Assembly (NCBI RefSeq): GCF_002285265.1
Contig: NZ_NSJB01000001.1
Coordinates: forward strand, 310,001-374,000
DNA from: Vandammella animalimorsus
GTDB taxonomy: Bacteria > Pseudomonadota > Gammaproteobacteria > Burkholderiales > Burkholderiaceae_C
Reading direction: 5' to 3'
DNA: 64,000 bases
Shown: piece by piece, positions 1 to 64,000 of the stretch
Numbering within the stretch: position 1 is the stretch's first letter
Layout: every line of letters starts with the position of its first letter
Position numbers and translations under genes: made by a program
Notes under the pieces: model-generated
The model's database searches: none
What the model was told of the DNA's origin: nothing
The model's input: the letters and a program-made list of their open reading frames with translations, nothing else

Positions 1-47
1 GCCGAGCGAGCGCAACTCACCGACCGCAATACAGATAGGAAAACCAC

Positions 48-650
48 ATGCTGATGGACGCACAACAAGCGCAGCTGGTGCTGGTGGACTACCAGACCAA
101 ACTCATGCCCGTCATCTTCGAGGCCGAGCAGGTGCTGCAACGGGCCATTCTGCTGGGGCGCCTGGCGGCCTTGTTCGACGTGCCTTGCTGGGGCACGGAG
201 CAAAACCCCCGGCGCCTGGGCCCCAACGATGCGGCCATCCAGAGCCTGTGCCAGAAGACCATCTCGAAGATGCACTTTGGCGCCTGTGCCGAGCCCGATC
301 TGCTGCAACTGCTGCGCCCGCCAGCGCCTGCGGGCAATGCGCGCAGCCTGCCCAAGCACCTGCAAAAAGCGCGCCCCAGCGCGCCGAATCCGCGCGAGCA
401 AATCGTCATTGCCGGCTGCGAAGCCCACGTTTGCCTGCTGCAAACGGCGCTGGGCCTGCTGGAGCAGGACTTCGAGGTCTGGGTCGTCACCGATGCCTGC
501 AGCTCACGCACGGAGCGCAACCGCGATGCAGCCTTCGACCGCCTGGCCGCCGCCGGCGCCGAGCTGGTAAGCGCCGAGATGGTGGCCTTCGAGTGGTGCG
601 GCTCGGCCGAGCATCCCAAGTTCAAGGAGATGCTGGCCCTGGTCAAGTGA
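48..650 (+). CDS. Isochorismatase-fold cysteine hydrolase
   Basis: A 200-residue protein of the isochorismatase-like (cysteine hydrolase) superfamily, whose members hydrolyse C-N or ether bonds of small molecules in the cytoplasm. The expected triad is visible: Asp14 in VLVDYQ, Lys74 in TISKMHF, and the nucleophile Cys129 in GCEAHVC followed by LLQTALGL. The family core fills almost the whole length; a Pro/Ala-rich insertion at about residues 90-115 is longer than usual. The start at 48 is chosen because AGGA lies 7 nt upstream; an in-frame ATG at 54 is the alternative. It stands alone on the plus strand, so the substrate cannot be inferred from context. YcaC-like or nicotinamidase-like activities are possible. 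Confidence 0.85.
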   Translation: MLMDAQQAQLVLVDYQTKLMPVIFEAEQVLQRAILLGRLAALFDVPCWGTEQNPRRLGPNDAAIQSLCQKTISKMHFGACAEPDLLQLLRPPAPAGNARSLPKHLQKARPSAPNPREQIVIAGCEAHVCLLQTALGLLEQDFEVWVVTDACSSRTERNRDAAFDRLAAAGAELVSAEMVAFEWCGSAEHPKFKEMLALVK

Positions 651-710
651 TGGCCATGGGCCATTGGGGCAGATTTGCGGCAGCCGCTGCAGCGCGGGGC
701 GCAACACTTC

Positions 711-1049
711 TCAAGCCACGTAGCTGGCCAGGCCCTGGTCTGCCGGCCAGGGCTGCCACAGGCCCTCGGGGCTGACTTCGCCGTAGCAGCGCGCCTGCAG
801 GTCGTAGCCCAGGCAGTGGCCCTGGAAGTCGTCGCCCAGCAGCAGCTTGCCGCTGAGGGCGGCCTCGGGGCCGTAGATCTCGTGCGCGGGCACCGGGGCG
901 CTGTAGATCATGCAGCCGCTGGCGCTTTCGCCCCAGCCGGTATCGCGCAGATAGGCCAGGTAATCGGCCGCCAGCCCGGGGTAGGCGCTGGCAATGACGC
1001 GCAGCGCGGCTTCGTCCAGACGCACGGTGGGGCTGCTGGGCTGTTCCAT
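711..1049 (-). CDS. SMI1/KNR4 (SUKH)-like small protein
   Basis: A 112-residue acidic protein resembling the SMI1/KNR4 (SUKH) fold: an N-terminal helix, the YPGLAADYLAYLRDTGWGE block, then alternating short strands ending in a W-P-W segment. SUKH proteins are often immunity proteins against polymorphic toxins but also occur as stand-alone regulators. No toxin gene is adjacent here. It is convergent with the preceding hydrolase. The family assignment rests on overall pattern only, so the function is open. Confidence 0.6.
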   Translation of the reverse strand: MEQPSSPTVRLDEAALRVIASAYPGLAADYLAYLRDTGWGESASGCMIYSAPVPAHEIYGPEAALSGKLLLGDDFQGHCLGYDLQARCYGEVSPEGLWQPWPADQGLASYVA

Positions 1050-1160
1050 GGTGTCAGTACTTGTTCGCGGTTTTTGGCGATCCCCTTAGAGCGTGTTCTG
1101 CTCGAACGTTGACAAATCCAAGACCTGGGCGCTGACTGGCATCTCAATCTCGCAGGCGGC

Positions 1161-1301
1161 TCTCGTCATGCCCGCGAAGGCGGGCATCCAGCGCCGCCCT
1201 TGCGCACGAGAGGAGGGGATTGGCCAACGGCAGCGCCGCCCCGTCAGCGTCGCCCCTGTCAGCGTCGCAACTGGACACCCGCCTTCGCGGGTGTGACGAG
1301 A
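1161..1301. repeat. REP/BIME-like inverted repeat pair
   Basis: Two 31-bp copies in opposite orientation bound this 141-bp element (1161-1191 and 1271-1301). Each copy is itself palindromic: 1168-1187 folds as 8-bp arms around GAAG, and 1275-1294 folds the same way around CTTC. The copies differ only by compensating changes in the arms (ATGCCCGC versus ACACCCGC), which supports selection for hairpin structure. Between them an 11-bp word GTCAGCGTCGC is directly repeated. This matches a REP pair (BIME) in an intergenic region. The rest of 1050-1429 shows no gene apart from the mmsB terminator. Confidence 0.7.
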
Positions 1302-1357
1302 ACCAGCGGCGCTTGCAGGAAATGTCTTCATCAGAATCGAAAGCGCTTTAGGGTTTG

Positions 1358-1412
1358 AAAAAAGCGCGGCTTGGGCCTGCCTGCAAGGCGCAGATGGCCC
1401 AAGCCGCGCTTT
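1358..1412 (-). terminator. Terminator after mmsB
   Basis: Read on the minus strand, a 17-bp perfect inverted repeat (arms beginning AAAGCGCGGCTTGGGCC) encloses an 18-nt loop and runs into a T-rich tail. It lies about 18 bp past the mmsB stop codon and is the natural end of the mmsA-to-mmsB minus-strand gene group. Confidence 0.8.
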
Positions 1413-1429
1413 GGGGCTCTCGCAGAGGC

Positions 1430-2326
1430 TCAGGCCTGCTTTTGCAGCATCTTGATGATGCTGGAGAAATCCTCGCCGCCGTGGCCGCCGATGCTGTGGG
1501 CGGCGTAGATGCTGCGGGCCATGGCGCCCAGCGGGGTGCTGGCCTTGGCGGTGACGGCGTTCTCCAGCGCCAGGCCCAGGTCCTTGAGCATCAAGTCGGT
1601 GCCGAAGCCGCCGGTGTAGCCGCGTGTGGCGGCCGATGCCTCTTGCACGCCGGGCACGGGGTTGTAGACCTCCAGCGTCCAGTTGCCGCCGGAGCTGCGG
1701 CGCATGATTTCAGAGAGCACTTTCGGATCCAGCCCGTTGGCCATGCCCAGCGCCAGCGCCTCGCTGGTGCCGATCATCAAGATGCCCAGCAGCATGTTGT
1801 TGCAGATCTTGGCGGTCTGGCCTGCGCCCACGTCGCCGGCGTGGAAGATGTTTTTGCCCATTTTCTCCAGCAGCGGGCGGGCGCGCTCCAGCGCGGCATC
1901 GCTGCCGCCGACCATGAAGGTCAGCGTGCCCGCGGCCGCGCCTGCGGTACCGCCGGAGACGGGCGCATCGATGAAATCCACGCCCTTGGCCGCAGCGGCC
2001 TTGCCCACTTTGCGGGCGGTGTCGGCGGCGATGGTGCTGCTGTCGATGATGAGCGTGCCCGCAGGCATGTCGGCCAGCAGGCCGGGCTGCTCGGCGGTGC
2101 CGATGAACATGCCTTCGACGTGCTGGCTGGCCGGCAGCATGGTGATGACGACCTCGGCGCCTGCGGCGGCTTCTTTCGCGCTGCCTGCGACGCGGATGCC
2201 TTGCTCGGCGTGGAACTTCTTGGCCGCTTCGGACAGGTCAAAGCCGCTGACTTCGTGGCCTGCCTTGTGCAGGTTCAAAGCCATGCCGCTGCCCATGTTG
2301 CCCAGGCCGATGAATGCGATTTTCAT
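1430..2326 (-). CDS. mmsB: 3-hydroxyisobutyrate dehydrogenase
   Basis: NAD-dependent oxidation of 3-hydroxyisobutyrate to methylmalonate semialdehyde in valine catabolism. The 298-residue protein opens with the Rossmann motif IAFIGLGNMGSGMA, followed by the substrate-binding DAPVSGGTAGAAAGTL segment and the KICNNMLLG catalytic-lysine region, typical of beta-hydroxyacid dehydrogenases. Family length is about 295-300, so it is complete. The start is set by an ATG preceded by AAGGAGAC at ideal spacing. Together with the acyl-CoA dehydrogenase at 3256 and mmsA at 5857 it supplies successive steps of the isobutyryl-CoA branch. The genes share near-identical Shine-Dalgarno leaders (A)AGGAGAC, but crcB and a TfoX gene sit between them. 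Confidence 0.93.
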   Translation of the reverse strand: MKIAFIGLGNMGSGMALNLHKAGHEVSGFDLSEAAKKFHAEQGIRVAGSAKEAAAGAEVVITMLPASQHVEGMFIGTAEQPGLLADMPAGTLIIDSSTIAADTARKVGKAAAAKGVDFIDAPVSGGTAGAAAGTLTFMVGGSDAALERARPLLEKMGKNIFHAGDVGAGQTAKICNNMLLGILMIGTSEALALGMANGLDPKVLSEIMRRSSGGNWTLEVYNPVPGVQEASAATRGYTGGFGTDLMLKDLGLALENAVTAKASTPLGAMARSIYAAHSIGGHGGEDFSSIIKMLQKQA

Positions 2327-2382
2327 GAGAGTCTCCTTGGAAAGGGTTGTTGAGGGTTGAAGGGAAAAAAAGTGAAATAGCG

Positions 2383-2823
2383 TCAATGCCGCAATGCGGC
2401 TGCGCCGCCGCCAGCCCACAGCCCGGCGGCCACGGCCAGCAGGCCCAGGCCCACGCTGGCCAGCACATAGCCCAAGGCCAGCGCCCACTGACGCTGGAGC
2501 AGCAGCGTCAGCGCCTCCAGCCCGAAAGCGGAAAAGGTGGTGAAGCCGCCCAGCACGCCGGTGAACAGAAACAGCCGCAGCGCGGGGCCCAGCCAATCGC
2601 CGCGCAGCGCCAGGCCCGCCAGCAGGCCGATGGCCAAACAGCCCAGCAGATTGACTGCCAGCGTGCCCCAGGGCAGCGGCGCCAGCCCTGCCGAGGGCGC
2701 GGTGGCGGCGCTCAGGCGCAGGCTCAGGGCGTAGCGGGCGATAGCGCCCAGCAGGCCGCCCAGGCCGACCCACATCCAATAGGGCAGGGCGGCACTGGAG
2801 GCGGTGTGCAGCGGCGTGCTCAT
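2383..2823 (-). CDS. crcB: CrcB/Fluc fluoride channel
   Basis: A small membrane protein (146 residues) of the CrcB/Fluc family, which forms dual-topology dimeric channels exporting toxic fluoride. Four hydrophobic segments are visible, with the family signatures GTLAVNLLGC near residue 50 and GGFTTFSAFGLEA near residue 88. The start ATG overlaps the stop of the TfoX gene by 4 nt (ATGA), implying translational coupling. No fluoride riboswitch is recognisable upstream because the neighbouring gene abuts directly. Confidence 0.92.
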   Translation of the reverse strand: MSTPLHTASSAALPYWMWVGLGGLLGAIARYALSLRLSAATAPSAGLAPLPWGTLAVNLLGCLAIGLLAGLALRGDWLGPALRLFLFTGVLGGFTTFSAFGLEALTLLLQRQWALALGYVLASVGLGLLAVAAGLWAGGGAAALRH

Positions 2824-3230
2824 GCGCGCAGTCCTTTTGTCCGCTGACCCGCCTGTTGCCGTGCTCGCCGACGGGGCGCTGCCTTGGCCAGCGGGTTGTA
2901 AGCCAGGGCCTGCTCGATCCAGGTCTGAAACTGTGCCTTGGTTTGCAAGCTGGTCCACTCCACGAACACATAGCCGCGCATGACGCGCTGGCCGTGGCGC
3001 ATTTCGCGCGTGCCGGGGCGCTCCAGCGCGGCGTCGTGTTGCTCGGGGTGGATGCGGCACAGCAGCTCGTCCTCGCCCACGCCCAGGCACAGCTTGCCGT
3101 TGACCATGAAGGCGTAGCCGCCGAACAGGGGTTTTTCTTCCACTTCGGCGCTGGGCGCGCAGGCCAGCAAGGCATCGCGCACGGCGTCGATGCGTTGCAG
3201 GGTGTGCGGGTCGATGGGGCGGGCGGCCAT
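2820..3230 (-). CDS. TfoX N-terminal domain protein
   Basis: A 136-residue protein with a single TfoX N-terminal-like domain: the conserved LFGGYAFMVNGKLCLGVGEDELLCRI core is followed by a MRGYVFV strand and a basic tail RRRARQQAGQRTKG. Full-length TfoX/Sxy controls competence in gammaproteobacteria and has an additional C-terminal domain, absent here. Short one-domain versions are common and uncharacterised. It is coupled to crcB by a 4-nt overlap and sits 25 bp downstream of the acyl-CoA dehydrogenase, so all are probably one transcript. Confidence 0.85.
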   Translation of the reverse strand: MAARPIDPHTLQRIDAVRDALLACAPSAEVEEKPLFGGYAFMVNGKLCLGVGEDELLCRIHPEQHDAALERPGTREMRHGQRVMRGYVFVEWTSLQTKAQFQTWIEQALAYNPLAKAAPRRRARQQAGQRTKGLRA

Positions 3231-3255
3231 GCGGCGGGGCAGCGGCTGCGTTGGC

Positions 3256-4416
3256 TCAGCGGATCACATCCGGCGCGTCGCCGTCGAGCATGCGGCGGGC
3301 GATGATGACGCGCATGATTTCGTTCGTGCCTTCCAGAATCTGGTGCACGCGCGCGTCGCGCAGCAGGCGCTCGAGCGGGTATTCGCGGATGTAGCCGTAG
3401 CCACCGTGCAGTTGCAGCGCCTCGTTGATGACTTTGAAGCCAAAGTCCGTGGCAAAGCGCTTGGCCATGGCGCAGTAGGTGGTGGCGTTGGGGTCCTGGC
3501 GGTCGAGCTTGCTGGCGGCCAGGCGCACCATTTGGCGTGCGGCCACCAGTTCGGTGGCCATGTCGGCCAGCTTGAATTGCAGCGCCTGGAAGGTGGAGAT
3601 GGCCTTGCCGAACTGCTGGCGCTCCTGGATGTAGCGCTGCGCCTGGGCCAGCGCGCCCTGCGCGCCGCCGACGGAGCAGGTGGCGATGTTGATGCGCCCA
3701 CCATCCAGCCCCTTCATGGCGATCTTGAAGCCTTCGCCCTCGTTGCCCAGCAGGTTGTGCGCGGGGATGCGCACGTTGTCGAAGCTGATGGTGCGCGTGG
3801 GCTGGCTGTTCCAGCCCATTTTTTGCTCTTTTTTGCCGTAGCTGATGCCCTCGGCGTTGGCAGGCACGGCAAAGGCCGAAACGCCCGATGCCCCGGGGCC
3901 GCCGCTGCGCGCCATGAGCACCAGCACGTCGGTGCTGCCCGCGCCGGAGATGAAGGCCTTGCTGCCGTTGATGACGTATTCGTTGCCCACCAGCTCGGCG
4001 CGGGTCTTGAGCGAGGCGGCGTCAGAGCCTGCGCCCGGCTCGGTCAGGCAGTAGCTGGCGAGCTTTTGCCCGCTGGTGAGCTGCTCGCCCCATTCCTTGC
4101 GCACTTCGTCGCCGCCCCAGGTGCCCAGCATCCAGGTGGCCATGTTGTGGATGGTGATGAAGGCGGTGGTGGAGGGATCGACCGCGGCCATTTCTTCAAA
4201 CACGAAGGTGGCATCCAGCCGCGGCAGGGCCAGGCCGCCGATGGATTCGGGCGCGTACAGGCCGCAAAAGCCCAGCTCGCCGGACTTGGCAATGGTTTCC
4301 TTTGGGAAGTGGCTTTCCTCGTCCCATTGCGCGGCGTAGGGGGCCAGCTCGGCCTGGGCGAAGGCGCGCGCGGTTTCGGCAAAGGCCATTTGGTCTTCGG
4401 TGGGTTCAAAGTGCAT
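3256..4416 (-). CDS. Acyl-CoA dehydrogenase, probably isobutyryl-CoA dehydrogenase
   Basis: A flavoprotein (386 residues) oxidising a short acyl-CoA to its 2-enoyl-CoA. The fold is complete: an N-terminal helical domain, the CLTEPGAGSDAASLKTRA flavin/substrate signature around residue 122, the GWNSQPTRTISFDNVRIP strand, and the C-terminal LHGGYGYIREYPLERLLRDARVHQILEGTNEIMR block. The catalytic base is Glu362 in LEGTNE, the position typical of short- and medium-chain enzymes. Proximity to mmsB and mmsA points to isobutyryl-CoA in valine degradation (the mmsC/ACAD8 role), which is inference from context. An AAGGAGAC ribosome site precedes the ATG. Confidence 0.9.
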   Translation of the reverse strand: MHFEPTEDQMAFAETARAFAQAELAPYAAQWDEESHFPKETIAKSGELGFCGLYAPESIGGLALPRLDATFVFEEMAAVDPSTTAFITIHNMATWMLGTWGGDEVRKEWGEQLTSGQKLASYCLTEPGAGSDAASLKTRAELVGNEYVINGSKAFISGAGSTDVLVLMARSGGPGASGVSAFAVPANAEGISYGKKEQKMGWNSQPTRTISFDNVRIPAHNLLGNEGEGFKIAMKGLDGGRINIATCSVGGAQGALAQAQRYIQERQQFGKAISTFQALQFKLADMATELVAARQMVRLAASKLDRQDPNATTYCAMAKRFATDFGFKVINEALQLHGGYGYIREYPLERLLRDARVHQILEGTNEIMRVIIARRMLDGDAPDVIR

Positions 4417-4502
4417 GGAGTGTCTCCTTGGGTTGTTGTGGTTTGAGGGATGCGTTGGTTTTTCAGTCGCTGCGGCTGGCCCGGTCTCTCCAGCCTACCG
4501 GC

Positions 4503-4955
4503 TTACCATTTGCCTATGACAACGGCCAGCATGCCCGCCGCAATCAGCGGGCCGACGGGCACGCCTTTGAAAAAGGCTACGCCGATGACGGTGCCCACCA
4601 TCAGGCCAGGCACCAGGCCGGGGTGCTCCATCATCAGCGGCAGGCCGCGCCCGCCCAGCCAGGCCACCAGCACGCCCACCGCCACGGCCAGCAGCGATTG
4701 CCAGTGGGTGAAGCTGCGCAGCACATCGGCCAGAGCGATTTTGCCGCTGGCAATGGGCGCCATGACGCCGATGAACAAAATGGTGATGCCCAGATTCAGG
4801 CCGTGCTTTTGGATCCAGGGAAAGTACTGCTGCAAGGGCGTCATGCGCACCAGCAGCAGGGCCAGCATGGCGTAGGTGATGCTGTGGTTCTGGCTGACGA
4901 TGCCCAGGGCGGCGATGGCCAGCAACAACAGCAAAACGGGGTCGAAGGCGGGCAT
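4503..4955 (-). CDS. DUF441 (YeaL-type) inner membrane protein
   Basis: A 150-residue hydrophobic protein with four to five membrane helices, matching the DUF441/UPF0756 family typified by E. coli YeaL in length and pattern: a polar N-terminus, [34 protein letters not shown] and a glycine-rich end [28 protein letters not shown]. No function is established for the family. It is separated by about 85 bp from the acyl-CoA dehydrogenase and has no obvious partner. Confidence 0.85.
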
Positions 4956-4995
4956 GGGCGCAAAAAATCTTCATCGCAACGGGCATCGCGTGCGC

Positions 4996-5391
4996 TCATT
5001 CCACGCTGTAGCCGTGCATCAGCCAGTGGCGCAGGGCCTGGCGGCGCAGGGCGTGCTGCTCGATCATGCAGGCGTGGTGTGCGCTGGCTGCGGGCGCGTG
5101 CAGGTCTGGCCCGGCAGGGGCTGCTTGCTGGCAATGCTGGCGCGCGGTGCGCCGCCATTCGTTCTGGTTGCCGCGCAGGGCGGGGCGCTCATGGGCCGAG
5201 AGCACCAGCAGCACGTCGCCATACAGGGTTTCCGTGGCATCGCGCACGGCCTCGAAGTCTTGCAGCGTGCAGGTGGCGGCGGTGCAAGCGGGCGTGGCCG
5301 GGGCCAGCGCTTGCGCCTGGGCTTGTGGCGCAGCGGCGCTCAAGGCCAGGGCGGCGATGGCGACAAAAAACAGGGGCGGGCGCAGGCGCAT
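4996..5391 (-). CDS. Exported small protein, possibly LprI-like
   Basis: A 131-residue protein with a clear Sec signal peptide (MRLRPP followed by a hydrophobic stretch and AQAQA, cleavage near residue 27). The mature part has four cysteines and a C-terminal helix CMIEQHALRRQALRHWL. The EW-R-C and C-R-L pattern resembles LprI/DUF1311 periplasmic proteins, some of which inhibit lysozyme, but the match is weak. It probably acts in the periplasm. It is followed 40 bp upstream (in transcription order) by the YdhR-like gene. Confidence 0.6.
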   Translation of the reverse strand: MRLRPPLFFVAIAALALSAAAPQAQAQALAPATPACTAATCTLQDFEAVRDATETLYGDVLLVLSAHERPALRGNQNEWRRTARQHCQQAAPAGPDLHAPAASAHHACMIEQHALRRQALRHWLMHGYSVE

Positions 5392-5410
5392 GGCGGTTGG
5401 GCGATTGGGC

Positions 5411-5722
5411 TCAGTCGGTGCGGATCTCGCCGCGCTCGTTGTCCACCATCACAGGGCTGTCGAACCAGGCAATTTGTGGCTCGCTGCCGTATTTGCTGCG
5501 CACAAAGGCCTTCCATTCGTCGGTGTACAGTGCCTGGGCGTGGGCTTTGCTCTGCCAGGTGTAGATGCCGCCAGCGGTGCGTCCATCCTCACTGACGATG
5601 TAGCGCTTGTGCACCAACCCGGCCACGCTTTGGTATTTGGGCGCGGTGCTCTCGAAAATGCGCTGGGCCTCCTGCCGCGTGACGGGCTGGGGCAGGGCGA
5701 AAGTGGTGACGGTGACGAACAT
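5411..5722 (-). CDS. YdhR-family putative monooxygenase
   Basis: A 103-residue dimeric alpha/beta-barrel protein of the YdhR/ABM type: TVTTFALPQPVTRQEAQRIFESTAPKYQSVAGLVHKRYIVSEDG-type core, then GGIYTWQSKAHAQALYTDEW. The family is annotated as putative monooxygenase for aromatic substrates, with poor experimental support. The start at 5722 is chosen because residue 1 (MFVTVTTF) begins the conserved domain; an upstream in-frame ATG at 5809 would add an unlikely Ala/Pro-rich 29-residue extension. Confidence 0.75.
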   Translation of the reverse strand: MFVTVTTFALPQPVTRQEAQRIFESTAPKYQSVAGLVHKRYIVSEDGRTAGGIYTWQSKAHAQALYTDEWKAFVRSKYGSEPQIAWFDSPVMVDNERGEIRTD

Positions 5723-5856
5723 CGGCAAATCCTGCGGGCATGGCAATGCGGGGCATGCATGGATGGCAAATGCGGTGGATGCGGGCGCCAGGGCGCGCCG
5801 CGCATCCACCGCAAATGGCCAGCAACTTTTGGGTTGCTGGCCGCTGCAGCCCGTGC

Positions 5857-7377
5857 TTACTTCAGGCTGATGGTGGTGTTCAGGCCGCCGGTGGACTGGT
5901 CGTCAAACCAGCGCGCCGTCACCGTCTTGGTCTGGGTGTAGAACAGGATGACCTGCTTGCCGTATGGGCCCAGATCGCCCAGCTTGGATGCGCGCGAGCC
6001 GCTGAACGAGAACAGGGGCACGGGCACGGGGATGGGCACGTTGATGCCGACCTGGCCGACGTCGATGTCCTCCTGGAACTTGTGCGCCGCCGCGCCCGAT
6101 TGCGTGAAGATGGCCGTGCCGTTGCCGTTGGGGTTGGCGTTGATGAACTCGATGGCCTCTTCCAGCGTGGCGGCTTCGACCACGCACAGCACGGGGCCGA
6201 AGATTTCCTGGTCGTAAATGGCCATGCCGGGCTTGACGCCGCTGAAGATGGTGGGGCCAACGAAGTTGCCTTTCTCAAAGCCGGGCACGTTGGGCTTGCG
6301 GCCGTCGAGCTCCAGCTTGGCGCCATCGGCCACGCCGCGCTCGATCAGCCCTTCGATGCGCGAGAGCGCCGAGCAGGAGATCACGGGGCCCAGATCGGCG
6401 CCTTGCTCGGTGCCGGCGCTGACCTTGAGCGTCTTGGCCTTTTCCACCAGCTCGGGCAGCCACTTTTGCGCCTCGCCCACCAGCACGACCACCGGCAGGG
6501 CCATGCAGCGCTGGCCTGCGGCGCCGAACGATGCGCCGGCGATGGCGTTGAGGGTTTGCTCCTTGTTCGCATCGGGCAGCACGATGGCGTGGTTCTTCGC
6601 GCCCATCATGCACTGCACGCGCTTGCCGGCCAGGCTGGCGCGGTTGTATACGTGCGTGCCGACCTTGGTGGAGCCCACGAAAGACACGGCCTTGATGTCG
6701 GGGTGATCGCAAATGGCGTTGACGGCCATCTCACCGCCGTGGATGACGTTGAGCACGCCAGCGGGGATGCCCGCTTCCAGCGCCAGCTCGCACAGGCGCA
6801 TGGTCACCATCGGGTCTTGCTCGGAGGGCTTGAGCACGAAGGTGTTGCCCGTGGCAATGGCCATGGGGAACATCCACAGCGGGATCATGGCCGGGAAGTT
6901 GAACGGCGTGATGCCCGCGCACACGCCCAGCGGTTGCAGCAGGGTGTAGGTGTCCACACCGTTGGCCACGTTGTTGGCCAGCTCGCCCAGTTGCAGGTTG
7001 CCCACGGAGGCGGCGTGCTCCACCACTTCCAGGCCGCGGAACACATCGCCCTCGGCGTCGGGCAGGGTCTTGCCTTGCTCGGCGGTGAGCAGGGCGGCCA
7101 GCTCCTTCATGTTGGCGCGGATCAGCTCCTGGTATTTCAGGAAGATGCGTGCGCGTGCGCCGATGGGGGTTTTGCGCCAGGTCTTGAAGGCCTCCTTGGC
7201 GGCGGCCACGGCCTGGTTGATTTCATCCTGCGTGGCGAAGGGCACGCGGGCCAGCACCTCTTGCGTGGCGGGGTTGATGACTTCGCGCCATTCGGTGGTC
7301 TTGGATTCGACAAACTGGCCGTTGATGAGCAGTTTGACGGCGGGGGCCTTCAGGCCTTGTTCGCTGATAGCGTTCAT
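5857..7377 (-). CDS. mmsA: Methylmalonate-semialdehyde dehydrogenase (CoA-acylating)
   Basis: Converts methylmalonate semialdehyde plus CoA and NAD to propionyl-CoA and CO2, the last step of distal valine catabolism. The 506-residue protein shows the aldehyde dehydrogenase fold: the [19 protein letters not shown] cofactor segment, FVGSTKVG, and the catalytic cysteine in [14 protein letters not shown]. The cysteine is followed by MALPV, a diagnostic MmsA pattern, rather than the usual aldehyde dehydrogenase sequence. [24 protein letters not shown] and a C-terminal oligomerisation strand complete it. The start at 7377 follows an AGGAGAC site. It is not immediately adjacent to mmsB, but it lies on the same strand with the same leader style. 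Two TGCAAATTTG sites lie 130-180 bp upstream. Confidence 0.94.
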
Positions 7378-7504
7378 GCGTTGTCTCCTGGATCGAAAGA
7401 GGGGGGATGGAAGCGGGGCACATGCGGCCATCGGCCATGGCCTGCGGGGCAGGCGCTTGGGCAAGCGATGGCGCGGCACACGCCGTGCAGCACGCATCTT
7501 ACTG

Positions 7505-7558
7505 TGCAAATTTGTTGTATCAATAGCAGAGGCTGCAGTTTATCTCTGCAAATTTGCA
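7505..7558. promoter_or_regulatory. Paired TGCAAATTTG operators upstream of mmsA
   Basis: Two copies of a palindromic word: TGCAAATTTGTT at 7505-7516 and the perfect palindrome TGCAAATTTGCA at 7547-7558. Their starts are 42 bp apart, about four helical turns, in the AT-richer gap upstream of mmsA. TTTGCAAA-type sites are typical of XRE-family short-chain acyl-CoA regulators (RamB/ScfR group). Assignment to such a regulator is inference, since none is encoded nearby. Confidence 0.5.
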
Positions 7559-7581
7559 AATAGGGGCGATGCGACGGGCAA

Positions 7582-7614
7582 AGAAAAAGCGCGATGCCCA
7601 TGCGGGCATCGCGC
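7582..7614 (-). terminator. Terminator of the sdh-gltA operon
   Basis: On the minus strand an 11-bp perfect stem (GCGCGATGCCC and its complement, 4-nt loop) is followed directly by TTTTTCTTTG. It sits 30 bp after the gltA stop codon and is a canonical intrinsic terminator. Confidence 0.88.
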
Positions 7615-7644
7615 TGCGTGGCGTGGCATTGGCCGGCCGGAGCC

Positions 7645-8940
7645 TCAGGGCACGTCGCGGCGGGGCGAGCCGGTGTAGAGCTGGCGCGGGCGGCCGATCT
7701 TGTACTCGGGATCGGCAATCATCTCGTTGAGCTGGGCGATCCAGCCCACGGTGCGCGCCAGCGCGAAGATGCCGGTGAACAGGTTGACCGGGATGCCGAT
7801 GGCGCGCTGCACGATGCCCGAGTAGAAGTCCACGTTGGGATAGAGCTTGCGCTGCACGAAGTAGTCGTCTTCCAGCGCGATTTGCTCCAGCTTCTTGGCC
7901 AGCGCGAACAGCGGGTCGTTTTCCAGGCCCAGCTCGGCAAGCACCTCGTTGCAGGTTTCCTGCATGAGCTTGGCGCGCGGGTCGTAGTTCTTGTAGACGC
8001 GGTGGCCAAAGCCCATCAGGCGCACGCCGGAGTTCTTGTCCTTGACCTTTTCCATGAACTCGCCGACCTTGGCCACGCCGCCCATCTTCTGGATGTCTTC
8101 GAGCATGTTCAGGCAGGCCTCGTTGGCGCCGCCGTGGGCCGGGCCCCACAGGCAGGCCACGCCCGCGGCGATGGCGGCAAACGGGTTGGTGCCCGAGGAG
8201 CCGCACAGGCGCACGGTGGAGGTGGAGGCGTTTTGCTCGTGGTCGGCGTGCAGGATGAAGATGCGGTCCAGCGCCTTTTCAATGACGGGGTTGACCTTGT
8301 ACTCCTCGCACGGGGTGCCGAACATCATGCGCATGAAGTTGCCGGCGTAGCTGAGGTTGTTCTGCGGGTACATGTACGGCTCGCCCTTGCCGTACTTGTA
8401 GGCCATGGCCACCAGCGTGGGCATCTTGGCGATGAGCTGGATGGCGGCGCGGTCGCGGTGCTCGGGGTTATGGATGTCGGTGTTCTCGTGATAGAAGGCC
8501 GACATGCCGCCCACCAGGCCGGTGAGCACGGCCATGGGGTGCGCGTCGCGGCGGAAGCCCCGCAGGAAGAACTGCATCTGCTCGTTGACCATGGTGTGCT
8601 TGAGCACGAGCTGGTGGAAGTCTTCGCGCTGCTGGGCGTTGGGCAGCTCGCCCTTGAGCAGCAGGTAGCAGGTGTCGAGGTAGTCGCATTTTTCGGCCAG
8701 CTGCTCGATGGGGTAGCCGCGATAGAGCAGCTCGCCCTTGTCGCCGTCGATGTAGGTGATGGCCGACTGGCAGGCCGCGGTGGACAGAAAACCGGGGTCG
8801 TAGGTGAACATGCCGGTCTGGCCGTAGAGCTTGCGGATGTCGATCACGTCCGGGCCGATGGTGCCTTCGTAAACGGGCAGCTCGACCGATGCCTTGCCAT
8901 TGCTGAATGAGAGGGTGGCTTTGTTGTCGGACAACTTCAT
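7645..8940 (-). CDS. gltA: Citrate synthase (type II, hexameric)
   Basis: Condenses acetyl-CoA and oxaloacetate to citrate, the entry step of the TCA cycle. The 431-residue protein has the family signature [15 protein letters not shown] with its active-site histidine, the upstream [15 protein letters not shown] histidine segment, and the N-terminal beta-rich extension ([25 protein letters not shown]) found in Gram-negative NADH-sensitive hexameric enzymes. Length matches E. coli GltA. It is the last gene of the sdhCDABE-gltA string, 156 bp after sdhE, and ends at a strong terminator. Confidence 0.96.
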
Positions 8941-9096
8941 GGTTCTCTTCCTTTGGTGGGGCCAGGGCGGCAGTGCGGCTTGCGCGGTGCAGCGCATGGG
9001 GCCATGCCTGGCGGGAGGGTTTCGAAAAGGCGGTTGCAGGGGAGGGTGTGCCGGGCGGCTGCGCGTTGGCTGCGGCAGGCCTGGGGCGAGGGGGCC

Positions 9097-9432
9097 TCAG
9101 GCCATCGAGGGGGGCTTGGCGGGGCGCATCAGCTCCAGCACGGCTCGGATCGCGGGGGTATCAGTCTCTCCTTCAGGCTCCTTGCGACGCAGCAGCAGAT
9201 CCAGCAGGTCGTTGTCGGCCAGGTTCATCAGCGCCGTGACAGCCATGCCTTGCTCGACCGTCAGGGCGTTGCCGTGGGCCTTGAAGAAGCGCTCGATCAG
9301 CAAATCGTTTTCCAGCAGGCCGCGGCGGCTGCGCCAGTGCAGCTGGCGCAGCTCCAGCTCGCTGAGCAGCCGCTGGGCGGGCTGCCCGGCAGCGGCACTG
9401 CAAGTGGCGGTGGGGGCGGTGGGCTCGGTCAT
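9097..9432 (-). CDS. sdhE: Succinate dehydrogenase flavinylation factor SdhE
   Basis: A small 111-residue helical protein needed for covalent attachment of FAD to SdhA. The defining RRGLLENDLLIERFF motif is present near residue 37, preceded by ELELRQLHWRS, followed by ALMNLADNDLLDLLL. A roughly 20-residue Thr/Ala-rich N-terminus precedes the domain. The start at 9432 (MTEPTAPTA) lies 23 bp after the sdhB stop, consistent with operon expression with its client subunit. Confidence 0.92.
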   Translation of the reverse strand: MTEPTAPTATCSAAAGQPAQRLLSELELRQLHWRSRRGLLENDLLIERFFKAHGNALTVEQGMAVTALMNLADNDLLDLLLRRKEPEGETDTPAIRAVLELMRPAKPPSMA

Positions 9433-9455
9433 AAACGCTGGCGGGGCCAAGGGGC

Positions 9456-10163
9456 TCAGATGGCGCGGCGCACCATCAATTCCTTGATCTTGCCGATGGC
9501 GCGCGTGGGGTTCAGACCTTTGGGGCAGACGTCCACGCAGTTCATGATGGTGTGGCAGCGGAACAGGCGGTAGGGGTCTTCCAGATTGTCCAGGCGCGCG
9601 CCGGTGGCGGTGTCGCGACTGTCGGCGATGAAGCGGTAGGCCTGCAGCAGGCCGGCGGGGCCGACGAACTTGTCCGGATTCCACCAGAAGCTCGGGCAGC
9701 TGGTGGAGCAGCTGGCGCACAGAATGCACTCGTACAGGCCGTTGAGCTCTTCGCGCTCCTCGGGCGATTGCAGGCGCTCCTTCTCGGCCGAGGCGTAGAT
9801 GTCGCTTTGCAGATAGGGCTTGATGCTGTGGTACTGCTTGAAGAACTGCGTCATGTCCACGATCAGGTCGCGGATCACCGGCAGGCCCGGCAGCGGCTTG
9901 AGCACGATGGTGCCCTGCAGCGTGTTCATGTTGGTCAGGCAGGCCAGGCCGTTCTTGCCGTTGATGTTCATGGCGTCCGAGCCGCACACGCCCTCGCGGC
10001 AGGAGCGGCGAAAGGCGATGGACGGGTCCTTGGCCTTGAGCTTGACCAGCGCGTCGAGCAGCATGCGCTCATGCCCGTCGAGCTCGACCTCGACTTCCTG
10101 CATGTAGGGCTTGGCGTCCTTGTCGGGGTCGTAGCGGTAGATCTGGAATTTGCGGATTGTCAT
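9456..10163 (-). CDS. sdhB: Succinate dehydrogenase iron-sulfur subunit
   Basis: Electron-transfer subunit of complex II (235 residues). All cluster ligands are visible. The N-terminal ferredoxin domain has SCREGVCGSDAM and NGLAC for [2Fe-2S]. The C-terminal domain has CILCASCSTSCPSFWW and CHTIMNCVDVCPKGLNP for [4Fe-4S] and [3Fe-4S]. Length is standard. It is located between sdhA (43 bp) and sdhE (23 bp) in one operon and works at the inner face of the cytoplasmic membrane. Confidence 0.96.
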   Translation of the reverse strand: MTIRKFQIYRYDPDKDAKPYMQEVEVELDGHERMLLDALVKLKAKDPSIAFRRSCREGVCGSDAMNINGKNGLACLTNMNTLQGTIVLKPLPGLPVIRDLIVDMTQFFKQYHSIKPYLQSDIYASAEKERLQSPEEREELNGLYECILCASCSTSCPSFWWNPDKFVGPAGLLQAYRFIADSRDTATGARLDNLEDPYRLFRCHTIMNCVDVCPKGLNPTRAIGKIKELMVRRAI

Positions 10164-10206
10164 GGTGTCTAGGCTCTCGTGAGGCTCTGCGGTGGCCGGT
10201 GGATGA

Positions 10207-12015
10207 TTAGAAGGTGCGCACTTTGGGCGGAACGCTCTCGACCGTCAGCGGCTTGAGGTTCACGGGCTTGTAGTCCAGGCGGTTGCCATCGCTGTACCAC
10301 AGCGTGTGCTTCATCCATTCCTTGTCGTTGCGGCCCAGCGGCGCCTCCGGGTCATCGGCAGGGCGCTCGTAATCGTAGACGGTGTGCGCGCCGCGGCATT
10401 CCTTGCGCGCTGCGGCCGAGGTCATGGTGGCCTGGGCGACTTCGATCAGGTTGTCCACCTCCAGCGCTTCCATGCGGGCGGTGTTCCAGACCTTGGACTT
10501 GTCCTGCAGCGTGACGCTGCCGACCTTGTCGCGGATGGCGTTGATTTTGACCACGCCCTCGTCCATGCCCTTTTGGGTGCGGAACACGCCGGCGTGCTGT
10601 TGCATGGTCTGGCGGATTTCGTTGGCGATGTCCTGCGAGTAGATGCCCGAGCTCGAAGCCTGCAGGCGGTTCAGGCGCGCCAGCGTGCGATCGGCCGCAT
10701 CGGCTGGCAGCGGCTTGTGCGCGGCCTGGGCCTTGACGGTTTGCACGATGTGCCGGCCGGCGGACTTGCCGAACACCAGCAGGTCCAGCAGGGAGTTCGT
10801 GCCCAGGCGGTTGGCGCCATGCACCGAGACGCAGGAGCACTCGCCCACGGCATACAGGCCGCCGACGACTTCGGCATTGTTGGTCTGCGTCTTGATGACC
10901 ACCTGGCCATTGATGTTGGTGGGGATGCCGCCCATCTGGTAGTGGATGGTGGGCACCACGGGAATGGGCACCTTGGTGATGTCCACGTTGGCGAAGTTGT
11001 GGCCGATCTCCTCCACCGAGGGCAGGCGCTTGCGGATGGTCTCCGCGCCCAGGTGGGTCATGTCCATCAGGATGTAGTCCTTGTTCGGGCCACAGCCGCG
11101 GCCTTCCTTGATCTCCTGGTCCATGGAGCGCGAGACGAAGTCGCGCGGCGCCAAGTCCTTGAGCGTGGGGGCGTAGCGCTCCATGAAGCGCTCGCCCTCG
11201 CTGTTTCGCAGGATGGCGCCCTCACCGCGGCAGCCTTCGGTCAGCAGCACGCCCGCGCCGGCCACGCCGGTGGGGTGGAACTGCCAGAACTCCATGTCCT
11301 GCAGCGGGATGCCCGCGCGTGCGGCCATGCCCAGGCCATCGCCGGTGTTGATGAAGGCGTTGGTCGAGGCGGCAAAGATGCGGCCTGCGCCGCCGGTGGC
11401 CAGCAGCACGACCTTGGACTGCAGGATGTAGAGATCGCCGGTCTCCAGCTCCAGCGCGGTCACGCCGACCACGTCGCCGTCCTGATCGCGGATCAAATCC
11501 AGCGCCATCCACTCGACGAAGAAGTTGGTCTTTTCCTTGACGTTTTGCTGGTAGAGCGTGTGCAGCATGGCGTGGCCGGTGCGGTCGGCGGCGGCGCAGG
11601 CGCGCTGCACGGGCTTTTCGCCGTAGTTGGCGGTGTGGCCGCCAAAGGGGCGCTGGTAGATGGTGCCGTCGGGGTTGCGGTCAAACGGCATGCCGAAGTG
11701 TTCCAGCTCGATGACGACGTTGGGCGCCTCACGGCACATGAACTCGATGGCGTCCTGGTCGCCCAGCCAGTCGCTGCCCTTGATGGTGTCGTAGAAGTGG
11801 TAGTGCCAGTTGTCCTCGCTCATGTTGCCCAGCGAGGCGGACACGCCACCCTGGGCCGCCACGGTGTGCGAGCGGGTCGGGAAGACCTTGGACAGCGAGG
11901 CCACGGACAGGCCCGCGCGCGAGAGCTCCAGCGCGGCGCGCAGACCGGAGCCGCCCGCGCCGACGATGACGGCGTCGAACTTGCGGGTGATGATGTTTTC
12001 TTTGGAGTAGCTCAT
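10207..12015 (-). CDS. sdhA: Succinate dehydrogenase flavoprotein subunit
   Basis: Catalytic subunit oxidising succinate to fumarate (602 residues). Visible elements are the FAD-binding Rossmann motif VIVGAGGSGLRAALELS, the FAD-attachment histidine in RSHTVAAQGGVSASLGN, the active-site segments QRPFGGHTANYGEKPVQRACAAADRTGHAM and HPTGVAGAGVLLTEGCRGEGA, and the HGANRLGTNSLLDLLVFG block. The C-terminal RPDDPE-type end is intact. SdhE is encoded downstream for flavinylation. Confidence 0.97.
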   Translation of the reverse strand: MSYSKENIITRKFDAVIVGAGGSGLRAALELSRAGLSVASLSKVFPTRSHTVAAQGGVSASLGNMSEDNWHYHFYDTIKGSDWLGDQDAIEFMCREAPNVVIELEHFGMPFDRNPDGTIYQRPFGGHTANYGEKPVQRACAAADRTGHAMLHTLYQQNVKEKTNFFVEWMALDLIRDQDGDVVGVTALELETGDLYILQSKVVLLATGGAGRIFAASTNAFINTGDGLGMAARAGIPLQDMEFWQFHPTGVAGAGVLLTEGCRGEGAILRNSEGERFMERYAPTLKDLAPRDFVSRSMDQEIKEGRGCGPNKDYILMDMTHLGAETIRKRLPSVEEIGHNFANVDITKVPIPVVPTIHYQMGGIPTNINGQVVIKTQTNNAEVVGGLYAVGECSCVSVHGANRLGTNSLLDLLVFGKSAGRHIVQTVKAQAAHKPLPADAADRTLARLNRLQASSSGIYSQDIANEIRQTMQQHAGVFRTQKGMDEGVVKINAIRDKVGSVTLQDKSKVWNTARMEALEVDNLIEVAQATMTSAAARKECRGAHTVYDYERPADDPEAPLGRNDKEWMKHTLWYSDGNRLDYKPVNLKPLTVESVPPKVRTF

Positions 12016-12146
12016 GGTGTTGGGAAATCGTGGTGTCTCAAAGCGGGGCGGGGATCGTTGTCTTTGCGGGGCCGGCGCTGGCCGCTTGTTGCGACTTCAG
12101 GCGCCTGGCCCGGCAAGCGCGGCTGCGGCCAGGGTGGTCAGGGCGG

Positions 12147-12512
12147 TCAGAGGCGCCACAGGATCTGGAAGACCCAGCCGGCGCAGCCCACCAGCCAGAC
12201 GATGGTCAGCACATCCATGAACAGGCGCAGGCCCGCTGCGGGGACATAGTCCATCCAGATGTCGCGCACGCCGACCCAGGCGTGCCAGAGCACGGCCACG
12301 GCGGTGACGAAGGCGAACAGGCGCATCCACTGCGCATCGAAGATGGCGCGCCAGGCGGCGTAGTCGATCGGGCCCTTGGTAAAGCACACCTGGGCCATGA
12401 GCACCAGGGCAAACAGGGCGATCAGGATGGCGGTGATGCGCTGGCTGAGCCAGTCGCGCAGGCCGTAGTGGGCGCCGACCACAAGGCGCTTGGAACCGTA
12501 GTTGATGGACAT
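12147..12512 (-). CDS. sdhD: Succinate dehydrogenase membrane anchor SdhD
   Basis: A 121-residue membrane anchor with three transmembrane helices (about residues 25-45, 62-82, 95-118) that with SdhC binds heme b and ubiquinone. The LWHAWVGVRDIWMDY segment carries the conserved His/Asp/Tyr region typical of betaproteobacterial SdhD. It sits between sdhC and sdhA. The 130-bp gap to sdhA is longer than the other operon gaps, but nothing else is seen in it. Confidence 0.92.
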   Translation of the reverse strand: MSINYGSKRLVVGAHYGLRDWLSQRITAILIALFALVLMAQVCFTKGPIDYAAWRAIFDAQWMRLFAFVTAVAVLWHAWVGVRDIWMDYVPAAGLRLFMDVLTIVWLVGCAGWVFQILWRL

Positions 12513-12568
12513 GGGAAAGAACTCCTAGGATGGGATGCGGGCGGGCGCGGTGCCGTGGGCTTGGGGGC

Positions 12569-13003
12569 TCAGTACAGGCCGAAGACCTTGGCGCCAAACA
12601 CCACGGTCAGGCCCAGGCTGATGGCAAACGAGGCCAGCGCCGACTTGCGGCCGAACTCCTTGGTGACGCTGTGGTGGTCCACGTCCATCCACAGGTGGCG
12701 GATGCCGGCGCAGAGGTGGTGCAGGAAGGCCCAGACCAGCACCAGCACGCCCAGGCGCACCAGAAAGCCGGGGAAGATCCACAGGCCCGTGCGGAAGATG
12801 CTGGTGGCCTTTGCGAAGGTTTCTGGCGAGCGCAGCGACATGTCCAGCAGCCACAGCAGCACGGGCAGCAGCAGGAACATGATCGCGCCGCTGACCCGGT
12901 GCAGGATCGACAGCACCCCTGCTGGCGGCAGGCGGTAGGTGCGCACATCGTGAAACAGGTTGATGTTGCGAAATTCAGGCCTTTTCTTTGCGACTTCATT
13001 CAT
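12569..13003 (-). CDS. sdhC: Succinate dehydrogenase cytochrome b556 subunit SdhC
   Basis: First gene of the sdh operon; 144 residues, three membrane helices. The signature RPEFRNINLFHDVRTYRLPPAGVLSILHRVSGAIMF includes the Ser/Arg ubiquinone-site region, and HHLCAGIRHLWMD holds the heme ligand histidine. The start at 13003 (MNEVAKKRP) is chosen over an upstream in-frame ATG (13063), because the conserved N-terminus follows directly. A TAAAAT element at about 13115-13121 (minus strand) may be part of its promoter. Confidence 0.93.
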   Translation of the reverse strand: MNEVAKKRPEFRNINLFHDVRTYRLPPAGVLSILHRVSGAIMFLLLPVLLWLLDMSLRSPETFAKATSIFRTGLWIFPGFLVRLGVLVLVWAFLHHLCAGIRHLWMDVDHHSVTKEFGRKSALASFAISLGLTVVFGAKVFGLY

Positions 13004-13209
13004 GGGCGTATGTCTTTCTGTGCAGGGGGGCGGGGCGATGCGTTGAAACAGCGGTCGACTCAAGCAGGCTGCAGCGCAGCAGGCAGCGATGGGCCTGTTT
13101 CAGGCAAAACGGCAGGATTTTAGACCCAACCATTCCGGCTGGCCGACAACTGCGGCCATTTGTGACAACAATGTAAAACGCATGGGCGCGCCGGAGCGGG
13201 GCGCCGTGT

Positions 13210-13995
13210 TCAGTTCAGCTCATTCAAATAGTGGTGGGTATCGGTGCGGTACAGACCGTGGCGCACCTCCATCGGCACATCGTTGTAGGTGTAGGCCAGG
13301 CGCTCGACGGCTAGCAGCGGCGAGCCCGGCGGCACCTGCAGCAGCGCGGCGGTCTGGGCATCGGGCGCGGCAATGGCCTTGAGCTTCTCGACCGCGCGCA
13401 CCATGCGCACGCCGAACTCCTTTTCCAGCAGCGCATAGGTCGGGCCAGGGTAGCTGGCGATTTGTTCGGTGCTGATGCCCTTGAAGGTGTTGCCAGGCAG
13501 CCAGATGTCCTCCAGCACCGAGGGCACGCCCTGCATCGACAGCGTGCGGCGGATGTGCACCACGGCATCACTGCTGCGCAGGCCCAGCTGCGCGGCCAGC
13601 TCGGCACTGGCGCGGCTGCGCTTGCACTGCAGGATGTGGCGCTGCGCGGCGCCTTCCTCGTCCAGATCGCCGGCGTCGGGGCGCAGGCGCAGAAAGCGGT
13701 ATTGCACCTGCTGCTCGGAGTGCGTGGCCACGAACGTGCCCTTGCCCTGGCGGCGCACCAGCAGGTTCTCGGCGGCCAGCTCGTCGATGGCCTTGCGCAC
13801 CGTGCCCTGGCTGACGCGCAACTGCTGCGACAGCTCCATCTCGCTGGGGATGGCCTGCCCGGGCTGCCATTGCCCGGCCTGCAGCTTTTGCAGCAGCAAA
13901 TCCTTGATCTGGCGATACAGCGGGCTGAATGAAGGGGGGGGCAGGGTGCCAGCTGCGCCATGACTGGCCTTGGCTGCCCCGTGAAGCTCGGTCAT
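13210..13995 (-). CDS. GntR/HutC-family transcriptional regulator
   Basis: A 261-residue regulator. The winged-helix domain (residues 25-90) has the GntR pattern PLYRQIKDLLLQKLQAGQWQPGQAIPSEMELSQQLRVSQGTVRKAIDELAAENLLVRRQGKGTFVA, abbreviated here as its defining blocks PSEMELS and GTVRKAIDEL. The C-terminal UTRA ligand domain follows, ending in ERLAYTYNDVPMEVRHGLYRTDTHHYLNEL. In Comamonadaceae a gene of this type usually lies beside the sdh operon, suggesting control of TCA-cycle genes by a metabolite; that is inference. The N-terminal 20 residues are low-complexity Ala/Gly. Confidence 0.9.
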   Translation of the reverse strand: MTELHGAAKASHGAAGTLPPPSFSPLYRQIKDLLLQKLQAGQWQPGQAIPSEMELSQQLRVSQGTVRKAIDELAAENLLVRRQGKGTFVATHSEQQVQYRFLRLRPDAGDLDEEGAAQRHILQCKRSRASAELAAQLGLRSSDAVVHIRRTLSMQGVPSVLEDIWLPGNTFKGISTEQIASYPGPTYALLEKEFGVRMVRAVEKLKAIAAPDAQTAALLQVPPGSPLLAVERLAYTYNDVPMEVRHGLYRTDTHHYLNELN

Positions 13996-14111
13996 GTGTG
14001 GGGGCGACGCGGCGCTTGCGGCGCGTCGGAAACGAAAGCACAGCTGTGCAGAACAACAAAACGCCGCCTTGCGGCAGCGTGCGCGATTCTACCGCCGGCC
14101 GGCCCGGCGCA

Positions 14112-14583
14112 TCAATATCTTATATAAGACATAGGATTGCCTGGATGCGCCTCTGACGCGCTTGGGCCTGGCTCGGGGCGGCTGACCATGTACTGCTGTA
14201 CGAACTGGGCAAAACCGGCCGAGACCTCGACGTGGCCGTAACGCAGTTGCCGGGCATAGGTTGGCCATTCGGCATGCCGGCGGGCGATGGTGATGGGGCA
14301 TTCGCGGCGGATGGCGAGGTAATCCACATCACGGCGCCAGGGGATGGAAGTCTTCAGCCATTGGGAAGCGGTAAGCGTGCGCGCCGGTGATTTGGCCCAC
14401 GGCAGTGAAGGCCTGGTATTTCTGCGCCTCGCCCAAGCGCCGGGTGGGGCTGTAGTACAGCAGCCAGTCGCCCGGCTGCATGCGTTGAAGCGGCGCGGCC
14501 TTGCCATGGCAGAGCTGGCAAAAGCCACCAGCCACGCCGCGCAGCACATGCGCGCGGCTGACGACGCCGAGCCAATACCTCAT
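14112..14583 (-). pseudogene. EVE-domain (UPF0310) protein, single-base frameshift
   Basis: The first frame from 14583 gives MRYWLGVVSRAHVLRGVAGGFCQLCHGKAAPLQRMQPGDWLLYYSPTRR-type EVE sequence up to FPMAEDF, then hits TGA at 14329. The second frame resumes exactly there with PWRRDVDYLAI and continues to a stop at 14112. One extra C in the run around 14343-14351 (minus strand CTTCCATCCCC) explains both; removing it gives one 156-residue EVE protein of family length. EVE domains are thought to bind modified bases and occur in defence contexts. It is either a true pseudogene or a sequencing error. Confidence 0.82.
14118..14129. promoter_or_regulatory. Perfect palindrome TCTTATATAAGA upstream of gntR
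   Basis: A 12-bp perfect palindrome in an AT-rich patch, about 120 bp upstream of the GntR gene start and overlapping the last codons of the EVE pseudogene. Short AT-rich palindromes of this size are typical GntR-family operators, so autoregulation is plausible (inference). The site looks like the remnant of a regulatory intergenic region that the island now abuts. Confidence 0.45.
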
Positions 14584-14697
14584 GGCTTCTCCTTGCGGCG
14601 GCGGGGCTATCAGTTGGGGATTGATTGACATCGGAGGCACCTGTGTTTGCCAATCCATCGCCTCATTTCTGTTGCCGTGGGTGGATGGTTGCTTGTT

Positions 14698-15168
14698 TTA
14701 TGCGATGTCTGCATAGACGTACATGTCCACATCGATTTGCGTGCCGGTCAGGTAACAGAACTCAATGACCTCGCTATCCAAATAAAGCGCCGGTGTGCTT
14801 GCTTCGGGATACATGGTGGGCACGACGGTGATCCAAAACTGCACTGCATATTGCTGCCGCAGCGCATTGAGCGCATGGATTTTGTCGTGCAGTTGCAAGG
14901 CAATGCGTTGGCATTGCAGGCCTGCATCGAAGACAGGTTCCTGTTGCAGGCAAGCACTCCAATTGGAGGTGCGATAGGGCTTGCCCAGAGGATTTCTATC
15001 CCCTTGCCGCCACGCCCGGTGCGGCTGAATGCCCAGCAGGGCGGTGATCGCTGCAGGATCAAAATTTCCGTTTTCGACCGCGACATGCGACAGCGGGTCT
15101 GTGCCAGTACGAAGCGTCTGGGTTTGTGAGGAGATGCTGAAGTAGCTGTAGCACTGGACTTGAGGCAT
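14698..15168 (-). CDS. DUF4279 family protein
   Basis: A 156-residue protein of the DUF4279 type: an N-terminal strand, FDPAAITALLGIQPHRAWRQGDRNP, a SNWSACLQ tryptophan strand, then a helix and FWITVVPTMYPEASTPALYLDSEVIEFCYLTGTQIDVDMYV. The family is small and uncharacterised, often found in toxin-immunity or mobile neighbourhoods. Codon use is less GC-biased than in the surrounding core genes, suggesting recent acquisition. It lies between an EVE pseudogene and an EVE fragment. Confidence 0.75.
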   Translation of the reverse strand: MPQVQCYSYFSISSQTQTLRTGTDPLSHVAVENGNFDPAAITALLGIQPHRAWRQGDRNPLGKPYRTSNWSACLQQEPVFDAGLQCQRIALQLHDKIHALNALRQQYAVQFWITVVPTMYPEASTPALYLDSEVIEFCYLTGTQIDVDMYVYADIA

Positions 15169-15313
15169 GGGGCTATGGCATTCAGGAGTGGGCGTTTCAG
15201 TCTGTCAAAACTATGGCAGTTTGGCGGCAGGCTTCATCAAGGCTCTATCCAGAGCCTGGCCCAGGCCGACCCTGCAGGTGCCTGCGCTGGGTTCGTGCGG
15301 AGTACCCCTGAGT

Positions 15314-15405
15314 GGCGCGGCCTTGCCATGGCAGAGCTGGCAAAAGCCACCAGCCACGCCGCGCAGCACACGCTCACGGTTGACGATGCAGAGCCAATAC
15401 CTTAT
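15314..15405 (-). pseudogene. EVE-domain N-terminal fragment (duplicate)
   Basis: A 92-bp stretch matching 14492-14583, the start of the EVE gene, with only 7 mismatches and no gaps; the first 57 bp are identical. Translated, it reads IRYWLCIVNRERVLRGVAG and onward to GGFCQLCHGKAAP. The initiator ATG has become ATA, and nothing of the remaining EVE gene follows. It is a decayed partial copy that overlaps the 3' end of the TfoX gene in another frame. Weaker similarity runs to about 15425. Confidence 0.85.
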
Positions 15406-15784
15406 GGCTTTTGCTTGCGGCGGCGCGGCGGCGCGGCGGGGCGGCGCTCAGCTCCTGGTTGTGGCGCAGCGCCAGCGCCAGCAGGTCTTCCAGCATGGGA
15501 AAGGCGGTTTCGTCCAGGTCGATATAGCCGCGGTATTCGCGGCCTTTCATTACCGTGGTGCGCACGCCTTCGTGCGCCAGCGCGGCGTCGTGCTGGGCCT
15601 TGCCGATGCGCAGCATCACCTCGCAGTCGCGGCCACTGATGCCGACGCACAGCTTGCCGCGCACCATGAAGGCCAAGCCGCCGAACATCTTTTTCTCGGT
15701 GATGTCGCTCAGCGCCACGCCATCGGGCAGGCGCTTGACCAGCAGACGGCGGACTTGGGCGGCGAGGTCGGAGTCGAAGGCCAT
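15374..15784 (-). CDS. TfoX N-terminal domain protein, altered C-terminus
   Basis: A 136-residue single-domain TfoX-like protein: MAFDSDLAAQVRRLLVKRLPDGVALSDITEKKMFGGLAFMVRGKLC-type core, then MLRIGKAQHDAALAHEGVRTTVMKGREYRGYIDLDETAF. It is paralogous to the gene at 2820. The last residues (SHKVLALHRQP) are read out of frame through the EVE fragment, so the original C-terminus has been replaced by recombination. A second, truncated TfoX copy lies at 16561-16654, beyond vapBC. Confidence 0.82.
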   Translation of the reverse strand: MAFDSDLAAQVRRLLVKRLPDGVALSDITEKKMFGGLAFMVRGKLCVGISGRDCEVMLRIGKAQHDAALAHEGVRTTVMKGREYRGYIDLDETAFPMLEDLLALALRHNQELSAAPPRRRAAASKSHKVLALHRQP

Positions 15785-15797
15785 GGCTTGTTCTGGC

Positions 15798-16217
15798 TTA
15801 AATCTGGCCTGCCCAAGGGTTGAACAGGCGCGCGCCGGTTCGTTCGAAATCCTGGGTATTGCGGGTGACCAGCGTCATGCCATGCGCCAGCGCGGTGGCC
15901 GCGATCATGGAATCACGCCGCGCTTTGGGATCGGGCACATGCATGGGGGCGCACAGCAGGGCCTCGCGCTCGCCAAAGGGCAGGATGCGCCCGGCAAAGG
16001 CCTGGTGCACTGCGGTGGCCCAGCGCCGCAGGGCTTGTCCTGCGGCAGGGTCGCGCCGCTCCACGCGCAGCACGCCTTCTTCCTGCTCCAAGATGGTGAT
16101 GGCCGAGAGATAAAACAGGCTTTGCGTCACGGTGGCCGCCCATTGCCGCACCTGCGGCGAGGGTTGGGGTTTGCCGGGGCGCAGCTCGGCCAATACGTTG
16201 CTGTCGAGCAGATACAT
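15798..16217 (-). CDS. vapC: VapC-type PIN-domain ribonuclease toxin
   Basis: A 139-residue PIN-domain toxin expected to cleave tRNA or rRNA when unrestrained. The metal-binding acidic residues are in place: Asp5 in LLDSNV, Glu44 in ITILEQ, Asp102 in RRDSMIAATA and Asp123 in NTQDF. The start at 16217 is chosen because the domain begins at MYLLDSN, 4 nt after the antitoxin stop; an upstream ATG at 16241 would overlap the antitoxin. With the upstream antitoxin it forms a complete type II module. Confidence 0.92.
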   Translation of the reverse strand: MYLLDSNVLAELRPGKPQPSPQVRQWAATVTQSLFYLSAITILEQEEGVLRVERRDPAAGQALRRWATAVHQAFAGRILPFGEREALLCAPMHVPDPKARRDSMIAATALAHGMTLVTRNTQDFERTGARLFNPWAGQI

Positions 16218-16221
16218 GGCC

Positions 16222-16476
16222 TTACTCGCTGTGCAGCTCAAGCCCGATGGGGGTGATCTCGAAATCGCCCGCCTCGGAGGAGTCGGGCAGGCTGTCCATC
16301 AGATCCAGCAGCGATTGCGCTGGCTGTGCGCCGGTGATGGCGCGGTATTGCTCGATGTTCATCAGCACAAAAGCAGGCTCGCCCCGATCGGTGATGAACA
16401 CCGGCCCTTGCTTGGCCAGGCTTTTGGCGCTGCTGACGTTGTGGCCGAACTCGCGGCTGCTGAGGGTATGGATCAT
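16222..16476 (-). CDS. vapB: Phd/YefM-type antitoxin of VapC
   Basis: An 84-residue antitoxin. The N-terminal half (MIHTLSSREFGHNVSSAKSL, then GPVFITDRGEPAFVLMNIEQY) is the Phd/YefM DNA-binding fold that represses its own operon. The acidic C-terminus (LLDLMDSLPDSSEAGDF) should wrap the toxin. It ends 4 nt before vapC. The gene name vapB follows the partner toxin; the fold is Phd-like rather than AbrB-like. Confidence 0.9.
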   Translation of the reverse strand: MIHTLSSREFGHNVSSAKSLAKQGPVFITDRGEPAFVLMNIEQYRAITGAQPAQSLLDLMDSLPDSSEAGDFEITPIGLELHSE

Positions 16477-16560
16477 GGCGCGTTTCCTTTGGACGGCTGT
16501 CAGATACAGTCAGATTGTGGCTACGTAGCTACAACTGTCAAGCCGGGGACGCCGAACCCT

Positions 16561-16654
16561 TTTGCTCGGCGATGCCGCTCACCGCCACGCCATCGGGCAG
16601 GCGCTTGAGCAGCAGGCGGCGGACGTGGGCGGCGAGGTCGGGGTTGATCGGCAT
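16561..16654 (-). pseudogene. TfoX N-terminal fragment (duplicate)
   Basis: Ninety-four bp encoding MPINPDLAAHVRRLLLKRLP then DGVAVSGIAEQK, clearly homologous to the first 32 residues of the TfoX gene at 15374-15784, with most differences at third positions. Similarity stops where the conserved FGG core should begin. It lies just upstream of vapBC, so vapBC is bracketed by an intact and a truncated TfoX copy. Confidence 0.8.
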
Positions 16655-16735
16655 GGGCTGCTCCTGTCTGGGCGGTTTGGAGATGGCGGCCTGTATGCGC
16701 AGCAGGCGGGCGTTGCGCCTTGGGCTGGGCGCGGG

Positions 16736-17716
16736 CTATAGCCTCGCTATGACTTCCATGGCGCTTTTTTCCTTGCCGGATAACGCCTTCAAGGTTTGCG
16801 AGGCTTGAGCGATGTATTGGAAGTCCTGGCTTTCGCCTGCCTTTTCAAACAACTCGGCCACCTGCTGCCAGAGGCTGGCAATTTCCACAAAGGCTTCATG
16901 CCCGGTCTTCAGTGGCTCAAGCGGCAGCAGCCGGTGGCTTTCGAGCAAAAAATCCCGATAGATGTTTCTGAACAAGGCGCCGCCGGTTCCGGCGCGCTCC
17001 ATCAGCATGGCCGCCGTTTTGAATTCATGCTCGATGTTGTGGCTGGTCTTGAACCATTTTTGGATTTCTGCGCTGGCTTTTGAAATTCCTTTGTAGCCAA
17101 TATTGGTAATGGGCGGGTTCAGGTATTCGCGGGCGTTGTTGCGGATGGCCGCCGGGATGGCTTTTTCAAGCTCGAAATGCTTGCCGGAAGGCCGGAGCGT
17201 GTAATACAGGTGTTTGGATGCCATGAAGCCTTTTTCAGCTCTGGCCCGCGCCAGGCTGTCCAGGCTGGTTTTGACCTGCACGCCTTGTGGCTCGGTATCA
17301 ATCAGGAAGGCATTTTCAGTGTCATAGCCATAGATGGCGACATAATGCCCTGCAAAATGCGCAGCGTTTTTGAAGTATTCAAGATGAAAGCAATCGAGCT
17401 TCAGTCCCACGACATGCCCATCGTCCAGAAGCTGTTTGACATGGCTCCAGGCTTTTTGCGGGGATGAAGTCTCTTTTTCAATCAGTTCAAGCTGGAGGTT
17501 TCTGGCAATGTTTTGCGTCAGGATGCCGGGTTTGACCCGGCCGCCGATGAAGGGGGCGGGCATGGACTTCATCTGCCAGAAAATAAAACCCAGCCCTTCG
17601 CCCAGCCCAAAAAGCATGGGCTCGGACAGCTCAATCCCCAGTTGCCGCAGCAGGGTGCCGGTGGCGGTGGTTTCGCAGTGTTGGCCAATAAAGGGCTGGA
17701 CGTTTTCTATCTTCAT
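16736..17716 (-). CDS. BtrH-like N-terminal domain protein
   Basis: A 326-residue protein resembling the BtrH N-terminal/DUF4872 architecture. Residues 1-140 contain FIGQHCETTATGTLLRQLG with a candidate catalytic Cys14, HFAGHYVAIYGYD with a candidate His, and FLIDTEPQG with an acidic residue: a papain-like acyltransferase layout. The C-terminal half is helical. BtrH transfers an acyl group from a carrier protein during butirosin synthesis; homologues also occur outside antibiotic clusters. No carrier protein or synthetase is encoded nearby, so the substrate is unknown. Codon use is less GC-rich than in flanking core genes, suggesting transfer. Confidence 0.75.
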   Translation of the reverse strand: MKIENVQPFIGQHCETTATGTLLRQLGIELSEPMLFGLGEGLGFIFWQMKSMPAPFIGGRVKPGILTQNIARNLQLELIEKETSSPQKAWSHVKQLLDDGHVVGLKLDCFHLEYFKNAAHFAGHYVAIYGYDTENAFLIDTEPQGVQVKTSLDSLARARAEKGFMASKHLYYTLRPSGKHFELEKAIPAAIRNNAREYLNPPITNIGYKGISKASAEIQKWFKTSHNIEHEFKTAAMLMERAGTGGALFRNIYRDFLLESHRLLPLEPLKTGHEAFVEIASLWQQVAELFEKAGESQDFQYIAQASQTLKALSGKEKSAMEVIARL

Positions 17717-17739
17717 GGTCTTTCCTCCATCGATCTCAA

Positions 17740-18345
17740 TCAGGCGCTCATCTGCTCGGCGCGGGCGAAGGCGGGGCGGGCCAGGTGGCGCTGCATGTAG
17801 GCCAGCAGCAGCGGGTCGGCGGGGATGGCCTGGGCGCGGTGGATCAAGAAGGCCAAAAGGCCGCTGTAATACACGTCCAGCGCGCTGAACTGCTGGCCGA
17901 CGATGTAGTCACGGCCTTGCAGATGGTTTTTCAGCGTGGCGAGCAGGGTGTCGAAATCGCCATAGCCGATGGCGATGCGCTGCTCGGGCGTGTTGTGCAC
18001 GCCGCGCCAGCGGTCGAAGGCGGCGTATTCCAGATGCAGGGCCAGGCACAGCCAGCGGTAATAGGCGCCGCGCTCGGGCGTGCCAGCGGCGGGAATCAGC
18101 TGCTTGTGCGGGTGCAGCTCGGCCAGGTAGCTGAGGATGGCGACGGTTTCGGTAATCACCGCCTCGCCGTGCTTGAGCGCGGGCACCTTGCCCATCGGGT
18201 TGATGGCAAGAAATTCGGGCGTTTTCAGCGCCGCGCCGAGGGCGAGCGGCACCACTTCATAGCGGGCCTCGCATTCTTCCAGCATCCACAGCACGTTGTT
18301 GCCGCGGGAAGGAAAGGCGGTGTAGAGGGTGAGTTGGGCGGACAT
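17740..18345 (-). CDS. Glutathione S-transferase (paralogue 1)
   Basis: A 201-residue cytosolic GST. The thioredoxin-like N-terminal domain (LTLYTAFPSRGNNVLWMLEEC) has the Ser/Arg pair near the glutathione site and the cis-proline motif MGKVPALKHG followed by ITETVAILSYLAE. The helical C-terminal domain ends in YMQRHLARPAFARAEQ. It arose by tandem duplication with the gene at 18530: both share the MSAQLT N-terminus, the INPMGKVPALKHG core and a conserved upstream region. Confidence 0.9.
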   Translation of the reverse strand: MSAQLTLYTAFPSRGNNVLWMLEECEARYEVVPLALGAALKTPEFLAINPMGKVPALKHGEAVITETVAILSYLAELHPHKQLIPAAGTPERGAYYRWLCLALHLEYAAFDRWRGVHNTPEQRIAIGYGDFDTLLATLKNHLQGRDYIVGQQFSALDVYYSGLLAFLIHRAQAIPADPLLLAYMQRHLARPAFARAEQMSA

Positions 18346-18404
18346 GCGCGATCTCCAAAAGGTGGATGGGGGTTGGGCAAGTCAGGCGGCTTGCCCAGCC
18401 TGCA

Positions 18405-18446
18405 CCACTGTAGAGCGGGCGGCTGTCAGTTTCTGTCAGCAGTGTG
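18405..18446. repeat. 42-bp promoter repeat upstream of GST paralogue 1
   Basis: Identical over 42 bp to 19208-19249, at the same distance upstream of the second GST gene. Read toward the gene it contains CTGACAGAAA CTGACAG, a direct repeat with 10-bp period, followed by TACAGT. Just downstream, GGGCAAG and its complement (18373-18396 region) can form a 7-bp leader hairpin that is also present in the second copy. It is probably a shared operator/promoter. Confidence 0.7.
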
Positions 18447-18529
18447 CGGGCGCGACCGGAGGTAACGCAGCAGCGGTCTGCAAGCCCCGCTGCCGGGCTA
18501 CCCAAACGGGCATGGCGCTTGCGCCGCAG

Positions 18530-19144
18530 TCAAGGCTCGGCCAGCAAGGCGTTGTCGATGTCGTCGGCGCGCAAGCCGGCGGGGCGCTGGCTGTGCGCCT
18601 CGACAAAGGCGGTGAAGGCCGGGCGCGGCTCCAGCAGTTTGAATTGCAGATACCAGCCCACATAGGCGGCCACCATCAGGTCGGCGGCGGTGAAAGTCTC
18701 GCCCGCAAGATGGGTGCGGCCTTGCAGTGCGGCCTCCAGGGTGTCGAGCAGGTCTTGCTCAGTGCCGAAACCGGCCGATTCCGGCCTGGGCAGGTTGCCG
18801 CCGCTGGCTTTGGCCATCATCAACTGCTCCAGCGGCGCCATAAAGCTGATCCAGCGGTAATAGCTGCCACGCTCAAAGCTGCCCACCGGCGGGGCAAGTT
18901 TTTTCTCGGGCACAAGATCGGCCAGATACAGGCAAATCGCCGCCACTTCGGTGACCACGGTGTCGCCGTGCTTAAGCGCGGGCACCTTGCCCATGGGGTT
19001 GATGGCGCGGTATTCGGGCGCTTTCATGCTGCCGCCGTATTCCAGCAGCACGGTGTCGTAGGGCAGGCCGGTTTCCTCCAGCATCCAGCGCACGGTGCGC
19101 CCGCGCGACATGGGGTGGGTGTAGAAGGTGAGCTGGGCAGACAT
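18530..19144 (-). CDS. Glutathione S-transferase (paralogue 2)
   Basis: A 204-residue GST paralogous to the neighbouring gene: LTFYTHPMSRGRTVRWMLEETG at the N-terminus, INPMGKVPALKHGDTVVTEVAAICLYLAD for the glutathione site, and a helical domain with YYRWISFMAPLEQLMM and DLMVAAYVGWYLQF. The start at 19144 (MSAQLTF) is preferred over an upstream ATG at 19183, because it aligns with paralogue 1. The two copies have diverged substantially in protein sequence, while their upstream 42 bp have remained identical. Confidence 0.9.
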   Translation of the reverse strand: MSAQLTFYTHPMSRGRTVRWMLEETGLPYDTVLLEYGGSMKAPEYRAINPMGKVPALKHGDTVVTEVAAICLYLADLVPEKKLAPPVGSFERGSYYRWISFMAPLEQLMMAKASGGNLPRPESAGFGTEQDLLDTLEAALQGRTHLAGETFTAADLMVAAYVGWYLQFKLLEPRPAFTAFVEAHSQRPAGLRADDIDNALLAEP

Positions 19145-19207
19145 GGGCGATCTCCAGAAAGTGAACAGGATGGGGCTGGGCAAGTCAGGCGGCTTGCCCG
19201 GCCTGCG

Positions 19208-19249
19208 CCACTGTAGAGCGGGCGGCTGTCAGTTTCTGTCAGCAGTGTG
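19208..19249. repeat. 42-bp promoter repeat upstream of GST paralogue 2
   Basis: Second copy of the element at 18405-18446, 42 of 42 bases identical, including the 10-bp-phased CTGACAG direct repeat. Sequence conservation far above that of the coding regions implies either recent gene conversion or functional constraint as a regulator site. Confidence 0.7.
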
Positions 19250-19548
19250 AGGGGGGCGAGCAACATGCCTGCCGTGGGCCGCTTGCGGCCAAAAATGCAG
19301 CCAATCCGCAGGTTTTTCATTGTCCGTGGGCACATCGCTGTACAACGCGCCCAACAACGCCCACCTGGCCGGGCAATGCCTGGCACGCGCCGGCCAAACA
19401 GAAGACAGGCAGGAGGCCACAATGGATGTGCTGAGCGCCTTGGTGCATGGGGCCGAAGGGTTTGCCGGCATGGGCGGTGTGCTGGCGCCGGCCAGTGCTG
19501 CGCGCAGCGGGCCAAAAACTGCCATCCCAACCCCAAGTGGTTGATACA

Positions 19549-19952
19549 TCTACCTTTCGTCAAGTTGGTGGAGCCACAGGCGTCAATGCTGGGCAAGCAG
19601 CGGATGCGGCATATGAGGCGATTCGCGCGAGTAAGATTGATGTAATTCAAATTTCTCGCAACACCGGCCTTAAAATAGAAAACATTCAAAAATAAAGAGC
19701 CGCCTGTTTTGTGAAAAGCACTTGCTTGATCGTTATGAAAAACTGGGTATTAGGGCGGAAATGAGGAGATTTGATTCCAGTGAAGAAATAGCAAATGCAT
19801 GGGGCAGATTGGTTAAGGGTGATTGTGCTCATAAAGATATTCAACTTTTGAAGCATGAGATTGCAGAGGCATGGCATATGAGGCATCACGGTCCAATTTA
19901 TAATAATGCGCATAATGCGGCCTCCAAAAATTTTCCTTCCCCGTTGGAGTGA
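19549..19952 (+). pseudogene. Polymorphic-toxin-like C-terminal domain, frameshifted remnant
   Basis: Frame one encodes VVDTSTFRQVGGATGVNAGQ and on to DVIQISRNTGLKIENIQK, then a TAA at 19693. Frame two continues the same kind of sequence as IKSRLFCEKHLLDRYEKLG, MRRFDSSEEIANAWGRLVKG and LLKHEIAEAWHMRHHGP, ending in ASKNFPSPLE. Restoring one A in the five-A run at 19688-19692 joins them. Such modules form the variable tips of RHS or hemagglutinin-type toxins. No large toxin body precedes it: 19257-19548 holds only a GC-rich stretch without convincing coding potential. The region is markedly more AT-rich than its surroundings. The next gene is placed where an immunity gene would be. Confidence 0.6.
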
Positions 19953-19955
19953 ATT

Positions 19956-20288
19956 ATGAATTTCGTCAATGATGAAGGTATTTATAAGGTCTCTCGAATC
20001 AGTGGTCCATTGCATAACTACCTTGGATTGTTTTTTTCTGACGTGCCTGTAGCAGATGTGGATGTGGTGGCTATCAAACTGGATGCAAAAGAACCTGCGC
20101 GGCTGCGGAGCAAGGAAGTGCTCAAACAGGTGCTGGCCGCTGCGGAACACAGCAGTCGCGTACTGTCCAGGCCCTATAACATCAAGAAGGTGGAGTTTGT
20201 CAGCGGCGACTCATTGCCTGAGGAAATATATTTCCATTTGACCCAAGCCATTATCGAGCGTCTGCACACAGAAGGGGAAAATTTTTAG
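19956..20288 (+). CDS. Putative immunity protein for the adjacent toxin remnant
   Basis: A 110-residue soluble protein (MNFVNDEGIYKVSRISGPLH, NYLGLFFSDVPVADVDVVAI, then SKEVLKQVLAAAEHSSRVL and a C-terminal helix). I do not recognise a family. It starts 4 bp after the stop of the toxin-like remnant, on the same strand and with the same AT-rich composition, the usual arrangement for a cognate immunity gene. The reading frame is intact although the toxin is broken. Immunity function is inference from position only. Confidence 0.6.
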   Translation: MNFVNDEGIYKVSRISGPLHNYLGLFFSDVPVADVDVVAIKLDAKEPARLRSKEVLKQVLAAAEHSSRVLSRPYNIKKVEFVSGDSLPEEIYFHLTQAIIERLHTEGENF

Positions 20289-20376
20289 CCGCAGAAGCGC
20301 AACCGCCCCGGCCAACAGCCTGGGGCAGAAAATGGTCAATGGCCGGCTGGGCTGGATTTTTAACCGGATGGGAATC

Positions 20377-20766
20377 ATGGCAAACAAACAACGTTCATCT
20401 GATAAAAAGAAGCGCCTTCACTCCAGAGACATGGAAGAGATCGCGCGCCTGGCGACGCGGGAGGCGCTTAAAGATTACGTGTGGCCGCTGACGCCGGAAG
20501 ACGAAAAAAATCTGACATTAGGCGTTTTTGGATCTCCTGATGACCGAGATCACCAAACATTCATGCTGTATATATCAGCCGATCCGCCTGAGAATGCCAT
20601 CGTCCTGACGCAAGCCAAGGTCAACGCCCTCACGGGCGAAGTGCAGGTCAAGGTTTTTCTGCCGCGCCGCCCCGATGCGCCGCCGCTTTCGGATCCCTCC
20701 GTCCAGCAGCTGGCGCCGGGGGATACGTGGAAGACTTGGCTCAGCGAAAGAGGCGACAAAGCATAA
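20377..20766 (+). CDS. Hypothetical protein, possible accessory immunity gene
   Basis: A 129-residue protein with a basic N-terminus (MANKQRSSDKKKRLHSRD), an EIARLATREALKDYVWPLTPEDE segment, and a beta-rich remainder (FMLYISADPPENAIVLTQAK, EVQVKVFLPRRPDAPP). No family is recognised. It follows the putative immunity gene by about 90 bp on the same strand and may belong to the same toxin-associated cassette. The start at 20377 is uncertain; in-frame ATG codons also occur at 20332 and 20368. Confidence 0.55.
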   Translation: MANKQRSSDKKKRLHSRDMEEIARLATREALKDYVWPLTPEDEKNLTLGVFGSPDDRDHQTFMLYISADPPENAIVLTQAKVNALTGEVQVKVFLPRRPDAPPLSDPSVQQLAPGDTWKTWLSERGDKA

Positions 20767-20925
20767 GGTGCTGAAGGCGGCGGGTGGCCCGGTAGGGCTG
20801 TTCACAGACGGGGGCGTGGCTGACCCAAAAACAGAACCATCATCTTGGATGAATGCTCTGCGTGTCGTGAAAATGCGCTGGGTGATGTCTGCTTTCATGC
20901 GCCCCTTTACCTGCCAACAACCGCC

Positions 20926-21579
20926 ATGCTGTTTGACGAAGATTGCCCGCCCACGCCCGCCTCGCAAGCCCTGCGAGCTTGGCACGCCACGCTGATTGAG
21001 GCCGCACGCAACGGCGTGCGGCCCGACCAGGGCGTGTTCACCCAAGCCATGCCCCCGCTGGCGGCCAGCGCACGCGTGCATGACTTCCGCGCGGCAGAGT
21101 GGAAGATTTTCGACACTGCCGGAGAGATTCACGCCCGGGAACAGGACCACTGGAGCGCCTGGGCGTTCTTCTCGCCTGAGCAGGCCCATTGCGCGCTGCT
21201 GTTTGCGGGCCCCGATGCGTGGGAAGGTGGCGCAGTGGTGTGGGTGGATGGCGAATCGGTGCCCGTGCCGCGCGCGGTGGATGGCAGTAGCCGCCTGGAT
21301 GACTGGGGCTGGTGGCTGAGCGAACGCTATTTTGCGGCGTGGCTGGGGGGCTTTCACCAGCACCCGCATGCCCGCATCTGTATTGATGCCTTTGGCTTGG
21401 GCAATATCCGTGGCCACTGGGTCTATGACGTGCAGACCCGCACGGCGCAGTGCATCATTCCAGATGATGCGCAGGCTTGGGAGACGCCCAGGTTACAAAT
21501 CGTGGGCAACGATTTGGTGATCTATGCCGACTTGGAAGACATGCGTGCAGGCCGCGAGGCCCGCCGGGTGCGGCTTTGA
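20926..21579 (+). CDS. Hypothetical protein, island cargo
   Basis: A 217-residue protein of unknown family. It has a tryptophan-rich middle (DHWSAWAFFSPEQAHCALLF, DDWGWWLSERYFAAWLGGFH), a HPHARICIDAFGLGNIRGHW strand and a C-terminal VGNDLVIYADLEDMRAG segment. The frame is open from just after a TGA at 20819 and reads IILDECSACRENALGD before the ATG at 20926, so a TTG start at 20845 is possible. The 20767-20844 stretch before it shows no other gene. Position suggests it closes the accessory island. Confidence 0.55.
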   Translation: MLFDEDCPPTPASQALRAWHATLIEAARNGVRPDQGVFTQAMPPLAASARVHDFRAAEWKIFDTAGEIHAREQDHWSAWAFFSPEQAHCALLFAGPDAWEGGAVVWVDGESVPVPRAVDGSSRLDDWGWWLSERYFAAWLGGFHQHPHARICIDAFGLGNIRGHWVYDVQTRTAQCIIPDDAQAWETPRLQIVGNDLVIYADLEDMRAGREARRVRL

Positions 21580-21676
21580 GCCGCGGCGCACTTGGGTGGC
21601 TGCGGCGCCGGGCGGCTGCCCCGCTTGCGGTGGCTGAAGATGCCCTGGGGGCGATGCCTTTTCAGTTGGTCAAGCC

Positions 21677-22159
21677 TCACGCCAGCGCGCCCTCCAGCCG
21701 CAGCAAAAAGGTCTTGACCGGCAGGCCGCCGCCGAAGCCGACCAGCGAGCCGTTAGCGCCGATCACGCGGTGGCAGGGCACGACGATGGACAGCGGGTTG
21801 CGGCCATTGGCGGCGCCGACGGCGCGCATCGCCTTGGGTTGGCCGATGGCGGTGGCCAGTTGCGCATAGCTGCGGGTTTGCCCATAGGGGATGGCGCGCA
21901 GCGCCTGCCAGACGCGCTGCTGGAAATCCGTGCCCTGCGGCGCCAGCGGCAAATCGAACACGCGGCGCTGGCCGGCGAAGTATTCGCCGAGCTGCCGGGC
22001 GGCTTCGCTCAGCAACGGGTGCGGGCTTTCCTGCCAATGGGTATCGCGTTTGACCGGGTGGCGGCCTTGCGGGAACTCGATGGCGTGCAGGCCCTCGTCA
22101 CTGGCGGCGATCAGCAGGCGGCCAACCGGGCTGTCGATGGTTTGGTGAAAGATGGTCAT
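21677..22159 (-). CDS. ogt: Methylated-DNA-protein cysteine methyltransferase
   Basis: Suicide repair of O6-methylguanine in DNA. The 160-residue protein has the acceptor motif IVVPCHRVIG (acceptor Cys near residue 128), the preceding FQQRVWQALRAIPYGQTRSYAQLATAIGQPKAMRAVGAANGRNP helix-turn-helix with Arg finger, shown here by its blocks, and the C-terminal GFGGGLPVKTFLLRLEG. Length is typical of Ogt, lacking the Ada regulatory domain. It is divergent from the GNAT gene with a 99-bp gap. Confidence 0.93.
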   Translation of the reverse strand: MTIFHQTIDSPVGRLLIAASDEGLHAIEFPQGRHPVKRDTHWQESPHPLLSEAARQLGEYFAGQRRVFDLPLAPQGTDFQQRVWQALRAIPYGQTRSYAQLATAIGQPKAMRAVGAANGRNPLSIVVPCHRVIGANGSLVGFGGGLPVKTFLLRLEGALA

Positions 22160-22258
22160 GGCAGGTCGCGCTTAGGGCTGCTGGAATGGGGCGTGGCTAT
22201 CGTGTCATCCTTGTTATCACACCGTTTTGCCGTTTTCCAGCTATCCAAAGAGAACGTG

Positions 22259-22747
22259 ATGCCACTTGTCATGCGCAAATTCAGCGCGGCCGACTTTGCC
22301 GATTACTTCCGCCTGGTGGGCAATGCCCAGGTGATGGCGATGATTACCGAGCGTGCCTTGCCCGAGGATGAGGCGCGCGCCGAATACGCCAAACTGCTGG
22401 AAAACAATGGCTGGCACCCGGCGTTTGGTCATTTCAAGCTGTTTGATGAAAACGGGGCGTTTCTGGGGCTGGGCAAATTGGCGCTGGAACGCCCCGATGG
22501 CCGTGCGGCGGAGCTGGGCTACATGCTGCTGCCCGAATACTGGGGGCAAGGTATTGGCAACCGCGTGGCTGCGCAGTTGCTGGCCGTGGCGAACGCACAG
22601 GCGCCCCGGCTTGAACGCCTGTTCGCCATCATCGACCCGGCCAACATCGCCTCGCGCAAGATTCTCCTCAGGCATGGCTTTGTCCATCAGGCGTTTCAAG
22701 ACTTCGACGGTCTGCCGGGCGAGGTGCTGCAACGGACGCTGGGCTAG
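22259..22747 (+). CDS. GNAT-family N-acetyltransferase
   Basis: A 162-residue GNAT with the RimJ/RimL-like layout: RKFSAADFADYFRLVGNAQVMAMIT at the N-terminus, a GLGKLALERPDGRAAELGYMLLPEYWGQGIGNRVAAQLL region carrying the acetyl-CoA pyrophosphate loop (WGQGIG), and DPANIASRKILLRHGFVHQ near the end. It acetylates a protein N-terminus or a small amine; the substrate cannot be told. The start at 22259 is used; an in-frame ATG at 22271 is equally possible. Confidence 0.85.
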   Translation: MPLVMRKFSAADFADYFRLVGNAQVMAMITERALPEDEARAEYAKLLENNGWHPAFGHFKLFDENGAFLGLGKLALERPDGRAAELGYMLLPEYWGQGIGNRVAAQLLAVANAQAPRLERLFAIIDPANIASRKILLRHGFVHQAFQDFDGLPGEVLQRTLG

Positions 22748-22793
22748 CCGGTGGCTGCCCTGGCCGCGAGCCGTTCCGATGTCCGCGGCAGAT

Positions 22794-23489
22794 TCAATCC
22801 AGTGCAATGCCCTGCTCAATGCTCCAGCGGCGCAGCAGGCTGGGGCGGCGTTCGGGGTAGCGCTGGCCGGTGTCGGCAAGATGCTGCACGCGGTCGGCGC
22901 GGAAGTGGCGAAAGTCCTGTCGCAGCTCGCACCAGGCGGCAATCAGCCGGGTTTCATTGAAAAAGGCCATGGCGAACGGCCAGATGCGGCGCTGGCTGGG
23001 GGCATCTTCGGCATCGCGGTAGTCCAGTTGCAGGATGTGCTCGTGGCGAATCGCCTGGCGCAGCGTCGGCAGCCACGGTTCAGTCAATGGTGCGTCGCAG
23101 CGGCCGGGGACGAACAGGCCGCTGGTTTCCACTTGCAGCCGCAGCTCGCTGGGCAGCACGCCGGTGATGCGCCGCAGCGCCTGGTCGGCGGCCTCGGCCA
23201 GCGCCGGATCGGCGGATTGGCTGGCCACCCAGCGCGCGCCCAGCACCAGGGCTTCCAGCTCGTCGGCGCTGAACATCAGCGGCGGCAGGGTGAAGCCCGG
23301 GCGCAGCAGGTAGCCGATGCCGGGCTCGCCCTCAATGGCTGCGCCTTCGCCGCGCAGGCTGGCGATGTCGCGGTACAGCGTGCGCAGGCTGATGCCGAGC
23401 GCCTCGGCCAGCTGCTGGCCGGGCATCGGCGTGCGGCGGGCGCGCAGCAGTTCCAGCAATTGCAGCAGGCGGTGGGCGCGGGTGGTCAT
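22794..23489 (-). CDS. YafY-type HTH/WYL-domain transcriptional regulator
   Basis: A 231-residue regulator. The N-terminal DeoR-like helix-turn-helix reads LLQLLELLRARRTPMPGQQLAEALGISLRTLYRDIASLRGEGA, abbreviated to the key GISLRTLYRDIASL element. The C-terminal half has the WYL-type HILQLDYRDAEDAPSQRRIWPFAMAFFNETRLIAAWCELR pattern, here as IWPFAMAF and LIAAWCELR. WYL proteins respond to nucleic acids or metabolites. It is divergent from moeB with a 112-bp gap. The start at 23489 precedes the conserved TTRAHRLLQ. Confidence 0.88.
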   Translation of the reverse strand: MTTRAHRLLQLLELLRARRTPMPGQQLAEALGISLRTLYRDIASLRGEGAAIEGEPGIGYLLRPGFTLPPLMFSADELEALVLGARWVASQSADPALAEAADQALRRITGVLPSELRLQVETSGLFVPGRCDAPLTEPWLPTLRQAIRHEHILQLDYRDAEDAPSQRRIWPFAMAFFNETRLIAAWCELRQDFRHFRADRVQHLADTGQRYPERRPSLLRRWSIEQGIALD

Positions 23490-23601
23490 GGTGTGTGTCT
23501 TGTCTCGGGATGGTGGGCCCGCACCGCTGCGGCACAATGGCCGGTTTTTGGCGTTGGCGCGCTGTGTGCTGCTGGCGCGGTCTGGATGCGGGTGGCTTTG
23601 A

Positions 23602-24366
23602 ATGAATGACGACCAGTTGCTGCGCTATGCGCGGCACATTCTGCTCGATGAGATCGACATCGCGGGCCAGCAGCGCCTGCTGCAGGCCACGGCGCTGGTG
23701 GTGGGCTGCGGTGGCCTGGGCCATGCAGCGGCGGCGTATCTGGCAGCGGCGGGGGTTGGGCGGCTGTGGCTGGCCGATGACGATGTGGTGGAGGCCTCGA
23801 ACCTGCAGCGCCAAGTGTTTTTCACGCCGGGCGACTTGGGCCAGCCCAAGGCGCAGGTGCTGGCGCAGCGCCTGGCGGCGCAGAACCCGGACATTGCCGT
23901 GCGCGCGCTGGTGCAGCGGCTCGATGGGCCGCAGTTGCAGCAGCTGCTGGGCGATTGCGATGTGGTGCTCGATTGCAGCGACAACTTTGCCACGCGCCAT
24001 GCCATCAACCAGGCCAGCGTGGCCACGCGCACGCCGCTGGTGCTGGGGGCGGCCACGCGCTTTGAAGGGCAGCTCAGTGTGTTCGACCCGCGCCGCGCAG
24101 ATTCGCCGTGCTATGCCTGCCTGTTCCCGCCGGGGCAGGCGGGCGACGGGGCCTGTGCGGTGTTTGGCGTGTTTGCGCCGCTGGTGGGCATGGTGGGCAC
24201 GGCGCAGGCCAGCGAGGCGCTGAAGCTGTTGCTGGGCCTGGGCGGCGCGCCGTGCGGGCAGCTGCTGCTGTTCAATGCGCTGGCGCCAGCGCCGCAAGCC
24301 TGGGCCTTGGCGCGCGACCCGCATTGCGCCGTGTGTGGCGCGGCACAGGGCAATGACAGGCCCTGA
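23602..24366 (+). CDS. moeB: Molybdopterin-synthase adenylyltransferase (MoeB/ThiF family)
   Basis: ATP-dependent adenylation of the C-terminus of the sulfur carrier MoaD (or ThiS). The 254-residue E1-like protein has the nucleotide motif VVGCGGLGHAAAAYLAAAGVG, the DDDVVEASNLQRQ ATP-contact segment, DCSDNFATRHAIN with the catalytic Asp, and two zinc CxxC pairs (CYAC and CAVC). The neighbouring moaC and modABC support a molybdenum cofactor role over thiamine. No rhodanese domain is attached. It is convergent with moaC. Confidence 0.9.
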   Translation: MNDDQLLRYARHILLDEIDIAGQQRLLQATALVVGCGGLGHAAAAYLAAAGVGRLWLADDDVVEASNLQRQVFFTPGDLGQPKAQVLAQRLAAQNPDIAVRALVQRLDGPQLQQLLGDCDVVLDCSDNFATRHAINQASVATRTPLVLGAATRFEGQLSVFDPRRADSPCYACLFPPGQAGDGACAVFGVFAPLVGMVGTAQASEALKLLLGLGGAPCGQLLLFNALAPAPQAWALARDPHCAVCGAAQGNDRP

Positions 24367-24377
24367 ATGACAGGCGC

Positions 24378-24917
24378 TCAGTCTTTGGCCGGGCGCTGCC
24401 AGGGCCCGCTTTTGCCGCCCTCCTTGCTGAGCAGGCCGATGTGCTCGATTTCCATGCCCTTGTCCAGGGCCTTGAGCATGTCGTAGATGGTCAGCAGGCC
24501 GATGGCTGCGCCGGTCAGCGCTTCCATTTCCACGCCGGTTGGGCCCCGCGTCTGTGCGCAGACTTCGATGTGCACGCGCAGCGCGGCGGCATCGAGGCGG
24601 AAGTCCACGCGCAGGTGGCTCAGCGGCAGTGGGTGGCACAGCGGGATCAGGCCGCTGGTTTGCTTGGCGCCCTGGATGGCGGCGATGCGGGCCACGCCCA
24701 GCACGTCGCCCTTGGGGCTGCGCCCGGCGGCGGGGTCTTGCAATGCGGCAAAGCCAGCGGCCGAGAGGCGGATGCTGCCGCAGGCCACGGCCTTGCGCTG
24801 CGTGGCGGGCTTGGCGCCCACGTCCACCATCCAGGCCTGGCCCTGGGCGTCGAAGTGGCTGAGGGCGGCGGCGCTGGCCGGGCTGTCGTTGTGGGGCTGT
24901 TCGGGGCGATGGGGCAT
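24378..24917 (-). CDS. moaC: Cyclic pyranopterin monophosphate synthase MoaC
   Basis: Second enzyme of molybdenum cofactor synthesis, rearranging the MoaA product to cyclic pyranopterin monophosphate. The 179-residue protein contains TSGLIPLCHPLPLSHLRVDF, GVEMEALTGAAIGLLTIYDMLKALDKGME (with the catalytic Lys/Asp region) and the ending LLSKEGGKSG. A roughly 20-residue low-complexity N-terminus precedes the conserved LSHFDAQGQAWMVDV. The start is at 24917. It is convergent with moeB, 11 bp apart. Confidence 0.95.
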   Translation of the reverse strand: MPHRPEQPHNDSPASAAALSHFDAQGQAWMVDVGAKPATQRKAVACGSIRLSAAGFAALQDPAAGRSPKGDVLGVARIAAIQGAKQTSGLIPLCHPLPLSHLRVDFRLDAAALRVHIEVCAQTRGPTGVEMEALTGAAIGLLTIYDMLKALDKGMEIEHIGLLSKEGGKSGPWQRPAKD

Positions 24918-24995
24918 GGGGCCGCATGGTAGCGGCAAATGAGAGGGAAATGAGCGGCAAATGGGCTGCGGCGTGGGCGGCGTTTGCCCTGCAGT

Positions 24996-25019
24996 CGCTA
25001 TATCTTTGTGTATATTTCG
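24996..25019. promoter_or_regulatory. ModE-like molybdate operator upstream of modA
   Basis: A 24-bp imperfect palindrome: CGCTATAT, an 8-nt spacer CTTTGTGT, then ATATTTCG. E. coli ModE sites have the same architecture (CG-TATAT, 8-nt spacer, inverted half). It lies 84 bp before the modA start in an otherwise GC-rich region, the expected position for molybdate repression of modABC. No modE gene is in the window. The site and spacing are seen directly; the regulator is inferred. Confidence 0.65.
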
Positions 25020-25102
25020 CGGCTTGCGCCAGCCGCCGCAGTCCGCAGGGCAGATGCGGCGGGCAGGGGCGCGCAGTTTCACTTCACGATGGGAGCATTG
25101 CC

Positions 25103-25873
25103 ATGCACAAGCGGTTTTCTGTTTTTCTGCGGCCCCTGGCCGCTGCGGTTTTGGCGCTGGGCGCACACGCGGCCTGGGCCGAGACGATCACGGTCTCGGC
25201 CGCGGCCAGCCTGGCCGATGCCTTCAAGGTCATCGCCCAGCAGTACGAGCAGCGCCATCCGGGCGACAAGGTGGAGCTGAACTTCGCCGGCTCGGGCGCG
25301 CTGCTGCAGCAAATCGACAAGGGCGCGCCGGTGGACGTGTTCGCCAGCGCCGATCAGAAGACCATGCAGATGGCCGAGGAAAAGGGCCTGGTCGAGCAGG
25401 GCAAGAGCCAGGCGTTTGCGCGCAACAGCCTGGTGCTGCTCCAACCCAAGGACAGCAGCGTGGCGCTGGCCGATGTGGATGGCCTGCGCGCCCAGGGCAT
25501 TGCGCGCATCGCCATCGGCAACCCCGAGAGCGTGCCCGTGGGCCGCTACACCAAGGCCACGCTGGAGGCCGGCGGCCAGTGGCAGGCGCTGCAGCCCAAG
25601 CTGATTCTGGCGCAGAACGTGCGCCAGGCGCTGGACTACGTGGCGCGCGCCGAGGTCGATGCCGGCTTCGTCTATGGCACGGATGCGGCGCTGATGGCCG
25701 ACAAAGTCAAGGTGGCCTATACGGTGCCTACGCAAAAGCCGGTGGTCTATCCCATTGCCGTGCTGAAGAAGGCGCCGCAGCCCGAGGCGGCGCAGCGCTT
25801 CATGGCCCTGGTGCTCTCGCCCGATGGGCAAAAGGTGCTGGCGCAGTTTGGCTTCCTGCCGCCGGCCGAGTAA
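25103..25873 (+). CDS. modA: Molybdate-binding periplasmic protein
   Basis: A 256-residue solute-binding protein of the molybdate ABC importer. The signal peptide (MHKRFSVFLRPLAAAVLALG, cleavage after AAWA near residue 24) targets the periplasm. The mature protein has the ModA hallmarks: ITVSAAASLADAF with oxyanion-binding Ser, LNFAGSGALLQQI, PVDVFASADQ, and GNPESVPVGRYTKATLEAGG. GGGAG precedes the ATG. It is the first gene of modABC, under the ModE-like site. Confidence 0.94.
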   Translation: MHKRFSVFLRPLAAAVLALGAHAAWAETITVSAAASLADAFKVIAQQYEQRHPGDKVELNFAGSGALLQQIDKGAPVDVFASADQKTMQMAEEKGLVEQGKSQAFARNSLVLLQPKDSSVALADVDGLRAQGIARIAIGNPESVPVGRYTKATLEAGGQWQALQPKLILAQNVRQALDYVARAEVDAGFVYGTDAALMADKVKVAYTVPTQKPVVYPIAVLKKAPQPEAAQRFMALVLSPDGQKVLAQFGFLPPAE

Positions 25874-25927
25874 GCGCAACGCCATGGATGGCAAGGGCTG
25901 CCGCTCGCCCGGGCCGGGGAGGGCGCG

Positions 25928-26619
25928 ATGACGCAGGGGCTGGACGCCGCAGCGGTCATCGTGCCGCTGCTGCTGTCGCTGAAGGTGGCGTTCTGGGCCA
26001 CCTGCGTCAGCGGCCTGCTGGGCATCGTCGTCGGCCTGTACCTGGCGCGCAGCCGCTGCTGGCTGCGCAATGTGCTGGACACCGTGTTCACGCTGCCCAT
26101 GGTGTTGCCGCCCACGGTGATGGGCTATTACCTGCTGGTGTTGTTTGGCAGCAAGGGCTGGCTGGGCGCCTGGCTCAAGGACAGCCTGGGCATCAGCCTG
26201 ATTTTCAGCTGGCAGGGCGCAGTCGTGGCTGCGGCCGTGGTCAGCTTTCCGCTGGTGTTCAAGCCTGCGCGCGCGGCATTCGAATCCGTTGATCCGCAAC
26301 TGGAGCAGGCCGGGCGCGTGCTGGGCGTGAGCGAATGGGGCATCGTGCTGCGCATCAGCCTGCCGCTGGCCTGGCGCGGCATCATGGCCGGCATGATGCT
26401 GGGCTTTGCGCGCGCGCTGGGCGAGTTTGGCGCCACGCTGATGATTGCCGGCAGCATCCCGGGCAAGACTCAAACTCTGTCGATCGCCATTTACGAGGCC
26501 GTGCAGGCCGGGCGCGATGGCACGGCCACGCTGCTGGCGTTGGTGATCTCCAGCGTGTGCGTGGGCATGCTGCTGCTGGCCACCTGGATCACCCCCAAGC
26601 GGCAGGAGGCCCGCGGAGC

Positions 26620-26623
<4 letters not shown>
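25928..26623 (+). CDS. modB: Molybdate ABC transporter permease
   Basis: A 231-residue inner-membrane permease with five to six helices. The ATPase-coupling EAA loop reads LEQAGRVLGVSEWGIVLRISLPLAWRG in pieces, with the invariant G, followed by GFARALGEFGATLMIAGSIPGKTQTL, the strongly conserved ModB signature. The stop codon overlaps the modC start (ATGA), so the two are translationally coupled. Confidence 0.94.
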
Positions 26624-27402
<779 letters not shown>

Positions 27403-27559
27403 ACGCCCTGCTGAACGCCCAGCCGAACACCCAACGCCTGTAATGGCGCTGGGCTGTGGGCAGGCGCTGCGGCCCGCCCCCAGGCACTCATCCCCGCTGG
27501 CCAAGCGGGGCGATGGGCGAGAGCGGGGGCAAAGGCCTGCAAAGGCCTTGAGCAGGCGC

Positions 27560-29203
<1,644 letters not shown>

Positions 29204-29495
29204 GGTTTTTCTCCTTGGAAATATCTTGGGAATGTCGTTGGGGAATGCGGGATGGCCCGCCCGGGCTTGGCGCTGGCACAACTGGCGCAGCAGACGCTCA
29301 GGCGGGCGGGGGCAAATCCAGCGCGCATTGTCGCCCAGCTTGGCAGCGGCGCAGGCCTTCGCAGGGCGGGTTAGGGACAAGGCGCTCATGGCAGGCCGTG
29401 GATAGAATCGCCCGCTGGAGCCCGCCGCCGGCGGGCGCTTCTTTTCCCCCTGCCACGGCAGGCGGCGGGCCATGCCGCCGCCTGGCCCTTGCGCC

Positions 29496-30131
29496 ATGAA
29501 ATTCTTTTTCGACGTCCTGCCCTTCGTGCTGTTTTATGTCTCCTATGTGAAATGGGACATTTTTGTTGCCACTGCCGTGGCCATCGGCGTCTCGGCGCTG
29601 CAGATCGTGCTGACCCTGCTGGGCGGGCGCAAGGTTGAGCCCATGCAGTGGGTGGGCATGGGCTTGATCGGCGTCTTTGGCGGCCTGACCTTGGCATTGC
29701 GCGACCCTATATTCGTAATGTGGCGCTCCTCCATCGTCAACTGGCTGCTGGCGGCCGTGTTGCTGGTGTCTCTGCATGTGCTGGGCCGCAACCCGCTCAA
29801 GCTGCTGCTGGGCGGGCAGATGCGCATGCCTGAATTGGCTTGGCGTCAGCTGGTCTGGGGGCTAAGTGCGTTGTTCACCACCATGGGAGTAATCAATATC
29901 ATCGTGGCAAAAAATTTTAGTCAGTCCGTTTGGATCAATTACAAAACCTTTGGTAGCACGACGATCAGTTTTCTGGCCATTGCGGCGCTGTTCATGCTGC
30001 TGGGCCGGCACATCGAGATCGTCGGCGCGCCCGGCAGCCAGGCATCGCCTGCCACGCCGCCTGGCGATGCGCCGCCGCCCAGCGCAGCGACAGGCGATGC
30101 CGCCGCCGTGCAGCGCCCAGAGCAGCGCTGA
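29496..30131 (+). CDS. yciB: Septation-associated membrane protein YciB (IspA)
   Basis: A 211-residue integral membrane protein with five to six helices, belonging to the YciB/intracellular septation A family linked to cell envelope integrity and division. Signatures are MKFFFDVLPFVLFYVSYV, DPIFVMWRSSIVNWLLA and FSQSVWINYKTFG. A 40-residue Pro/Ala-rich tail extends beyond the usual family length. The start at 29496 begins at the conserved MKFFFD. It is first of a yciB-bolA-ppiC run. A 7-bp hairpin with a T-rich tail (29418-29446) and a TAGAAT element (29403-29408) lie just upstream. Confidence 0.9.
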   Translation: MKFFFDVLPFVLFYVSYVKWDIFVATAVAIGVSALQIVLTLLGGRKVEPMQWVGMGLIGVFGGLTLALRDPIFVMWRSSIVNWLLAAVLLVSLHVLGRNPLKLLLGGQMRMPELAWRQLVWGLSALFTTMGVINIIVAKNFSQSVWINYKTFGSTTISFLAIAALFMLLGRHIEIVGAPGSQASPATPPGDAPPPSAATGDAAAVQRPEQR

Positions 30132-30165
30132 AAGAGCGCTCCTCAACACCCCATCCCAATACGCC

Positions 30166-30492
30166 ATGAACCCTTCGCCCGACACCCCAGGCGCTGATGC
30201 CGCATCTCATGCAGCCAATGCCGCCAATGCCGTCACCGCCGCCGCCATCGAGGCGCGGCTGCGCCAGCGGCTGCAGCCCACGGAACTTCTGGTCATCGAC
30301 GAGAGTCATCAGCACGCCGGCCACGCCGGGGCCAATGGCACGGGCTTTGGCACCCATTTCCGGGTGCACATTGCCTCACCATTGTTTCTGGGGGCCAGCC
30401 GCGTGAGCGCGCATCGCCTTGTGTATGATGCGCTGCGCGATTTTTTCGATGCCGGCCTGCATGCCCTGGCCATCGAGCTCAAGCAGTCTTGA
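30166..30492 (+). CDS. BolA-family protein
   Basis: A 108-residue BolA-like protein. After an Ala/Asn-rich 25-residue lead it shows AIEARLRQRLQPTELLVIDESHQHAGH, GTHFRVHIASPLFLGASRVSAHRLVYDALRDFF, and LHALAIELKQ, here given in blocks. The conserved His and the FxGxSxxxRHRxV-type loop are partly modified. BolA proteins partner monothiol glutaredoxins in iron-sulfur handling. It is located 34 bp after yciB and 141 bp before ppiC. Confidence 0.88.
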   Translation: MNPSPDTPGADAASHAANAANAVTAAAIEARLRQRLQPTELLVIDESHQHAGHAGANGTGFGTHFRVHIASPLFLGASRVSAHRLVYDALRDFFDAGLHALAIELKQS

Positions 30493-30633
30493 ACCCGGAT
30501 CGGGTGCGGCGCGGGGGGCTTTCCAGCCCCCGCTGTGTTTTGCAGCCTTGGCTGCCCGCTGCCTGAGCGCAATGGCCCGGTGCCTGTGGCGCCGTGTTTT
30601 CTTTTCTCCACGCCCTGAAAGGCTTTGATCTCA

Positions 30634-31422
30634 ATGAAAAAACAATTGCTGTGCGCCGCTCTGGCCGGCGCCCTGGCTGCAACTGTGCTGCCCGCCTCGG
30701 CCAAGGATTTGGCGGTCGTCAACGGCGAGGCCATCCCGCAGGCGCGCTACGACTTCTTCATCAAGCAGTTCGAAGAAGCCGGCCGCCCCAAGACCCCTGA
30801 GCTGGAGGCCCAGGTCAAGGAGGAGCTGATCCGCCGCGCGGTGTTCGAGCAGGAAGCCAAGAAGCTCAAGCTTGAAGACAGCCAGGCGTTCAAGGAAGAA
30901 ATGGCCCTGGCGCGCCAGACTTTTCTGATCCGCGCGCTGTTCCAAAAGCACCAGAAGGACAACCCCATCACCGACAAGGCCATCAAGGCCGAGTACGACA
31001 AATTCGTCGAGCAGCAAAAAGGCTTTGAATACCAGTCGGCGCACATCCTGGTCGAGAAAGAGGAAGAAGCCAAGGCCATCATTGCCGATCTGAAGAAGGA
31101 CTTCAGCAAGTTCGAGGCCATCGCCAAGGAAAAATCCAAGGACCCAGGCTCGGGCGCCAAGGGCGGTGATCTGGGCTGGTCGCGCGCAGAAACCTACGTG
31201 CCCGAATTTGCCGAGGCCCTGACCAAGCTGGAAAAAGGCAAGTTCACCCAGGAGCCCGTCAAAACCCAGTACGGCTGGCACATCCTGCACCTGAAGGACA
31301 AGCGCGAGAGCAAGCCGCCCGCGCTGGATGCGCTCAAGCCGCAGATCGAGCAGCACTTGGCCGAGCGGCAGCTGGCCGAGTTCCAGGAAAAGCTCTACAA
31401 GGCCGCCAAGATCGAGCAGTAA
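30634..31422 (+). CDS. Periplasmic parvulin-type peptidyl-prolyl isomerase
   Basis: A 262-residue exported chaperone/isomerase. The signal peptide is MKKQLLCAALAGALAATVLP with cleavage after ASA near residue 24. A SurA-N-like helical region follows (ELEAQVKEELIRRAVFEQEA), then the parvulin domain at about 130-225: AHILVEKEEEAKAIIADL, DPGSGAKGGDLGWSRAETYVPEFAEAL and TQYGWHILHLKDKRE. It assists folding of outer-membrane or secreted proteins. It is related to but much shorter than PpiD at 57457. The start at 30634 has GAAAGG upstream. Confidence 0.93.
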   Translation: MKKQLLCAALAGALAATVLPASAKDLAVVNGEAIPQARYDFFIKQFEEAGRPKTPELEAQVKEELIRRAVFEQEAKKLKLEDSQAFKEEMALARQTFLIRALFQKHQKDNPITDKAIKAEYDKFVEQQKGFEYQSAHILVEKEEEAKAIIADLKKDFSKFEAIAKEKSKDPGSGAKGGDLGWSRAETYVPEFAEALTKLEKGKFTQEPVKTQYGWHILHLKDKRESKPPALDALKPQIEQHLAERQLAEFQEKLYKAAKIEQ

Positions 31423-31468
31423 GCCATTTTCGGCCGCTGCCCGCAGATCGCGAATGATCGGCTGCACG

Positions 31469-31506
31469 CAAAGCCCGCTGCCTGGCATCGCCAGGGGCGG
31501 GCTTTG
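31469..31506 (+). terminator. Terminator after the parvulin gene
   Basis: CAAAGCCCGC and its complement GCGGGCTTTG form a stem with a compact loop, 47 bp past the ppiC-type gene stop; the inner TGGC-GCCA can add a second small stem. The T-run is short, so it may be leaky. Confidence 0.6.
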
Positions 31507-31534
31507 TGCCGTGTAGGGCTGCGCCCATTCGCCC

Positions 31535-33118
31535 ATGACCTATTCCTCCTGTAGCCCCTGTCGCCGCACGCCACTTCCTGCCCGCTGGCGCCAGGCGGCA
31601 GCGCTGCTGTTGCTGCTGTGGGCGGCCTGGATGTACCTGCCCGATCTGGGGCGCAACTCCCTGTGGGAGGACGAGCTGTTCTCGGCCGACATCGCGCTGC
31701 AGCGGCCCTTGTGGCCCCACGATCAGCCCTGGCTGGAGCGCGTGCGCCTGACGGAACTGGGCGCGCAGGAGAGCTTCTGGACGGTCAAGGCCGCCGACCA
31801 ATCGCCGCCGTTGTATGAGTTGCTCAACAAGCTGGTGACCGCCCTGCTGGGCGATGGCGAGGCGCAGCTGCGCCTGCTCAGCGCCCTGGCCGTGCTGATG
31901 CTGCTGGGCTGGCTGGGGTGGCGCGCCTGGCGGCAGGCGTGCCAGCCTGAGGGTATGGCGTATCTGGCCATGATGGGGCTGCTGGCCAGCTCCGGCTTCG
32001 TCCATGTGTATGCGCAGGAGGCGCGCGCCTACGGCCTGGGCATGGCGCTTTCGGCCGTGCTCTGGGTGCTGTTCTGGCAGCGTTGGCTGCAGGGCTGGCG
32101 CAGCGCGCCGCTGCCGGGCTGGGCGGAGGTTGCGCTGTTTGCCGCAGCGGCCTTGACGCACTACCACGCCACGGCCCTGGCCGCGCTGCTGCTGGGCCTG
32201 TACGGGCTGGAAGGCTTGCGCCGTCGCGATGGCTGGGCGCTGCTGCGCATGGCCTGCGTGCTGGCCGTGGTGCTGGCCTGGCTGGCGCTGAGCTACCACT
32301 CGTTGTGGCTGACGGCGCAGGGGCAGATGGGCTTTGTGCAGAAGATGTCCTACGGCCAGGCACTGCTGGCCGGGCTGCGCACGCTGCACGCCCAGGTGCT
32401 GGGGCCTTGGGCCACTGCGGGCATGGCGCTGTGCGCTGGGCTGTATGGCATTGCGCTGCTGCGCCAGGCTGGGGCCGGTGCAGCAAGGCCGCCACTGACG
32501 CCCATGCAGCGCCGCTGGGCCTGGGCCAGCCTGGCCGTGCTGTTGGCGCTGCTGGCCTATGGCGCCTTGATCACCGCCATCATGCGCCAAAGCCAGATCG
32601 TGGCGCCGCGCCACTATGTGTTTTTGCTGCCGCCGCTGTATCTGCTGCTGGCCTGTGCCCTGGCCCATGCCTTGGCTTGGCAGCAGCAGGGCCGCCAGCC
32701 CTGGTTGGGCGCGCTGGCCCCGTTGATGCTGGTGGGGCTGATGGGGTTGCAATGGCCCATGCTGCAGCACTACCGGCACATTGCGAAGCACGATTTCCGC
32801 GCTGCGGCGCAGTTCGCGCTGCAGCATCTGCAGCCGGGCGATGCGGTGTACACGGGCTTCATGCTCAACCCGGCAGGCTACCGCTACTACCTGCAGCGCA
32901 AGGCCGGCAAGCCGGTGCGCATCCTGCCGCTTTACAGCGCCGAGGATGCACAGGCGCTGTGCCGGCAAGCGCCGCTGCCGCAGCGCTTTGCGCACCTGCA
33001 CATGGCCTACCACCCGCAGGTGGCCCAGGCGCTGCAGCAGGCCTGCGGCGCGCACTTTGAAGTGCAGCGCCACGAGCGGCACAACGTCAGCGTCGGTCTC
33101 TGGCGCCAAAAGCCATGA
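31535..33118 (+). CDS. GT39/ArnT-like membrane glycosyltransferase
   Basis: A 527-residue integral membrane protein with about eleven hydrophobic helices. The first periplasmic loop carries the acidic catalytic motif SLWEDELFSADIALQRP, typical of the GT-C fold (PMT/ArnT family, which use polyprenyl-linked sugars). A QEARAYGLGMALSAVLWVLF segment and a Tyr/Arg-rich loop before the soluble C-terminus fit the same group. It probably glycosylates lipid A, a lipid or a protein in the periplasm; acceptor and donor are unknown. It starts just after the terminator at 31506. Confidence 0.8.
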   Translation: MTYSSCSPCRRTPLPARWRQAAALLLLLWAAWMYLPDLGRNSLWEDELFSADIALQRPLWPHDQPWLERVRLTELGAQESFWTVKAADQSPPLYELLNKLVTALLGDGEAQLRLLSALAVLMLLGWLGWRAWRQACQPEGMAYLAMMGLLASSGFVHVYAQEARAYGLGMALSAVLWVLFWQRWLQGWRSAPLPGWAEVALFAAAALTHYHATALAALLLGLYGLEGLRRRDGWALLRMACVLAVVLAWLALSYHSLWLTAQGQMGFVQKMSYGQALLAGLRTLHAQVLGPWATAGMALCAGLYGIALLRQAGAGAARPPLTPMQRRWAWASLAVLLALLAYGALITAIMRQSQIVAPRHYVFLLPPLYLLLACALAHALAWQQQGRQPWLGALAPLMLVGLMGLQWPMLQHYRHIAKHDFRAAAQFALQHLQPGDAVYTGFMLNPAGYRYYLQRKAGKPVRILPLYSAEDAQALCRQAPLPQRFAHLHMAYHPQVAQALQQACGAHFEVQRHERHNVSVGLWRQKP

Positions 33119-33210
33119 GGCCAGCGCGGCAGGCGTGGGCTTTGAACAGGCTCTAAAATCGCGCCCTTTGCCCCGAAAAGGCGCCATCTGCGCGCCGTTC
33201 TGGAATCTTC

Positions 33211-34074
33211 ATGACCTTGCTGCTGCAACAGATGCTTCCGCGCGTGGCGCTCACGCGCCTGGCTGGCCAGCTGGCGGCGGCGCGCCAGCCCTGGCTGGCG
33301 CAGCCGCTGATCCGCTGGTTCATCCGGCACTATCAGGTGAACATGCAGGAGGCGCTGCACAGCGATGCGGCGCAGTACGCCTGCTTCAACGATTTCTTCA
33401 CGCGCGCGCTGCGCCCCGATGCCAGGCCCCTGGCCGAGAGCGACTGGATCTGCCCGGTCGATGGCGCCATCAGCCAGTGCGGGCGCATCGAGCAGGGGCG
33501 CATCGTGCAGGCCAAGGGGCGCGACTACACCGTGGCCGAGCTGCTGGCCGATGCCCAGCGCGCCGCGCCGTTTCACCAGGGCGACTTCGCCACGCTCTAC
33601 CTCAGCCCGCGCGATTACCACCGCATCCACATGCCCTGCGCCGGGCGCCTGCTGCGCATGAGCCATGTGCCCGGCGATCTGTATTCGGTCAACCCGGCCA
33701 CGGCCCAGGCGCTCGATGGCCTGTTTGCGCGCAACGAGCGCCTGGTGTGCTGGTTCGAAGGGCCTTGGGGGCCATTCGTGCTGGTGTTGGTGGGCGCGAC
33801 CATCGTCGGCAGCATTGCCACCAGCTGGCATGGCGTGGTCACGCCGCCACGCACGGGCGCTGTGCGCCATTGGGAGTACGCCAGCGGCGCGCCCGTGGAT
33901 TTGCGCCAGGGCCAGGAAATGGGGCGCTTTTTGCTGGGCTCGACCGTGATCGTGCTCACGCCCCCCGAGGCGCGGCTGCGCTGGGGCCCGCAGTGGCAGC
34001 TCGGCGCAGCCGTGCGCATGGGCCAGGCCATGGCCAGCAGCGGCGCGGCCCAGCCCGCTGCGGCCCATGCCTGA
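33211..34074 (+). CDS. psd: Phosphatidylserine decarboxylase proenzyme
   Basis: Makes phosphatidylethanolamine at the inner membrane. The 287-residue proenzyme contains FNDFFTRALRPDARPL, CPVDGAISQCGRI with the catalytic Asp, YLSPRDYHRIHMPCAGRL with the catalytic His, and the self-cleavage site LGST (Ser244), whose serine becomes the pyruvoyl prosthetic group. Length matches type I bacterial Psd. It is followed 70 bp later by the LOG-family gene. Confidence 0.96.
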   Translation: MTLLLQQMLPRVALTRLAGQLAAARQPWLAQPLIRWFIRHYQVNMQEALHSDAAQYACFNDFFTRALRPDARPLAESDWICPVDGAISQCGRIEQGRIVQAKGRDYTVAELLADAQRAAPFHQGDFATLYLSPRDYHRIHMPCAGRLLRMSHVPGDLYSVNPATAQALDGLFARNERLVCWFEGPWGPFVLVLVGATIVGSIATSWHGVVTPPRTGAVRHWEYASGAPVDLRQGQEMGRFLLGSTVIVLTPPEARLRWGPQWQLGAAVRMGQAMASSGAAQPAAAHA

Positions 34075-34144
34075 GGGCCAGGGCCGCAGCCATCCCAACC
34101 CATCCCGCATATCCTTCATTGATTCATTGCCATCGAATTTCTTC

Positions 34145-35020
34145 ATGCAAGCCACGCCACCGCAAATTCACAACACCCTGACCCGCTCGATCGACGAGAT
34201 CGACGCCCAGACCCTCAACCCCCAGGCCCTGCAGCCCGAGTCCTACCGCCTGGCCTTTGACGACCCGGAGTTCATGAGCCGCAAGGAAACGCGCGGCCTG
34301 CGCTTTCAGCTGGAGCTGCTCAAGCCCGAGCTGGAGCAGGAGGCGCGCGGCATCCACCAGACGGTGGTGGTGTTTGGTGGCGCGCGCGTGGCCGATGCCA
34401 AGACGGCGCAGGCCGAGCTTGAAGCGGCGCAGCGCAGCGGCGATGCCGCCGCCCTGGCGCGTGCGCAGCGCATGGTGCGCAACGCGCGCTACTACGAAAG
34501 CGCGCGCGCCTTTGCGCACCTGGTCTCGCGCGCCTGCGAATCCGAGCCGGTGCCCCAGCGCTTTGTCATCTGCACCGGCGGCGGCCCCGGCATCATGGAG
34601 GCGGCCAACCGCGGCGCCTACGAGGCCGGCGCGCTGAACGTGGGGCTGAACATCACATTGCCGCACGAGCAAAGCGGCAACCGCTTCATCACGCCGGGGC
34701 TGAGCTTCAAGTTCCATTACTTCGCGCTGCGCAAGATGCACCTGCTGATGCGCGCCAAGGCGCTGGTGGTGTTCCCCGGCGGCTTTGGCACGCTCGATGA
34801 GCTGTTCGAGGTGCTGACGCTGGTGCAAACGGGCAAGGCCAAGCGCGTGCCCATCATCCTCTTTGGCAGCGAGTACTGGAAGCGCCTGGTGCACTTTGAG
34901 GTGCTGGTCGAGGAGGGCATGATCTCGCCCGAGGATCTGGAGCTGTTTCACTATTGCGACGAGCCCCAGCAGGCCTGGGAGCTGATCCGTCGCTTCTACG
35001 CCAACGGGCGCGCAGCCTGA
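34145..35020 (+). CDS. LOG-family protein (putative cytokinin-type phosphoribohydrolase)
   Basis: A 291-residue protein with the LOG/lysine-decarboxylase-like Rossmann fold: TVVVFGGARVAD, FVICTGGGPGIMEAANRGAYEAG, FKFHYFALRKMHLLMRAKALVVFPGGFGTLDELFEVLTLVQ with the signature PGGxGTxxE, and the ILFGSEYWKRL end. LOG enzymes release free base from nucleoside monophosphates; the older label lysine decarboxylase is not supported by the motif. This is the longer (type II) variety with a 60-residue N-terminal extension. The start at 34145 gives MQATPPQIHNT. Confidence 0.88.
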   Translation: MQATPPQIHNTLTRSIDEIDAQTLNPQALQPESYRLAFDDPEFMSRKETRGLRFQLELLKPELEQEARGIHQTVVVFGGARVADAKTAQAELEAAQRSGDAAALARAQRMVRNARYYESARAFAHLVSRACESEPVPQRFVICTGGGPGIMEAANRGAYEAGALNVGLNITLPHEQSGNRFITPGLSFKFHYFALRKMHLLMRAKALVVFPGGFGTLDELFEVLTLVQTGKAKRVPIILFGSEYWKRLVHFEVLVEEGMISPEDLELFHYCDEPQQAWELIRRFYANGRAA

Positions 35021-35036
35021 GGCCCTGGGCGCAGCC

Positions 35037-35801
35037 GTGCAGCTGGCCGACATTCTGTACTCGCAAGGCTTTGGCACGCGCCGCGTGTGCCATGGCCTGG
35101 TGCAAGCTGCCCTGGTGGAGTTCGCCTGGGGCGATGGCCCCTGGCAGCGCGCCGATGACGCGGCGCAATGGCTGCCCGTCGATGAGGCGGCGCAGCCGCC
35201 GCTGCGGCTGCGCGTGCAGGGCCAAATCTGGCCCTACCACGCCAAGGCCTATGTGATGCTGCACAAGCCCGCCGGCACGGAGTGCTCGCAAAAGCCCTCG
35301 GCCTACCCCAGCATCTACACCCTGTTGCCCGGCCCCTTGCGCCAGCGGCCCGTCAAGGGCGGGCAGCCGGGGGTGCAGGCCATCGGCCGGCTTGACCAGG
35401 ACACCACCGGCTTGCTGCTGCTCTCGGACGATGGCGCCTTCATCCACCGCATGAGCTCGCCGCGTCACCACGTGCCCAAGGTCTATGAGGTGCACGCGCG
35501 CCACGCCGTCACGCCCGCGCAGATCGAGCAGCTGCGCCAGGGCGTGGTGCTGCACGATGCCCGCGCCGGGCAAACCGTGCGCGCCGACGCCATCGAGCAG
35601 CACAGCCCCACCCACATCAGCCTGACGCTGCACGCGGGCAAGTACCACCAGGTCAAGCGCATGATCGCGGCCGTGGGCAACCGCGTCGAGGCGCTGCACC
35701 GCAGCCGCATCGGCGCGCTGCAACTGCCCGAAGACCTGGCCCCGGGCCAGTGGCGCTGGCTGCAGCCCGAGCAACTGGCGCTGCTGCTGCACAAGGCCTG
35801 A
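35037..35801 (+). CDS. rsuA: RsuA/RluB-family pseudouridine synthase
   Basis: Isomerises a specific uridine in rRNA, probably U516 of 16S rRNA if truly RsuA. The 254-residue protein has an N-terminal S4-like domain (LADILYSQGFGTRRVCHGLV), LHKPAGTECSQK, the catalytic GRLDQDTTGLLLLSDDG with Asp, and KYHQVKRMIAAVGNRVEALHR. The gene begins with GTG at 35037, 16 bp after the LOG gene, so the two are co-transcribed. It is convergent with the cytochrome gene. Confidence 0.88.
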   Translation: MQLADILYSQGFGTRRVCHGLVQAALVEFAWGDGPWQRADDAAQWLPVDEAAQPPLRLRVQGQIWPYHAKAYVMLHKPAGTECSQKPSAYPSIYTLLPGPLRQRPVKGGQPGVQAIGRLDQDTTGLLLLSDDGAFIHRMSSPRHHVPKVYEVHARHAVTPAQIEQLRQGVVLHDARAGQTVRADAIEQHSPTHISLTLHAGKYHQVKRMIAAVGNRVEALHRSRIGALQLPEDLAPGQWRWLQPEQLALLLHKA

Positions 35802-35839
35802 GCGCAGGCGCGCATGGCCTGCTCAAAAGGCCAGGCCGC

Positions 35840-36277
35840 TCACGGCTTGGCCGTGGGTTTTGCTTGGTCTTCCTTGGGCTGGTCTTTGGGGCTGCCCTTG
35901 GCGTTGGCGGCCGTTTGATCTGAGCCAGTCTGCGGCGCTTGGGCTGGCGCGGTGCTGGCCGGGTGCAGCGAGAGAATCCACTGCGCCAGCGCCTGGGCCT
36001 CGGCCTCGTTGACGCGCGTGTTGGGCGGCATGGGCACGGGCCCCCATTGCCCCTTGCTGCCTTTGCGGATGCGCTCGGCCATGGCCGCGGCCGCGCCGTC
36101 CTCGGCGTGGCGCTTGGCGGCGATGTCCTTGAAGGACGGGCCGACGATCTTGCGCTCCACGCTGTGGCAGGCAATGCAGGCCTTGCTTTTGATCAGCTGC
36201 TCGCTGGCGGCGGCGGCCAGCGGCAGGCCCAGGGCGCAGCACAGCAGCGCCAGGCGGCGAAAGGTCGAGAAAATCAT
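35840..36277 (-). CDS. Periplasmic class I cytochrome c
   Basis: A 145-residue monoheme cytochrome. It has a signal peptide (MIFSTFRRLALLCCALG, cleavage after AAA near residue 22), the heme motif CIACH, KIVGPSFKDIAAKR after it, and the methionine ligand region GPVPMPPNTRVNEAEAQALAQWIL, typical of c551/c552 electron carriers. A 40-residue Gln/Lys/Pro-rich tail is unusual. The start at 36277 is chosen to place the signal peptide first; other ATGs lie upstream at 36289 and 36352. Confidence 0.9.
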   Translation of the reverse strand: MIFSTFRRLALLCCALGLPLAAAASEQLIKSKACIACHSVERKIVGPSFKDIAAKRHAEDGAAAAMAERIRKGSKGQWGPVPMPPNTRVNEAEAQALAQWILSLHPASTAPAQAPQTGSDQTAANAKGSPKDQPKEDQAKPTAKP

Positions 36278-36465
36278 GGTGCAGACCATCGTGGGTGCTT
36301 GAATGCCGTGCGCCCCCATTTCCCCATTTCTCCGATTGACCATCATGGCCATCGGCCGGCATGGATGAACAGGCCCGATGCCAAGCCGGCGCGGGCGGCG
36401 TATCTTGGTGGTAGGGCGGTGGGGCGGCGCAGGGCGGTGAGCCTAACACAGCCAGCGCCGCGCTC

Positions 36466-37467
36466 TCATGGCGTGCGGCGCTGGCGTGCGCGTGAGGAGG
36501 GTGCGGGTGCGGGTGCGGGTGCGGGTGCGGGTGCGGGTGCGGGCGGCGGCGCTGGCGCAACGGCCAGGGCGCTCAGCTCGGGCATGGCCTGCGCCTGCTG
36601 CTGCAGGAATTCGAGCAAGGCCTTGAGCGCGGCGCTGTTGTGACGCCGCTGGGCGTAGGCGGCGTAGAGGTAGAGCTCACTGGGGACGAACTCCTGCAGC
36701 AGAGCCTGCAGCGCCCCGCTGGCCAGGTGCGGCTCGAGCATCAGGCGCGGCAGATAGACCACGCCCAGCCCTTGCAGCGCCAGCGTGGTCAGCGGCAGGG
36801 CGTCGGTGCTTTCGACCAGCGGCTGCAGCGCCACCTCCAGCCGCCGCCCCTGCTCGCTGAACAGCCACTGCGGCGCCTGGCCCAGCGGCGTGACGCACAG
36901 CGTGCGGTGCCCGGCCAGCTCGCGCGGATGGCTGGGGCGGCCGTGCGCCTGCCAGTAGCCGGGCGTGGCGGCGAGCGCGAAGTGCATGGGCAGCAGGCGG
37001 CGCACGATCAGGTTGGCATCGGGGATGGGGCCCACGCGCAGCGCGATGTCCACGCCTTCTTCGACCAGGTCGATGTGCTGGTTGCTCACGCGCAGGTGCA
37101 GCGAGACCTGCGGATGGCGCTCGAGAAATTGCCCCAGCAACTGCGACAGGCGCGACTGCATCACGCCGTGCGGCGCGGTCAGGTACAGCCTGCCGCTGGG
37201 GACGCTGGCGCGCGTGAGCAGCTCGTCTCGGGTCAGGTGCAGCATCTCCAGCATTGGGCCGCTGCGCTCGTAGAGCAGCTGGCCGGCATCGGTGGGGGTC
37301 ACGCGGCGCGTGGTGCGGTGAAACAGCCGCAGGCCAAAGCGCTGCTCCAGCGCGGCGACGTATTTGCTGACGTTGGCCGGTGACATGCCCAGCGAGCGCG
37401 CCGCGGCCGAGAAGCCGCCGCGGCGCACGACTTCGCGAAAGGTCTCGATCAGTTCCAGCGAATCCAT
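36466..37467 (-). CDS. LysR-family transcriptional regulator with (Pro-Ala) tail
   Basis: A 333-residue LysR regulator. The helix-turn-helix covers residues 1-60 (FREVVRRGGFSAAARSLGMS, VSKYVAALEQRFGLRLFHRT). The effector domain of two Rossmann-like lobes runs from about 90 to 295 (GRLYLTAPHGVMQSRL, EEGVDIALRVGPIPDANLIVRRL, STDALPLTTLALQGLGVVYLP). The C-terminus ends in an alternating Pro-Ala tail encoded by a hexanucleotide repeat, then a basic RARQRR end. It belongs to the CrgA/DsdC-like group. It is divergent from the small exported protein at 37630, a likely target. Confidence 0.9.
   Translation of the reverse strand: MDSLELIETFREVVRRGGFSAAARSLGMSPANVSKYVAALEQRFGLRLFHRTTRRVTPTDAGQLLYERSGPMLEMLHLTRDELLTRASVPSGRLYLTAPHGVMQSRLSQLLGQFLERHPQVSLHLRVSNQHIDLVEEGVDIALRVGPIPDANLIVRRLLPMHFALAATPGYWQAHGRPSHPRELAGHRTLCVTPLGQAPQWLFSEQGRRLEVALQPLVESTDALPLTTLALQGLGVVYLPRLMLEPHLASGALQALLQEFVPSELYLYAAYAQRRHNSAALKALLEFLQQQAQAMPELSALAVAPAPPPAPAPAPAPAPAPAPSSRARQRRTP
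36501..36542. repeat. Hexanucleotide microsatellite (7 x GTGCGG)
   Basis: Seven perfect tandem copies of GTGCGG (plus strand) inside the 3' end of the LysR gene, encoding an alternating Pro-Ala stretch. The 6-bp unit keeps the frame, so slippage changes only tail length. Confidence 0.9.
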
Positions 37468-37629
37468 TGTTTCCAGATTGGAATAAGTTCTGTGCTTTTT
37501 GCCGGCTTTTTAACACGACGCGGCGTGCGCACAATGCGTTTCATGCAGCCACCGATGGCTTTTGCCACAGGCTCTTTGCAGCGCAACGTCTGCGCTGCAT
37601 GGACTTTGAAAGTGAAAGGAATCACGACC

Positions 37630-37941
37630 ATGAACCGCCGTCTCATCTCCGCCGCCCCCGCCCTGGCCGCTGTACTGCTGGCAGGCCAGGCGTTTGCCGC
37701 CCAGCCCATGCCTGCCGCTGGCGAAGCCCCGCTCTTCTGGCCGCAGCAGCAGTCGCATCAGGCCGTGGAGCGCGCGGCCGTGCAGGCCGAGGCGCTGGCC
37801 CAGCGCCCAGCCGCCGGCGAGGCTTCGGCCCGCGCCGCGCAGCCGCAGCCGGCCAGCGGCCTGACGCGCGCCCAGGTGCGCAGCGCCACGCGCGATGCGC
37901 TGGCCCATGGCCACCACCTGCGCGTGGGCGATGCCAGCTGA
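37630..37941 (+). CDS. Small exported protein, DUF4148-like
   Basis: A 103-residue protein with a signal peptide (MNRRLISAAPALAAVLLAGQ, cleavage after AFA near residue 23). The mature part is Ala/Gln-rich and ends in SGLTRAQVRSATRDALAHGHHLRVGDAS, like the LTRAEV-type segment of the Burkholderiales DUF4148 family, of unknown periplasmic role. GAAAGGA lies upstream of the ATG. It is divergently placed from the LysR gene and ends before a strong bidirectional terminator. Confidence 0.75.
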   Translation: MNRRLISAAPALAAVLLAGQAFAAQPMPAAGEAPLFWPQQQSHQAVERAAVQAEALAQRPAAGEASARAAQPQPASGLTRAQVRSATRDALAHGHHLRVGDAS

Positions 37942-37994
37942 TCGCGCCTGCAGGCCCTTGATGCCCGCGCTGCCTTTGAGGCCTGCGCGGCATC

Positions 37995-38039
37995 CATGAA
38001 AAAACCCCGCCAGCTCAGTCACGGCGGGGTTTTTTCATG
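37995..38039. terminator. Bidirectional terminator between two convergent genes
   Basis: A perfect 17-bp inverted repeat (arms CATGAAAAAACCCCGCC) with an 11-nt loop. A-run and T-run flank the GC stem on both strands, so it can terminate the plus-strand gene ending at 37941 and the minus-strand importer operon ending at 38067. Confidence 0.93.
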
Positions 38040-38066
38040 CTGCGCGCAGGCGGCGCTGCGCTGCGA

Positions 38067-39308
38067 TCACTTGCTGCCGGGCACCTGGCCTTCGACGCCC
38101 TTGACGTAGAACTTGATGCCCAGCAGGAAGGCATCGTCGGCCACCTGGCCATCGGCCAGCACGGCCTGGCCGCTTTGGTCCAGGATCGGGCCTTTCCAGA
38201 TGTGGAAGCTGCCGTCCTTGAGGCCTTGCTTGACCTGGTTGACCTTGTCCTTGGTTTCCTGCGGGATGTCATCGGCCAGGCCGACCAGGTCGATCGCGCC
38301 TTCCTTGACGCCCCACCAGCTTTGCTTGCTGCTCCAGTTGCCCTCCAGCGCGGCCTGCACGGTCTGGGTGTAGTAGGGGCCCCAGTTGATGACGGCCGAG
38401 GCCAGGTGCGCCTGCGGGCCGTAGGCGGTCATGTCCGAATCCCAGCCGAAGGCGCGCTTGCCCTTTTCCTGCGCAGTCTTGATGACGGCGGCCGAGTCGG
38501 TGTTCTGGAACAGGATGTCCGCGCCGCTGTGGATCAGCGAGGTGGCCGCCTCGGTCTCCTTCGGGGGGCTGAACCATTCATTGACCCAGACGACCTTGGT
38601 GGTGATGGCCGGATTGACCGACTGCGCGCCCAGCGTGAAGCTGTTGATGTTGCGGATCACCTCGGGGATGGGCACGGAGCCGACCACGCCCAGCACGTTG
38701 GATTTGGTCATTGCGCCAGCGACGATGCCCGCCAGGTAGGCGCCCTCATAGGTGCGGCTGTCGTAGGTGCTGAGGTTGGGGCCAGTCTTGTAGCCGGTGG
38801 CGTGCTCGAACTTGACGTTGGGGAAGTCCTGCGCCAGGCGCGCCATGTAGTCCATGTAGCCGAAGGTGGTGCCGAAGATGACGTCGTGGCCCTCGGCGGC
38901 AAAGCCGCGCAGGATGCGCTCGGCATCGGCCGACTCGGGCACGCTTTCGACGAACTTGGTCTGCACCTTGTCGCCCAGGGCCTGCACCATGGCCTTGCGG
39001 CCGTTGTCGTGCGCAAAAGTCCAGCCGCCGTCACCGACCGGGCCGATGTAGGCAAAGGCCACTTTGAGCGGCTTTTTCTCGGCCGCGGCCTGCTCGCCCG
39101 ATGGTGCGGCGGCGCTGGGCGCAGCCGCCGGTGCGCTGGCTGGCGCTGCAGCCGGTGCAGGGCTGGCGCTGCTGCTTGTCGGTGCAGGCGCGGGGGCGGG
39201 CGCTGGCGCGGGGGCCGGGGCGTCCTGCTGGCCGCAGGCGGCCAGCGTGGCGGCGCACAACGCAAGGGCGGCGCTGCGCAGGCTCAGGCGATGGGGCAGG
39301 GGGCTCAT
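38067..39308 (-). CDS. BMP-family substrate-binding lipoprotein (nucleoside/purine ABC importer)
   Basis: A 413-residue lipoprotein. The lipobox LAAC places the lipidated Cys at residue 25. A 50-residue Ala-Pro linker follows, then the PnrA/BMP fold from residue 80: KVAFAYIGPVGDGGWTFAHD, GHDVIFGTTFGYMDYM, TYEGAYLAGIVAGAMTKSN, ADILFQNTDSAAV and RAFGWDSDMTAYGP. BMP proteins bind nucleosides or purines for import. It is last in transcription order after the ATPase and two permeases. The unusually long linker is encoded by a GC-rich near-repeat. Confidence 0.9.
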   Translation of the reverse strand: MSPLPHRLSLRSAALALCAATLAACGQQDAPAPAPAPAPAPAPTSSSASPAPAAAPASAPAAAPSAAAPSGEQAAAEKKPLKVAFAYIGPVGDGGWTFAHDNGRKAMVQALGDKVQTKFVESVPESADAERILRGFAAEGHDVIFGTTFGYMDYMARLAQDFPNVKFEHATGYKTGPNLSTYDSRTYEGAYLAGIVAGAMTKSNVLGVVGSVPIPEVIRNINSFTLGAQSVNPAITTKVVWVNEWFSPPKETEAATSLIHSGADILFQNTDSAAVIKTAQEKGKRAFGWDSDMTAYGPQAHLASAVINWGPYYTQTVQAALEGNWSSKQSWWGVKEGAIDLVGLADDIPQETKDKVNQVKQGLKDGSFHIWKGPILDQSGQAVLADGQVADDAFLLGIKFYVKGVEGQVPGSK

Positions 39309-39366
39309 GGGGCGTTCTCCAAAGTGGGTGAAAAAACGAAAGAGGGCGGCCGCGCCAGGCGGGCGC

Positions 39367-40272
39367 TCAGGGAGAGAAGGGCTTGCCCAGCGAGGCGGGC
39401 ATGTTGGTGCGGATCCACACCGGGTTGCGCGAGATCAGCACCAGCACGGCGATGCTGGCCAGGTAGGGCAGCATGCTGAGCAACTGGCTGGGCACCTGGA
39501 TGCCGCCGGCCTGCAGGCTCAGCTGCAGCATGGTCATGCTGCCGAACAAATAAGCGCCCAGCAGAATGCGCAGCGGCCGCCAGGTGGCAAAGGCCGTCAG
39601 CGCCAGGGCAATCCAGCCGCGGCCGGAGACCATGCCCTCGGCCCACAGCGGCGCGTAGGCGGTCGAAAGATAAGCGCCGGCCAGCCCGCACAGCGCGCCG
39701 CCCAGGGCCACGCACAGCAGCCGGATGGCGCGCACCTTGTAGCCCAGGGCGTGGGCCGACTCGGGCGACTCGCCGATGGCGCGCAGCACCAGGCCGGTGC
39801 GCGTGCGCCCATACAGCCAGGCCAGGGCCAGGGCCAGGGCGATGGCCGCGTACACCAGCGCATGGTGCTGCAGCAGCGCCGGGCCGATGAAGGGCAGATC
39901 CGACAGCGGCGCCAGCGCCAGCTTGGGCGTGGCGGCGATGCTGGCCTGCACGTAGCCCACACCGACGTAGGCGGAAAAGCCCATGCCGAACAGGCTCAGC
40001 GCCAGGCCGGTGGCGTATTGGTTGGTGTGCAGGAAGATCACCAGCAGGCCCAGCACGGCCGCCAGCGCCGCGCCCGCGCCCGCGCCGGCCAGCAGGCCCA
40101 GCGTGTGGCTGCCACTGTGCACCACAGTGGCATAGGCGGCAATGGCCGCGCACAGCATCATGCCCTCGGCGCCGAGGTTGACGATGCCGACCTTCTCGTT
40201 GATCAGCAGCCCCAGCGCAGCCAGGGCCAACACCGTGCCGGTGCTCAGGGTGGAGGCAATGAACAGGTCCAT
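39367..40272 (-). CDS. BMP-type ABC importer permease 2
   Basis: A 301-residue permease of the nucleoside/ribose ABC group with eight to nine helices. Characteristic segments are LGLLINEKVGIVNLGAEGMML, YATGLALSLFGMGFSAYVG and LRAIGESPESAHALGYKV (coupling loop). The start ATG shares one base with the stop of permease 1 (TGATG), so translation is coupled. Confidence 0.9.
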   Translation of the reverse strand: MDLFIASTLSTGTVLALAALGLLINEKVGIVNLGAEGMMLCAAIAAYATVVHSGSHTLGLLAGAGAGAALAAVLGLLVIFLHTNQYATGLALSLFGMGFSAYVGVGYVQASIAATPKLALAPLSDLPFIGPALLQHHALVYAAIALALALAWLYGRTRTGLVLRAIGESPESAHALGYKVRAIRLLCVALGGALCGLAGAYLSTAYAPLWAEGMVSGRGWIALALTAFATWRPLRILLGAYLFGSMTMLQLSLQAGGIQVPSQLLSMLPYLASIAVLVLISRNPVWIRTNMPASLGKPFSP

Positions 40273-41414
40273 CACAGTCCTTGGTGGGCGCTGGCTGCCG
40301 CGCCGGGCGTTGCACCGGGCGCGGCGGCGGCCGGCGCGGCCGCGACATTGGCCGGCGCATGCTTGAGGCGCAGGCGGTAGTTGATCAGCGTGTCGCAGGC
40401 CAGCAGGCAAAACAGCAGCAGGCCCTGGAAGACGTTGGAGAGCGACTTGGGCAGGCCCAGCTGCGATTGCGAGAGTTCGCCGCCGATGACCAGCATGCTC
40501 AGCAGCACGCTGGAGAACACCATGCCCACCGGGTGCAGCCGCCCGACGAAGGCCACGATGATGGCCGTGAAGCCATAGCCGACGGGAATTTGCGGGTTGA
40601 GCTGGCCGACCGGGCCGATCACGTCCAGCGCGCCGGCCAGCCCGGCCAGCGCGCCCGAGAGCAGCAGCGCCGTCCACAGCGCACGCCGCGCCGGGAAGCC
40701 GGCGTAGCGCGCCGCCGCGGGCGCCAGGCCGCCCACTTGCTGGGCAAAGCCAGCGCGGGTGCGGAACATGAACAGCCACATCAGCGCGCAGGCCGCCAGC
40801 GCCAGCCACAGCCCGGCATTGGCGCGTGCGCCACTCATCAGGCGCGGCAGCTGCGTGGCGACATCGAACGAGGCCGTGCGCGGGAAGTTGTAGCCCGCAG
40901 GATCCTTCCAGGGGCCATAGACCAGGTAGTTCAGCAGTTGGATGGCCACGTACACCAGCATCAGGCTGACCAGGATTTCATTGGTGTTGAAGCGGTCGCG
41001 CAGCAGCGCCACGATGGCTGCCCAGGCCATGCCGCCCAGGCTGCCGGCCAGCAGGATCAGCGCGATGAAGCCCGCGCCGCTGCCCGGCTGCGCCTGCAGC
41101 GCCACCCAGCCGCTGGCGATGGCGCCCAGCACGAACTGGCCCTCGGCGCCGATGTTCCAGATGTTGGAGCGAAAGCACAGCCCCAGGCCCAGCGCGATCA
41201 GCAGCAGCGGCGTGGCCTTCAGGGCAATCTCGCCCCAGGCGTAGGCGTTTTTGAGCGGCTCGACGAAAAACACCGCCAGCCCCTGCAGCGGCGAGGTGCC
41301 CGAGAGACCAAAGAGCACGGCGCCGAGCAGCATGGTCAGCAGCAGCGCCAGCAGCGGGGAGAGGGCCGACCACAGCCGCGAGGGCTGGGGCCTGGGTTCG
41401 AGAACGAGTTTCAT
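40272..41414 (-). CDS. BMP-type ABC importer permease 1
   Basis: A 380-residue permease with about ten helices, including LCFRSNIWNIGAEGQFVLGA, NEILVSLMLVYVAIQLLNYLV and GYGFTAIIVAFVGRLHPVGM, the hallmarks of YufP/NupB-like nucleoside permeases. The C-terminus ends in an Ala/Pro tail without known role. It lies between the ATPase gene and permease 2. Confidence 0.9.
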   Translation of the reverse strand: MKLVLEPRPQPSRLWSALSPLLALLLTMLLGAVLFGLSGTSPLQGLAVFFVEPLKNAYAWGEIALKATPLLLIALGLGLCFRSNIWNIGAEGQFVLGAIASGWVALQAQPGSGAGFIALILLAGSLGGMAWAAIVALLRDRFNTNEILVSLMLVYVAIQLLNYLVYGPWKDPAGYNFPRTASFDVATQLPRLMSGARANAGLWLALAACALMWLFMFRTRAGFAQQVGGLAPAAARYAGFPARRALWTALLLSGALAGLAGALDVIGPVGQLNPQIPVGYGFTAIIVAFVGRLHPVGMVFSSVLLSMLVIGGELSQSQLGLPKSLSNVFQGLLLFCLLACDTLINYRLRLKHAPANVAAAPAAAAPGATPGAAASAHQGL

Positions 41415-41579
41415 GCCGGGCAGGTTGCTGGGGCGGGAAAGGGCAGGGGGATGAAAGAAAGGGGGCGGCTGCGGCGCATTCTGCGCTGGCTGCCGCGCCG
41501 GGGCTTGCTGGGCTGGGCCAGATCGGGTCGGGCGGTGGCGCGAGCCGCTTTCAGCGCATCAGCGCCACAAGGGGGGGCA

Positions 41580-43217
41580 TCACACCATCGTGGCGATCTC
41601 CTGCTGGGCATCGCGCCGATGGCGCTGGTCGGTGGCCTGGCCGGCCTGGCCCTGCTCGGGCGTCTCCCACAGGCCGCTCATCCACAGGCCGATCAACTCC
41701 ACGCTGGCCTGCGCGCGCGGCAGCGAGGGCGAGAGTGTACCTTTGGCCATGACGTAGAGGCGGTCGCAGATCTCGAACAGCTCTTCGAGCTCCTCGCTGA
41801 CCACCAGCACCGCGCAGCCGGCCTCGGCCAGCGCCAGCAGCTGCGAGCGGATCTGCGCGGCCGCGCCCACGTCCACGCCCCAGGTCGGCTGCGCCAGCAG
41901 CAGGATGCGCGGCGCGGCGTCCATCTCGCGCCCGACGATGTACTTTTGCAGATTGCCGCCCGAGAGCGAGCGCGCCGCGGCGTGGCTGCCGGCGGCCTTG
42001 ACGCCAAAGCGCTCGATCAGCGCGCTGGCCTTGGCGTGCAGGCGGCGCGGGCTGAGCCAGCCCAGCGGGCCATGCTCCAGGCGTCGCGTCAGCAGCAGGT
42101 TTTGCGCCAGGCTCATGCTGGGCACCGTGGCGCGGCCCAGGCGCTCCTCGGGCACGAAGTGCAGGCCGTGCTCGCGGCGGCGCTGCTGCACGCCGGCGCG
42201 CCCCGCGTCCTGGCCGAACAGCAGCACCTGGCCGGGCGCGGCGCGCGCGTCCTCGCCGCTGAGCGCCTGCAGCAGCTCGTTCTGGCCGTTGCCGGAGATG
42301 CCGGCGATGCCCACGACCTCGCCGGCCTGCAGCTGCAGCTGCACATCGTGCAAATCCACGCCAAAGCGGTTCGCCCTGGGCAGTTGCAGGCCGCGCACCT
42401 CCAGCACCGTGGCCCCTGGCCGGTGGTGGCGGCTCAGCAGGCGCGGCGGCTCGATGCCGATCATCAGCCGCGCCAGCGAGGCATCGCTTTGCTCCTTGGG
42501 GTTGACCACGCCGCGCACCTTGCCCTGGCGGATCACCGTGCAGACGTCGCACAGCGCGCGGATCTCGTGCAGCTTGTGGCTGATGTAGAGGATGCTGCAG
42601 CCCGAATCGGCCAGGCGCCGCAGCACGCCAAACAGGCTGTGCACGGCCTGCGGCGTGAGCACCGAGGTCGGCTCGTCCAGGATCAGCAGCTTGGGCTTGG
42701 CCACCAGGCTGCGCAGGATCTCGATCTTCTGGCGCTCGCCCACGCTCAGCGCATGCACCGGGCGGCTGACGTCCAGGTCCAGGCCGAACACCGTGGCGAT
42801 CTCGTCCAGGTGCACGTCCAGCATGTCGCGGCGCATCTGGCGCTCCTGGCCCAGCCAGATGTTCTCGGCCACCGTCAGCGACTCGAACAGATTGAAGTGC
42901 TGGAACACCATCGCCACGCCCAGCTGGCGTGCGTGGTGCGGCGAGCGCATGCGCACCGGCTGGCCGTCAAAGTGCATGCTGCCCGCATCGGGCTGCACGG
43001 CGCCGTAGATGATCTTCATCAGCGTGGACTTGCCCGCGCCGTTCTCCCCCAGGATGGCGTGGATCTGGCCGCGCTCGACCGTCAGGTCGATGCCGTCGTT
43101 GGCCACCACGCCGGGATAGCGTTTGGTGATGCCCGCCAGTTGCAGGCGCGGCGCAGGCGGCAGGCTCAGTTGCGAGAGCTCAAGCGACTCGGCATCGGGC
43201 TGGGGCAGGTAGGACAT
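41580..43217 (-). CDS. Tandem-domain ABC ATPase of the BMP importer
   Basis: A 545-residue double nucleotide-binding protein. Domain 1 is fully canonical: GENGAGKS, FQHFNLF, LSVGERQK, LLILDEPTSVLTP and the ISHK switch. Domain 2 is degenerate, as usual in this family: LSGGNLQK is kept but the Walker B region reads LLLAQPTWGVDVG, lacking the catalytic Glu, and its P-loop is GISGNGQNE. One competent ATP site per pair is expected. It is first in the operon; a 22-bp palindrome lies about 120 bp upstream, between it and the divergent AhpD-like gene. The start is at 43217. Confidence 0.92.
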   Translation of the reverse strand: MSYLPQPDAESLELSQLSLPPAPRLQLAGITKRYPGVVANDGIDLTVERGQIHAILGENGAGKSTLMKIIYGAVQPDAGSMHFDGQPVRMRSPHHARQLGVAMVFQHFNLFESLTVAENIWLGQERQMRRDMLDVHLDEIATVFGLDLDVSRPVHALSVGERQKIEILRSLVAKPKLLILDEPTSVLTPQAVHSLFGVLRRLADSGCSILYISHKLHEIRALCDVCTVIRQGKVRGVVNPKEQSDASLARLMIGIEPPRLLSRHHRPGATVLEVRGLQLPRANRFGVDLHDVQLQLQAGEVVGIAGISGNGQNELLQALSGEDARAAPGQVLLFGQDAGRAGVQQRRREHGLHFVPEERLGRATVPSMSLAQNLLLTRRLEHGPLGWLSPRRLHAKASALIERFGVKAAGSHAAARSLSGGNLQKYIVGREMDAAPRILLLAQPTWGVDVGAAAQIRSQLLALAEAGCAVLVVSEELEELFEICDRLYVMAKGTLSPSLPRAQASVELIGLWMSGLWETPEQGQAGQATDQRHRRDAQQEIATMV

Positions 43218-43337
43218 GGGGCGGGCGCTGTAGGCGCTGTGGGCGTGGGGCGGGCAGCTCAGCCGCAGGCCAGCGGCATGGGGCCGACTGCGCGACAGGC
43301 CAATGGGCAAACGCTGCGTATTATCTTGGCGTTCGAG

Positions 43338-43359
43338 GTTTCCTGATGCGCCAGGAAAC
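43338..43359. promoter_or_regulatory. 22-bp perfect inverted repeat, candidate operator
   Basis: GTTTCCTG, a 6-nt spacer ATGCGC, then CAGGAAAC: perfect 8-bp arms in the 178-bp intergenic region between the divergent importer operon and the AhpD-like gene. A GATAAT-like element for the minus strand sits at 43319-43324. Without a T-run it is not a terminator, and its position fits an operator controlling one or both genes. Confidence 0.6.
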
Positions 43360-43395
43360 AATTTTCAGAAGATTGAGCCAACAGGAGACACCCCC

Positions 43396-43980
43396 ATGCG
43401 AGAGCGCTTCCCATTGATGGAACTGCACGACTTGCCCGCCGACATCCGCGAGCGCATCGTGCAGGTGCAGGAGAAAAGCGGCTTCATTCCCAACGTTTTT
43501 CTGGCCCTGGCGCGGCGCCCGGCCGAGTGGCGCGCCTTTTTTGCCTACCACGACGCGCTGATGCTGCGCGAGGGCGGCTCGCTGACCAAGGGCGAGCGCG
43601 AGATGATCGTCACCGCCACCAGCGCGCTCAACCAATGCCTGTACTGCGTCGTGGCCCACGGCGCGCTGCTGCGCGTCTACGAGAAAAAGCCGCGCCTGGC
43701 AGACCAAGTGACCATCAACTACCGCAAGGCCGATCTGCCGCCGCGCCAGCGCGCCATGCTGGACTTTGCCGTCAAGGTCAGCCAGCACTCGGCCCAGGTC
43801 GAGGACGCCGACTGCCAGGCGCTGCAGGCGCACGGCTTCGACGATGAGGACATCTGGGACATCATCGCCATCACGGCCTTTTTCGGCATGTCCAACCGCA
43901 TCGCCAACGCCACGGGCCTGCTGCCCAACCCGGAGTTTTATCTGCTCGGGCGCATTCCCCGTCAGCCCAGGGCGGATTGA
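43396..43980 (+). CDS. AhpD/carboxymuconolactone decarboxylase-like protein
   Basis: A 194-residue protein of the AhpD-like fold annotated as peroxidase-related. The active-site motif CLYCVVAHG has redox cysteines Cys81 and Cys84 and His88, with the conserved Glu upstream in GEREMIV. The N-terminal MRERFPLMELHDLPADIRERI segment is typical of this subfamily. It may reduce peroxides using a thiol partner. The start at 43396 follows an AGGAGAC-type site. It is divergent from the ABC importer. Confidence 0.88.
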   Translation: MRERFPLMELHDLPADIRERIVQVQEKSGFIPNVFLALARRPAEWRAFFAYHDALMLREGGSLTKGEREMIVTATSALNQCLYCVVAHGALLRVYEKKPRLADQVTINYRKADLPPRQRAMLDFAVKVSQHSAQVEDADCQALQAHGFDDEDIWDIIAITAFFGMSNRIANATGLLPNPEFYLLGRIPRQPRAD

Positions 43981-44032
43981 AGGCTTGAGGGCTTGGGCCG
44001 CCAAGCCCGGCGGCAGCCGGCGGCGGTGGCGC

Positions 44033-44281
44033 TCAGCTCGACGAGGCCGGGCCGCCGCGGCCGGGCAGGTGGCGGAAGATGATGCGGCCCTTGCTCAGAT
44101 CGTAGGGCGACATCTCCAGCGTCACCTTGTCGCCCGCCAGAATGCGGATGTGGTGCTTGCGCATCTTGCCGCCGGTGTAGGCAATCAGCTCGTGGCCGTT
44201 GTCCAGCGTGACGCGAAAGCGCGAATCGGGCAGCACCTCGGTGACGGAGCCCTGCATCTCGATGAGTTCTTCTTTGGCCAT
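44033..44281 (-). CDS. infA: Translation initiation factor IF-1 (accessory copy)
   Basis: An 82-residue S1-fold protein: [52 protein letters not shown], and [14 protein letters not shown], all typical IF-1 positions, blocks shown separately. The tail GRGGPASSS is longer than in E. coli. It is solitary, not in a ribosomal-protein operon; Burkholderiales often carry a second infA in such isolated places, so this is probably the extra copy. It binds the 30S A site during initiation. Confidence 0.93.
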
Positions 44282-44479
44282 AAAGACAATTCAAAAATGG
44301 GCGGCCCAGGCAGGCCCTGGGCCGTATCCTGCGCCGCATGCCAGCCATGCCGCGCTGGGGTGAAAAAACAAAAACCCGCGATTTTATCCCCCTTTCGCCA
44401 GCCACGCCCGCGCTGTGTGGGTCTGCGCGCCATTGGCGATAGACTGGCGCTTTTTCCTCATCCTTGCCGTTGCATTGCC

Positions 44480-45520
44480 ATGCCCACTGCCGCCATTCAC
44501 CGCTCCTTCGGCCGCCCCTTTGCCCAGATCGACGTCTTCACCGCCCAGCCTGGCTGGGGCAACCCCGTGGCCGTGGTGCTCGATGGCGCGGGCCTGACGG
44601 ACGAGGCCATGCAGCGCTTTGCAAGCTGGACCAATCTGTCGGAAACCACCTTCGTGCTGCCGCCCACCGAGGCCGGGGCCGACTACCGCGTGCGCATCTT
44701 CACCCCGGCCGAGGAGCTGCCCTTTGCCGGCCACCCCACGCTGGGCAGCTGCTTTGCCTGGTTGGCCGCCGGCGGCCAGCCCAAGGATCCGGCCTGCATC
44801 GTGCAGCAGTGCGCCAAGGGGCTGATCCCCATCCGCCGCGAGGCGCAGCTTGGCGGCGGCGCCCGCCTGGCCTTTGCCGCCCCGCCCATGCAGGCCACGG
44901 CGGTGGACGAGGCGCTGCTGGCCCAGGTGGCCCGCGCGCTGGGCCTGCCCGATGTGAGTGCCATCGGCCAGGCCCGCTGGCTGGACAATGGCCCGCGCTG
45001 GCTGGGCCTGTGGCTGGCCGATGCCGACACCGTGCTGGCTTTGCAGCCCGACCACGCCGCGCTGGCCGCCTTGGGCGTGTACACCGGCGTGGCCGGGCCC
45101 TATCCAGCACAGTTGGCAGCCCAGTTGGCGGCCCAGGCAGTGGGGGAGGATGAGGCCGAAGCAGGCGCGCCGCTGATTGCCCGCGCCAGCCGCGAGGCAC
45201 GCGCCTTCGCTGCCCCGGCCGCGCGTCTGGCGCAGGCGGCACAAGCCGCGCAGCCTGCACAGGCTGAGGCCGAACCGCTGATTGAAGTGCGCGCCTTCGT
45301 CTCCGTCATCGGCGTGCCCGAAGACCCGGTCACCGGCAGCCTCAACGCCAGCCTGGCGCAGTGGCTGATGGCCCAAGGCCAGCTGCCCGCCGCCTACGTG
45401 GCCGCGCAAGGCAGTCGCATGGGCCGCGCCGGGCGCGTGCACGTGGCGCGCGATGCGCAAGGCCAGGTCTGGGTGGGCGGCGATTGCGTGGCCGTGGTGC
45501 AGGGCGAGGTGCAGCTGTGA
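44480..45520 (+). CDS. PhzF-family isomerase-like protein
   Basis: A 346-residue protein of the PhzF/diaminopimelate-epimerase fold: IDVFTAQPGWGNPVAVVLDG, WTNLSETTFVLPP with the catalytic Glu, RIFTPAEELPFAGHPTLGS, and VIGVPEDPVTGSLNASLAQWL. A roughly 50-residue Ala/Gln-rich insertion (about 210-265) lies before the last strand-helix unit and is atypical for the family. The substrate is unknown; most PhzF homologues are outside phenazine pathways. First of a four-gene run whose next member overlaps by 4 nt. Confidence 0.88.
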   Translation: MPTAAIHRSFGRPFAQIDVFTAQPGWGNPVAVVLDGAGLTDEAMQRFASWTNLSETTFVLPPTEAGADYRVRIFTPAEELPFAGHPTLGSCFAWLAAGGQPKDPACIVQQCAKGLIPIRREAQLGGGARLAFAAPPMQATAVDEALLAQVARALGLPDVSAIGQARWLDNGPRWLGLWLADADTVLALQPDHAALAALGVYTGVAGPYPAQLAAQLAAQAVGEDEAEAGAPLIARASREARAFAAPAARLAQAAQAAQPAQAEAEPLIEVRAFVSVIGVPEDPVTGSLNASLAQWLMAQGQLPAAYVAAQGSRMGRAGRVHVARDAQGQVWVGGDCVAVVQGEVQL

Positions 45521-46251
45521 GCGCCGCTGGCGAGACCGCAGCGGCAACGACAGCCGCCGCGCAGGCCCGGCTCGACCACCTGGTGATCATGGCCGACACG
45601 CTGGAGCAGGGCGCGGCCTGGTGCCAGGCCACGCTGGGCATCGCGCCCGGCCCTGGCGGCGCACACCCGCTGTTTGGCACGCACAACCGCCTGCTGTCCA
45701 TCGCCACGCAGGCCGGGCCATTTGCCCAGGCCTATCTGGAAATCATCGCCATCGACCCGGCCGCCAGCCCCGCCGCCGGGCCCGATGGCCGCGCGCGGCG
45801 GCGCTGGTTCGACATGGACGATGCCGCCCTGCGCGCCCAGGTGCGCGCGCAAGGCCCGCGCCTGATTCACTGGGTGGCGCGCGTGCCCGATTTGGCCCGC
45901 GCCTGCGCCGCCCTGGCCGCGAAAGGCATCGAGCGCGGCGACATCCTGCCAGCCAGCCGCCAGACGCCGCGCGGCCTGCTGCAATGGCAAATCGCTGTAC
46001 GCCCCGATGGCCAGCGCCTGTTCGATGGCTGCCTGCCCACCCTCATCCAATGGGGCCAGACGCACCCGAGCGACGCCCTGCCCGACAGTGGCTTGGCGCT
46101 GCACAGCCTGCACTTGCAGCACCCCCAAGCCGAGGCGCTGCGCGCCGCACTCAAGGCCCTGGGCCTGAGCGGGCAGCTGCAGCTGAGCGCCGGCCCAGCG
46201 CGCTTGAGCGCGCAACTGCACACGCCGCGCGGCCTGGTGACTGTGGCGTGA
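45517..46251 (+). CDS. VOC/glyoxalase-like domain protein
   Basis: A 244-residue protein starting with GTG that overlaps the phzF stop (GTGA). The N-terminal VOC fold reads LDHLVIMADTLEQGAAWCQATLGIAPGPGGAHPLFGTHNRLLSIA in blocks: the metal-binding His in LDHLV and the HNRLL strand. A second half (LIHWVARVPDLARACAALAAKG, LQWQIAVRPDGQRLFDGCLPTLIQWG) completes a glyoxalase-3-type domain. Substrate unknown. Coupled to phzF. Confidence 0.82.
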   Translation: MSAAGETAAATTAAAQARLDHLVIMADTLEQGAAWCQATLGIAPGPGGAHPLFGTHNRLLSIATQAGPFAQAYLEIIAIDPAASPAAGPDGRARRRWFDMDDAALRAQVRAQGPRLIHWVARVPDLARACAALAAKGIERGDILPASRQTPRGLLQWQIAVRPDGQRLFDGCLPTLIQWGQTHPSDALPDSGLALHSLHLQHPQAEALRAALKALGLSGQLQLSAGPARLSAQLHTPRGLVTVA

Positions 46252-46357
46252 CGGCGTTGAAAACCTGTTCAAAATCCGTTCCCGCCCTCACCAAGATCGT
46301 GAACAGGTTCCAAGAACCAGTTGGCGCCCTGGATGGTCAAGACAACCCCTGAAGACC

Positions 46358-46987
46358 ATGCCCCAACGCCTGCTCATCGCCGCCGATATCCACGGCCTGC
46401 ATGCGCCCTTGCGCGCCTGGCTCTCGCCCTTGCTGACCCTGGCGCACAGCGTGCAGCTGCTCTCGCCCTGGCCGGGCGATGGCGAGAGGCCGCCCCACGC
46501 CAGCGAAGCAGAAGCCGTGGCCGCCTTTCATGCGCACCAGGGCTTGCCCCGCTATGCGCAGCGCATCGCGCAGGCCATGGGCGATGCGCCGGTGTTTCTC
46601 GTGGCCTTCAGCGTTGGCGCGGCCAGCGCCTGGCATGCCCTGGCCGGCCCGGCCTGCCACCCGCACAGCCGTGCCGTGCTGTACTACGGCTCGCGCATTC
46701 GCGATGCCCTCACGCTCACGCCGCGCTGCCCGGTGCAGCTGGTGTTTGCCGAGCACGAAGCGGGCTTTGAGCCCCAGGCCATCGCCCCGGCGCTGGCCGC
46801 CAGCGGCGCGCACTGTGCCATCTTGCCGGGTACGCGACACGGCTTCATGAACCCGCTCTCGCCCCACTTCCAGCCTGCGCTGGCCCAGGCCCAGCGGGCC
46901 TGGCTCTGCCAGAGCCTGCGCCGTCATGGCCAGGGCCTGCCGTTCGATCCACTGCCATCAACCTTCCATTGCCCACCTACGCCATGA
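46358..46987 (+). CDS. Dienelactone-hydrolase-like alpha/beta hydrolase
   Basis: A 209-residue hydrolase. The nucleophile elbow reads AFSVGAASAWHAL (Ser in place of the usual Cys of dienelactone hydrolases); the acid is in LVFAEHEAGFEPQ and the histidine in LPGTRHGFMNPLS. The lid region is short. The likely activity is a carboxyl esterase on a small lactone or ester; substrate unknown. Its stop overlaps the start of the PLP enzyme gene (ATGA). Confidence 0.82.
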   Translation: MPQRLLIAADIHGLHAPLRAWLSPLLTLAHSVQLLSPWPGDGERPPHASEAEAVAAFHAHQGLPRYAQRIAQAMGDAPVFLVAFSVGAASAWHALAGPACHPHSRAVLYYGSRIRDALTLTPRCPVQLVFAEHEAGFEPQAIAPALAASGAHCAILPGTRHGFMNPLSPHFQPALAQAQRAWLCQSLRRHGQGLPFDPLPSTFHCPPTP

Positions 46988-47958
46988 ACCATGCCCCTGC
47001 TGCCTTGCCCAGCCTGGCCGCCATCGAAGCGGCCGCGCGCACCGTTTACCGTGAATTCCCGCCCACGCCGCAATACCGCTGGGCGCTGCTGTCCGAGCGT
47101 CTGGGCACCGAATGCTGGCTCAAGCACGAGAACCACACGCCTGTGGGCGCGTTCAAGATCCGTGGCGGGCTGGCCTACTTCCAACAACTGAAAGATGAGG
47201 GCGCACTGCCGCGCGCCGTCATCAGCGCCACGCGCGGCAACCACGGCCAAAGCATCGGCTGGGCTGCGCGCGCCCACGGCGTGGCCTGCACCATCGTCGT
47301 GCCGCGCGGCAATTCGGTGGAAAAGAACGCCGCCATGCGCGCCCTGGGCGTGGAGTTGATCGAGCACGGCGATGACTTCACCGAAAGCGCTGAACATGCC
47401 CAGCGCCTGGCCGCCGAGCGCGGCGCGCACATGGTGCCCAGCTACCATCCGGCGCTGGTGGCCGGCGTGGCCAGCTACTGGCTGGAGTTTTTGCGCGCCG
47501 TGCCGCAACTGCAAGTGGCCTATGTGCCCATTGGCATGGGCAGCGGCGCCTGCGCGGCCATTGCCGCCAAACAGGCGCTGGGCCATGGCGTGCGCATTGT
47601 CGGCGTGGTCAGCCGGCACGCCACCACCTATGCCGACTCACTGGCTGCCGGCCACGTGGTGCCTGCGCCGGCCACCACGCGCCTGGCCGACGGCATGGCC
47701 GTGCGCCGCGCCCACCCCGATGCGCTGGCCGTGCTGCAAGCCGGGCTGGACCATCTGGTGCAAGTCAGCGACGACGAAGTGGCCGCCGCCATGCGCGCCC
47801 TGCATGCCGACACCCACAATCTGGCCGAAGGCGCGGGGGCGGCCGCGCTGGCTGCCGCCTTGCAGGAGCGCGCCTCGCTGCAAGGCCAGTGCGTGGGCCT
47901 GGCGCTGACCGGCGCCAATGTGGATGCGGAGGTGCTGGCGCAGGTGCTGTCGGCCTGA
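46984..47958 (+). CDS. PLP-dependent threonine/serine dehydratase-like enzyme
   Basis: A 324-residue fold-type II PLP enzyme. The Schiff-base lysine is in HTPVGAFKIRGGLAYF, the phosphate/substrate loop in SATRGNHGQSIGWAARAHGV, and the glycine-rich loop in VPIGMGSGACAAIAA. It matches threonine dehydratase/serine racemase-type proteins lacking the regulatory ACT domain. The start at 46984 (MNHAPAA) uses the overlapping ATGA; an ATG at 46969 is also in frame. An octanucleotide repeat begins at its stop codon. Confidence 0.86.
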   Translation: MNHAPAALPSLAAIEAAARTVYREFPPTPQYRWALLSERLGTECWLKHENHTPVGAFKIRGGLAYFQQLKDEGALPRAVISATRGNHGQSIGWAARAHGVACTIVVPRGNSVEKNAAMRALGVELIEHGDDFTESAEHAQRLAAERGAHMVPSYHPALVAGVASYWLEFLRAVPQLQVAYVPIGMGSGACAAIAAKQALGHGVRIVGVVSRHATTYADSLAAGHVVPAPATTRLADGMAVRRAHPDALAVLQAGLDHLVQVSDDEVAAAMRALHADTHNLAEGAGAAALAAALQERASLQGQCVGLALTGANVDAEVLAQVLSA

Positions 47959-48000
47959 GCCCTTGAGCCCTTGAGCCCTTGAGCCCTTGAGCCCTTGAGC
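47956..48000. repeat. Octanucleotide tandem repeat (5 x TGAGCCCT)
   Basis: Five perfect copies of TGAGCCCT plus a partial sixth, beginning with the stop codon of the PLP enzyme gene. Because 8 is not a multiple of 3, the TGA words stop all three plus-strand frames. It lies in the short gap between that gene and the 3' end of chlD, which faces it. Confidence 0.92.
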
Positions 48001-48022
48001 GGCTTGCGCTTTGCGGCCTGCC

Positions 48023-48691
48023 TCAAGCCCCAGGCAGCAACTGGTAATGCGCCTGCCATTGCTCGGCCAGGGTGCGCATGCGGCCCAGGCGGATGCGGGC
48101 GCGTTCGCAGTCGATCAGCACCAGCTGCTGGGCGTGGGCCGGGCGCTGGGGCAGGCTCTGGCTGCGGCCGTCGCTGAGCAGCCAGAGGCTGTGGCCGGCA
48201 GGGCCGTTGGGGCCGGCGTGGCGGCGCAGCAGCAGGTCGGCCTGGGCCACGGCCTGGGCCAGCGGCGTGCCGCCGCCGCCGGGGATGGGGGCGATCCAGT
48301 CCTGGCTCCAGGCGGGCGGGCGCTGTGGCGGCAGGCGCAGTTGCACGCCCTGGCCGCCAAAGCACAGCAGGGCGATGTGCTGGCGCTGCTGGTAAGCCTG
48401 TTGCATCAGCGCCAGCAGCAGCCCCTTGGCCTGCGCCAGCGCGCCGCTGCGCAGCATGGAGGCCGAGCAGTCCAGCACGATGCAGTGCAGCTGCGGCGGC
48501 TGGCTCAGCGCGCTTTGGCGGCGCAGGTGCTGGGGCTGCAGCGCGGCATTGCCGCGCGCGATGAGCGTGCGCACCCAATCCCAAGGGCCGGCTGCGGCGT
48601 TGCCGCTGGCCGCGGTGGCCTGGGTGGCCAGGCTGGGCGTTGGCGTGGGCGGCCTTGCGCCGGCAGGCCGGCGCGGCGCAAGGCCTAGGCT
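48023..48691 (-). CDS. chlD: ChlD von Willebrand A half, read in the -1 frame
   Basis: C-terminal 223 codons of the medium chelatase subunit. Immediately after the A-run the -1 frame reads SLGLAPRRPAGARPPTPTPS, a continuation of the Pro-rich linker, then the vWA domain: IVLDCSASM (MIDAS DxSxS, Asp near residue 498 of the fused protein), IPGGGGTPLAQAV (MIDAS Thr) and LWLLSDGRS. No ATG is in this frame before the domain. The first usable start is a GTG at 48574, 40 codons into the frame, without a clear ribosome site, so fusion to the upstream ATPase by frameshifting is the better explanation. The total fused length is 646 residues, the usual ChlD size. Confidence 0.85.
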   Translation of the reverse strand, partial: SLGLAPRRPAGARPPTPTPSLATQATAASGNAAAGPWDWVRTLIARGNAALQPQHLRRQSALSQPPQLHCIVLDCSASMLRSGALAQAKGLLLALMQQAYQQRQHIALLCFGGQGVQLRLPPQRPPAWSQDWIAPIPGGGGTPLAQAVAQADLLLRRHAGPNGPAGHSLWLLSDGRSQSLPQRPAHAQQLVLIDCERARIRLGRMRTLAEQWQAHYQLLPGA

Positions 48692-48697
48692 TTTTTT
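48651..48697 (-). promoter_or_regulatory. Programmed -1 ribosomal frameshift signal in chlD
   Basis: On the minus strand, in the zero frame, GCA AAA AAA GCC TAG. The heptamer A_AAA_AAA (T7 at 48691-48697 of the plus strand) fits the X_XXY_YYZ slippery rule. The zero-frame TAG (48685-48687) comes one codon later. After a 5-nt spacer a perfect 12-bp stem (GGCCTTGCGCCG with its complement, 11-nt loop, 48651-48685) follows. Heptamer, spacer and stem-loop match known bacterial frameshift sites such as dnaX. All elements are seen in sequence; efficiency is unknown. Confidence 0.85.
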
Positions 48698-49962
48698 GCC
48701 GCAGGGCGCGGCTGGCCGGGCGCGCCCGCTTGGCCGTGCAGGTGTGGGGGCAGGGCGTTCAGGCCCGGCGCCTGGCCTGGGCCCAGCGGCTGCAGGCCGG
48801 CGGGCTCGGGCGGCAGCGCGCCCCAGTCGGCCTCACTGGCGGGGCGGGCGCTGCCAGCGCCGCCGCCATGGGCGTCGGCATGGTGACTGTGCCCGCTATG
48901 CCCGTTGCGCGGCTGGTTTGGGCCTTGATGCGGTGCGTTGCTGCCGTGTGCGGGCGCGCCTTCTGGCGCGGCGGCCCGCGGTGTGCCCTGAGCCTGGGGG
49001 GCGGGCTGGGGCGGGCTGTCGGCCTGGGCGGCGTGGGCGATCTGGGCGGCTTGGTGGGCGCTGGCGGGGCGGCGGCGGTGCGCCAGCACCAGCTCGGCCA
49101 CCTGCTCGACGTGCTGCGTGCCGATGTGGGCCGCGCTTTCCCAGGCGGCCAGTGCGCGCGCGGCGCGCAGCAGCACCATGTCGGCGCGCAGGCTGTGCAC
49201 CTGGGCGGCCAGGCAGTGCTCGGCGGCGGCGGCGTGCACGGCGTCGCTCCAGGGCAGGGCGTCGGCGCTGTGCAGGCGCTGGCGCGCGGCCTGCAGCTGC
49301 GCGGCCAGGGCCTGCTGGGCCGCTGCGTGCCGGGCGCGAAAGCCGATGGGGTCGGCGTCGAAGGCCAGCCGCGCCTTGACGATGTGCTGGCGCTGCGCGG
49401 CATCGTGCAGGCCGTCCAGCCGCACGCACAGGCCCAGGCGGTCGAGCAGTTGCGGGCGCAGTGCGCCTTCTTCGGGGTTCATGGTGCCGATGAGCACGAA
49501 GCGCGCCGCGTGGCTGTGGGAGATGCCGTCGCGCTCGACGCGGTGCACGCCGCTGGCGGCGGCGTCGAGCAGCACGTCCACCAGCGCATCGGGCAGCAGG
49601 TTGATTTCGTCCACGTAGAGCACGCCGCCGTGCGCGCGCGCCAGCAGGCCGGGGGCGAATTGCACGCTGTGGCCGGCCAGGGCGCGGCCCAGGTCCAGCG
49701 AGCCGGCCAGGTGCTCCAGGCTGGCGCCCAGCGGCAGGGTGACGAAGGGCGCATCGGGTTCGAGCAGCTCGGCCAGGCCGCGCGCGGCGGTGCTCTTGGC
49801 CGTGCCGCTGGGGCCTTCGATGAGCACGCCGCCGATGGCCGGGTCGATGGCCGCCAGCAGCAGCGCCTGCTGCAGCGCGGGCTGGCCCTGCAGCGCGGCG
49901 AAGGGGTAGAGCGGCAGCAGCGCGGCGCTGGCCTCTGGTGGCGGGGCGGGGCTGTGGGGCAT
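48685..49962 (-). CDS. chlD: ChlD/ChlI-type AAA+ chelatase subunit, zero-frame product
   Basis: A 425-residue AAA+ ATPase, equivalent to the small (ChlI/CobS-like) chelatase subunit when translation ends at the zero-frame TAG. Walker A is GPSGTAKST (50-58), Walker B VLYVDEINLL (Asp118, Glu119), and the sensor/arginine region GTMNPEEGALRPQLLDRLGL. A helical lid follows (QVHSLRADMVLLRAARALAAWE), then a His/Pro/Gln-rich linker ending in AAKKA at the slippery A-run. The ATG lies 1 nt after the cobN stop (TGACATG), so translation is coupled. No separate chlI gene is in the window. With CobN it should form an ATP-dependent cobaltochelatase of the hybrid CobN-ChlID type. Confidence 0.88.
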   Translation of the reverse strand: MPHSPAPPPEASAALLPLYPFAALQGQPALQQALLLAAIDPAIGGVLIEGPSGTAKSTAARGLAELLEPDAPFVTLPLGASLEHLAGSLDLGRALAGHSVQFAPGLLARAHGGVLYVDEINLLPDALVDVLLDAAASGVHRVERDGISHSHAARFVLIGTMNPEEGALRPQLLDRLGLCVRLDGLHDAAQRQHIVKARLAFDADPIGFRARHAAAQQALAAQLQAARQRLHSADALPWSDAVHAAAAEHCLAAQVHSLRADMVLLRAARALAAWESAAHIGTQHVEQVAELVLAHRRRPASAHQAAQIAHAAQADSPPQPAPQAQGTPRAAAPEGAPAHGSNAPHQGPNQPRNGHSGHSHHADAHGGGAGSARPASEADWGALPPEPAGLQPLGPGQAPGLNALPPHLHGQAGAPGQPRPAAKKA

Positions 49963-49963
49963 G

Positions 49964-52900
49964 TCAGTGCTCCAGCTGGTCTTCGAGTTCGAGCAGGTGC
50001 TGCTGCACCAGCTCCTGGTAGGGGCCGGGCTGGCGCCACAGGCCGCGTTGCATGGCTTCGAGCAGGCGCTCGAGCAGGTCGCGCAGCGCGGCGCTGTTGT
50101 GCTCGGCCAGGAATTGGCGCACGGCGGCATCGCCGGCGTAGGCATCGGTCAGCAGCGCCCAGTGGTGGTCGCTGACGGCATCGGTGGTGGCGGCAAAGCC
50201 GAACAAATAGTCCACGGTGGCGGCGATGTCGAAAGCGCCCTTGTAGCCGTGGCGCATGGCGCCGGCGATCCACTTGGGGTTGGTGGCGCGCGCGCGCACG
50301 ACGCGGCCGATTTCTTCCTTGAGGCTGCGCACGCGCGCCTGCTGCGGCTGGCCCAGGTCGCCGTGGTAGAGCGCCGGCTGGCGGCCGCTGAGCAGGCGCG
50401 CGGCGCTGGCCATGCCGCCCTGGAACTCGGCGTAGTCGCTGGCGCTGAGCAGGTCGCTTTCGTGCTGGTCCTGGTTGTGCAGCACGATGTTCAGTTGCGC
50501 CAGGCGGCGGCGCAGCGCATCGTGCGCGGGCAGGCCATCGGCATCTTGGCCGTAGGCGTAGGCGCTGGCCTGCAGATAGGCCTGGGCGAGCTGGGCTTGG
50601 CCTTGCCATTGGCCGCTGTGCAGCAGCTGGCCCAGGCCGCTGCCGTAGCGCCCGGCGGCGCTGCCGAAGACGCGCCAGCCGGCCTGGGCGCGGGCCTGCT
50701 GCGCGCCCAGGCCCTGGGCCTGCAGCGCGGCGCTTTCGCGCAGGATGCGGGCGCGGATGGGGTTTTGCGCCTCGTCCTCGCCGTCCAGCGCGGCCACGGC
50801 CTGCACGGCGGCGTCGAACATTTGCACGACGTTGGCAAAGGCGTCGCGGAAGAAGCCGGAGATGCGCAGCGTCACGTCCACGCGCGGGCGGCCCAGGCCA
50901 ACCTGGGGCAGGACCTCGAAATCGACCACGCGCTGGCTGCCTTCGGCCCAGCGCGGGCGCACGCCGATCAGCGCGAAGGCCTGGGCGATGTCATCGCCGC
51001 CGCTGCGCATGGTGGCCGTGCCCCAGACGGACAGGCCCAGCGCCTGCGGGTAGTCGCCGTGCTCTTGCAGGTAGCGCTCGATCAGGCGCTGCGCGGCCTG
51101 CTGGCCCAGCGCCCAGGCGGTGCGCGTGGGGATGGCGCGGGTGTCCAGGGTGTAGAAGTTGCGCCCGCTGGGCAGCACGTCGGGGCGCCCGCGCGAGGGC
51201 GCGCCGCTGGGTCCGGGCGGCACGAAGCGGCCTTGCAGGCCGTCGCACAGGCTTTGCAGCTCGCGCGGGCCGCAGGCGTCCAGCGCCGGGGCCAGTTGCG
51301 TGCGCAGGCGCGCCAGCACGGCCTGCGTCTGCGGCCAGTGCGGCAGGGCCTGGCGCAGCGCCTGCCAGTGCTGGGCGTCGTGGCGGGCATCGTGCTGGGC
51401 GTTGTCACTGGCCTGGCCAGCAGCGCCGCAGCCCGTGGGCGCATCGTCCAGCGCCAGCTGCAGCACCTGCTGGGCCAGCAGCTGCAGGCGCTCGCGCGTG
51501 TCGCCGTGGTGGCGCCATGGGGCGGCGCTTTGGGCCTGCAGCAGCGCCGGGCGCGGGCCCTGCCAGGCGGCGGTGCTGGGCCAGTGCGCGGGCTCGGGCG
51601 GCAGGGGCTGGGCCGCGGCCTGCGCTGAGCGCTGGAGCAGCTGCAGGTCGGCCGCCAGGGCCTGGGGCAGGCTGGGCTGCTCGGGCGTACCCTGGCGCAG
51701 CAGCGCCAGCAGCAGCTCGCTGCGCTGCGCGCCTTGCGGGCTGTGGCCGAAGGTGTGCAGGCCGTCGCGGATTTGGGTTTCCTTGAGCTCGCACAGGTAG
51801 GCGTCGATGCGTTCGAGCACGGCATCGTCCTGGCCGGCGGCCAGGGCCTGGCCCAAATCCAGCTCCTCGGCCAGTTGCTGCTGACGCACGGCCTGCAGGA
51901 TGTGCTGGCGCAGCGCCTTGGCGCGACGCGCATCGACCAGCAGGGCGTCGTAGTACTCGTCGATGAGTTGCTCCAGCGCCTGCATCGGGCCGTGGCTGCC
52001 GGCCTGCGTCAGCGGCGGGGTGAGGTGGCCGATGAGCACGGCCTGGCTGCGGCGCTTGGCCTGCGCGCCTTCGCCGGGGTTGTTGACGATGAAGGGGTAC
52101 AGGTGCGGCAGCGGGCCGAGGATGGCGTCGGGCCAGCAGTGCGCGCCCAGCGCCAGGCTTTTGCCGGGCAGCCATTCGAGGTTGCCGTGCGTGCCCACGT
52201 GCACCACGGCGTCGATGGCGAACACGTCGCGCAGCCAGAAGTAGAACGCCAGGTAGTGGTGCGGCGGCACGAGCTCGGCGTCGTGGTAGCCGGCCCAGTC
52301 CTGCGTGGCCGCGCCGGGCTGCGCCGGCAGGTGCGCGCGCGCGGGCTGGATGCCGATGAAGACGCGGCCCAGGCGCAGCCCGGCGATCATGAAGCGGCCC
52401 TGGCGCAGCATGGGGTCGGCCTCGGGCGGGCCCCAGCGCGCGTCGATGGCGGCGGCCATGCCCGCGGGCAGGCGCGCCAGGCGCTGGCGGTAATCGGCCA
52501 GGGCGTAGCTTTGCAGCGCCGGGCGCTGCGGCCATTGCGCCGGGTCGTTGGCAATGCCTTGCAGCAGCTGCTGCATGAGCTGCGCGCCGTCGCGCGGCAG
52601 TTGCTCGCTCGCGCCCAGCGCATGGCCCTGGGCGCGCAGCGCCTCGAGGATGGCCAGCACGGAGGCGGGCGTGTCCAGCCCGATGCCGCTGCCGATGCGG
52701 CCCTCGCTGCCGGGGTAGTTGGCCAGCACCAGGGCGATGTTTTTCTCGGCCGCGGGCAGCTGGCGCAGGCGGCACCAGCGCGCGGCCAGCTCGGCGGTGA
52801 AGGCGATGCGCTCGGGCTCGGGCTGGTAGCCGACCACGTCGGTCTGCGTCAGCGCGCAGCGGCGCAGTAGGCCCTTGAAGCTGATGGGCCGGCCGATGAT

Positions 52901-53932
52901 GCGCCCGTCCAGCTCGGGCAACACGATTTGCATGGCGATGTCGCGCGGGCGCAGGCCCTGGCTGTCGCCTTGCCAGTCCTCGCGGTTGCTGCCGCTGATG
53001 AGCACCTGCAGCACGGGCGCGTCGCCGGCCAGCGGGGTGAAGGCATCTGGCCCGCTGGCGGGCTGGGCCGCGCCGGCCTGGCTGGGGTTGAGCGCGGCAA
53101 AGGCGGTGGTGTTGAGCACCAGCTGCACCTGGTGCTGCCGGCACAGGCTGCGCAGGGCCTGCAGGCACAGCGGATCCTTGAGCGAGTCCAGCGCCAGCAC
53201 CAGCGGGTTCAGGCCCTGCTGCAGCAAGGCCAGCGCCAGGGCATCGAAGGGCCGGGTGTTGCCCGCCAGCAGGTGGGCGCGGTAGAACAGCAGCGCCACC
53301 ACGGGCGCGCCGTGCCGCCAGTGGCGCTGCCAGTCGTCGATGCCGGCCACGGCGTGGGCCGGGCCCAGCGCTGCGGGCAGGTGGATGGCCAGCTGCGGCA
53401 GTGGGCGCGGCGGCGGCGCAGCCTGGCCGTGGCCCAGGCCGGCGTGCGCAGCGGCGCGCAGAAAGCCTGCGGCATTGGCCGCGCCGCCAAAGCGCAGGTA
53501 TTGCCACAGCTGCTGGCAGGTGGCCGCTGGCAGGGTGCTGCGCGCCAGCAGGGCCGGGTCTTGCTGCAGATCGCCGGAGAACATGGCCAGCGCCAGGCCG
53601 CGCTGGCGCGCCAGCGCGCTGATTTGCCCGATGCCGTAGGGCCAGGTGGATTCGGAGCCGAGGTGATCGACGACGATCAGGCGCGCGTGCTGCAGCACTT
53701 CGTCCAGGTACAGATCCAGCGAGGCGTTCTGGCGCAGGTGCAGCAGGTTGGCCAGGCGCAGCGAGGGCCATTGCGCATCCTGCGCGGCCAGCTGGGCCTG
53801 GGCATCGGCCAGCAGCGCCAGCGTGGTGTCGGCGCTGCTGAGCACGACCATGTCCGCCGGGCTTTGCTCCAGGCGGGTGACGATGCCCTCGTCTTCGACG
53901 AAGCCGCCGGGGCGGGCGCTGAGCAGGTGCAT
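49964..53932 (-). CDS. cobN: Cobaltochelatase large subunit CobN
   Basis: Large catalytic subunit inserting Co2+ into hydrogenobyrinate a,c-diamide in aerobic cobalamin synthesis. The 1322-residue protein is full length for CobN. Recognisable blocks include VVDHLGSESTWPYGIGQ near the N-terminus, LVLANYPGSEGRIGSGIGLDTPAS, DAVVHVGTHGNLEWLPGKSLAL, GPLPHLYPFIVNNPGEGAQAKRR, SVWGTATMRSGGDDIAQAFALIGVRP, DVTLRISGFFRDAFANVVQMFDAAV and ATNPKWIAGAMRHGYKGAFDIAATVDYLFGFAATT. It starts 16 bp after the aroG stop and is followed at once by chlD. Confidence 0.95.
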   Translation of the reverse strand: MHLLSARPGGFVEDEGIVTRLEQSPADMVVLSSADTTLALLADAQAQLAAQDAQWPSLRLANLLHLRQNASLDLYLDEVLQHARLIVVDHLGSESTWPYGIGQISALARQRGLALAMFSGDLQQDPALLARSTLPAATCQQLWQYLRFGGAANAAGFLRAAAHAGLGHGQAAPPPRPLPQLAIHLPAALGPAHAVAGIDDWQRHWRHGAPVVALLFYRAHLLAGNTRPFDALALALLQQGLNPLVLALDSLKDPLCLQALRSLCRQHQVQLVLNTTAFAALNPSQAGAAQPASGPDAFTPLAGDAPVLQVLISGSNREDWQGDSQGLRPRDIAMQIVLPELDGRIIGRPISFKGLLRRCALTQTDVVGYQPEPERIAFTAELAARWCRLRQLPAAEKNIALVLANYPGSEGRIGSGIGLDTPASVLAILEALRAQGHALGASEQLPRDGAQLMQQLLQGIANDPAQWPQRPALQSYALADYRQRLARLPAGMAAAIDARWGPPEADPMLRQGRFMIAGLRLGRVFIGIQPARAHLPAQPGAATQDWAGYHDAELVPPHHYLAFYFWLRDVFAIDAVVHVGTHGNLEWLPGKSLALGAHCWPDAILGPLPHLYPFIVNNPGEGAQAKRRSQAVLIGHLTPPLTQAGSHGPMQALEQLIDEYYDALLVDARRAKALRQHILQAVRQQQLAEELDLGQALAAGQDDAVLERIDAYLCELKETQIRDGLHTFGHSPQGAQRSELLLALLRQGTPEQPSLPQALAADLQLLQRSAQAAAQPLPPEPAHWPSTAAWQGPRPALLQAQSAAPWRHHGDTRERLQLLAQQVLQLALDDAPTGCGAAGQASDNAQHDARHDAQHWQALRQALPHWPQTQAVLARLRTQLAPALDACGPRELQSLCDGLQGRFVPPGPSGAPSRGRPDVLPSGRNFYTLDTRAIPTRTAWALGQQAAQRLIERYLQEHGDYPQALGLSVWGTATMRSGGDDIAQAFALIGVRPRWAEGSQRVVDFEVLPQVGLGRPRVDVTLRISGFFRDAFANVVQMFDAAVQAVAALDGEDEAQNPIRARILRESAALQAQGLGAQQARAQAGWRVFGSAAGRYGSGLGQLLHSGQWQGQAQLAQAYLQASAYAYGQDADGLPAHDALRRRLAQLNIVLHNQDQHESDLLSASDYAEFQGGMASAARLLSGRQPALYHGDLGQPQQARVRSLKEEIGRVVRARATNPKWIAGAMRHGYKGAFDIAATVDYLFGFAATTDAVSDHHWALLTDAYAGDAAVRQFLAEHNSAALRDLLERLLEAMQRGLWRQPGPYQELVQQHLLELEDQLEH

Positions 53933-53948
53933 GGGCGCGCCGAGCCTC

Positions 53949-55106
53949 TCAGGCCGCGCCGCTGGCCGGCGCCGGTGTCTGGGCCGGGGCGGCGCTGGCC
54001 GTGGCATCGGTGCCGGCATCGGCGCTGCGCTGTGCGGCGCGCGCCTGGCGCAGCGTGTGCGCGCTTTGGCGCAGCAGGGCCTCGGTGGTGGGCCAGTCGA
54101 TGCAGCCGTCGGTGATGGACTGGCCATAGGCCAGCTTTGAGGGGTCATCGCCCAGCGGCTGGCTGCCGCCTTGCAGGTGGCTCTCGAGCATCAGGCCGAT
54201 GATGGACTGGTTGCCGTGGGCGATTTGCTCGATGACGTTCTGGAACACCAGCGGCTGGCGCTGCGGATCCTTGCTGGAGTTGGCGTGCGAGCAATCGACC
54301 ACCAGGCTGGGGGTGAGGCCGCGCGCGCGCAGCGCCTGCTCGCACAGCGCGATGCTGACGCTGTCGTAATTGGGGCCGCGGTGGCCGCCGCGCAGCACCA
54401 CGTGGCCGTAGGGGTTGCCGGTGCTGCGCGTGATGGCCGTCATGCCGCTGGCGTCGATGCCCAGGAAGCTGTGCGGGCGCGAGGCGCTTTCGATGGCGTT
54501 GATGGCCACCTCCAGCGAGCCGTCGGTGCCGTTCTTGAAGCCCACGGCGGTGGACAGGCCCGAGGACATTTCGCGGTGCGTCTGGCTCTCGGTGGTGCGC
54601 GCGCCGATGGCCGTCCAGCTCACCAGATCGCCGATGTACTGCGGCGAGATCGGATCCAGCGCCTCGGTGCCCACCGGCAGGCCCAGCGCGTTGATGTCCA
54701 GCAGCAGCTGACGCGCGATGTGCAGGCCTTTTTCGATGTCGAAGGAGCCGTTGAGGTCCGGGTCGTTGATCAGGCCCTTCCAGCCCACGCTGGTGCGCGG
54801 CTTCTCGAAGTACACGCGCATGACGATGCAGAACACGTCCTGCAGCTCATCGGCCAGGGACTTGAGGCGCCGGGCGTAGTCCATCGCGGCGGTCGGATCG
54901 TGGATGGAGCAGGGGCCCACGACCAGCAGGACGCGCGGCTCGCGGCGCTCGAGAATGGCCTCGACGCTGTGGCGGCCCTGGGTCACGGTGGCGCGCGCGG
55001 CCTCGCTCAAGGGGTGGGCGGCCAGCAGCTCCCGGGGGCTGAGCAGGCGCGTTTGCGCGCCGATGTGGCGGTTGTTCAGGGGCGGGGTGTGGGCGGCGGT
55101 GGACAT
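53949..55106 (-). CDS. aroG: 3-deoxy-7-phosphoheptulonate (DAHP) synthase, class I
   Basis: First enzyme of the shikimate pathway, condensing PEP and erythrose 4-phosphate. The 385-residue protein has LLVVGPCSIHDPTAAMDYA (metal Cys), MRVYFEKPRTSVGWKGLINDP, SSGLSTAVGFKNGTDG, RGGHRGPNYD and DCSHANSSKDPQRQ, all AroG-type hallmarks. The last 30 residues are an Ala/Thr/Pro-rich tail beyond the usual end. Which amino acid feeds back cannot be read by eye. Unusually it lies within a cobalamin-related operon, 16 bp before cobN. The start at 55106 is MSTAAHTPP. Confidence 0.94.
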   Translation of the reverse strand: MSTAAHTPPLNNRHIGAQTRLLSPRELLAAHPLSEAARATVTQGRHSVEAILERREPRVLLVVGPCSIHDPTAAMDYARRLKSLADELQDVFCIVMRVYFEKPRTSVGWKGLINDPDLNGSFDIEKGLHIARQLLLDINALGLPVGTEALDPISPQYIGDLVSWTAIGARTTESQTHREMSSGLSTAVGFKNGTDGSLEVAINAIESASRPHSFLGIDASGMTAITRSTGNPYGHVVLRGGHRGPNYDSVSIALCEQALRARGLTPSLVVDCSHANSSKDPQRQPLVFQNVIEQIAHGNQSIIGLMLESHLQGGSQPLGDDPSKLAYGQSITDGCIDWPTTEALLRQSAHTLRQARAAQRSADAGTDATASAAPAQTPAPASGAA

Positions 55107-55202
55107 GGCGTGCTTGACGGAGTGGGTGCCACGGGCGGGCAAATCAAAAGGGTGGGGCGGAGCAAAAAGGCGGGTCTGCGGGCCTGCCAGCCGGGCAGGG
55201 CA

Positions 55203-55898
55203 TCAGCTCGGGGGCAGGCGGCGATCCGGGCGCACCAGCAGGAACAGGCCCAGCGCCGTCAGCGCGCCCAGGGTGTCGGCCAGGATGTCTTTTTGCGCAT
55301 CCCAGACATCGCCTTGCGAGCCGAGGAATTCGATGCCGGCATCGCCGCCTTCGATCACGGCGTACTGCCACTCGATGATTTCGTAGGCAGCGGCCACGCT
55401 CATGATGAAAAACAGCGCGAAGAAGCAGGCCAGCACAGGCCCGCACAGGCGGCGGCGCAGCAGCCATTCGGCCATGGGGTAGCTGTAAAAGCCGATGATG
55501 AAGTGCGCCAGGCGGTCGAAGTGGTTGCGCCCCTCGCCCAGCAGCGGCGCCAGCAGGCGGTTGCCCCATTCAAAGGGCACGTTGGCAAAGGTGTAGTGCG
55601 CGCCCACCAGGTGCATGGCCATCCACAGGCTCATGAGCAAATAGGCCAGGTTGCTGAAGCGAAACCAGCGCTGGCCGATCACCAGCGCCGCCAGCACGGC
55701 CAGCACCGGCAGGGCTTCGGCGTACCAAACGGCGCGCGAGGCCGGCGCGATGGCCGACCAGCAGGCCAGCAGGCCCAGCGCCACGGCCAGCAGCGGCGCA
55801 AAGGCCCGGTTCAGCGCGCTGCGCGGCTGCGGCGCGGCCTGCATGGCGCTGGCAGGCGGGCGTGGTGTGGACGGATGTGGTGCGGGCATGGCCCTCAC
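55203..55898 (-). CDS. DUF2238 (YjdF-type) membrane protein
   Basis: A 231-residue protein with five to six membrane helices. The DUF2238 signatures are clear: FRFSNLAYLLMSLWMAMHLVGAHYTF, HFDRLAHFIIGFYSYPMAEW, VAAAYEIIEWQYAV and GSQGDVWDAQKDILADTLGAL. E. coli YjdF is the prototype; function unknown. It starts with GTG in a 4-nt overlap with the cobW stop (GTGA), an ATG at 55889 being the alternative. Coupled to a metal chaperone, it may serve metal or envelope homeostasis (inference). Confidence 0.88.
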   Translation of the reverse strand: MRAMPAPHPSTPRPPASAMQAAPQPRSALNRAFAPLLAVALGLLACWSAIAPASRAVWYAEALPVLAVLAALVIGQRWFRFSNLAYLLMSLWMAMHLVGAHYTFANVPFEWGNRLLAPLLGEGRNHFDRLAHFIIGFYSYPMAEWLLRRRLCGPVLACFFALFFIMSVAAAYEIIEWQYAVIEGGDAGIEFLGSQGDVWDAQKDILADTLGALTALGLFLLVRPDRRLPPS

Positions 55899-56947
55899 AG
55901 CCCCAGCAGGCCAAGCAGCTCGGCGCGCAGCTGCGCGGCATCGAGCTGCTGGCCAATGAACACCAGGCGCGTGCTGCGCGCCTGCCCGGCCGGCCAGGGG
56001 CGATCGAAGTGGGCGTCAAAGCGCTTGCCCACGCCCTGCACCAGCAGGCGCATGGGCTTGCCGGGCACGGCCACGAAGCCCTTGATGCGCAAGATGGCGT
56101 GGCGCTGCACCAGCTCGGCCAGCGCGGCCAGCAGGGGCTCGCGCTGCAGCTCGGGCAGCTCCAGCTGCAGGGCATCGAACTCGTCGTGGTCGTGGTCCTC
56201 GTCGTGGTCGTGGTGGCTGGGGCGCGCGTCGATGTGCGCCTCGGCGGCCTTGCCCAGGCCCAGCAGCACCTGCAGCGGCAGCTGGCCTTGGCGGGCGTGC
56301 ACGATCTTCACCTCGGCGGGCACTTCGGCGCGCACCAGCGCCTCGACGGCGGCCACCTCGGCCGCGGCGCTCAGGTCGGTTTTGTTGAGCACCACCAGAT
56401 CGGCCGCGCCGAGCTGGTCTTCGAAGAGTTCGTGCAGCGGCGATTCGTGGTCCAGGTTCGGGTCGGCCTGGCGCTGGGCATCGACGGCGCCGGGGTTGGC
56501 GGCGAACTGCCCGGCCGCCGCAGCCGGGGTGTCCACCACGGTGATCACGGCATCGACGGTGAAGGCGTTGGCGATCTCCGGCCATTGGAAGGCCTGCACC
56601 AGCGGCTTGGGCAGCGCCAGGCCGCTGGTCTCGATCAGCACGGCGTCGATGTCCTGGCGGCGCGCGGCCAGCTGCTGCATCACCGGAAAGAACTCCTCCT
56701 GCACCGTGCAGCACATGCAGCCATTGGCCAGCTCGTAGAGCTGGCCCTCGCGCTCGTTGCCGGCCTCATCGCAGCCGATGCCGCAGCCCTTGAGGATGTC
56801 GCCATCGATGCCCAGCTCGCCAAACTCATTGACGATCACGGCAATGCGCTGGCCGTTGGCGTTGTCCAGGATGTGGCGCAGCAGCGTGGTCTTGCCGCTG
56901 CCGAGAAAGCCAGTGACGATGGTTGCGGGGATTTTGGCGGTGTGCAT
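55895..56947 (-). CDS. cobW: CobW-family GTPase metallochaperone
   Basis: A 350-residue G3E GTPase. It has P-loop GFLGSGKTT (13-21), the metal site GCMCC (Cys77, Cys79, Cys80), ETSGLALP, VVLNKTD (guanine specificity), and a His/Asp-rich metal-binding stretch HHDHDEDHDHDE around 245. The C-terminal CobW_C domain (GFVAVPGKPMRLLVQGVGKRF) is complete. CobW supplies cobalt for cobalamin synthesis, while ZNG1-type relatives supply zinc. Co-transcription with cobN supports the cobalt role here. The start is at 56947, with an in-frame ATG at 56965 also possible. Confidence 0.92.
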   Translation of the reverse strand: MHTAKIPATIVTGFLGSGKTTLLRHILDNANGQRIAVIVNEFGELGIDGDILKGCGIGCDEAGNEREGQLYELANGCMCCTVQEEFFPVMQQLAARRQDIDAVLIETSGLALPKPLVQAFQWPEIANAFTVDAVITVVDTPAAAAGQFAANPGAVDAQRQADPNLDHESPLHELFEDQLGAADLVVLNKTDLSAAAEVAAVEALVRAEVPAEVKIVHARQGQLPLQVLLGLGKAAEAHIDARPSHHDHDEDHDHDEFDALQLELPELQREPLLAALAELVQRHAILRIKGFVAVPGKPMRLLVQGVGKRFDAHFDRPWPAGQARSTRLVFIGQQLDAAQLRAELLGLLGL

Positions 56948-57160
56948 GCGTGTGAGAGGCTTCAATGGTCAAGAGCAGCGGCAGCTTGCGGCCCCTATGC
57001 GGGCCCAAGGCGACAGGCCCGGACATTGGCTGCGCGCCTGCCTGGGCAGGGGCATGGCTGCGGCACTGGCGCCTGCTGGCCAGGCCGATATGGAAAAGGG
57101 GCTTGGGAAACTGCGCCGCACGGCCCACTGCACTGCTTGGGGCGGGCCTGGGCGGCGCCG

Positions 57161-57166
57161 ATTATA
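57161..57166 (-). promoter_or_regulatory. Possible -10 element for the cobW-cobN operon
   Basis: Minus-strand TATAAT, the only consensus -10 hexamer in the 400-bp gap 56948-57346. A convincing -35 is not seen. If used, the transcript has a leader of about 200 nt before cobW. I looked for B12-riboswitch core elements in that leader and did not find them. Otherwise the gap holds only the tRNA-His terminator. Confidence 0.35.
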
Positions 57167-57306
57167 GAGAGCGCAGCGGGCCCCATGCGCCTGCCGGCCG
57201 CCAGTGGCGATGGCCGACGATTGCCAGCGCCTCGGCACTGGCGGGCGCGTTGCCGATCAGGGTTGCAGGGCGTGTGCGCAATCCACGCAAACGGCGTTGA
57301 GACAAC

Positions 57307-57340
57307 AAAAAACCCCTGTTGCCAAGGCAACAGGGGTTTT
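57307..57340 (-). terminator. Terminator after tRNA-His
   Basis: A perfect 15-bp inverted repeat (arms AAAACCCCTGTTGCC, 2-nt loop) with A/T-runs on both sides, directly downstream of tRNA-His on the minus strand. It probably works in both directions. Confidence 0.92.
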
Positions 57341-57346
57341 GCTGTC

Positions 57347-57423
57347 TGGGGTGGCTGATGGGACTCGAACCCACGACAACCAGGATCACAACCTGGGACT
57401 CTACCAACTGAGCTACAGCCACC
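57347..57423 (-). tRNA. tRNA-His (anticodon GTG)
   Basis: Minus-strand cloverleaf: acceptor GTGGCTG paired with CAGCCAC, D-arm TAGCTCAGTTGGTAGAG, anticodon arm CCAGG TTGTGAT CCTGG with GTG anticodon, and T-arm CGTGGGTTCGAGTCCCAT-type GTTCGAG loop. The 5' extra G (-1) opposite discriminator C73 is the histidine identity element, and the 3' CCA is encoded. It is flanked by ppiD upstream and a strong terminator downstream. Confidence 0.97.
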
Positions 57424-57456
57424 AAATGAAAAACGAGATTATAGGGGAAATTTTTC

Positions 57457-59376
57457 TCAGTTTGGCCTTGGTACGCGAATTTGCACGTCGTAGGCCTGTT
57501 TGAGCACTTCGTAGTAGGCCTCGACCTCGGCGTTGCTCAGGCTTTGGGCCAGTTGCAGGCGCATGCCTTCGAGCATGGTCTCGCGTGCATCGGCGGGCTG
57601 GCTTTCGTCGAGCAGGGGGGCGATTTCCTTGATGCGGGCCAGCAGGTAGCCGCCGTCTGCCTGTTCAAAGCCTTTGATGCTGGGCAGCTGGGCCTGGGGC
57701 ACGGCCAGGATGTGCTCGACGTCGGCCGGGCTCAGGCCTTGCAGGTGCTGGCGCGAGACGGTCAGGTCCTGCTCGATGTCGATGCTGGCGGCGTCGGCCT
57801 GCCAGCGCGCCAGTGCGGCTTCGCCGGCCTGGCGTGCGAGCTTGGCCGATTCGCGCTCGACATACAGGCGCTGCACCTGGTCGCGGACCTGCTCGAAGGG
57901 CTGCACTTGCGCCTCGTGCACCTTGGTCACGCGGGCCGTGACCATCTTGTTGTTGCCGATGTCGATGACTTCGGTGTTCTCGCGCGCCTGCTTGGCCTGT
58001 TCACCAAACAGGGCGTTGAGCACGGCGGGCGCCTGCAGGGCGGCAGGGTTTTTCTCGTCCGGGCTTTGGGCGATGTTCTGCGCGGTCTCGATGCGCAGGC
58101 CCAGCTCATCGGCGATGGGTTGCAGGCTGTCGGGCTGCTCGTGGGCCAGGTTGCGCAGCTGGTCGGCGCGCTCGATGTAGCGGTTGCGCGCCAGGTTGTT
58201 TTTCACATCCTTTTCCAGGCGCTCGCGCGCTTGTTCGAAGCTGGGGATGACGGCGGGTTTGATGTCGGTGAGCTGGATGATGTGAAAGCCGTATTCGGTG
58301 GCGATGACGTCGCTGATGGCGTCCTTGTCCAGACCGAAGACTGCGGCATCGAAATCGGCCACCATGGCGCCGCGCGCAAAAAAGCCCAGGTCGCCGCCCT
58401 TGTCCTTGGAGCCGGGGTCGTCCGATTGCTCCTTGGCGATGGCCTCGAAGCGGCTGGGATCCTGGCGCAGCTGGGCCAGCGCCGCATCGGCCTTGGCGCG
58501 CGCCTGCTCGCGCTGCGCGCTGGACATGCTGCTGTCGGTGGCAAAAAGAATGTGGCGCGCGCGCCGCTGCTCCTGCGACTGGGCGTAGGCGGGCTTGTTG
58601 TTTTCGTAATAGCTGCGCAGCTCTTGCTCGGGCACGTCGATGCCTTCCATGAGGCTGTCCAGATCCAGCACGACGTACTCCACGTCCAGCAACTCCGGGC
58701 GCTGGAACTGCGCCGAATGGCTGTCGTAGTAGGCTTTCAAGGCGGCGTCATCGACGGCCACCTGGGCGGTAAAGTCGCTGGGGCTGAAGCGCTTGATGCC
58801 CACCAGGCGGCGCTGGAACACGGCGTCAACGGCGGGCTGGGCCTGGCGCGGCGTCAAGGTGGTGGCGTTTTGCACCACGCCCAGCACTTGCTGCAAGGCC
58901 AGTTGCCGGCGCACGCTGGCTTCGTACATTTCCGGCGTCATGCCGTGGCGGCGCAGCAGGTCGCGGTAGGCATTGGTGTCCAGGCGGCCGTCGCTGCCGC
59001 GCAGCTGCATGATTTCGGGCTGGTTCTGCAGCTCGCGCGCCAGCTGTGCATCGCTGATCGTGTAGTGGCGGTCGGCGGCGGCGGCGGCGAAGACTTCGTC
59101 GCGCACCAGGTTCTCCAGCACCAGGTAGCGCTGCATGGGGGCATCGAGCATCTCGGCGGGCAGGCCTGGGTTCTCGATGCGCATCCGGTCGGCGTATTGG
59201 CGGTGGGCGAAGTCCCAATCGCTTTGGGTGATGTCCTTGCCGGCAACGCGCGCCACGACGGGGCTGCGGTCGCCCAGCATGGAGGCATCGATGCCCACGA
59301 GAACGAATGCAAAAAACACCAGTGGGAAAAACACGATCATGACCACTTTGAGGTGCTTGCGAATGAATTCAAACAT
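57457..59376 (-). CDS. ppiD: PpiD/SurA-like inner-membrane periplasmic chaperone
   Basis: A 639-residue membrane-anchored folding factor. Residues 12-32 form one membrane helix (VVMIVFFPLVFFAFVLVGID), placing the rest in the periplasm. A SurA-N-like chaperone region follows (RVAGKDITQSDWDFAHRQYA, RLDTNAYRDLLRRHGMTPEMYE). The parvulin domain at about 265-365 includes RRARHILFATD, SDDPGSKDKGGDLGFFARGAMVADFDAAVF and TEYGFHIIQLTDIKP. A second, degenerate parvulin-like half follows. It helps outer-membrane proteins leaving SecYEG. The start at 59376 (MFEFIRKHLK) is clear. Confidence 0.93.
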   Translation of the reverse strand: MFEFIRKHLKVVMIVFFPLVFFAFVLVGIDASMLGDRSPVVARVAGKDITQSDWDFAHRQYADRMRIENPGLPAEMLDAPMQRYLVLENLVRDEVFAAAAADRHYTISDAQLARELQNQPEIMQLRGSDGRLDTNAYRDLLRRHGMTPEMYEASVRRQLALQQVLGVVQNATTLTPRQAQPAVDAVFQRRLVGIKRFSPSDFTAQVAVDDAALKAYYDSHSAQFQRPELLDVEYVVLDLDSLMEGIDVPEQELRSYYENNKPAYAQSQEQRRARHILFATDSSMSSAQREQARAKADAALAQLRQDPSRFEAIAKEQSDDPGSKDKGGDLGFFARGAMVADFDAAVFGLDKDAISDVIATEYGFHIIQLTDIKPAVIPSFEQARERLEKDVKNNLARNRYIERADQLRNLAHEQPDSLQPIADELGLRIETAQNIAQSPDEKNPAALQAPAVLNALFGEQAKQARENTEVIDIGNNKMVTARVTKVHEAQVQPFEQVRDQVQRLYVERESAKLARQAGEAALARWQADAASIDIEQDLTVSRQHLQGLSPADVEHILAVPQAQLPSIKGFEQADGGYLLARIKEIAPLLDESQPADARETMLEGMRLQLAQSLSNAEVEAYYEVLKQAYDVQIRVPRPN

Positions 59377-59708
59377 GCTTGTCCAATGAGGTGTCTGTCT
59401 AAATAGACTTGGCTGAGAAGAGCCAAGAACTGCAAGGCCGCGCTGGCGGCGCACTGCTTGGCGCGCCCCAGGGCCCATGGGCGCGTTCGCGCCGAATGTC
59501 GCCAGGCCTTGCAGGCCAAAGACCGGCAAGGCAAACCGCGCATTTTATAGGAGCAAAACACTGCCAGGCCCAGAGCCTTTGGCGGGGCAGGGGGAGGCGG
59601 GCGGGGTGAAAGGGCGCGCGTGGCGCAGCGGCCGCTTGTCCGCATGCGCCCGCCGCTGGTCACGGGTGATGGGGCCAGGGCGCAGGGGCTGCCTAGCATG
59701 GTCGCACC
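59377..59708. other. 332-bp intergenic region, no gene seen
   Basis: Between divergent ppiD and the pseudopilin gene. The only element noted is a minus-strand TATAAA (within 59545-59552) that may belong to the ppiD promoter. No ORF with plausible coding character, repeat or RNA was recognised. Confidence 0.5.
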
Positions 59709-60305
59709 ATGACACATGCCGCACCTTTCCCCCAAGCAGCCCATCCGGCCCGCTGGGCGAATGCCCGCCACCGGCTGAGGCAGCCCGGCTTCACCATGGT
59801 GGAGCTGATGGTCGTGATGCTGCTGTTGGCCATTCTGGCCGCGCTGGCCGTGCCCAGTTTCAAGCCGCTCATCGAGAGCTGGCGCGTCAGGCAGGTGGTG
59901 GACAGCCTGCTCTCCACCATTTATCTGGCGCGCTCCGAGGCCTACAAGCATGGCGGGAGGATCGTTGTGCAAAAGCTGCCCAACCGGGATGGCTGCAGCC
60001 TGGCCTCAGGCAATGCGGACTGGGGCTGTGGCTGGCAAGTGTTTCTCGATGGCAATGACAACAAAGTCAGGGACGATGAGGAGCAGATCCTGCGCACCGT
60101 CACCACGCCAGGCTCGACCCGGGTGGTGGTTTCGGGCAGCGCCAACGGCTCTTTGAGCTTCGATCGCTGGGGGCAGGTCGGTGGGCTTGGCGTCTTGGGA
60201 ATTTCAGTGTTTCCTGGCTCTGCCGCTGCGGGCTCGGCCGCGAGCCGCCGCATTTGCGTCAGCGCTGGCGGGCGCATCAGAGTCGTGCAGGGCAACGCTT
60301 GCTGA
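59709..60305 (+). CDS. GspH/FimT-type prepilin-like protein
   Basis: A 198-residue pseudopilin. The leader ends in QPG and the mature protein begins FTMVELMVVMLLLAILAALA, a class III prepilin motif with Glu5, followed by the pilin helix VPSFKPLIESWRVRQVVDSLLSTIYLARSEAYKHG. The globular part has four or more cysteines (DGCSLASGNADWGCGW, RRICVSAGG). FimT/GspH proteins are minor pilins; no other pilus or secretion gene is nearby, so it is an orphan copy. It is 87 bp upstream of trmD. Confidence 0.9.
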   Translation: MTHAAPFPQAAHPARWANARHRLRQPGFTMVELMVVMLLLAILAALAVPSFKPLIESWRVRQVVDSLLSTIYLARSEAYKHGGRIVVQKLPNRDGCSLASGNADWGCGWQVFLDGNDNKVRDDEEQILRTVTTPGSTRVVVSGSANGSLSFDRWGQVGGLGVLGISVFPGSAAAGSAASRRICVSAGGRIRVVQGNAC

Positions 60306-60392
60306 GGTGCCGCCTTTGCACGTTGCAGGCAATGGGGGCGTTCGGCTCGCGCTGCAGCCCTGCTGACCCACACGCAGAGGCTGGCAGTCCTG

Positions 60393-61241
60393 ATGCAGAA
60401 TGACGCGTTGCCCACTCGAACCTGCCAAGCTGCCGTGCGCTTTGATCTGATCACTTTATTCCCTGAGCTGATTGCCCCTTACCTGGAGCATGGCGTGAAC
60501 CGGCGCGCCACGCAGCAGGCGGGGGTGCAGGTGCAGTTTTGGAATCCGCGTGACTTTTCCGACGGCGGCTATCGGCGCATCGACGATCGGCCCTTTGGGG
60601 GCGGGCCTGGCATGGTCATGCTGGCTGAGCCGCTGGCGCGCTGCATGGATGCCATCCGCCAGGCGCGCGGCGAGCCGCAGGGGCCGTCGCAGGGGGCGGG
60701 CGCCGTGGATGCGGCCGCGCTGGAGCAGCGCGCGCCATTGGTTTTCTTCACCCCCGCAGGGCAGCCATTGCGCCATGCCACGGTGGCTGAGTTTGCCGCC
60801 AGCGCCCATGGCGCGGTGCTGTTGTGCGGGCGTTATGAGGGGGTCGATCAGCGCTTTGTCGATGCCTACGTCGATGCCCAGCTGAGCCTGGGCGATTTCG
60901 TGCTCTCTGGCGGGGAAGTGGCCGCAGCGGCATTTCTGGATGCCGTGCTGCGCCTGCAGCCGGCGGTGCTGCACGACGCCCAAAGCCACGCGCAGGACAG
61001 CTTCCACCCCCAGCTCGATGGCCTGCTGGACTGCCCGCACTACACGCGGCCAGTGACTTGGCGCGGGCAGGTCGTGCCCGAGGTGCTGCTCAGCGGCGAC
61101 CACGCGCGCATCGCCCGCTGGCGGCGCCAGCAAAGCCTGCTGATCAGCGCCCGCCTGCGCCCTGATCTGTTGGCCCAGGCCCGCCGCGAAGGCCGGCTGA
61201 GCCAAGGCGACGAGCAGTGCTTGCAGGCTGGCGATGAGTGA
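60393..61241 (+). CDS. trmD: tRNA (guanine-37-N1)-methyltransferase TrmD
   Basis: Methylates G37 next to the anticodon to prevent frameshifting. The 282-residue SPOUT enzyme shows FDLITLFPELIAPYLEHGVNRRA, RRIDDRPFGGGPGMVML, the knot LLCGRYEGVDQRFVDAYVDAQLSLGDFVLSGGEVAA (blocks), and the basic C-terminal RPVTWRGQVVPEVLLSGDHARIARWRRQQSL region. A 25-residue insertion (residues 90-115) precedes the knot. The conserved N-terminus begins at VRFDLIT, so a GTG start at 60435 is possible. It pairs with rplS downstream, but rpsP and rimM are not upstream. Confidence 0.95.
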   Translation: MQNDALPTRTCQAAVRFDLITLFPELIAPYLEHGVNRRATQQAGVQVQFWNPRDFSDGGYRRIDDRPFGGGPGMVMLAEPLARCMDAIRQARGEPQGPSQGAGAVDAAALEQRAPLVFFTPAGQPLRHATVAEFAASAHGAVLLCGRYEGVDQRFVDAYVDAQLSLGDFVLSGGEVAAAAFLDAVLRLQPAVLHDAQSHAQDSFHPQLDGLLDCPHYTRPVTWRGQVVPEVLLSGDHARIARWRRQQSLLISARLRPDLLAQARREGRLSQGDEQCLQAGDE

Positions 61242-61276
61242 GGGGTTGTGCGTGCAAGAGCGGCCTGAATTCCAGG

Positions 61277-61285
61277 TGCTATAAT
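61277..61285 (+). promoter_or_regulatory. Extended -10 promoter for rplS
   Basis: TGCTATAAT, an exact extended -10, lies 36 bp after the trmD stop and about 125 bp before rplS. A -35 is weak, as expected for extended -10 promoters. The leader carries complementary words CCTGGCT (near 61304) and AGCCAGG (near 61383) that could fold, possibly for ribosomal-protein control. Confidence 0.55.
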
Positions 61286-61410
61286 CGCGCGTTTTTGATC
61301 CTCTACCTGGCTACTTCATCACTGGCATCTGATGCGCATGTTGCAGACGCAGCGGCGAGCAGCGGCCCAATTCATCAATCTCAAGCCAGGCACGATCGAG
61401 AAGGACTGAA

Positions 61411-61791
61411 ATGAACCTGATCCAAACGCTGGAAGCCGAAGAAATTGCGCGGCTGAACAAGCAAATCCCTGATTTCTCCCCCGGCGACACCGTGGTTGTC
61501 AGCGTCAATGTGGTGGAAGGCAACCGCAAGCGCGTGCAGGCCTATGAAGGCGTGGTCATTGCCAAGCGCAATCGCGGCCTGAACAGCAGCTTTACCGTGC
61601 GCAAGATCTCCAGCGGTGAAGGCGTCGAGCGTACTTTCCAGACGTACAGCCCCTTGATCGCCAGCATCCAGGTCAAGCGCCGTGGTGATGTGCGCCGTGC
61701 CAAGCTGTACTACCTGCGTGAGCGCAGCGGCAAGTCTGCACGCATCAAGGAAAAGCTGCCCTCGCGCGTCAAGACCAGCGACGCAGCATAA
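61411..61791 (+). CDS. rplS: 50S ribosomal protein L19
   Basis: A 126-residue L19. The conserved core is intact: [84 protein letters not shown], and [27 protein letters not shown] (blocks). AAGGA precedes the ATG. It has its own promoter candidate and a terminator 18 bp downstream. Confidence 0.97.
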
Positions 61792-61808
61792 CTGCCTCGT
61801 GCGTGTTG

Positions 61809-61836
61809 AAACAGCAGCTTTTCAGCTGCTGTTTTC
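61809..61836 (+). terminator. rplS terminator
   Basis: AAACAGCAGCT and AGCTGCTGTTTT form an 11-bp stem with a 4-nt loop and a T-run, 18 bp after rplS. Confidence 0.9.
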
Positions 61837-61910
61837 ACATATGGGCGCCCGCCATGGGGAGCCTGTGAGGCGCTTTGCTTGCTATGCCTGTGCATAATTT
61901 TTCGATGCGA

Positions 61911-61954
61911 ACTGCCGCCTGCCCCCCGCTGCGAGGGGTAGGCGGCAGTTTTTT
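61911..61954 (+). terminator. Second strong terminator, before the CoA-pyrophosphatase gene
   Basis: ACTGCCGCCT and AGGCGGCAGT form a 10-bp stem with an inner CCCC/GGGG extension, followed by TTTTTT. It lies 75 bp beyond the rplS terminator and only 20 bp before the next ORF, so it acts either as backup or as the end of a short unannotated transcript from 61837-61910. Confidence 0.85.
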
Positions 61955-61974
61955 CATGGTGCTCGTGTCAGGGC

Positions 61975-62787
61975 ATGGCGTTTGCGGCGCCGGTATGGGC
62001 CCATGCCAAGGGTGGCGTGTGCATGGGCACTAAGAAAACTTCGGCGCCCGCCGCTGCTGGGGCCGCTGCAACCACTTCTGCCGCTGCGGGGCGCATTCAG
62101 CTTCCCAAGGGATTCAGGCCGCAAGACGTGCCGGTTCTGGCCGTGGACCATGCGCTGCCCAAAGTGCCCGATGCCGCGCAGACGATCGCCGCCATGCGCG
62201 AGCGCTTCGAGCGCCAGCCGGTTTGGGTGCCCGAGTGGGTTCGGGAGTCGCCGCTGCTGGGCGGCACTGAGCGCACGCCGATCCAGGCGGCGGTGCTGAT
62301 CCCCATCGTGGCGCGCGCCGAACCCACCGTGCTGTTGACGCGGCGCTCGGCACAGCTCAAGACCCATTCAGGTCAGATCGCGTTTCCGGGCGGGCGCATC
62401 GATCCCCAGGATGCGGATGCCGTGGCTGCGGCCCTGCGCGAGGCCCAGGAGGAAGTGGCATTGTTGACGCAATGGGTCGAGGTGATCGGGCAGCTGCCCG
62501 CTTACGTCACGGGCACGGGCTTTCATGTGGTGCCCGTCGTTGGCGTCATCGCGCCTGATCTGCCCCTGCGGGCCAATCCGCATGAAGTCGATGAGATTTT
62601 CGAAGTGCCCTTGCGCTTCGTGCTCGACCCGGCCAACCATCGCCACCATGCCTACACGCTGGGCCAGGTGCAGCGCAAATGGCTGTCCATGCCCTACATG
62701 GCGCAGGGGCGCGAGTATTTCATCTGGGGCGTGACGGCCAGCATCCTGCGCAACTTCTACCGCTTCATGCAGGCGCCCTGGCGCTGA
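61975..62787 (+). CDS. CoA pyrophosphatase, NUDIX family
   Basis: A 270-residue NUDIX hydrolase of the NudL/UPF0035 type, cleaving CoA to phosphopantetheine and 3',5'-ADP. The diagnostic upstream box is LTRRSAQLKTHSGQIAFPGG, merging into the NUDIX helix GGRIDPQDADAVAAALREAQEEVAL with REAQEE metal ligands. The first 60 residues are Ala/Thr-rich and poorly conserved; the domain proper starts at FRPQDVPVLAVDHALP. The ATG at 61975 is only 20 bp past a terminator, so the in-frame ATG at 62023 may be the real start. Confidence 0.9.
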   Translation: MAFAAPVWAHAKGGVCMGTKKTSAPAAAGAAATTSAAAGRIQLPKGFRPQDVPVLAVDHALPKVPDAAQTIAAMRERFERQPVWVPEWVRESPLLGGTERTPIQAAVLIPIVARAEPTVLLTRRSAQLKTHSGQIAFPGGRIDPQDADAVAAALREAQEEVALLTQWVEVIGQLPAYVTGTGFHVVPVVGVIAPDLPLRANPHEVDEIFEVPLRFVLDPANHRHHAYTLGQVQRKWLSMPYMAQGREYFIWGVTASILRNFYRFMQAPWR

Positions 62788-62866
62788 TTGCCCAGGCGCG
62801 CGCATTCGCTGCAAAGCAGCAAGGGCTGCCGATATACTGCCGCGCCCATTCCCATCTTGAATTTGC

Positions 62867-63583
62867 ATGAACCTGCTTGCCTTCGACACCAGTACCGACA
62901 TGCTGTCCATCGCCGTGCAAGCGGGCGATCAAGTCTGGCAAGTGCAGCAGGCAGGGGGGGCGCAGTCCTCCAAAACGCTGCTGCCCCAGGTGCTGGAGCT
63001 GTTGCGCCAGGCCGGGCTGGCGCTGACGCAGCTCGATGCCATCGTTTACGGCTGTGGGCCCGGTGCCTTCACCGGCCTGCGCACCAGCTGTGCGGCCGCC
63101 CAGGGTTTGGCCTGGGGCAGTGGCGTGCCGACCTTGCCGGTGGATTCTCTGCAGGCGATTGCCGAACAGGCCCGGGCCGAGCATGGCGCCGAGCGTGTCA
63201 TGGCCGTGCTCGACGCGCGCATGCAGGAGGTCTATGCCGCGCCCTACCGCTGGCATGCCGCCAAGCCGGGGCAGGCCGACGCGGGCCATTGGCAGCGCGA
63301 GGCCGACATCCTGGCCTTGCCGCCGCAGGCGCTGCAACTGCCGTCAGGCTATGTGCTGGCAGGCAATGCCCAGGCCGCTTACCCTGAAGCATTTGCGCAC
63401 CATGCGGCGGCGCATTACCAGGCGCGGCCCACGGCGCAGGCGATGCTGCGCCTGGCCCCCGCGCTGATGGCCCGCCATGGCTTGCAAACGGCCATGGAAG
63501 TCGCGCCGCTGTACATCCGCAACAAGGTGGCGCAAACGACGCAGGAGCGCCTGCTGGCACGCCAGCGTGAGTCTTCATCCTGA
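62867..63583 (+). CDS. tsaB: tRNA threonylcarbamoyladenosine synthesis protein TsaB
   Basis: A 238-residue ASKHA-fold partner of TsaD in t6A37 modification. Hallmarks are MNLLAFDTSTDMLSIAV, HSKTLLP replaced by SSKTLLPQVLELL, the GCGPGAFTGLRTSCAAAQGLAWG loop, and VLDARMQEVYAAPYRW. The usual HSE/HSQ in the first loop is QSSKT. It starts 80 bp after the NUDIX gene. In many betaproteobacteria rimI follows tsaB, but here an AT-rich intergenic region follows. Confidence 0.93.
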   Translation: MNLLAFDTSTDMLSIAVQAGDQVWQVQQAGGAQSSKTLLPQVLELLRQAGLALTQLDAIVYGCGPGAFTGLRTSCAAAQGLAWGSGVPTLPVDSLQAIAEQARAEHGAERVMAVLDARMQEVYAAPYRWHAAKPGQADAGHWQREADILALPPQALQLPSGYVLAGNAQAAYPEAFAHHAAAHYQARPTAQAMLRLAPALMARHGLQTAMEVAPLYIRNKVAQTTQERLLARQRESSS

Positions 63584-63921
63584 TGGGCGCGCCTTGGCTG
63601 GCGCCCAGATTGCAGGCGGCCGATGGCTGCTGGCCGCTGGATGCCCATTATTGAGAATCGAACTGCAATAATTACTAAATATTGATGTTTTAAATCATTT
63701 GATTTGAATATGTTTTGTTGATTTTTTGATTCCTTGATTTGATTCATGTTGCTTAATGTTTGAGATTTTGTCTCATTTTGAATTTTGACCATTAATTGAC
63801 ATTAATTTTTGTATTTTGCATCTTTCATTACAATTGGTCGCACTAAAATCCGCCTCAAGTCAAATAAACAGACGTGCCCATACTGCGCAGGCCGTCGAAT
63901 TCAGCTGAGGAGGACTCATTC
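63584..63921. other. 338-bp intergenic region with AT-rich upstream tract
   Basis: The first 65 bp contain GC hairpins after tsaB. From about 63650 to 63850 composition switches abruptly to strongly AT-rich, with many TTTGAT/TTGATT words and TTGACA near 63797. Elements CACTAAAAT and a GAGGAGGAC ribosome site (63907-63915) lead into the next gene. No ORF is seen. It looks like an upstream activating/silencing region for the following exported protein. Confidence 0.6.
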
Positions 63922-64000
63922 ATGAAAAACGGAGCAAGGCATGGCGATGCTGTGCGCCTGGCGGGGCTGAAGCGGATGGCGCCCGTGCTGGCAACAGTGG
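63922..64000 (+). CDS. Start of a probable exported protein (partial)
   Basis: Only the first 26 codons are in the window: MKNGARHGDAVRLAGLKRMA then PVLATV, a basic start followed by a hydrophobic segment like an extended signal peptide. A strong GAGGAGGAC site lies 7-15 nt upstream of the ATG. The long AT-rich upstream region suggests a regulated surface or secreted protein, but family and length cannot be determined. Confidence 0.55.
   Translation, partial: MKNGARHGDAVRLAGLKRMAPVLATV

Follow-up and report, generated by a model that had tools for sequence, protein, structure and literature searches.

Does the chlD gene of Vandammella animalimorsus, whose two halves lie in different reading frames, encode one cobaltochelatase subunit or two? 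The initial annotation of this locus proposed that the operon makes all three chelatase subunits from two genes through a −1 programmed frameshift. The locus lies in a 64-kb window (67% GC), the term window being used here for the whole stretch of DNA that was analysed. According to our analysis, the gene is very probably an fs-chlD of an aerobic cobaltochelatase composed of CobN, ChlI-like and ChlD subunits, with a short and a long product made by −1 frameshifting. The strand had not been given initially; chlD, the neighbouring genes cobN and cobW, the slippery heptamer and the stem are all located on the minus strand.

Reading frames and junction of chlD

The zero frame of chlD runs from an ATG at 49,962 to 48,685 and encodes 425 amino acids, comprising an AAA+ ATPase domain and a Pro/His-rich linker, which corresponds to a ChlI-like short product. 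It matches the Pfam families Mg_chelatase (PF01078), AAA_lid_2 (PF17863) and AAA_5 (PF07728). Additionally, partial matches to TIGR02442 ('putative cobaltochelatase') and TIGR02030 (ChlI) were obtained, both below the whole-protein cut-offs. The short form has a Walker A motif (GPSGTAKST) and a Walker B motif (VLYVDE).

The −1 frame, from 48,691 down to 48,023, contains a linker and a von Willebrand factor A (vWA) domain with a DCSAS motif. This half matched PF13519 (30.8 bits; cut-off, 27), positions 453–638 of TIGR02442, and TIGR02031. Fusion of the first 424 residues to the −1 frame gives a protein of 646 amino acids that reads KK and then SLGL across the junction and stops at 48,023. Translation agreed with the initial annotation on the two reading lengths (425 and 646 residues), on the closing of the AAA+ frame one codon after A_AAA_AAA and on the −1 position of the vWA domain. 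As stated there, no ATG precedes the vWA domain; a GTG, however, occurs in the −1 frame at 48,574, 34 codons ahead of the DxSxS motif.

The junction reads GGC A_AAA_AAA GCC TAG. The slippery heptamer (48,697–48,691) is positioned in the zero frame, with the codons GCA AAA AAA GCC TAG, and the zero-frame stop (48,687–48,685) follows one codon past it. Runs of seven A or T occur four times in the window. A stem-loop of 12 bp with an 11-nt loop (48,651–48,685) lies 3′ of the heptamer. Its arms, at 48,685–48,674 (GGCCTTGCGCCG) and 48,662–48,651 (CGGCGCAAGGCC), pair with zero mismatches, and the stem begins 5 nt past the heptamer, exactly as initially described, its first base being the final G of the TAG stop. 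Taken alone, this hairpin is modestly unusual (z, −1.94), with 9 of 200 shuffles folding equally well. An exact-pattern search found one copy of the stem in the genome, and its interpretation as a dispersed repeat was rejected on that ground.

The junction in related genomes

A genus sample of ten genomes contained a chlD match in six, the window's genome included, and the other four gave no match at E 1e-30. Vandammella is a genus of the Comamonadaceae, for which the family sample comprised 397 genomes drawn from a larger group; 122 matches at E 1e-30 were obtained from 121 genomes. The family set was defined as 58 loci, namely 56 matches of at least 300 bits and two loci (from G008 and G009) taken from the genus search, and it includes the window's gene. 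The 66 matches left out reached at most 203 bits, mostly covered about residues 70–300 and were 40–53% identical, except for one fragment of 81%; they are probably bchI/chlI genes of other chelatases together with a few contig fragments. One genome (G388) had one match in the used class and one in the class left out. The named set consisted of the best 80 of 525 matches, overlapped the family set (e.g., L067 = L007 and L069 = L019) and included Caballeronia, Paraburkholderia, Variovorax, Pseudorhodoferax and Pseudomonas.

Relative to the AAA+ half, the vWA half was shifted by −1 in 57 of the 58 family loci and in 75 of the named loci (best 80 of 525), counts that do not represent independent events because the loci share descent. 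In two named loci, L072 (whose zero frame runs off the stretch) and L112, no vWA half was detected. Relatives with both halves in one frame had been put forward as evidence against a frameshift. Such relatives exist, but they are few, with one among the 58 family loci and three among the best 80 named loci, and one genome is counted in both. Within the stretches covered, a cobN sequence was present upstream of chlD in 54 of the 58 family loci and 76 of the 80 named loci (best 80 of 525); for the four family loci in which no cobN was seen, 1.4–1.5 kb of upstream sequence was covered, and two of them (L009 and L010) are congeners. Among the best 80 of 525, the closest named locus was that of Vandammella animalimorsus NML 03-0146 (L067), which is 89% identical over chlD.

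A slippery heptamer in the zero frame near the frame end was present in all 57 frameshifted family loci (AAAAAAA in 49, AAAAAAG in three, CCCAAAG in three, AAAAAAC in one and CCCAAAA in one), and the −1 frame was open across it in every one of them. The zero-frame stop followed one codon past the heptamer in 53 loci and seven or eight codons past it in the other four. Heptamers of the type A6N occupied 53 of the 57 junction sites, versus 4 of the 20,586 other in-frame positions of the same zero frames, at which any heptamer of the form X_XXY_YYZ was found 55 times. Codon bias does not account for the AAA AAA pair at the slip site, since AAG makes up 244 of the 328 Lys codons elsewhere in the frameshifted family genes. 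In all 75 frameshifted named loci (best 80 of 525), the stop followed the heptamer at a distance of one codon (A7 in 37, A6G in 37 and CCCAAAG in one). By lineage, most Burkholderiales loci had A7, the frameshifted loci of Pseudomonas had A6G, and Tepidimonas and two genomes from that genus had CCCAAAG. Within the genus Vandammella, the heptamer varied among A7, A6G and A6C (L006–L011). Specifically, G007 and G008 have A6G and a stem unlike that of the window, and G006 has A6C and folds only weakly at this place (z, +0.3), although a helix with a long loop can be drawn.

An A7 run beside a hairpin could also act on transcription. RNA polymerase would then gain or lose an A in the run, producing mixed mRNAs with no ribosomal frameshift. 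According to excerpts of Antonov et al. (2013, NAR; PMC3711429), transcriptional realignment typically involves a homopolymer with a length of at least eight or a combination of two shorter homopolymers, and A7 comes close to that length. However, relatives with 3 to 6 consecutive A (CCCAAAG, CCCAAAA, AAAAAAG and AAAAAAC) have the same architecture, and their heptamers fit zero-frame re-pairing of tandem tRNAs. Since CCCAAAG and CCCAAAA keep the re-pairing and are short for polymerase slippage, they speak against a shared mechanism of transcriptional realignment, which we regard as very unlikely. The junction is most simply read as a site of −1 programmed ribosomal frameshifting at which two tRNA-Lys slip in tandem, helped by the hairpin.

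The folding profile, computed in 55-nt segments along the 57 frameshifted family genes, had a mean z of −1.99 at offset 0 and −2.70 at offset +5 after the heptamer, with values elsewhere ranging from −0.60 to +0.29. At offset +5, z was below −1.5 in 45 loci and −1.5 or higher in 12. Helices were searched for at offsets 3 to 11, and because the best pairing was chosen for each sequence, part of the pairing results from the procedure itself. In 47 of the 57 loci, the best helix began at offset 5 or 6, and helices of eight or more pairs were obtained in 35 of the 57, versus 25% of 1000 random places. Moreover, the stem pairs exchange among relatives, for example, at offset 9 (A-T in 20, C-G in 19, T-A in 14 and T-G in one). 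The independent evidence for the stem is its constant position together with the z profile, and the comparison across species makes the evidence for the hairpin strong, although the single hairpin of the window's gene is only modestly unusual. A comparison with relatives had been suggested initially as a check, and it revealed that the −1 relation, the heptamer and the stem are conserved in Comamonadaceae and beyond.

The stem and the adjoining T7 were also considered as a plus-strand terminator. None was found in a scan of 47,800–50,100 that covered loops of 3–8 nt and required a T run right after the stem. The fixed place of the stem relative to the heptamer across relatives argues for frameshifting over a terminator, and the latter reading is disfavoured.

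Coupled re-initiation at the GTG at 48,574 would make chlD two genes, with the vWA half (183 amino acids) translated alone and no frameshift. In the window's chlD and its two closest relatives, the vWA domain has a −1-frame GTG ahead of it, a start-capable codon occupies the homologous position in 10 of the 57 loci (GTG in seven and TTG in three), and some start codon lies at least 12 codons before DxSxS in 50 of the 57. Against this, of the 57 residues homologous to the GTG, 35 are Pro, 15 are Leu and seven are Val, and seven loci lack a start codon 12 or more codons ahead of DxSxS. In addition, a start codon at that distance with a Shine-Dalgarno-like tetramer was seen in only eight of the 57 loci, the window's gene not being one of them. 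A separate start of the vWA half would leave the conserved heptamer, stop distance and stem unexplained, and this alternative is considered extremely unlikely. A sequencing error or a decaying pseudogene, to which the homopolymer at the frame break might point, has a practically negligible probability, given that the break has an identical position in 57 of the 58 loci, which come from separate genomes and have both halves conserved; among them are the congeners G002 and G009, which are 91% identical over the AAA+ half.

Chelatase and cobalamin genes of the genome

The cobN gene (49,964–54,148), encoding the large cobaltochelatase subunit, ends one base before the chlD ATG. It matched TIGR02257 with 1450.5 bits (cut-off, 822) and is the sole PF02514 match in the genome. 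Its frame opens about 72 codons ahead of the best profile match, which starts at residue 73, and overlaps the end of the DAHP synthase frame at 53,949; the true cobN start is probably near 53,932. The DAHP synthase gene and cobW are located near chlD on the same strand, cobW lying upstream of it at 55,895–56,965 (TIGR02475, 517.6 bits; cut-off, 332). An Rfam scan of 44,000–62,000 found no cobalamin riboswitch near cobW, its only match being a tRNA at 57,350–57,422. At 47,956–48,000 of the window, a perfect tandem array of the 8-base unit TGAGCCCT (5.6 copies) begins at the stop of a threonine-dehydratase-like gene, which converges with chlD, and lies between the ends of the two genes.

The genome (G000) measures 3.1 Mb and is 99.72% complete. 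It contains four PF01078 matches, one of which is chlD; judging from their sequences, we take the other three to be a ComM/YifB-like protein, an RtcR-like regulator and ClpX. The PF01078 search found no separate ChlI elsewhere in the genome, and neither TIGR01650 nor TIGR01651, the profiles searched for CobS and CobT, had a match in it at E 0.001. The one other VWA_2 match in the genome presumably represents a YfbK-like protein. The genome-wide search for chlI, cobS and cobT that had been proposed initially thus found no separate small-subunit gene.

With regard to the aerobic cobalamin route, CobH, CobI, CobJ, CobM and CobF exceeded a family cut-off and, like a CobG-like protein, are encoded on a contig other than that of chlD. 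The match of CobF (precorrin-6A synthase) to TIGR02434 reached 284.5 bits (cut-off, 195.8). The CobG-like protein matched the precorrin-3B synthase (CobG) profile TIGR02435 over positions 2–384 of 388, with 208.5 bits, below the cut-off of 234.8.

Proposed recoding, published systems and in-frame fusions

Under −1 programmed frameshifting, most ribosomes would stop at the TAG and release the 425-aa AAA+ protein as the small subunit. In a fraction of ribosomes, both tRNA-Lys on A_AAA_AAA, delayed by the hairpin, would slip back by one base, and these ribosomes would go on to translate the vWA domain, producing the medium subunit of 646 aa. Together with CobN from the adjoining upstream gene, two genes would thus yield three subunits in a set ratio. 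Slippage in Vandammella animalimorsus itself, its rate and the roles of the subunits are what we infer from this anatomy, and homology and the literature suggest the short product as the small subunit. The initial proposal of three subunits from two genes gains support from the conservation of the junction and from the genome search, in which no separate small-subunit gene appeared.

Reportedly, the two-subunit model was put into print by Antonov in MBE in 2020. It is also contained in excerpts of Kuznetsov et al. (2022; PMC9227772). Excerpts of Antonov et al. (PMC3711429) describe 23 magnesium-chelatase genes with −1 frameshifts, which had been annotated as two adjacent genes, in a cluster covering Pseudomonas, Burkholderia, Delftia, Herpetosiphon, Methanocaldococcus and Methanococcus. 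Of these genera, Delftia belongs to the Comamonadaceae, the family of Vandammella. According to the same excerpts, tests of three cassettes in E. coli gave frameshifting of 10, 40 and 63% for A7, A9 and A11, respectively. Frameshifting in chlD had therefore been reported already, as the initial annotation stated. The mechanism is not new, and the Vandammella chlD is one more member of the published fs-chlD genes.

As far as these excerpts describe them, the published genes resemble the Vandammella chlD in the gene concerned, the −1 direction, an A-rich site with a downstream RNA structure, and a genome in which cobN is present and a separate small subunit was not found; one of the cassettes tested had A_AAA_AAA. 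In the Vandammella gene, the ChlI-like AAA+ half and the ChlD-like vWA half are located in different frames, the downstream RNA structure is present with a putative stimulating role, and the genome has cobN, with no separate small-subunit gene found in the searches above. The difference from the excerpted descriptions is one of detail only, namely a perfect 12-bp stem starting at the stop codon and a host genus that these excerpts do not mention.

The tau and gamma subunits encoded by dnaX of E. coli are AAA+ proteins. As proposed for chlD, dnaX makes two subunits of one complex from one gene with a tandem Lys slippery site and a hairpin, but in the excerpts of PMC3711429 the −1 frameshift of dnaX leads to the short product, whereas that of chlD would lead to the long one. 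The excerpts also describe a Shine-Dalgarno-like element upstream that stimulates frameshifting in dnaX; unlike dnaX, chlD has no GGAG, GAGG, AGGA or AAGG in the 25 bases before the heptamer. The CobN-CobS-CobT cobaltochelatase performs the same step with a homologous large subunit, but its small and medium subunits are encoded by separate cobS and cobT genes, both of which were sought and not found in the Vandammella genome.

In Acidovorax sp. SUPP3334 (L019 = G306:C66; L069), the two chlD halves are located in one frame with a shorter linker, and cobN lies upstream. Its congener G179 (L012) has kept the −1 arrangement. Neither ChlI nor CobS was found in the SUPP3334 genome, where the PF01078 matches were read and TIGR01650 gave no match. 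We take the other PF01078 matches of this genome to be ComM-, RtcR- and ClpX-like proteins, the ComM-like one being judged by a 308-bit full-length match only. The fusion is likely a natural loss of the frameshift signal, and it may also be an assembly fault. Given the single reading frame and the negative searches for ChlI and CobS, the short product would be dispensable in SUPP3334 or made another way, and the strain may have a chelatase without a separate small subunit. The chlD halves of L118 (Pontibacterium) and L139 (Kushneria) are also in one frame, with no cobN in the stretch examined.

The chlD junction is a clean case of recoding with good conservation, by which the subunit ratio of a metal chelatase would be fixed. 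To the published fs-chlD genes, the present analysis adds a dense Comamonadaceae set, exchanged stem pairs and one natural in-frame fusion. It is doubtful that the slip site is tuned by lineage for the ratio of small to medium subunits and that at least one lineage, Acidovorax sp. SUPP3334, runs a fused CobN-ChlD chelatase without a small subunit; if this were true, the SUPP3334 enzyme would demonstrate that a separate AAA+ protein is not required. The in-frame fusion of SUPP3334 is a natural case able to test the need for the short form.
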